26,178 nt of DNA from a virus. Shown in pieces: positions 1 to 26,178 of this stretch (position 1 is its first letter; each line of letters opens with the position of its first letter). The stretch covers positions 1 through 26,178 of the IMG/VR virus record IMGVR_UViG_3300030061_002481; one strand, 5' to 3'. The notes beneath the pieces are model-generated. The model had not been told where the DNA came from. It was given only the letters and a program-made list of their open reading frames with translations, and made no database searches. Position numbers and translations under genes: made by a program.

Positions 1-1
1 A

Positions 2-1126
2 GTTGTAGAATTACGAGACGACATCGAAAAAGCAAAGGAAGTCGCTGCCGAGATACGAAAAGGAGCATTAAGAGGCTTTAGTATCGGAGGACAGGCATTC
101 AAACGAGTCAGAAAATCAGACCCAGTACATGGAGACTACCAAGAAATCAGCAAACTTGAACTACACGAAATCACAATTTGTGAGAAAGGAATCAATCCAG
201 AAGCAACATTTAGGATATTAAAAGAAGATAAAAATAAGGTGAAAAAAATGACAGAAACAGAAAACGATGTAATGACGCAAATGACAGATGTACTGTCACG
301 TCTGGAAGGCCGTCTCGACTCTATGGAGAAAGGGGAAATGCCACCGGGCTTGAAAGAACATATGCAAGGCAAGAAGAACGACGACGACGGCGATGAGAAA
401 GACGACCAAGAGAAATTGTATGGTGACAAGAAAGAAGCCATGAAAGATGATGAAAAAGACGAAGATGTCGAAAAATCACAATACTCTGACGTTATCTCCT
501 CTGAGTACCTGAATTGGATGGAAGACACTCTGAAGAGTGCAGGTGTGGACACAGTTGCCGCACGAACACACTTCGATGATGTCAACAAGGCAAACCTTGG
601 TTCTACCCCAGAAGAAATTGGAGACGGAGCAGTAAGGTTTGGTGGACAAGCACCAAAGAGGGAAACCGTAGACGGAAAGCCAGAAGTACCCAAGGCCAAC
701 TTTGGCTCTGGTGGAAAAGGCAAGAAATCCACACTAGAGAAGTCTGACTTCCTAACAGCAGACAGAGTGTCTGACTCAGATATCGAGGCAGCATACGAGG
801 TCTACAAAGCAGCAGCACTAGAGCAGGAGTTCAAGGGAAGCCTAGAGAACCACTTCTCCAGTCGCTTCGCTTCCGAGAGACAACAGGAAATAGCAAAGGC
901 AGAAGCAGCAGCATTCGATGCTCGCAGCCCACTAGCCGCTATCGAGAAGTCCCTAGCCTCTCTATCAGAGCGCATCGACAGCATCGGCTCAGTTGAGTCC
1001 GGTTCTACTATCGCAAAATCAGAAGCATCCCTTCCAACCGTCGAAATCCCTTCGACTGAGGAACTCGCAACAATGAGTTGGGAAGAGGTACATAACCTCG
1101 CAAACAGCACCTTCAGGAGTGATTAA
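2..1126 (+). CDS. HK97-type prohead protease fused to acidic scaffold-like C-terminal region (5' end outside window)
   Basis: The frame is open from base 2 to the stop at 1124-1126 (374 visible codons), so the gene begins upstream of the window. Visible residues 1-79 look like the end of an HK97-family (S78) prohead protease: an RGFSIGG segment, matching the family's G-L-S-I-G region around the catalytic Ser, then LELHEITICEKGINPEATF, matching the family's hEvSlV..PANpxA ending. After that the protein is highly charged (Asp/Glu/Lys-rich, about bases 360-480), then predicted helical with a coiled-coil-like C-terminus (AKAEAAAFDARSPLAAIEK). This is what a scaffold or delta domain looks like. 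The family's role is to cleave scaffold and capsid protein during prohead maturation. The next gene is the major capsid protein, 2 bases away, which fits. The capsid protein itself seems to lack a long N-terminal scaffold domain, so the scaffold is probably supplied here. The protease call is fairly sure; the scaffold role is inferred from position and composition. Confidence 0.8.
   Translation, partial: VVELRDDIEKAKEVAAEIRKGALRGFSIGGQAFKRVRKSDPVHGDYQEISKLELHEITICEKGINPEATFRILKEDKNKVKKMTETENDVMTQMTDVLSRLEGRLDSMEKGEMPPGLKEHMQGKKNDDDGDEKDDQEKLYGDKKEAMKDDEKDEDVEKSQYSDVISSEYLNWMEDTLKSAGVDTVAARTHFDDVNKANLGSTPEEIGDGAVRFGGQAPKRETVDGKPEVPKANFGSGGKGKKSTLEKSDFLTADRVSDSDIEAAYEVYKAAALEQEFKGSLENHFSSRFASERQQEIAKAEAAAFDARSPLAAIEKSLASLSERIDSIGSVESGSTIAKSEASLPTVEIPSTEELATMSWEEVHNLANSTFRSD
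236..250 (+). promoter_or_regulatory. Internal ribosome binding site and in-frame start for a possible free scaffold protein
   Basis: AAGGTGA (236-242) is a strong Shine-Dalgarno match, five bases before an ATG at 248 that is in frame with the protease. It lies exactly at the boundary between the protease domain and the acidic region. Initiation here would give a 292-residue protein ending at 1126. A GTG at 239 in the same frame overlaps the Shine-Dalgarno and is a less likely start. Nested in-frame scaffold genes inside protease genes are known in tailed phages (lambda C/Nu3). Use of this start is inferred. Confidence 0.5.
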
Positions 1127-1128
1127 GA

Positions 1129-2274
1129 ATGGCAAGAAACTACGTAAGAACAATAACAGATATGGAAAGATACTACTATGGAGCAGGTAACTCAATGGGT
1201 TACTCCTACTCCGGTAGTGAACTATTGAAAGCAGATGCACCAATGCTCTCTTCAACCGCTGGAACATACAATGCAATCTACGGACGCAAAGTATGGTCGC
1301 AGATGAACCAAGAGTTCAACGCATTCAGCATACTACCGAAGAGACCTTGGGACAGGTCAGGATGGAGAGTTCTAACTGACAAACCTAACTCAGGCGCAAT
1401 ACACGGTGGAGTTGCAGAGAATGCAGCCCTACCAGACACAGTAAAGCCAAAGTTCGAGCACGTGGCAGCAAAACCAAAGACAATCGTTCACACGTTCGAC
1501 ATGTCCGAAACTGCTATCTTCCTTGCTGACAAGGATGACGGAATGGGCGACATACGCTCAGTCCTGAAAGAAGAGATGGGCAAGCACCACGCAGAGATGA
1601 CCAACAAGATGCTTCTAACAGATGTATCTACAAGGGCTGGTAACAACTTCGAGTCTCTTGACAGAGTAACTATCGGTGACACGAGTGTAATGGCCGCTGG
1701 CGGTACTCACTACGATGACAACGACGAGGACATCTACTCCATCGACAGAAGCGCAACTACTGGCGGCTGGGGATATGCTGAGGCTAACACTGGTGGCACT
1801 GGCGCAACTGACAGGGTTCTAAGCCTAGACCAACTAGACGACCTATTCCAGAAAATCTGGGTACGTGGTGGAAACCCCAAGGTCATTCTAACTGGATACG
1901 ACACTCTAATGAGACTACAGCAACTGCTACAGTCCCAGCAGAGGTTCATGGAAGAGAAGAGAGTCACCCCAACCTACAACGGTGTCAAGGGTGTACCGGG
2001 AATGGAAGCCGGATTCGTAGTAGCAACCTACAACGGAGTTCCAATCATCCCTTCCAAAGACGTAGAACCAGATGTAATCAGCAGGATGTACTTCCTAGAC
2101 ACTGACTACATGTACTTCAGCACGGCGATACCAACACAATACTACGAGAGTGGAATTGAGACTGGTGACCCATTCGCAATCAACAGACTAGGGCAAGAAG
2201 GAATGTACAGGACCATGGGAGAACTATGGACGACTTTCTTCGGTGGACAAGGGAGCATTCGTGACCTTAAGTGA
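1129..2274 (+). CDS. Major capsid protein, HK97 fold
   Basis: The product has 381 residues. The start is ATG 1129, with AGGAGTGA (1115-1122) six bases upstream; the preceding gene stops 2 bases before. It follows the prohead protease directly, the standard order for HK97-type heads. The C-terminal half carries the usual capsid pattern: a segment like ILTGYDTLMRLQQLLQ followed by a long loop, then YNGVPIIPSKDV and RMYFLDTDYMYF, which resemble the A-domain and P-domain strands of HK97-like capsid proteins. The N-terminus (MARNYVRTITDMERYYYGAG) shows no long charged helical delta domain. A Gly/Thr/Asp-rich stretch at about residues 187-225 could be a surface insertion. The family call is from context and overall pattern; it resembles capsid proteins of marine archaeal tailed viruses as I remember them, but I could not run a search. 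Confidence 0.85.
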   Translation: MARNYVRTITDMERYYYGAGNSMGYSYSGSELLKADAPMLSSTAGTYNAIYGRKVWSQMNQEFNAFSILPKRPWDRSGWRVLTDKPNSGAIHGGVAENAALPDTVKPKFEHVAAKPKTIVHTFDMSETAIFLADKDDGMGDIRSVLKEEMGKHHAEMTNKMLLTDVSTRAGNNFESLDRVTIGDTSVMAAGGTHYDDNDEDIYSIDRSATTGGWGYAEANTGGTGATDRVLSLDQLDDLFQKIWVRGGNPKVILTGYDTLMRLQQLLQSQQRFMEEKRVTPTYNGVKGVPGMEAGFVVATYNGVPIIPSKDVEPDVISRMYFLDTDYMYFSTAIPTQYYESGIETGDPFAINRLGQEGMYRTMGELWTTFFGGQGSIRDLK

Positions 2275-2286
2275 GTCAGTCTGGAG

Positions 2287-2302
2287 ATAATGGAGGAATA
2301 AA
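2287..2302 (+). repeat. Copy 1 of a 16-bp leader repeat with ribosome binding site
   Basis: A 16-base string containing GGAGG (2292-2296) recurs exactly at 3192-3207, each time just before an ATGGCA start. Here it lies in the 30-base gap between the capsid gene and the next gene and provides its ribosome binding site. At the second copy the same bases encode the C-terminus of the upstream gene. Confidence 0.6.
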
Positions 2303-2304
2303 AA

Positions 2305-2772
2305 ATGGCACACGTACAAACAACAGTAACAACGACATACTTAGACATACCAATGGGTGGAAACACTGGTGGGGCATTAGAAAATGTCCCTAACGCAGAC
2401 GGCACAGTAGCCGCTAACACAGCATGGCAAAGTGCAGGTGGAGCAGCATTCGTTGCAGGAACGTCAGGATACCCCGGTACTCTGGATGCTTTCGGAGCAA
2501 CGAACACGCAAGGTACTAACAAACCAGTATCAGGTCTACGATTGATTTCGGTCAGTCTGACTGGTGACACCGGTACTGCACACACCTTCGATGTGAATGC
2601 TTTCAACAGCAATTACAGCAAGGTCTACGCAGTTCTGAGTCTAATCAACAACTCAGATACCGACGAGTCCCTACTCGCAGCAGCAACAGTAGTCGCTCAC
2701 GAAGCAGGAACAGTCGCTTACACCACCGCTGGAAACACAGACGTAGTTCTACTAACGGCTATAGTAGGCTGA
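2305..2772 (+). CDS. Small structural protein of unknown function, possible capsid decoration or head fibre protein
   Basis: The product has 155 residues. It starts at ATG 2305, eight bases after GGAGG (2292-2296). No family recognised. It is rich in Ala, Thr, Gly and Val, nearly free of Lys and Arg, and acidic, with alternating hydrophobic residues suggesting a beta-rich fold (for example LRLISVSLTGD and VYAVLSLINNSD). There is no signal peptide or clear membrane segment. Genes of this size directly after the major capsid protein often encode decoration or cement proteins, or small head proteins. This one may do so, but nothing in the sequence itself proves it. Confidence 0.7.
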   Translation: MAHVQTTVTTTYLDIPMGGNTGGALENVPNADGTVAANTAWQSAGGAAFVAGTSGYPGTLDAFGATNTQGTNKPVSGLRLISVSLTGDTGTAHTFDVNAFNSNYSKVYAVLSLINNSDTDESLLAAATVVAHEAGTVAYTTAGNTDVVLLTAIVG

Positions 2773-2783
2773 GGTGGTTTCAG

Positions 2784-3206
2784 TTGCCAACCGTAACTTT
2801 TCTCGGACCTCACCACAGGAGAAACTCTCCTGATGGTGGGCCTGAGTTTGTTAGGACGGAATCGCAGGAAAAAACCCAAGCGTGGGTAGACCAATGGAGA
2901 AACAGATTACCAGCAGAAAGGTGGGCAATCGAGGGAGACGAACCCCTCACCACCGATGCTGGTAACGACGGTCTACCAGATGATGGATGGCGCAGAGCCG
3001 ATATCATAGATTGGATAAGAGATAACGGCGGAACTGTCGGTAGGGTCTACCAAACCAAGACTCAACTACTAGCACAAGTCGATACAATTCTAAACCCACC
3101 CGCACCTGAGCCGGTTGTCGAAGAGATAGCCGAAGAGCCAGTTGTGGAAGAAGTGGTTGAGGAAGCGGTCGAAGAGACGGCAACAGAAACAATAATGGAG
3201 GAATAA
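2784..3206 (+). CDS. Acidic protein with SAP/HeH-like helical domain, function unknown
   Basis: The product has 140 residues from a TTG start at 2784. The rare start is supported by GAGGTGG (2771-2777) six bases upstream, which itself overlaps the stop of the previous gene. Residues about 1-65 are an unrecognised N-terminal region (HHRRNSPDGG, then WVDQWRNRLPAERWAIEGDE). Residues about 68-103 (WRRADIIDWIRDNGG, then YQTKTQLLAQVDTIL) resemble the two-helix HeH/SAP/LEM-like fold, with the typical TKxxLL second helix. Residues 105-140 are a Pro/Val/Glu tail built from repeats of VVEE. Such domains bind nucleic acid or mediate assembly; phage head genes sometimes carry similar short helix-extension-helix domains near the capsid or neck. 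A second gene with the same design (SAP plus acidic tails) lies at 8672-9355. Confidence 0.7.
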   Translation: MPTVTFLGPHHRRNSPDGGPEFVRTESQEKTQAWVDQWRNRLPAERWAIEGDEPLTTDAGNDGLPDDGWRRADIIDWIRDNGGTVGRVYQTKTQLLAQVDTILNPPAPEPVVEEIAEEPVVEEVVEEAVEETATETIMEE

Positions 3207-3207
3207 A
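3192..3207 (+). repeat. Copy 2 of the 16-bp leader repeat with ribosome binding site
   Basis: This is identical to 2287-2302. It overlaps the end of the 2784-3206 gene, encoding Ile-Met-Glu-Glu-stop, and supplies GGAGG (3197-3201) nine bases before ATG 3211. The shared downstream ATGGCA extends the similarity after a one-base length difference. Confidence 0.6.
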
Positions 3208-3210
3208 GAA

Positions 3211-3474
3211 ATGGCAATATCATTTGACCCAAGACCAACGATAATAGGAAACCTAGTGCTAGTGACTGGTACTTTTGCAGACGGCGATACAAGCATAGAC
3301 TTCTCAGGACACTTGGCTAGTCTAGTTTACGGCGATGTAATAGTAGTAGGCGGAGACAACAACCCGACTGAGGAAGCGAACCCGGTAGCAATTGGTGCAA
3401 ACGGCACTACCCTGCACTTTAGTGAGAGCGCATCTCTAGGCGGAAGGTTCATTGGCATAGGTTTCCGCAATTAA
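3211..3474 (+). CDS. Small beta-rich structural protein, function unknown
   Basis: The product has 87 residues. The start ATG 3211 follows GGAGG (3197-3201). No family recognised. The sequence alternates hydrophobic and polar residues with many Gly and Thr (IIGNLVLVTGTFADGD, LVYGDVIVVGGDNN, GTTLHFSESASLGGRF) and reads like one small beta-barrel or beta-sandwich. There is no signal peptide and no Cys. Its place among small head genes, between the capsid and adaptor genes, makes a minor virion protein likely. That is inferred from position only. Confidence 0.65.
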   Translation: MAISFDPRPTIIGNLVLVTGTFADGDTSIDFSGHLASLVYGDVIVVGGDNNPTEEANPVAIGANGTTLHFSESASLGGRFIGIGFRN

Positions 3475-3487
3475 GGCGGTGACCTAG

Positions 3488-3661
3488 ATGGCAAAGACAC
3501 TTACGATACTTGGACCGTTCGCCCCTACTGACTTCAACAGCAGTAGTGCGAAGACGACTATGCAGAACGCAGTAGTTGCTGCTATAGGCAGTAACGCACC
3601 TGTGGCAGTTGACCCGCATACGATTCTGGGTAACGTGTATATATTTGTGACAACGAGTTGA
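3488..3661 (+). CDS. 57-residue protein, function unknown
   Basis: This short gene starts at ATG 3488, five bases after GCGGTGA (3476-3482), a strong ribosome binding site. It ends at TGA 3659-3661. The product begins MAKTLTILGPFAPTDFNSSS, is uncharged for most of its length, and ends IFVTTS. It fills the only gap between the neighbouring genes and has the same direction. No family recognised. The ribosome binding site and tight fit argue that it is real; the small size keeps confidence moderate. Confidence 0.55.
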   Translation: MAKTLTILGPFAPTDFNSSSAKTTMQNAVVAAIGSNAPVAVDPHTILGNVYIFVTTS

Positions 3662-3676
3662 TGGTGAGGGATATGA

Positions 3677-3976
3677 ATGGGTTTCGATATACAAACTCTT
3701 GAACTCAGCGACATAGAACGTGCACAGAAGCAGAACGTCAAACTAGCAGAGACTCTTGGAACTGGCTCGGTATTCAATACCGACAAACCTCTGGCAGGCA
3801 CTGTCAGCAAGCAGAACAAGAGAGTCGAAGACATAAGCGATATACTCAACATAGGTGCAGGAACACGGTGCAAGCACTGTGGTCTCCTTCACTTCATGTT
3901 CGTGGAGAAGTGCAGTTCATGCAAGAAACCGATGGAGTACAACATGGGCCACAGGAATGAGGAGGCTCGGTGGTAA
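3677..3976 (+). CDS. Small zinc-ribbon protein
   Basis: The product has 99 residues; start ATG 3677 with GGTGAG (3663-3668) upstream. The N-terminal two thirds are charged and probably helical (LELSDIERAQKQNVKLAETL). The C-terminal part has two CxxC knuckles, C65-K-H-C68 and C79-S-S-C82, ten residues apart, the spacing of a rubredoxin-type zinc ribbon that should bind one zinc ion. It ends in a basic/acidic tail (MGHRNEEARW). The stop overlaps the next start (TAATG at 3974-3978), so the two genes are probably translationally coupled. Its role is unknown: zinc ribbons of this size may bind nucleic acid or stabilise a small assembly factor. Being inside the head-neck block favours a head assembly or packaging accessory role. 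Confidence 0.75.
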   Translation: MGFDIQTLELSDIERAQKQNVKLAETLGTGSVFNTDKPLAGTVSKQNKRVEDISDILNIGAGTRCKHCGLLHFMFVEKCSSCKKPMEYNMGHRNEEARW

Positions 3977-5631
3977 TGCCACAGGTGTTCAGTCCCGGTG
4001 AGGCAGAGACAAGGCCTCTTGACCCCACTGCGATTGTATACACCACAGCACAGAAAGTTGCAGACCTACTCGATATAGGACCACAAGAAGCAGTTCTAAT
4101 GAGCAAAGATGCAGACTCGGATGCCATATACATCACTGGCGCTGACTATCGTAATATCGGATTTTCAGTAGGAGATAAAATACGAGTCTACAGTGACGCT
4201 GACCCCCTAGGTGAAGAGGACCTTTCCATCACCGCTATCGGCAAAGGTGCTTCATCTAAGGCTGGTAGTGTCAAACTCACATTCTCAGGCACTACTCTCA
4301 CTGCTACTGACTACGAGGTAGCAGACAATGGGTATGTGCAGAACCAAGCATCATTCACCAACGGCAGGACACGAGGACTGACCAAGGACAAGGTGGATGC
4401 CATCATCAGACGCATGCAGGACAAGATAGACAACATGACACACAACTCATGGAGACCCAACCTAGTCACTGCTGAGTACATCAACTTCGACACATACAAA
4501 CCATACAGGCGACGATACTACACGGATTACGTGGGTACTACCCCTCTTCTATACAGGAATGTGCAGCAGATACTTCGTCTTGAACTATGGCAGGGTGACG
4601 ATTACAGGGAGATTGGTGCAGCAGAAGCACGTATTATCATACCAGATAGTGTGAACACCTTATCAGGCTCTATTGTTCTATGCCCCGGAAACAGCACTGC
4701 TTCCACTGTCACTTTGACTATGGGCACTGCATCCAATCAATGGAGAGCAGACTTCGACAAGATAACCACAGCACAGAATCTCGCTGACCTAATCAACAAG
4801 GAGGATAGAGTAGGGAAAGCAGGAGTGGACTTCTCACCCGCTTTCACATTAGAGGGAAGCACTGCCAACGTAGCAGTGAACAACGAGTTCCTCGCTACAG
4901 CAAACGCCGATTTAGGCAGTGGTATTGTAAAAATAACCAGCATGAGACCCATAAAGGGGGGTGAAACATGCACAATCGCCTCTACTAATTCCAATCTGAC
5001 TATAGATGCGGCAATCAGCAACACTGCTGTTGTCAATAATGCTACGACTAGCGTATTGACTGTGAATACAGTCGATGGTGATGGTAATGTTACAACAAAA
5101 AACACAACATCCGATTTCGTAGATTCTGGAGTCTTATCCGTTGGTGATACTGTTATCAGATATACTGGTAAGACCTCAAACGTACTCGATGCTAATGGGA
5201 ATGTGACTTCACATGGGACATTCACTGGTTGTTCCTCTGTTGTTGGTTCTTCAGTAGACGACTTGAATGGACTCACCATCACTCAGCATAAAATGGATGT
5301 TGACCTACAGGGAAGCACTGGAGACGGTGGCAGGCTACGTGACTTCTGGCTAGACCCTGAGATGGGAATCATATACTTCAACAACTCATACCCGTTCTTT
5401 GAGTGGAACGCAGTCAAGGCATCCTACATCTACGGAGAGAGGTATCTTGAGAAGGCGATAGAGGACATGTGCACCAAGATGGTAGCCATAGACCTACTCA
5501 TGAGTGATGACAGGAGCGTTCTCATACCTGAGGGAACACAGAACGTGGACCTCGCATCCAAGATACAGATGTACAAGATGGACATAGAGAACACCATTCC
5601 ACGTTACAAAGAGGTGGTAAGTTTCCTATGA
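3976..5631 (+). CDS. Head-tail adaptor (connector)-like protein with inserted beta modules
   Basis: The product has 551 residues from ATG 3976, ten bases after GAGGAGG (3959-3965). An in-frame GTG at 3970 would add two residues but sits only 4 bases from that site. The N-terminal TTAQKVADLLDI and the C-terminal ASYIYGERYLEKAIEDMCTKMVAIDLL (residues about 482 on, split here by description) match the pattern of gp6/gp15-like head-tail connectors, which end in a strand followed by helices of the type YxYG..v..ai..a...la. Such proteins sit under the portal ring. The usual length is 100-200 residues. Here the middle holds two insertions: about 229-352, with TAQNLADLIN, like a module in the distal-tail gene, and about 357-442, with SVGDTVIRYTGKT and GTFTGCSS. 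The stop overlaps the next start (ATGA, 5628-5631). The adaptor call is moderate; the insertion boundaries are by eye. Confidence 0.6.
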   Translation: MPQVFSPGEAETRPLDPTAIVYTTAQKVADLLDIGPQEAVLMSKDADSDAIYITGADYRNIGFSVGDKIRVYSDADPLGEEDLSITAIGKGASSKAGSVKLTFSGTTLTATDYEVADNGYVQNQASFTNGRTRGLTKDKVDAIIRRMQDKIDNMTHNSWRPNLVTAEYINFDTYKPYRRRYYTDYVGTTPLLYRNVQQILRLELWQGDDYREIGAAEARIIIPDSVNTLSGSIVLCPGNSTASTVTLTMGTASNQWRADFDKITTAQNLADLINKEDRVGKAGVDFSPAFTLEGSTANVAVNNEFLATANADLGSGIVKITSMRPIKGGETCTIASTNSNLTIDAAISNTAVVNNATTSVLTVNTVDGDGNVTTKNTTSDFVDSGVLSVGDTVIRYTGKTSNVLDANGNVTSHGTFTGCSSVVGSSVDDLNGLTITQHKMDVDLQGSTGDGGRLRDFWLDPEMGIIYFNNSYPFFEWNAVKASYIYGERYLEKAIEDMCTKMVAIDLLMSDDRSVLIPEGTQNVDLASKIQMYKMDIENTIPRYKEVVSFL

Positions 5632-5969
5632 CCAAGTACGACTCAGGAGATGAGATGCGTGGTAGAATCAGGGACACCTTTTCTGAGAACATAGCGAACC
5701 AATCAGAACTACTAAACTACTTCACAAAGAACCCATCCAACCTCAGAACGAGGAAGGAGAGGGAGGAGATGATGACCGAGGGTCTGACCAACGATGAGGG
5801 TCTAATCACAGTGACCAAGACAGGTCTACCAGCATCGCAGGAAATCATAGACAAGGTGATGAAGAGAGTGGACGAGAGGATGCTCACAGAGGGAAACCCT
5901 GAGATGAGGGAGCACAACTTCAACTACAGAGGTGGCAAACTGCTACCGATTGCCGAGGTGAAGAACTGA
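5628..5969 (+). CDS. Small neck-region protein, function unknown
   Basis: The product has 113 residues. Its start overlaps the stop of the adaptor gene by four bases (ATGA), and its own stop overlaps the next start (TGATG, 5967-5971), so it is coupled on both sides. It is very hydrophilic and charged, and mostly helical by composition (MRGRIRDTFSENIANQ, LRTRKEREEMMTEGL, QEIIDKVMKRVDERM). There are no Cys, membrane or signal segments. No family recognised. The position between an adaptor-like and a terminator-like gene is where head-completion or minor neck proteins usually lie, but no motif supports a particular one. Confidence 0.75.
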   Translation: MTKYDSGDEMRGRIRDTFSENIANQSELLNYFTKNPSNLRTRKEREEMMTEGLTNDEGLITVTKTGLPASQEIIDKVMKRVDERMLTEGNPEMREHNFNYRGGKLLPIAEVKN

Positions 5970-6418
5970 TGGTAGCGACATTCCTAGAGGGCATAGACGC
6001 TGTTCTCGCTGTCTTGAGAGACAATTGGAACAGGGGTAATACGGGCAACTACAAGCCTATCATCATAGACATAGCCGATGTAGGACCAGAGCGTGGAAAG
6101 AGGCTGGACATGAAGAACCATGACTACATCATGGTTTTCGAGACGGCACACAACGAAGAGACACCGGAACTATTGTATGACTTCGTTACCACTAGGATAA
6201 ATATCACATTGGATGCGAGAACCATGAGAAGCAGAAAGCACTTGCAACTCATGGAGAACGAGATAAGAAGAGCAATCCATACCAAGCGCAAAGGAGACGG
6301 CGAGAACTATGACAGACTCGTGTTCAAAACACGAACGGATTTGTCCGATAGGAGCAAAATGTTGTTCAGAACGACCTTCCAGATAGAAGTTGTTATCTTT
6401 GCAGAGTTAATCCCATGA
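5969..6418 (+). CDS. Putative tail terminator / tail completion protein
   Basis: The product has 149 residues, starting in a TGATG overlap with the gene before. The layout fits tail terminator (neck) proteins that cap the tail tube: an N-terminal helix (FLEGIDAVLAVLRDNW), strands with a charged middle (DYIMVFETAHNEE), a helix ending TMRSRKHLQLMENEIRRAIH, then final strands ending FRTTFQIEVVIFAE, which resembles the common R.....f.v.v.y.e ending. Gene order also fits, just before the tube gene and after the connector genes. No diagnostic motif is visible, so a general neck or head-closure protein remains possible. Confidence 0.5.
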   Translation: MVATFLEGIDAVLAVLRDNWNRGNTGNYKPIIIDIADVGPERGKRLDMKNHDYIMVFETAHNEETPELLYDFVTTRINITLDARTMRSRKHLQLMENEIRRAIHTKRKGDGENYDRLVFKTRTDLSDRSKMLFRTTFQIEVVIFAELIP

Positions 6419-6432
6419 GGTGAGAGAGAGCC

Positions 6433-8661
6433 ATGCCGTCAACAGTTTATCGTGGAGACCTGACTGAAATCACGTTCGGTCATGAGTCAGGAATCACAAT
6501 AGAGCACAATGCATTCGGCTCTGTAAACTTCATCGCCAAGTCCGGTGCAAGGGACAAAATCAAGGACACCAGTGTCATCAAGTTCACTGGTGGTGCAGCA
6601 GGAGCGCCGATAGCCAGCGCCAAGATTGCCTTCCCAAGAGGCATGCTGGTCGGCAGTCAACTCGTCTTCAGCGGTCTGGATGGCGACCCTTGGAATGTGA
6701 ATGACAACTACAGCGAATCCGGCAGGGTGTACACCATAGTCGCTCAATCCGACATCGAACTCACCATATCCCCCCATCTGCTGACAGACCACAGCAGTGG
6801 TGACATAACATCAGACTCAGGTGCTCTGCACATACTACCGTTCAAGACTCCCAGCATGGACACATCCATGACTCACGCAGGTCATGCCAATGATGCTGCT
6901 GAGAGGGTTCTCACTGACCAGTTCGTGGGGCTGGTAGGCACTGTGGCTCTACCTGAGACCGTCGTGGACCTGAAGAGATACCACGTGGTTGGTCTAGGTC
7001 GAGACGTAGCAGTACAGACTCCGGGCAGGTTCATCAACACAGGCGGCTCTTTCGAGTGCAACATACACAACGGTCGCTGGTTCTACTATGCACTAGGTCA
7101 TGAGGTCGCTAAGATGCCAATCATTACTTCTGGAGTCGCAGTTGATTCCGATGGAGCACAATCAGCAGGCTACACTGGTGCTATCGCACTAACAGGCGCT
7201 CCAACTGGTCTTGCTGCCGGTGATGCTGTATTCAACCAGTACGGCCAGTATGTCGGACACATAACCGCTGTTGGTGGAAGTGGTGCTAGTAGTACAATCA
7301 CGTGCGGTGCTGGTATTAACTTCGCCTTGGCTAATGATGAGACTCTATACTACAGCCCCGCTGCTCTATGCAATGCAGCGACTGTAGTCAAGACCAACAC
7401 CTCAATCTCACCCGGAGACTCTTACTTCGGATATCAAGGAACTGCTGCCAGTGAACTAGGTGGTAGTAGCGCACCGGGTGCAGGTGATTATGTGTGGATA
7501 CCAGAAGCAGGAACAACAGACGTACACACCCATAGGGAGACAGCAAGCGACGGCACTTGGCCAGTCCAAGGCGCTGACAGCATCATAAGCAAAGCACATC
7601 ATACCGAGATAAGAAGGATAGTTGCTATAGATAGTGGCAAGATATGGGTCGATGACCCCTTCAACTTCAACCATACATCAGGCTCTGACATCTACTTCTG
7701 TAGGTTCGAGGCTGATGGTACGAGAGGAAGCCCAAACCTACTCACCACAGCAGCCAGTTCAACTGCTGGTACTTTCGGTACATTACAGAACCCAGTTGAG
7801 AAACTCATCTACTCCAGAACCAACCTACCATCCTTCGCCATGGAGGTCAGCATCAGGAGGAACGACACAGGTCTTGGTGCAGGCACAGCGGCGACAGAGG
7901 TCGTGGATGGTAGTGCAGGTGACTCAAAGCAACTCACACGTGTATTCCGTGGATGCAAGGTGAAGGACTTCTCACTCAAGGCCGATACTGATGCTGCTTT
8001 AAAAATGACAGTGAACTTCGATGCTGCTCTATGCTACACCGACACTGGTAGATTGGAAGACTCGGAAGAAGGTGACAGGTATGACGCACACAGGCTCTTC
8101 GAGGACACGGCCAACACAGAGGTCAAGAGGAAGGAGTCCGGCATAGCCAAGAGGACTCAGAAGCCATTCATGTTCTACAACGGGACTATGAGGGTCAAAG
8201 GTACTACCCTTGGGCAAGTCGTCAGTTTCCAACTCAACGGCAGCACCGGAGTGCAGCAGTTCTACACCATCACAGGCGCTAACGTCGCTGACTCAAAGAC
8301 CGACCAAGTACCATTCGCAGGCACTAGAAACCCGACCATATCCGTAGCAGGCAAGACCGAGTACGACATGGAGATGGAGATAATAGTAGACGACCCTCTG
8401 TTCTACCACAACATGAGAAGGAGCATAGACAACTTCGATGACACCACCACAGACACCACTGACTCTGACATGATACGCCTATCATTCGTCAAACAAGGCG
8501 GTACTGGCACTAAAGAGACTATAGAGATTCTAATTGACGACTACTTCATTACAGAAGCACCATTGCCCATACCTGAGGACAAAGGACCGATAAGGAGCAT
8601 GCTGAAGATAATGCCTAAGTCAATCAAGGTCATAACGATTGACCCTGTGTTCCATTCCTGA
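6433..8661 (+). CDS. Major tail tube-like protein, unusually large, with inserted domains
   Basis: The product has 742 residues from ATG 6433, with GGTGAGAG just upstream (6419-6426). The C-terminal part looks like a siphovirus tail tube protein: FRGCKVKDFSLKADTDA followed by a strand (the usual Gly-Cys-lys-v..fsl pattern) and a closing segment GPIRSMLKIMPKSIKVITID, typical of tube subunits. The order terminator, tube, assembly chaperones, tape measure also supports it. Usual tube proteins have about 150-350 residues. The extra length is spread through the N-terminal and middle parts, including a module at about 246-310 (LAAGDAVFNQYGQYVGHI, ending ANDETLYYSP) that resembles two segments of the giant tail protein. 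A His/Asp-rich stretch near residue 345-385 follows it. Such inserts would decorate the tail surface. An alternative is a tail protein other than the tube, since I cannot check the fold. Confidence 0.6.
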   Translation: MPSTVYRGDLTEITFGHESGITIEHNAFGSVNFIAKSGARDKIKDTSVIKFTGGAAGAPIASAKIAFPRGMLVGSQLVFSGLDGDPWNVNDNYSESGRVYTIVAQSDIELTISPHLLTDHSSGDITSDSGALHILPFKTPSMDTSMTHAGHANDAAERVLTDQFVGLVGTVALPETVVDLKRYHVVGLGRDVAVQTPGRFINTGGSFECNIHNGRWFYYALGHEVAKMPIITSGVAVDSDGAQSAGYTGAIALTGAPTGLAAGDAVFNQYGQYVGHITAVGGSGASSTITCGAGINFALANDETLYYSPAALCNAATVVKTNTSISPGDSYFGYQGTAASELGGSSAPGAGDYVWIPEAGTTDVHTHRETASDGTWPVQGADSIISKAHHTEIRRIVAIDSGKIWVDDPFNFNHTSGSDIYFCRFEADGTRGSPNLLTTAASSTAGTFGTLQNPVEKLIYSRTNLPSFAMEVSIRRNDTGLGAGTAATEVVDGSAGDSKQLTRVFRGCKVKDFSLKADTDAALKMTVNFDAALCYTDTGRLEDSEEGDRYDAHRLFEDTANTEVKRKESGIAKRTQKPFMFYNGTMRVKGTTLGQVVSFQLNGSTGVQQFYTITGANVADSKTDQVPFAGTRNPTISVAGKTEYDMEMEIIVDDPLFYHNMRRSIDNFDDTTTDTTDSDMIRLSFVKQGGTGTKETIEILIDDYFITEAPLPIPEDKGPIRSMLKIMPKSIKVITIDPVFHS

Positions 8662-8671
8662 GGTTTTGAAG

Positions 8672-9355
8672 ATGATGCCAGCACTAAGAGAGAGAGCCAA
8701 GAGATTCAACAGAATCTCCAAAGAGGACTACCTCTCTTGGATGTCCAGTAGGACTGGTGTGGAAATCACATACGTACCGTCAAGGGAGAGAGCACACATA
8801 GACGCTGCTTTCGAGGCCGCTCTCGCCGCTGTGCCTGAAGTGGTAGAGGAGCAACCCGCTTGGGTGGATGCTGCTGAGGAAGTGCTAGCACAGTCAGAAC
8901 CTGAACCAGAACCTGAACTACCTTCAGATGTTGGGTTGGAGTCACAACCTGACGTGCCTGAGGAAGCACCTGACGAAGGTGAAACAGGAGAACAACCCGA
9001 TGTGCCTGAGGAAGCACTAACGGATTCACCCTTCGATGTAGACATAGATTACGATTCAATGACTGTCGCAGAACTACGTGACGTATGTAGAGACAGAGGA
9101 CTTACGATTCGAGGTACTAAGGCTGAAGTCGTGCTCCGACTAAGGAGAGACGACGAAGGTATTACCGAAGAAACACAACCAGATGATGAGACCGAAGCCC
9201 CCGAAGAGGAAATACCAACCTCACCCGGTGACACTGTGACCGAAGAAACGGCTGCTGAGGAATCGTCGGATGCCCCCGCTGAAGAAGCGGCTGTAACCGA
9301 GGAAGTGACAAACAATGACGAAAGTAGTGAACAAGAGGAAGATATTAACGAATAA
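8672..9355 (+). CDS. Acidic SAP-domain protein, function unknown
   Basis: The product has 227 residues. I place the start at ATG 8672, eight bases after TGAGG (8659-8663); a TTG at 8639 in the same frame lies inside the tube gene and before that site. Residues 1-55 are basic/helical (MMPALRERAKRFNRISKEDY). Residues about 56-125 are a Pro/Glu/Asp-rich linker with a repeated QPDVPEEA. Residues about 130-161 (MTVAELRDVCRDRGL, GTKAEVVLRL) are a textbook SAP domain, a helix-turn-helix-like fold that usually binds DNA. The remaining 65 residues are extremely acidic (Glu/Asp/Thr/Ala). The last 41 bases overlap the next gene. A SAP protein between tail tube and tail chaperone genes is unexpected; the acidic arms suggest a flexible or DNA-mimicking tail assembly protein, but I can only describe it. 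Confidence 0.8.
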   Translation: MMPALRERAKRFNRISKEDYLSWMSSRTGVEITYVPSRERAHIDAAFEAALAAVPEVVEEQPAWVDAAEEVLAQSEPEPEPELPSDVGLESQPDVPEEAPDEGETGEQPDVPEEALTDSPFDVDIDYDSMTVAELRDVCRDRGLTIRGTKAEVVLRLRRDDEGITEETQPDDETEAPEEEIPTSPGDTVTEETAAEESSDAPAEEAAVTEEVTNNDESSEQEEDINE

Positions 9356-9680
9356 AGAAGAACACAAACATGAGATACAAGTCGATAGGGACGACCCTGA
9401 GGCTATCATGGAAGTGTGGATAAGAGACATAACGTATCTAGATGTACAGAAAGCAGCACAAACGATGTTCGTGGTGAATGAATCTGGCGTTTCTCTTGAT
9501 TTAGAGGCATACTGGTCGTATGCTTTCACTAATTGGGTCGTAGGCACTAACCCGGAACTGACCATAGAAGAAATGAGACAACTCAATGCATATGCTGGTG
9601 AGCAACTGGCATCGCTTCTCCCGAAGCCTGATGAGATGGCGGAGGCTATGCAAGGGGGGTTTACCAAAGCGAGCAACTGA
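9315..9680 (+). CDS. Tail assembly chaperone, short form (lambda gpG equivalent)
   Basis: The product has 121 residues from ATG 9315, overlapping the end of the SAP gene by 41 bases in another frame. It has no family motif I can name. Its size, mostly helical second half (LTIEEMRQLNAYAGEQLASLL), position just after the tube and before the tape measure, and a frameshift site eight codons before its stop all match the G proteins that chaperone the tape measure protein during tail assembly. The zero-frame stop is TGA 9678-9680. Confidence 0.75.
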   Translation: MTKVVNKRKILTNKEEHKHEIQVDRDDPEAIMEVWIRDITYLDVQKAAQTMFVVNESGVSLDLEAYWSYAFTNWVVGTNPELTIEEMRQLNAYAGEQLASLLPKPDEMAEAMQGGFTKASN

Positions 9681-9958
9681 GGGTTGAGAGTTTTCTGAAG
9701 AGACAAGCAATAGAGTCATCAGAAGACATCGAACTCCAACTACAGTTGTTTGCATACAACATAGCAAAACACTACGGGATTTCACTGACAGAGGTATACA
9801 ACATGAGCGAAGAGATATTCAGACAGTCTCTAGTATGGGCCATGGTGTACGACGCAGAGGAAGAGAAACAGGCAGAGGAATCCAGAGTACGTTCTAATAC
9901 CGAAAGTAATGACATAGTAAAACTAGACTACTCCTTCTTGCAGGAGGATGATTTCTAA
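9315..9958 (+). CDS. Tail assembly chaperone, frameshifted long form (lambda gpGT equivalent)
   Basis: This is the predicted product of a -1 ribosomal frameshift: codons 1-115 from ATG 9315 through GGG 9657-9659, then base 9659 is read again and translation continues in the -1 frame to TAA 9956-9958, for about 214 residues. The -1 frame is open from 9635 (after TGA 9632-9634) to 9958 and contains a helical, acidic T-like domain (ESFLKRQAIESSEDIELQLQ, then SEEIFRQSLVWAMVYDAEEE). The T part has no convincing start of its own: the only early candidate, TTG 9746, lacks a ribosome binding site. Long forms recruit tube subunits to the chaperone-coated tape measure in lambda. The next gene starts in a TAATG overlap. 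The frameshift is predicted from sequence layout and precedent, not shown. Confidence 0.75.
9653..9663 (+). promoter_or_regulatory. Programmed -1 frameshift (slippery) site
   Basis: The site reads A-GGG-GGG-TTT-A, with zero-frame codons GGG 9654-9656, GGG 9657-9659, TTT 9660-9662. A tRNA on the second GGG re-pairs perfectly after slipping back one base. It is the only homopolymer run longer than three bases in the interval where a slip would work, between the -1 frame stop (9632-9634) and the zero-frame stop (9678-9680). Runs of six or seven G are among the slippery sequences used in tail chaperone genes. Confidence 0.7.
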
Positions 9959-10827
9959 TGGCTTTCGCACCAATCTTGGCTTCTCTAGCAGCCATCAACT
10001 CCTCAACCACTTTGATTCAAGGTGGTATATCTGCGGTGCAGTCTGGCATAGGTATGATAGGTACGCTTTTCAGTGCAGTATTCAACAAACTAGGACAACT
10101 GGCTGTGAAGATATTCACCAAGATTAAGGATTTCATAAAGGACAAGGTGATACCTGCTCTTGAGCCTTTCATAGGCATAGCGAAGAAGGTGTTCAATGGT
10201 GTGCTGAACATCGCAAAGAAGGTAATAGGTTTCATCGTTGATGGATTCAAGAAGATACCTGAGGTATTCGGCACGATAAAAGAGAAACTCACAAGCGCAA
10301 TAGCAGGTATACCTGAATTGTTCGGCACTCTCAAGGATAAGGTGATAGACAAACTGGTTGCTGTGAAGGACTTCATCTTCGACATCCCATCCAAGATAAG
10401 CGAAGCAATAGGGAAAACGTTCAGTAAAATAGGCAAGTTTGTCAGTGGATTAAAGAGCAAATTAGCAGGTGTTGGTAAGTTCATAGGCGACCAGTTCGCC
10501 AAGGTAGGCGACATAATGCTATGGCCTTTCAAACAGGTCTGGAATATAATCAAGAAAATCAAAGATGCAATCGCTGGTGCTGTTGGTGGTCTGATAGACA
10601 AAGCCAAAGGGCTATTCGGTGGTAAGAAGAAGAAAGAATCCTCTAGTACTCAAATAGGCACTGCTGTGTCTGGTGGGGTCAATCAGTACTTCACAATGAA
10701 CATCAACGTCTCAGGAGTGACAGACCGCTCTGACAAGAGACAACTAGCCAGAGAGTTAGGTGAATTGATGCAAGAGGAAACTGCCAGAGCATTAGGTGGT
10801 ACAACAACTAAGAGTAGGTATGCATAA
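9958..10827 (+). CDS. Tape measure protein, unusually short
   Basis: The product has 289 residues; its start overlaps the previous stop (TAATG, 9956-9960), with AGGAGG (9942-9947) upstream. Tape measure proteins span the tail lumen and set tail length. Evidence: it directly follows the G/GT pair; it is almost wholly helical with regular hydrophobic/Lys spacing (FTKIKDFIKDKVIPALEPF); it has hydrophobic N-terminal segments (AVQSGIGMIGTLFSAVF); and it ends with a beta strand and a helix (YFTMNINVSGV, then RQLARELGELMQEETARAL), a common end for this family. An 18-residue tandem repeat lies at about residues 100-135. Family members are usually 600-2000 residues or more. At about 0.15 nm per residue this one predicts a tail of about 43 nm. 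It has no lytic enzyme domain. The role is fairly sure from context. Confidence 0.75.
   Translation: MAFAPILASLAAINSSTTLIQGGISAVQSGIGMIGTLFSAVFNKLGQLAVKIFTKIKDFIKDKVIPALEPFIGIAKKVFNGVLNIAKKVIGFIVDGFKKIPEVFGTIKEKLTSAIAGIPELFGTLKDKVIDKLVAVKDFIFDIPSKISEAIGKTFSKIGKFVSGLKSKLAGVGKFIGDQFAKVGDIMLWPFKQVWNIIKKIKDAIAGAVGGLIDKAKGLFGGKKKKESSSTQIGTAVSGGVNQYFTMNINVSGVTDRSDKRQLARELGELMQEETARALGGTTTKSRYA
10255..10362 (+). repeat. 54-bp (18-residue) tandem repeat in the tape measure gene
   Basis: Two consecutive 18-residue units begin IPEVFGTIKEKL (base 10255) and IPELFGTLKDKV (base 10309). They are clearly similar in protein but diverged in DNA. Tandem repeats with regular aromatic residues are usual in tape measure proteins and are a way to change tail length. 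Confidence 0.6.
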
Positions 10828-12050
10828 TGGCGGCGGCAAATGGTGTTCCTATCAGGTTGGTTCATGACAATGGGCTGTTGACTGAGATAAACGCCACTAG
10901 CATGACCATGACAACACAGAGAAAGACAGGTGGTATGCCCACTCCTTTCACTGGTGGTATAAGGGTAGGACTTGACCTGAACATGAACAAGTCGATGATA
11001 CTAATCAACGCAGTGCTCACTGATGACAGGAATCTAGTGGGTTCTAGCATTGCTTCCAAATCAAGGATAGATTTCTCTTTCATAGTGCTAGGTGGTCAGA
11101 TACAGAGTTACCTAGACGGTGATGGGGCTACGAACTCCAACATAGCCAAGTTGTTCAACAACACCTATTTCACAGGCTCAGACGAGTTCAGTTTCTCCAC
11201 CATACAGTTGACCTCACATGACGGTACTACCTTCACCATCAAACTCCAGAAACTCTCATCGGGCACATTCACCAATACCACGAACACTGATTACATCATA
11301 GGAATCAACCCGACGGGTTCATTGACACACGCAGGATTAGCCACTGCTTTCGCAGACCTGATAAACAACACATCCAGTTTAGCGGCAAAGTTCACTGCAT
11401 CGAAATCAGACTCAATCACCACAGGTGAATCCAACACCATAGTCACCATAACACAAGACACAGTGGGTGAGGATGGAGACAACCTCACTCCCATATTCTC
11501 ACGGAAACCCAACGGATACAGACCCCCTTCGCATGAGAAGTTCGCAGGTGGACTCACCGTGTCTAAGAGGTCGGCGGGAGACAAGGCGATGGACCTCTAC
11601 GGTATCATGAACAATTCCAAGAAAGAAGGCATTGAGAAGTTCGCTCTAGGGTTAGGTATGGTAGTAGGAGGAACTGCGGCAGCCATGACTGGTGTAGGCG
11701 CTCCTGTTGGTGTCGGTGTGGCAGCAGCAGGTGTGGGAATCTTGGCTGACAGCAAAGCAGGAATAGGCAGCGGCAGCGGATACATCAAGGGCATACAGAT
11801 ACCATACAACTCGACAATACAAGCGGATGGCGATAACTTCGTCGCTCGTAACTTCATCATGCCCACAGGATTCGGCAAATCATTCAATGACAAGAGAAGC
11901 GATAACAACTCCAATCCAGCAGGTGCTACCTTCACAGGCAACACAACAGGAATAAAAGGCACAGTACAAAAAATCGACATCACATACAACGCAGGAGAGA
12001 ACGTCTACGACATTGTGATGAACTTCGTACCTGTGGACTTCTTGTTGTGA
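10827..12050 (+). CDS. Distal tail / baseplate-like protein with Gly/Ala-rich hydrophobic segment
   Basis: The product has 407 residues, starting in a TAATG overlap with the tape measure gene. Position right after the tape measure gene is that of the distal tail (Dit) protein or a tail tip hub component. Residues 1-85 are beta-rich; about 126-227 hold a module with LATAFADLINNTSSL and IVTITQDTVGEDGDN, a pattern common in phage structural proteins and also seen in the adaptor gene (3976-5631). Residues about 274-307 form a long Gly/Ala/Val stretch (LGLGMVVGGTAAAMTG, then VGVAAAGVGILA) that is hydrophobic enough to enter a membrane. The C-terminus is a beta region ending IVMNFVPVDFLL, similar in feel to Dit C-terminal ends (v.i.f.p.). 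No signal peptide. The Dit label is inferred from gene order; the membrane segment is visible. Confidence 0.5.
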   Translation: MAAANGVPIRLVHDNGLLTEINATSMTMTTQRKTGGMPTPFTGGIRVGLDLNMNKSMILINAVLTDDRNLVGSSIASKSRIDFSFIVLGGQIQSYLDGDGATNSNIAKLFNNTYFTGSDEFSFSTIQLTSHDGTTFTIKLQKLSSGTFTNTTNTDYIIGINPTGSLTHAGLATAFADLINNTSSLAAKFTASKSDSITTGESNTIVTITQDTVGEDGDNLTPIFSRKPNGYRPPSHEKFAGGLTVSKRSAGDKAMDLYGIMNNSKKEGIEKFALGLGMVVGGTAAAMTGVGAPVGVGVAAAGVGILADSKAGIGSGSGYIKGIQIPYNSTIQADGDNFVARNFIMPTGFGKSFNDKRSDNNSNPAGATFTGNTTGIKGTVQKIDITYNAGENVYDIVMNFVPVDFLL

Positions 12051-12054
12051 TATC

Positions 12055-15000
12055 ATGCCTATACTCGGACGCTCAAATCACGCTTTCTTGTTTGACGGCG
12101 TGTCAGACAGCATAGTAGTACCACAAGGCACTATGAGTCGTTTGGGAAAGCAGACATCAGATGGCACTAAGTCGAAGGTAAACATACTGGGTGAGAAGCA
12201 ACACATAGAGGGCGAGGGCACACTGTCCGGCATACTGAGTTCTCAGATATGCATAGAGGCTTGGGTCATACCAGACTGCGGTGGTGTGGTAGTAGAGAAG
12301 GAAGACCAGTTCAAGTTATCAATAGGCGAGGTAGATACGCCCGGTCCTGCGACATTCGAGGTGTTCCTCGACACAGATGCAGGACAAGAGCATCATTTCC
12401 TATCAACAGGAACGAAAGTCTCTGGGAGAGGATACGAAGGTGTAGTGTATCCTGCTTCAGATTTCGGCGGTATACACTCGTCTTACAACAAGTACAGCGG
12501 CTCATACGACGACCCAACCACACTCAACACAGACCAGCGACCACTGATGCACATAGTAGCAGCAGTGAGAACCAACTCCATAGAACTCTACATCAATGGC
12601 GAGTTGATGGTGTCCAAGGAGTTGGCGAACAGAACCCTACAGATAGCCAAGGGCAACGCACATGTGTATGTGGGAGGTAAGGGAGGACAATTCAGGGGAG
12701 TAATGGAGTCACTTCACATCTCTGGTTATTTTGACGAGGGTACGATAGAGAGGTCTGCGCCCATAGCCAACGAAAATACGTTGCTGCTTTATAGGTTTGA
12801 AGAGCCAATAGCGCCTGTAGAGGAGGTCTACACCTTCTCCTCGATATCAGACAACGGTACTACAATGGATGGACAGAGCGTTACCATATCCCAGATATCA
12901 CTCAGCACTACCGATGCAGTCAAACTAGCCAAGAAACTCACTGGCTTGGAGACGGTATCGGGCAACTACGTGTTCTCTAAGGACACCACAGGTACTCACA
13001 AGTTCTCAGGTGGGGACTACAAGGTCGTCAACTACCTACAGAACACAGGTACTCCGACCACATACGCTGTCTCTCACACACCATACAACCTGCTCATCAA
13101 TGCCGGTGCTACAGACAGGGATGTATTCAAGCCCAACAACAAGCCCCCAGAAAGAGTCAGGCTTCACAACATCAACACAACGACTGGGAACTGCCTCGTG
13201 TCCAGCGTGCATCTGGACTTCTCCAGTTCGGTCAACGGACTCCGCAAGGCTCTCCATAGCAGAACAGCGGGTGTTGACAACTACTTCGTGGTCGTCGGTG
13301 CTGACCTGTTGATAGACAGCGCCAGTGGTAGACCATACCAACCGCCTCACCATTCCACCCAGATGATAGACAGGACAGGGCAGATGGTTATTGACGAGAG
13401 TCCGTTCGCTCTGCATGGTTTCGTCTACTCGACCAACATGGCCACAGACACCTCAGACAATGCATATGCAGCCACTTGGCCTACTGGGGTAGACACATCC
13501 TTCCAAGTCGGTCACAGTGGAAGACATGCCCTCAACCACGTTGACGGTCATGACTTCCTGAAGTTGATGCCAAGAGCACAGGAGGAGATAATCGACCAAC
13601 AGATAGACGGTTCTGCCGACATCATAGATGTGATGTACGATGTCTCCAAGGGTGGTATCTCCGACCAGATTTCAATCAACAGCAGGGTTGATGTCTACAG
13701 AGACCAAGGCACAGTTCTGATTGACGAGATAGTCAATAAGACAGAGGCGCAAGTCGTGTTCGACAACGGTTTGGTAGAAGCGGAGAAAGAAGTGATTGCA
13801 ATTGGTGGTCCTAGTTTCGACTACCTACCCTTCATGCTGAAAGGGCCTGTTCCTCAAGACCTAGACAATCTGAACGCAGAGACACGCAGGCTTCATCTCA
13901 GGCCCAGTGAGAAGAGCAGGGTAGCAATTCTCAAAGTTCCCGCTCTAACTTCTTACAACCTCGCTCCCTTCGTCAAGGTCCACTACAATGCGATAGACCT
14001 GACTGGGGCTAGCATGAGTGGTGTCGTACAACCCCTGCTGATGGTGGAGAAGACAGTACCTGCTGGTTCTACCATAGTCACCGGCACTACTACTGTCTTC
14101 AGTCTAATCAAAACTGCAATAGAGACAAGCACAATAAGGTCAGAGTTGTTCGCTGCTGGTGGATACATCGACTTCACAGATGTTGATGTTCTCAAGGGGT
14201 CATTAAGGCAGAACCACTCTCTGATAGGTGATGTCAGTGAGGGATATGAGTCAGACGACGAATTGGATGAGAGTCTCACACCAATCAATCACAAACCGAT
14301 GACCCCCACCGGAATCACCGTAGATGGTAACCAAGCCTCTGGTGGTGGTACTACCATCACCACCAACGGCACTAGCAGCGAGAGCAGCAACATAGCAGAG
14401 GGAGATGCCATCTACAACTCCAACCTAGCATTCGTAGGCACAATAGCATCAGGAGGCATAGGGGCTAACCTCACCCTCACGGATAACCGTGCTGCTGCTG
14501 TTACCGATGGAGAGCAGTTGTACATAGGAATAGGCACTAATGCACATCCCAACAAAACCCCACAGATAATCACCGCTTCTCACACTCCCACTACCAAGCA
14601 CGACTCAGTGTTCCACAAGATGGTCATAGAACCCAGCAGGAGCAAGAATGACTCCTTGACAGACAAGGGTCTGTACTTCAGGAGAGAGCCTAGCGAGGTC
14701 ATACAATCACCATCCAACGGAGAGTTCGACAAAGCAGGAACTTCCTCTGGCACACATATATACGAGATGTTCGACATCATCGACAACCAATTCCAAGATG
14801 ACGGTAGCGTCAGGATGTTCATACAACCCTCGGATAGAAGGAGAGTCAACCAACTCTCAGGATTGAGGTCGCAGTCTACCGATTTCAAAGAACCTAACAA
14901 CATCACTATGATGTATCTCATGAGCAGAGCCAGAATCAGAGCGGTGCTAGACTCTGACCAAGGTGGCGAGAGTTTCACCACAGTACGCTGTGTGGGTCTC

Positions 15001-18000
15001 ACAGAGTCAACAGTCAACAGGTCAGTCAATGTGAGAGGCAAGGGAAGTCCAGATTCACAGGTGGTCAAGGAGATAGAGCCTAACGCACCCGTAGTCACAG
15101 TGACCCTCGGTGGTCCGGGTCAGGGTGCTATGGATGTCAAACCCACATACGACCCAAGTCCACTAGCCAGACTCCCGTTCTCCACAAGGAGAAACATGTG
15201 TGCTGTCGGTTATCTAGCAGTATCAGGCTCAGGGGGCGGTCGAATCGCAGTCAAGCCCCTCAATAACAACTCAACAGACCTAGCATCTTGGGGCACATAC
15301 GGATTCCCCAAGGCAGGCAGGGTCTACCTACAAGACGGTGCTAGTGCTAGATATGACAGCAAACTTGCGTCAGAGTTCGTCTTCACTGATGCAGCCAGTG
15401 CAGGAGCGGGCAAGTTCCTTCTAGCCAATGGCACTGAGTTCACAGACTTCTCAAGTTGGCTGTCAGCCACTGACATCTCCAAGGGCATATCGTCGGTGGA
15501 GGACATCAACATCTCAGTGACGCTCTTCGCAGACCGCTTCTTTGATGAGTCATCTCTCGCTGAGGATGGCTCTACCATCAACGACAGGATGTTCCAAGGC
15601 ATGAGCGATGTGCAGCATGACTACCAACTCGGCACTCAATACGCTAGCACAAGGGCGATGGTGGAGATACCCTTCTTCGCAAACCAGTTCTTCGATGACG
15701 TGCGAACCGGCACTTTCCCCGGACCAGACAACTCGTTCAGGATTCACATAGACGCTACACACACTCCGCACACCTACAACCCAAGTCCTGTTGGTAGGAG
15801 ACCGAAGGGTGTCGAACCGGCAGACAGGGAGGCGATGTCAGCCTATGCCCTCAACAAGAAACAGAACAGGTACACACCATCAACCAGAATCACCAAGGTG
15901 AGCAGGACAGGAGGAGGAGGTCAACATCTCATCTACGTAGAGGACATCGGTATGTTCCCTAGAGTGCAGCAGGGACACGATACCGGTAGCCTAGCCTTGC
16001 AGGAGAACTCTGATGACGATGAGTCATACCAGAACTTGGATAACGTTAGGAACTACAGGAAGATGTTCCTAGCCAGTGGAGAGTGGGCTTACTATACCGA
16101 GATAACCGTTAGTGGTCAAGGTGTTCTGAAAGTACCTAGAGGAGATGATGCAGCGAACTGGGCCTACTCTTCAGGATTCCTCGATGAGGCTGTTGTTGGT
16201 GCTTCAATAACTACTGGTGGACCTTCGCTTCCACTGGAGGGCATAGTCCCCATAGGCTCTGATGCATTTACACCATCCTCGGACTTCGAGAACAGGTCGG
16301 AGTACTACCACGACTCAGCCAGCGTCAAGACTCAGGGAGGCAACGTGGACTACGGGTTGCGGCAGTACGTCAGCGCAGTGGAGTTCAAGGAAGGTCCTGA
16401 GTCCAACCCACACGCACCTAGGATAGTCTCAGGCAGGGCTGTCGGTAATGTAGTCACTGCCGCACACAAGAATCTATCAGGAGGGAATGGCTCTTTCATC
16501 AATCAAGTCCTAGTCACCATGTCTGACGAGGACATGGACCTCTTCCCTGACTTGGACTACGAGGACATGAGCACGTACTCCTTCTCCTCAGGTGAGTTCC
16601 TCTACGAAGCAGAGACCATACTAAGCGACGGCACTGTTCAGAAATTGCATTACTACGGAAGACTCACCAAGAACAGCATCAGTGACACCATAGCACCCAA
16701 TGTCTTGGTGTTCGTATATAGAGCAGCATCATCATCCACACCTTCTTGGGTTACAAATCTACCCGGCAAGGAGTTGAAACTCATTAGAAGGGTGAGGGAT
16801 ATCTTCGGTGCTGTTGACGGGGATGACGGCAACAACGCAGCCTTGAAGGAGGCCAACAACGAGAACATAGCCAAGACTTACAAGCCCACTGGTGATGATG
16901 CTTGGACAATCATAGCGGCAACAAACAGTGCAACCGTTACAATTGAAAATAGTAATGGAAGACTCGCTGGTGCTAACACCCTAGGTCTCAATCTAAGAAA
17001 GGGAGACCTACTCTACTCAGAGGCTAGTGCTTCCAAGATTCTATTCATAGGAACTGTCTCAACCATAGAGGACTACGATAATGGAGACTATTCTGTGACA
17101 CTTACAGACCTCGCTGCAAATGCTGCGGCAGATGCTGACAACGTACCACTCAGACTTTCCATAGCCAATGCATACGAGGAAGACCCCGATGCTGTTCTCA
17201 ACAAGTCTTGGAACTACCCATACGCTGCTGGTGGACTGAGGAGCGGTGATACGATATGGGCCAACATGACAATCAACAACCCCTATGCGACAGAGGGATT
17301 GTTCTCCAAGAGCAGAGGTGTGTTCAATGAGGCTCAGGTATGGAAGGGCTTCAACGGTGGTGTGGCTAGTCTCGCTGCATCCAGACCTAGGGAGAGTGTG
17401 CCATTGGAGAACTTCCTCATCGGTGATACCTGCCTTGAGACAGCGATAAACTACGCACAGCACGTCAATCAGACAGTCAAGGAGAACTACAAATCACTAG
17501 GACTTGATGAGGCAGATGCACCCAAGGTGGCTTACGTTGACCCCTATCTGGCTGACGATGGGCATGCTAGGGTGCTTCTCTATGACGTTGCTCATGACAA
17601 GGAGTTCATCGCCTTCCAAGACCTGCACATGCAAGTCCAGACGAGCGCAGAGGCAGTCACTATCGGCAGACCGAGGAACATGGTGGTAGGTAGTGGTACA
17701 GCACCAGTGGACTTGGCTGAGTACACAGCCACATTCAACGGTGGTGGGCCTTCATGGATAACCACCCAGATTGACGTAGCCAACGGTTTCCCAAGTGAGA
17801 ACAGGTACATCCGCTCGACACAGCAGTCCAAGTTCATAGAGAGCGCATACTCACATGACCTAGCGAACAGGATAGGCACTAACGTGCTGACAGCAGTCAA
17901 CGGTACTCTACCGTCCAGCCTACCCGCTAGTGCAGCCACATCCTCATCGCCGGGGATATATGGCAAGGCACACGGCCATCACGTGCACACTGGGTACAGC

Positions 18001-21000
18001 ATATTCGGTGAGGCCAACAAGTACTCAATGGGGGACAGCGTTCTACCGAGGACGAGCGACTCTACGGTCAACCCATTCACAGCGAGCAGCGACCATGCCT
18101 TCTCAAGGACAAAGAGGTCATTGACCGAGGCATTCACAGCGGCACTGGTCAAACTCAGAAGAGATACATCCACGAACACTTTCCCCACTACCCTAAGAGA
18201 CCCATCGACCTTCTTCGATACACCAGATGGCACTCGTGTCATACCAGCCTTCCTGTGCCTCAAGGGGATAAGAGACACACCGCTAGACCTCACAGGGCAT
18301 GAGGAGAGCAGGCTACAGCATCTGAAGCAATGGACGGACATGGATTTCCTGAGAAGACTCTCGATAGACTGTGGTGCTGTAGCAGGTAAATCCGGTGTGG
18401 TATCCATAGAGTCAGCAACTCAGGAGATTGTCAGGCAAATCAACCAATCAGGCGCACCCAAGGGACAAATCGTAGTTGACAAAGACACTACTGGTAGTGC
18501 CCATGACCCCGCTCCCTTTTGGGATACAGACAAGGCGTTCTCCTCTCGTGACAGAGGAACGCACATGGGATACGTCAGAGCACACATGGGCAGGGAGGTG
18601 CAGGACAAGAACGGCAACAGGGGATTCACCGTGGTCATACACAGCACCGTTCCGGGTGCTAGTGGTAGGAACTTCTGCGTCTGGCTCGACAACAGCAAGG
18701 GACAGAGCGTCTACCAACCAGACTTCCTCATAGGGCATGGTGGTAGATGGCGTGACTTCTGGGCATTGCCTGAGGAGAAGGAGGGTGAGAACATGCATCC
18801 CGCACCCATGCCACTCAACAAGCACGGCAGACCGTTCGCACCAATCACCACTCTCACTCAGTACGTCAACCCGGAAGAGACAGGAGAAGAGGTAATCAGC
18901 ACGACTGACTTCACTGATTCCGACGATGACAGCAGCCCTGTCATCAGGGCGATATCGAATGCGTTAGGTGGAGGCCAGCAGTTCAACACGGTCAACACCG
19001 AGTCATTCTCCACGATAGGCTCATCGTCCACCATCATACAGGGACTCAGAGTCGGCAAGAACTCCTTCGGTAGAGTCAATTTCGGTGGACTGGTAGCCAG
19101 TGGTGTACCCGGCTTCTCACCAATAGCAGGACCTTGGGGCTTCGGCAAGAAAGGCTCTCAAGACTTCAGAGACACATATGGACAAACCACAGAGGCCGTT
19201 TCCTACACAAATCACACGGATGCTAACCAACTGAAATCCGACACGCTAGGAGACTCACCGATATACGGTCTCAAACTGACAGACCACAGGGGAGGCAATC
19301 ATGGTATACGCTACATCTACAGGGGTGCAGGACTAGGTTTTGCAAACGACAACACTGCCCTACCCGATACCATCTCCAATGAGGTCTGTGTCTTCTTCGA
19401 TGACAGGGACACAACGCAGGGCGGCTTCACCATAGGCAAGCACATGCGTGGCACTGGTGATGCCACTGGTAGGATGAACACCGACAATGCCAGCACAATG
19501 ACACAGAAGAAATGGACAGGCAACAGATGGAGAGGGGTGTCTGCACCAAACATAGCAGTGGACTGCGAAATAAGCAGAAGCGGCACTACTCTCACAGTAG
19601 ACCTACAAGCACCTTTCGACAACAATAGTGGACTCGCACATCACGATGTGCTAGGATACCTCGGCTTCCCAGTCACGAACGGCATGCTACAGGTGACAGA
19701 CGCTGGAGGCGGCAACGAAGCCATGACCTACTCCTACACGAGAAGGACGCAGAACGCCAAGGACGGCACTCACAAGTTCTTTGGTATCGCTGGTGATGAG
19801 GCAGACCACACGTATGACAGTGGGAAATACCTCATCAGCCCTACCCTCAATTGGACTACACTCGTCACTGATGAGTTGATGGCTGCCGTCACGACTGCTG
19901 CAATCAACGCCACTGCAAGCCAGTTGACTGAGGGAGTGAACTTCGACTGCACCGAGATGTACGCCACCAACGGCAAGACGTTCGGTGACATGGGTGTGTT
20001 GCCTGATGCCATCACCATACGAGCATTCGACCCCACCAAGAACATCACACCGATATCAGACCTCTTCAGCGCATCGTTGCACAACGACTTCGGGATGCAA
20101 GCAGCGCATGTCGAGTTCGGTGAGGTGGAGAAGACACAACTGCAAAACACAGGCTGGTCCTTCGGCACATCCAGAGCGACTAGAGACGCAGACATAGAAA
20201 TCAACAGAAGAATAGCCTGCGGGTACATACCCAAGACCGTTCTTCAGATAGCCACCAGAAGCAGAGGACCTAACGGCAACACAGCCACACCAGTATTGGT
20301 TGACTCCCTGAACAACCCCGTTGACATCAGCGATTGGAGGAAGAACCTGAAGGGTGAGAGTTTCACACGCCACAGCGGAGACCACATCCTACCAATGATA
20401 AACAACCCGACAGCGGTGTTCGCACATGCCTCTTCCGCAAACAGCGATTGGGCAGAGGGAGGCACTCAGAACCTCACACTAGACCACGAGATGTGGAACT
20501 TTCTCATACCGGCAGGGCAGGAGGGTTCTGGCAGCAAAATACCGTCATTCGGTGAGACCAAGACCATCTTCATGAACGACAAGAAGTCTGTCACTGTGGA
20601 GAGTCTCAATGGTGGGACTAGCACGACCAAGTTCGTCTGGTCAAACGCATCAGAGGACTGGCCCGCCGCTGAGGTCAGTGACATCTTAGCCTTCTCGCAC
20701 TGGGCCACTCTGGATGTGACCAAGCACTTCGATGGACTGCGCTCGCTAGGCAGCGTGTTCTCCGAGCCATTCGTGTTCTTCAGAGGAGGGAAGAGCAGCA
20801 CCGACCACAGCGTGCCCCTGTTCTTCGGCGGTGGATTCAGCGGTGTGACTCTCGATATCAACGACGGTACGAAGAACGACTACTCCTCATTCTACACACA
20901 CCCGTATGCGAATGGCCCTACAGGGACTACAGGCATACAGAACGCCAACGAGATATCCACCAGTTTCGCCCTGCTTGACGGCAATGCCATGTTCGCCTTC

Positions 21001-24000
21001 TTCCCCGGTGCTGCTTTATGTAATCAACACAGGGGAAGCATACTACCACCGATGTTCAACAGGGACAACATACTGTCGCCCGACCTGAACAGAGGCACAG
21101 GCACAATCAACAGCAGCCATCCCAACTCCACTCCCTACACCAACAACTCAGGCACTGATGTAACAGTGCAGAAACCCAGCCCATTGATACTCAGGTTCGC
21201 ACACCCCACTGCCAGATACGAGGACCACAAGGACACGAGCGTGGAGAACAAGACGACTTACATCATCTTCGGGCCGGGTCAGGCCTTCCCGTTCGCACAG
21301 GAGGTGGCAGACAACGCCGGTAGTTACAACATCAAGCAGCCTCATCCGGGCAGGGTCATAGTGAACGGCAACGGACACAGCAAAGTACCCAAGGCTACCA
21401 ACACGAGAAGATTCCCGAACCACATAGAGAGTGATGGTGTGCTAGCCAACGGTACGTTCGGTGAGGGCTACTTCATGCCTGAGGCCTCTGCCTACCAATT
21501 GGCCAGAGGCAGATTCCACTGGAGAACGACCCTCAACTGGGAGACACCACAAGGCAAACCGAACCTAGCGATACTCAAGCAGTCACAGGCATCAGGCAGG
21601 ATGTACGGCAATCACTTCAACTACAGGACAGCGACATCCGGCATAGATGACGACTTGAAGAAGGCCCATCCAATGAGGCACTCCCCAGTGATTGGTCACG
21701 GTGTAGCCATGGCAGCAGACATGGTGTATCACATGGATGGTGGATACCACCCCGGTGGTCATTGGATGGACAACCAAATCACATTCAACCCACCACATCC
21801 CAAGGGTGAAACCATACTACAGAGATGGGGCAGTGGTTCATCAGATACCACATTGCATCCAAGCGCATACAGGGTGGCAGGACCAATCACCACCAAGGTA
21901 CTGGCATACAGCGAAGTCGTTGCCTCTAGCGAGGTGGACATGGAGTACATCATCGTGGATGCGACAAGATGCCAGAACGGTGAGGAACTAGCCACAGTGG
22001 TAGGGTCAGCCATCAATGCCTTCCCCGGTGCTGGTGCACTCAAGGCCATGGGTGGCACACACATGCCATCAATGAGCAACGCAATGCGACAGGATAGGTA
22101 CGGGTGGGTGGAGAAGACCTTCTCTGCAATAGTCAACTCAGACAGTGACCCTGATAATAATCACATCACAGTGACCGGAGGCACGCAGGATGAGTTGGAG
22201 AGGCTACCTGCATGCGGCTGGCTCAGGACAGACGCTTCAGGTTTCGCTCCCTACTATGCCAGAGAGGTACACAACGACGGTGCTTGGAAGGCCAAGTTCT
22301 ACCTCGCACCGAACAGAATAAGTGGACAAATGAAGTTTGAGGACCAGACCACTTGGTATGATACAACTGGCGATAAAGATACATTCCCCACAGTCAACTC
22401 AGGGAGTATTTGGATATGGTCGAAAGCAGGAGTTCACAGATTCAACAACGAGAACGACACTGGTCGTGACCACATGTGTCAGACTCACTTCTCAGGTCTG
22501 GTCGATGCCATAGACAGGACAAGACCGATAGGTGCGGTTGGTTGGGCAGGAGAGAGATACTCCTACCTCAACAGCCTGAAGGTGGGCACACAGGGATACG
22601 CTGCCGGGTTGGGTGCTTGGCATCCGATGCTAGGTTTCTCTCCGTATGGCAGCGCATCCTCGGCAATCACTGCATTAGGTCATCTACCCGTTGTTGGTGC
22701 TATGGTGCACAGCCCTGAAGCATCACCACCAATAGACGGGATGGGTGCTAACGGGGCGAACCTGATGACGTACCTAGGTGACCCATACAACGCTTCCACT
22801 GGATTCAGGGTGAACGCTGACAATCAGGCTACTTACAATATAGGACACGATGCCTTCGTTGCACCTCACACCATACACACCAAGCCCCCCACATACATCG
22901 ACACCACCCTACCGGACTTCATGACACACCCACAGGGAGTGTTCGGCAGGGCATTCATAGTGGTGAGTTACGAGTGCGAGAGCGCTCTCGTAGCCAAGTA
23001 CGACAGGGACGGTATCACAGGTCTAGGTGATTGGCTGCAAGTCAAGGGCGCTGCTGCAAACGGCACAAGCAACCCCATCCACTATGCTGGTACTACGAGG
23101 TGGGATGAGCGATTCCACGGTCAAGACCGATTCATAGCACCAGCGAACGCAGGTCCTAACGTAGAGGCGATGGTGCATACCACACCCACTGTGAAGACCG
23201 TCAGCGACTACACGACGGACCACATACTGGACACGACCTTCGATGCGGAGTACTTCCTGCACGGTACTGCTAACAACTCCACTCTTGAGAACGCCATACC
23301 CAGCCTGCACAAGACAGGAGACCTGATATTCGACCTAGACCACTCGGTAGGCTCTTTCTTCCTTGAAGAGAGTGATGAGGTAGAGAGGAACGTCGCAGCC
23401 GACCTATACACTGGTGAGGACTTCACTCAATTGTACGATTCGGGCGGAACGCCATCCCATGACGACTTTTGGGTCGGTGATGTGAATGCGTACGACCTGT
23501 ACAAGAGGTCAGCAGCGAAGAACTTCTCGATAGAACACATAGTGTGGAAGAGGATGGATGGTGGCAACCTCTCTCTACCAGCGGTCAATGCACGTGGTCT
23601 GGGTGCTGTGCCCTTCGTGAACAGAGTGAGTGGTAACAACGCCTACACCATGGGTGAGAAGATATTCGGCAACGTGAGATTCACGTTCGAGACTACCAAC
23701 AGCGCCATGCTACCGGTGCTACAGGCACAGGAGTTGAATCACCCCCAACTCGCATCCAAGTTCCCACTCAACATACAGAACGTCTTGGAGATACCCAACG
23801 AGGAGATGCAGTTCGGTGAGATGACCGTCACTGACGACTCAGGACAAGAGCACGTCCTTGAGGGCGGTAGTCCTCTGGGTACAATCATACGTGGCTTCAG
23901 GAAGGTCACGGACAGACAAACGAAGGGCATGTCCCCTGCTCTCGCCAACAGCGACGTTGCACCCAACCTCAAGATACAGTTGCCTGACCCCAACTCCATA

Positions 24001-26178
24001 CCCGGCAACATCGTGGTGAGGTCAGGGTTCGACAGGTTACAGGCGTACCAGAACGAGACCATGGGTTCTGGTGGCATGATACACCCAGACCTCAACGAGA
24101 ACTACATAGGAAACCTATTCGACAACTCGGTGTCCAACCCACGCACAGGTCCTACATACGAGGACCACAACTGGGAGCACATCGACGTGCTGACCAAGGA
24201 CAGCACCAATGCTGGTTGGAAGGAAGCGACCAACAGCGCACCTCTGCAAACCAGTTATGAGCAGCATGACAGGACACTGTACTTCCATGTGACTAAGATG
24301 GGACACAGCAGCACCGAGAGATATCCCACAGAGTACACTCATGCAGGAGGTGTGGTAAGTCAAAGCCTCACAGTCAGTGGTTTCAGCGGTACTACACTCA
24401 CCGTATCATCTACCGTGGACTCCTCGATATACGACGCTGGGTTCGGAACTAAGGAGGTAAGCGACGACAGACGCTTCCTACGCCTTGCTACTAGCACTGA
24501 CTCAGTGGTGGTCTCCTACACAAGAATCAGCGGAATCACGTTTGAAGGGGTGGTGGGAGATGTGGATTTCACCGCCTTCCTAGCAGCGAACCCACCAGCC
24601 TCAACTACAATCAACATCTCACCGTCATACTACATTCCAGCCGGTAGCAACCGCTTCTTCGCATCAAGGAGGCTACGTGACCACGCAGAGGTAAGCGGCA
24701 ACTCACCGGACATGGCGAAGACGGAATACTCCTCAGGAACATACGGTACTGTCAATGCCAACACCCTAGCATACAACATCTACAACAAGCAGGTACTGAC
24801 ACCAATGCCGCTACCACGCATGGGTCATCACTTCGTCACACCGACGATGCCGATGCTCCCCGGCCACTGGGCACATCCTGTTTACCAGAGCCTATTCACG
24901 AAACACATGGCAGAAAACGCATCACTGCGAGGCTTTGCTGACAAGAACATACTGGCTGATAGCGTGACTGCCACTAGCGTGATGGGTGACTTGGCATCAA
25001 CCGTGACAGACCAGTTCAACGTGCACGACCCTGAGTTGGCATTCAGTGGTGTAAACGCTGCTCCATCGCTGCCCAGCGATATCCATGGAGGTGCGTTTAC
25101 GCTTATGTTCGAGACGGGTATCAAATATGATGGTTACGGCATTCTAGCATCCACAGGCGACGCAGGTACGGTGAACAAGGCAGGTGGACACACCATAGTG
25201 CTGGAATCCGCATACTACTACACTCTGGGCAAGAACTTCCCAGACCCCGCTGAGGTAGGTGCGTACCAGATTGTGATACAACCCAACACGTTCTCCACGC
25301 AGTTGGTAGGATTCCACACAGACGTAGGTGCTTCCACCCAATCCCTGACTAGCCAGCAGGTACATACAGTGATAGGCAGGAAAGCCGCAAACAACGCCCT
25401 AGGCACGGTTTCCCTGATTCTAGCACAGGCTACGCAGGCTGATGTCAGAGGCTGTGAGATATTCATCAATGAGGCAATGATAGACATCAACCCAGACCAC
25501 GGCAGCCAATTCACCAACATACCACCCTTGCTATTGTACAATCAATTCGGCGTAGAGGGCACGGAGTCACCCGTTTTCACACGTAGAGCACTACCGTACA
25601 CACCGGGCCAGTTCAGGAATGCCACGCCCGGATACACAGTCAGCACACCTTGGTGGTCGTTCATCCACAAGGTCGCTCCAGACGACAGTTCCTCTGACAA
25701 CTTCAAACATATAGCGCTTCATCGCCCAGATAACTACTACCATATGAAGAGAAGTACCTTTGGAAGTATAGGAGTACAATTAACAATTGCAGGATACCCT
25801 TCAATATATCCAAATATATATTCACATATATTACAAAATACATCTCTAAATCCAAAATGTATAGTAAAAAGTATTCAAAGTGCAGCAAATGGATATAGAA
25901 CAATCACTGTAGATGATGCAAGTAGATTCCCAGAGACTCCACAATATGGAGAAGTACTGGAATATACCGATTCTAATGGTATTAGACAGACATTAGCATA
26001 CACAAGACGCTCAGGATTGCAATTAAACGCAATTAACAAACCAGATAAACTACAGTCAAACGTCCTTTCTGGACCATTTTGGGACAATCTAACAGTAGGT
26101 ACAGTCATTAGATTATCACAACCATATGACATATACAGTTCCAAGAATGTATTTACAGATACTAATAGTAGTATATTT
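12055..26178 (+). CDS. Giant tail / adhesion protein, at least 4,708 residues, N-terminal LamG lectin domain (3' end outside window)
   Basis: One frame runs from ATG 12055 (4 bases after the previous stop) to the last base without any stop; I read every triplet. At about 110 Da per residue this is at least 0.5 MDa. Residues about 8-226 fit a LamG/concanavalin-like jelly roll: HAFLFDGVSDSIVVPQG, then SSQICIEAWVIPDCGGVVVEK, then MHIVAAVRTNSIELYINGEL, then GVMESLHISGYF, so a glycan-binding role is likely. The rest is mostly beta-rich, Gly/Ser/Thr/Asn/Asp-rich, low in Lys, with few Cys. Recurrent segments occur near residues 753-825 and 1618-1702 (GD(A/L)(I/L)Y......(F)(V/I)GT) and 2502-2564, 4102-4159 and 4601-4653 (strand, TVDD or TVSS, Tyr-Thr-Arg). 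His-rich patches are at 1973-1978 and 3205-3236. No protease, hydrolase, kinase or polymerase motif was seen. Position after the distal-tail gene suggests the tail hub/fibre system that recognises the host. The last ~440 bases are abruptly AT-rich. Confidence 0.85.
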   Translation, partial: MPILGRSNHAFLFDGVSDSIVVPQGTMSRLGKQTSDGTKSKVNILGEKQHIEGEGTLSGILSSQICIEAWVIPDCGGVVVEKEDQFKLSIGEVDTPGPATFEVFLDTDAGQEHHFLSTGTKVSGRGYEGVVYPASDFGGIHSSYNKYSGSYDDPTTLNTDQRPLMHIVAAVRTNSIELYINGELMVSKELANRTLQIAKGNAHVYVGGKGGQFRGVMESLHISGYFDEGTIERSAPIANENTLLLYRFEEPIAPVEEVYTFSSISDNGTTMDGQSVTISQISLSTTDAVKLAKKLTGLETVSGNYVFSKDTTGTHKFSGGDYKVVNYLQNTGTPTTYAVSHTPYNLLINAGATDRDVFKPNNKPPERVRLHNINTTTGNCLVSSVHLDFSSSVNGLRKALHSRTAGVDNYFVVVGADLLIDSASGRPYQPPHHSTQMIDRTGQMVIDESPFALHGFVYSTNMATDTSDNAYAATWPTGVDTSFQVGHSGRHALNHVDGHDFLKLMPRAQEEIIDQQIDGSADIIDVMYDVSKGGISDQISINSRVDVYRDQGTVLIDEIVNKTEAQVVFDNGLVEAEKEVIAIGGPSFDYLPFMLKGPVPQDLDNLNAETRRLHLRPSEKSRVAILKVPALTSYNLAPFVKVHYNAIDLTGASMSGVVQPLLMVEKTVPAGSTIVTGTTTVFSLIKTAIETSTIRSELFAAGGYIDFTDVDVLKGSLRQNHSLIGDVSEGYESDDELDESLTPINHKPMTPTGITVDGNQASGGGTTITTNGTSSESSNIAEGDAIYNSNLAFVGTIASGGIGANLTLTDNRAAAVTDGEQLYIGIGTNAHPNKTPQIITASHTPTTKHDSVFHKMVIEPSRSKNDSLTDKGLYFRREPSEVIQSPSNGEFDKAGTSSGTHIYEMFDIIDNQFQDDGSVRMFIQPSDRRRVNQLSGLRSQSTDFKEPNNITMMYLMSRARIRAVLDSDQGGESFTTVRCVGLTESTVNRSVNVRGKGSPDSQVVKEIEPNAPVVTVTLGGPGQGAMDVKPTYDPSPLARLPFSTRRNMCAVGYLAVSGSGGGRIAVKPLNNNSTDLASWGTYGFPKAGRVYLQDGASARYDSKLASEFVFTDAASAGAGKFLLANGTEFTDFSSWLSATDISKGISSVEDINISVTLFADRFFDESSLAEDGSTINDRMFQGMSDVQHDYQLGTQYASTRAMVEIPFFANQFFDDVRTGTFPGPDNSFRIHIDATHTPHTYNPSPVGRRPKGVEPADREAMSAYALNKKQNRYTPSTRITKVSRTGGGGQHLIYVEDIGMFPRVQQGHDTGSLALQENSDDDESYQNLDNVRNYRKMFLASGEWAYYTEITVSGQGVLKVPRGDDAANWAYSSGFLDEAVVGASITTGGPSLPLEGIVPIGSDAFTPSSDFENRSEYYHDSASVKTQGGNVDYGLRQYVSAVEFKEGPESNPHAPRIVSGRAVGNVVTAAHKNLSGGNGSFINQVLVTMSDEDMDLFPDLDYEDMSTYSFSSGEFLYEAETILSDGTVQKLHYYGRLTKNSISDTIAPNVLVFVYRAASSSTPSWVTNLPGKELKLIRRVRDIFGAVDGDDGNNAALKEANNENIAKTYKPTGDDAWTIIAATNSATVTIENSNGRLAGANTLGLNLRKGDLLYSEASASKILFIGTVSTIEDYDNGDYSVTLTDLAANAAADADNVPLRLSIANAYEEDPDAVLNKSWNYPYAAGGLRSGDTIWANMTINNPYATEGLFSKSRGVFNEAQVWKGFNGGVASLAASRPRESVPLENFLIGDTCLETAINYAQHVNQTVKENYKSLGLDEADAPKVAYVDPYLADDGHARVLLYDVAHDKEFIAFQDLHMQVQTSAEAVTIGRPRNMVVGSGTAPVDLAEYTATFNGGGPSWITTQIDVANGFPSENRYIRSTQQSKFIESAYSHDLANRIGTNVLTAVNGTLPSSLPASAATSSSPGIYGKAHGHHVHTGYSIFGEANKYSMGDSVLPRTSDSTVNPFTASSDHAFSRTKRSLTEAFTAALVKLRRDTSTNTFPTTLRDPSTFFDTPDGTRVIPAFLCLKGIRDTPLDLTGHEESRLQHLKQWTDMDFLRRLSIDCGAVAGKSGVVSIESATQEIVRQINQSGAPKGQIVVDKDTTGSAHDPAPFWDTDKAFSSRDRGTHMGYVRAHMGREVQDKNGNRGFTVVIHSTVPGASGRNFCVWLDNSKGQSVYQPDFLIGHGGRWRDFWALPEEKEGENMHPAPMPLNKHGRPFAPITTLTQYVNPEETGEEVISTTDFTDSDDDSSPVIRAISNALGGGQQFNTVNTESFSTIGSSSTIIQGLRVGKNSFGRVNFGGLVASGVPGFSPIAGPWGFGKKGSQDFRDTYGQTTEAVSYTNHTDANQLKSDTLGDSPIYGLKLTDHRGGNHGIRYIYRGAGLGFANDNTALPDTISNEVCVFFDDRDTTQGGFTIGKHMRGTGDATGRMNTDNASTMTQKKWTGNRWRGVSAPNIAVDCEISRSGTTLTVDLQAPFDNNSGLAHHDVLGYLGFPVTNGMLQVTDAGGGNEAMTYSYTRRTQNAKDGTHKFFGIAGDEADHTYDSGKYLISPTLNWTTLVTDELMAAVTTAAINATASQLTEGVNFDCTEMYATNGKTFGDMGVLPDAITIRAFDPTKNITPISDLFSASLHNDFGMQAAHVEFGEVEKTQLQNTGWSFGTSRATRDADIEINRRIACGYIPKTVLQIATRSRGPNGNTATPVLVDSLNNPVDISDWRKNLKGESFTRHSGDHILPMINNPTAVFAHASSANSDWAEGGTQNLTLDHEMWNFLIPAGQEGSGSKIPSFGETKTIFMNDKKSVTVESLNGGTSTTKFVWSNASEDWPAAEVSDILAFSHWATLDVTKHFDGLRSLGSVFSEPFVFFRGGKSSTDHSVPLFFGGGFSGVTLDINDGTKNDYSSFYTHPYANGPTGTTGIQNANEISTSFALLDGNAMFAFFPGAALCNQHRGSILPPMFNRDNILSPDLNRGTGTINSSHPNSTPYTNNSGTDVTVQKPSPLILRFAHPTARYEDHKDTSVENKTTYIIFGPGQAFPFAQEVADNAGSYNIKQPHPGRVIVNGNGHSKVPKATNTRRFPNHIESDGVLANGTFGEGYFMPEASAYQLARGRFHWRTTLNWETPQGKPNLAILKQSQASGRMYGNHFNYRTATSGIDDDLKKAHPMRHSPVIGHGVAMAADMVYHMDGGYHPGGHWMDNQITFNPPHPKGETILQRWGSGSSDTTLHPSAYRVAGPITTKVLAYSEVVASSEVDMEYIIVDATRCQNGEELATVVGSAINAFPGAGALKAMGGTHMPSMSNAMRQDRYGWVEKTFSAIVNSDSDPDNNHITVTGGTQDELERLPACGWLRTDASGFAPYYAREVHNDGAWKAKFYLAPNRISGQMKFEDQTTWYDTTGDKDTFPTVNSGSIWIWSKAGVHRFNNENDTGRDHMCQTHFSGLVDAIDRTRPIGAVGWAGERYSYLNSLKVGTQGYAAGLGAWHPMLGFSPYGSASSAITALGHLPVVGAMVHSPEASPPIDGMGANGANLMTYLGDPYNASTGFRVNADNQATYNIGHDAFVAPHTIHTKPPTYIDTTLPDFMTHPQGVFGRAFIVVSYECESALVAKYDRDGITGLGDWLQVKGAAANGTSNPIHYAGTTRWDERFHGQDRFIAPANAGPNVEAMVHTTPTVKTVSDYTTDHILDTTFDAEYFLHGTANNSTLENAIPSLHKTGDLIFDLDHSVGSFFLEESDEVERNVAADLYTGEDFTQLYDSGGTPSHDDFWVGDVNAYDLYKRSAAKNFSIEHIVWKRMDGGNLSLPAVNARGLGAVPFVNRVSGNNAYTMGEKIFGNVRFTFETTNSAMLPVLQAQELNHPQLASKFPLNIQNVLEIPNEEMQFGEMTVTDDSGQEHVLEGGSPLGTIIRGFRKVTDRQTKGMSPALANSDVAPNLKIQLPDPNSIPGNIVVRSGFDRLQAYQNETMGSGGMIHPDLNENYIGNLFDNSVSNPRTGPTYEDHNWEHIDVLTKDSTNAGWKEATNSAPLQTSYEQHDRTLYFHVTKMGHSSTERYPTEYTHAGGVVSQSLTVSGFSGTTLTVSSTVDSSIYDAGFGTKEVSDDRRFLRLATSTDSVVVSYTRISGITFEGVVGDVDFTAFLAANPPASTTINISPSYYIPAGSNRFFASRRLRDHAEVSGNSPDMAKTEYSSGTYGTVNANTLAYNIYNKQVLTPMPLPRMGHHFVTPTMPMLPGHWAHPVYQSLFTKHMAENASLRGFADKNILADSVTATSVMGDLASTVTDQFNVHDPELAFSGVNAAPSLPSDIHGGAFTLMFETGIKYDGYGILASTGDAGTVNKAGGHTIVLESAYYYTLGKNFPDPAEVGAYQIVIQPNTFSTQLVGFHTDVGASTQSLTSQQVHTVIGRKAANNALGTVSLILAQATQADVRGCEIFINEAMIDINPDHGSQFTNIPPLLLYNQFGVEGTESPVFTRRALPYTPGQFRNATPGYTVSTPWWSFIHKVAPDDSSSDNFKHIALHRPDNYYHMKRSTFGSIGVQLTIAGYPSIYPNIYSHILQNTSLNPKCIVKSIQSAANGYRTITVDDASRFPETPQYGEVLEYTDSNGIRQTLAYTRRSGLQLNAINKPDKLQSNVLSGPFWDNLTVGTVIRLSQPYDIYSSKNVFTDTNSSIF
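25741..26178 (+). other. Abrupt AT-rich segment inside the giant tail gene
   Basis: From about 25,741 the codons change to TAT, ATA, AAT, TTA, ACA and AAA, while the frame stays open. By hand count the line 25,801-25,860 has 12 G/C of 60 and the line 25,501-25,560 has 30 of 60. The protein remains of the same kind (ITVDDASRFPETPQYGEVLE). This looks like a recombination boundary or a domain of other origin. Confidence 0.6.

What the first reader, a model, noticed from the sequence alone, without database searches (positions are those of the whole stretch)
12055..26178. A single reading frame of at least 4,708 codons encodes a giant lectin-headed tail protein
The frame opened by ATG 12055 has no stop to the window end; it covers 54% of the window. 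Typical tail hubs and fibres have about 500-2,000 residues. The N-terminus is a LamG-like lectin domain, and the rest is long, beta-rich and repetitive in style, with no enzyme motif I can recognise. Giant phage proteins with enzymes (polyvalent proteins) are known, but this one looks purely structural or adhesive and sits right after the tail-tip gene. A short tape measure combined with a giant adhesin suggests a virion dominated by its adsorption apparatus.
Basis: partly seen in the sequence, partly recalled or inferred. Interest (0 to 1): 0.9.

Follow-up and report, generated by a model that had tools for sequence, protein, structure and literature searches.

The report
Giant tail protein of ocean archaeal viruses
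A viral gene that runs off the end of this DNA piece encodes one giant protein of about 5,500 building blocks, whose relatives are found whole in many viruses that probably infect ocean archaea; it most likely forms the tip of the virus tail, a single-chain part of a size rarely seen in viruses and not yet studied as far as could be seen here.

Summary
The frame at 12055 is open for 4,708 codons to the window's end, and the window is the whole 26,178-bp IMG/VR record. Relatives supply the missing end: 30 of 31 loci fetched for this carry one uninterrupted frame of 5,303-5,832 codons (about 605 kDa). It is collinear down to about 41% identity, with a shared C-terminal signature and purifying selection along its length. 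All 15 further records chosen only for a related capsid gene and enough downstream sequence match it. The records fit magroviruses (tailed viruses of Poseidoniales): DNA polymerase B and chaperonin occur together in 16 of 21 records, and the closest named capsid proteins are those of archaeal viruses. The N-terminal LamG lectin fold is confirmed; the rest has no named relative. "Repetitive" is not supported. "Adhesin" is only partly supported: variation is concentrated in discrete patches and inserted modules on a conserved core, and separate, faster-changing fibre-like genes lie downstream. Best reading: a single-chain tail-tip/baseplate scaffold onto which small beta modules and lectin domains are plugged. 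Copy number, location and function are inferred. The family is already deposited without a name (UniProt A0A1B1IU10); no passage I saw describes it, but key magrovirus papers were not readable.

The parts
12055..26178 (+). Giant tail-module gene, first 4,708 codons of about 5,570; cut by the end of the record
12073..12804 (+). N-terminal LamG/concanavalin-like lectin domain (about residues 7-250)
   Evidence: Pfam Laminin_G_3 E=0.0029 in the window protein, below its cut-off; 11 of 17 members at E up to 0.1; AF2 model and fold matches
12826..14304 (+). Second beta-rich, mostly well-modelled region (about residues 258-750)
   Evidence: AF2 pLDDT mostly 65-94 with a weak stretch at 418-439; no separate fold assignment
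14281..14538 (+). Lineage-specific inserted module (about residues 743-828; approximate), 83-85 residues in L014, L016 and L104 and 8-15 in the other loci compared
   Evidence: pLDDT under 50 at residues 758-800
16576..16875 (+). One of the hypervariable patches (L014 residues about 1500-1600; approximate)
17476..18987 (+). Highly conserved block used as profile A1 to find relatives
19249..20376 (+). Better-modelled part of the second AF2 piece (residues about 2399-2774); no known fold matched
22042..22338 (+). Hypervariable patch (L014 residues about 3320-3420; approximate)
10827..12050 (+). 407-aa gene directly upstream, position of a distal-tail/tail-tip protein; conserved partner, present as two paralogues in a divergent clade
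   Evidence: no named relative
9958..10827 (+). 289-aa protein at the tape-measure position
   Evidence: weak matches to PHROGs, 14 of 21 named tape measure, best of these E 1e-9; helical by eye
9315..9680 (+). 121-aa gene followed by a roughly 92-codon -1 frame behind GGGGGGT: tail assembly chaperone layout
   Evidence: a joined chaperone is annotated in HVTV-1
1129..2274 (+). Major capsid protein, archaeal tailed-virus type
2..1126 (+). Prohead protease (5' end cut)
   Evidence: Pfam Peptidase_S78

Best explanation
It is a virion structural protein of magrovirus-type tailed archaeal viruses, most likely the main scaffold of the tail tip (a single-chain baseplate). Shown: one uninterrupted frame of about 5,300-5,830 codons, next to the tape-measure-position gene and a conserved tail-tip-position gene, followed directly by a gene of about 475 aa, one of about 114-126 aa and long fibre-like genes; a conserved core with discrete inserted modules; an N-terminal LamG lectin. 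Inferred: several copies (perhaps 3 or 6, about 1.8-3.6 MDa) assemble at the end of a short tail around the upstream 407-aa protein, carry the downstream fibre proteins, and display lectin and other small beta modules that contact host surface glycans before DNA release.
For: Same gene order in the relatives, with a 4-nt gap upstream in the window and an ATGA overlap downstream in G001. Matched in 15 of 15 further capsid-bearing records with enough downstream sequence (12, 3). 30 complete frames with a coefficient of variation in length of about 2%; 4,652 alignment columns filled in at least 90% of 31 loci; 670 invariant columns among 24 representatives under 85% identical. In three of five pairs its identity is close to that of the two small downstream neighbours (G001/G006: 90, 92, 100%; G001/G012: 68, 64, 81%; G035/G038: 71, 68, 81%). 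The later fibre-like genes fall to 74% and 48% with partial cover (G001/G006), or to 57% and 34% over 23% and 38% (G001/G012). Of 10 inserts picked from 40, five match PHROG families, four of them including ones named virion structural, baseplate or tail fibre, which fits a virion protein. LamG fold at the N-terminus. No strongly hydrophobic 19-residue stretch in three members checked.
Against: No virion proteome or micrograph ties the protein to a particle. No homology to known baseplate or hub proteins: profile comparison with 23 halovirus and methanogen-virus structural-module proteins gave at most 3.2% probability, and no phage record matched at E 0.01. The second AF2 piece is poor. In two of five pairs the giant is clearly less conserved than its small downstream neighbours (G035/G037: 87% against 97 and 96%; G016/G018: 87% against 99 and 100%), and the first fibre-like gene is about as conserved as the giant in G001/G006 (89%) though not in G001/G012 (52%); the upstream gene is less conserved than the giant in G001/G012 and G035/G038 (49% and 50%). 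A LamG at the N-terminus is unlike classical hubs, which start with the hub domain (recalled).
Confidence: 0.53

Rival explanations
1. Giant receptor-binding adhesin: a long fibre whose main task is to reach and grip the host.
For: LamG lectin at the N-terminus; a second LamG-like insert near the C-terminus in L018 (Pfam) and a similar one in L122; hypervariable patches between close relatives; the giant is less conserved than its small downstream neighbours in two of five pairs; a Laminin G note follows the tail genes in HCTV-5.
Against: Conservation spread over the whole length, separate fibre-like genes downstream that match worse or only in part in all five pairs, no repeat architecture.
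Confidence: 0.27
2. Polyprotein cut by a viral protease into several smaller virion proteins.
For: The size itself; a prohead protease is encoded upstream; poorly conserved stretches between conserved blocks.
Against: No cleavage signal was seen, though none was searched for. Prohead proteases act inside the head (recalled), and this gene lies in the tail module.
Confidence: 0.08
3. Tape measure or ejected inner protein that occupies the tail lumen.
For: Tape measures can reach this size (P23-45, 5,002 residues; abstract of PMC10770324 seen). Lengths of the giant and of the tape-measure-position gene are weakly correlated (Spearman 0.41, P 0.048 in 24 records, uncorrected for kinship).
Against: A separate tape-measure-position gene exists. 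It varies from 189 to 445 aa while the giant varies by about 2%. Residues 1-1122 are beta-rich with little helix.
Confidence: 0.05
4. Not a virion part: a protein made during infection, displayed or secreted by the infected archaeon.
For: No direct virion evidence yet.
Against: Position inside the tail operon, no strongly hydrophobic stretch in three members, inserted modules of virion-protein type.
Confidence: 0.04

Closest known systems
UniProt A0A1B1IU10 (fragments in BFVD, no name in the tables at hand)
   Same: 50% and 58% identical over the two pieces modelled here; evidently a member of this family
   Different: No name or function attached; its record and virus were not identified here
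LamG / pentraxin lectin domains (Laminin_G_3)
   Same: Fold of the first ~250 residues
   Different: Under 5% of the protein; the rest has no detected relation to it, apart from LamG inserts in some members
Druskaviridae tail module (HVTV-1, HCTV-5, HCTV-1)
   Same: Capsid protein 32-35% identical; similar order of capsid, chaperone, tape measure and tip genes; HCTV-5 gene 136, after the tail genes, is noted as Laminin G
   Different: No giant gene in the stretches shown; no detectable homology of the proteins compared
P23-45 tape measure protein (5,002 residues)
   Same: Giant single-chain tail protein
   Different: Defines tail length and is fused to an RNA polymerase (abstract of PMC10770324); here a separate short tape-measure-position gene exists
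Giant bacterial adhesins such as SiiE
   Same: Size (595 kDa, abstract of PMC6272769 seen) and a possible binding role
   Different: SiiE is built of 53 repeated Ig-like domains (abstract of PMC5466336); this protein has no detectable repeat array

Membership tests
Magrovirales / magroviruses | Family B DNA polymerase | tested here: met
   16 of 21 relatives; the five misses are contigs of 43-70 kb; the window fragment itself carries only part of the structural module
Magrovirales / magroviruses | Chaperonin and HMG-CoA lyase-like gene | tested here: met
   Cpn60 in the same 16 of 21 records; in G006 an archaeal group II chaperonin and an HMGL-like gene; HMGL looked for in G006 only
Magrovirales / magroviruses | Capsid protein close to Druskaviridae | tested here: met
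   11 phage-collection records match at 23-35% identity: 8 haloarchaeal-virus records and 3 of viruses assigned to methanogens
Magrovirales / magroviruses | Direct comparison with classified species | not testable with these tools
   Reference records ON649702, PP497040 and OR863078 are not held
LamG lectin domain | Jelly-roll LamG fold | tested here: met
   Z about 12-16 to LamG/pentraxin chains, mostly 150-200 residues aligned; window protein below the Pfam cut-off
Tape measure protein | Largely helical, sole tape-measure gene, length set by tail | tested here: not met
   Separate gene at that position, and a beta-rich N-terminal fifth; the remaining four fifths were not shown to be non-helical
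Tail hub (Tal/gp27-like) | Hub domain homologous to known hubs | tested here: inconclusive
   No match seen, but only two pieces were modelled and one poorly
Repeat-built giant adhesin | Tandem repeated domains | tested here: not met
Baseplate/tail-tip protein | Presence in the virion at the tail end | not testable with these tools
   Needs particles; only gene order and inserted modules support it

The most novel reading that the evidence does not exclude
These viruses have condensed the whole tail-tip machine, which other tailed viruses build from many proteins, into one roughly 600-kDa chain that works as a universal chassis: a fixed core with dozens of sites where small lectin and beta modules are swapped between lineages.
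Probability: 0.35. Interest if true: 0.78.

Novelty: new variant of a known kind. Interest (0 to 1): 0.62.

Why it matters
[quoted passage not shown] A gene of about 16.7 kb, roughly 15% of a 110-kb genome, matched in all 15 records tested without bias towards it, must be costly and is probably important. It gives a named target for virion proteomics and cryo-EM, a marker for this virus group, and a case of a giant viral protein kept nearly constant in length while small modules are exchanged. It also suggests that LamG 'auxiliary metabolic genes' reported in magroviruses (PMC10160649) may in part be virion lectin domains.

Tried and rejected
Assembly or frame artefact: rejected, many records carry the same frame; the two internally broken copies seen, G009 and G033, break at runs of ten N. 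Repeat protein: rejected. Enzyme/polyvalent protein: no Pfam or NCBIfam enzyme family; hidden domains in unmodelled parts cannot be excluded. Host provirus: the first genome-contig scan found no relative; the second found three contigs of 4-15 kb in MAGs labelled Maricaulis and Cytophagaceae, which I read as viral contigs binned with bacteria; for one of them I only listed the large frames. Homology to haloarchaeal tail proteins: none (an earlier run of this test gave nothing because of a format option). Solved structures by sequence: nothing for the first half and one row at E 0.51 for the second; nothing convincing for the 407-aa protein. No tRNA or Rfam family in the window. The fold list for the N-terminus also shows PAPP-A, sialidases and clostridial toxin binding domains; I read these as the shared jelly-roll fold only.

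Results against my reading: tape-measure-position length and giant length are weakly correlated, and in two of five pairs the giant is less conserved than its small downstream neighbours. In one search, records whose ORF at that position proved to be a paralogue of the 407-aa gene (L013, L080-L082, L085, L090, L099) were left out, and other rows without a complete giant in hand or repeating a record were not used; one search holds 24 records, some of them close relatives. Two of the 10 inserts were also searched in the phage collection, without a match. In one search the pair window/L014 contains artificial zeros beyond the window's end, and the low at 761 is a gap artefact. In one search I had overlooked one suitable record (L162); it and two with 23-26 kb downstream were added.

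Papers: passages of PMC10160649, PMC5628999, PMC7318539, PMC5332604, PMC4981710, PMC5474096 and PMC8651126; also sections 15 and 16 of PMC10160649; whole text as held of PMC13108676, PMC10768690 and PMC12999244; other papers only as search listings or starts of abstracts. None of what I saw describes this giant protein. Philosof 2017 and Prabhu 2025 are not held; Zhou 2023 was not looked up. So 'not in print' is not claimed.

Full report
Observation. The frame opened at 12055 has 4,708 codons without a stop and ends with the window. The window is the entire record, a 26,178-bp IMG/VR contig. First-order Markov resamplings gave at most 286 stop-free codons in 100 trials. The stop was found in relatives. 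A search with the 407-aa neighbour gave 12 loci. The first 800 residues of the giant matched in 11 of 11 records then examined; in one, G009, the match is in three pieces in short frames, and the breaks lie at runs of ten N. A profile of the conserved block then gave 201 encoding stretches in viral contigs, of which the best 80 were returned; a C-terminal profile gave 359, again 80 returned. In 32 of 32 records from the first list the profile matched without stops; one of these, G033, has a shorter frame (3,703) that starts at a run of ten N. From long contigs I fetched 31 loci. Thirty hold the complete frame, 5,303-5,832 codons; one is open at its contig end. The family is collinear, with a lowest pairwise identity of 0.41 and a median of 0.50. 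All 30 complete frames carry an LHxKG motif in the last 40 residues, mostly within LHPKGHKGDV..SDHSGDA-like endings. The full-length relative L014 weighs 605 kDa.

Not a sampling effect of searching for the giant itself: starting from the capsid protein (506 encoding stretches, 80 returned), I chose those of the 80 not yet examined with at least about 23 kb downstream of the capsid gene. All 15 of 15 match the giant profile: 12 of 12, 3 of 3. In one search the open frames are 5,236-6,332 codons (counted from stop to stop); they are 5,601, 4,991 and 3,288, the latter two in records with less sequence downstream.

Who carries it. The capsid protein is closest to Druskaviridae haloviruses (up to 35% identity) and to viruses assigned to methanogens. 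Of 21 records tested, 16 carry family B polymerase and the same 16 carry a chaperonin; the five without are contigs of 43-70 kb. In G006, whose giant is about 93-94% identical to the window's (over the first 800 residues), the chaperonin is closest to archaeal group II chaperonins and the same region holds an ERCC4 nuclease and an HMGL-like gene. This agrees with the described magrovirus gene set (PMC10768690 whole text; PMC5332604 passages; PMC10160649 sections). The host Poseidoniales is inferred from that set; classified reference genomes were not held.

Anatomy. Residues 1 to about 250 form a LamG lectin: Laminin_G_3 in 11 of 17 members at E up to 0.1, and an AF2 model of residues 1-1122 (mean pLDDT 73.5, pTM 0.74) matches LamG and pentraxin domains at Z about 12-16. 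The rest of that model is beta-rich but was barely tested by the fold lists. A second piece, residues 1695-2842, was modelled poorly (pLDDT 52) and matched nothing at Z of 5 or more. Neither half convincingly matches a solved structure by sequence (one row at E 0.51). Comparison of 27 overlapping profile pieces with each other, 325 pairs, gave at best 42% probability over about 60 residues. So this looks like a long chain of mostly different domains, not a repeat protein.

Core and modules. 4,652 columns are filled in at least 90% of 31 loci, and 670 are invariant among 24 representatives. Against this, 36 regions vary in length, several holding 80-250-residue inserts in single lineages. Close relatives that are 83-88% identical overall can fall to 15-35% in such patches. 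Ten of 40 listed inserts were scanned: five match PHROG families at E up to 0.001, four of them including families labelled virion structural, baseplate, tail fibre or head closure, the fifth only a family of unknown function; the only Pfam match is a second LamG.

Neighbours and mechanism. The order is capsid, tail genes, a tail assembly chaperone-like pair with a -1 frame behind GGGGGGT (seen in the window), a tape-measure-position protein, a protein of about 370-480 aa, the giant, then a gene of about 475 aa, one of about 114-126 aa and long fibre-like genes; in one divergent clade the upstream protein is larger and present as two paralogues. The tape-measure-position gene ranges from 189 to 445 aa in 24 records while the giant varies by about 2%; the two are weakly correlated (Spearman 0.41, P 0.048, not corrected for kinship). 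I take this as evidence that the giant is not the ruler, not as proof. In G001 versus G006 the giant and the two small downstream proteins are 90, 92 and 100% identical; the first fibre-like gene is 89%, the next ones 74% and 48% with partial cover. G001 versus G012 gives 68, 64 and 81%, then 52, 57 and 34% (the last two over 23% and 38%). G035 versus G038 gives 71, 68 and 81%, then 60% over 27%. In G035/G037 (87% against 97 and 96%) and in G016/G018 (87%, against 99 and 100%) the giant is less conserved than those neighbours, but there too the later genes match worse or only in part. I conclude that the fastest host-range change is probably carried by the downstream genes and by the patches on the giant, and that the giant is most likely the tail-tip scaffold that holds them and also displays lectin modules. 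Virion membership, copy number and glycan binding are inferences.

Known or new. A member is already in UniProt without a name in the tables at hand (A0A1B1IU10), and magrovirus genomes have been published since 2017. One survey counts Laminin_G_3 among auxiliary metabolic genes, in four magrovirus groups (PMC10160649 section 16); my inference is that some of these may be the LamG domain of this protein. I found no text describing the giant in the papers seen, but central papers were not readable. I therefore rate it a new variant of a known kind: an exceptionally large, length-conserved tail-module protein without described relatives.

Noticed in passing
window 9315-9960: The 121-aa gene ends shortly after GGGGGGT, and a roughly 92-codon -1 frame without a nearby start continues to about 9958: the usual programmed-frameshift layout of tail assembly chaperones.
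   Followed up: partly
L013 8030-12601; L080 432-4961: In a divergent clade the 407-aa upstream gene is present as two paralogues (about 850 and 656 aa), the larger one with a LamG-like stretch by eye.
   Followed up: partly
L138, L139 (Maricaulis MAG), L140 (Cytophagaceae MAG): Contigs in bacterial MAGs encode this protein family, probably viral contigs binned wrongly.
   Followed up: no
giant protein, whole length: Among 670 invariant columns 29 are His and 18 Trp but only 1 Cys, a high His content that might indicate metal sites.
   Followed up: no
window 8639-9355: A SAP-domain protein (Pfam SAP E 2e-11), usually a DNA-binding motif (recalled), sits inside the tail module.
   Followed up: no
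window 10827-12050 and 3970-5631: By eye these upstream proteins also contain small beta modules of the kind inserted in the giant; not tested.
   Followed up: no
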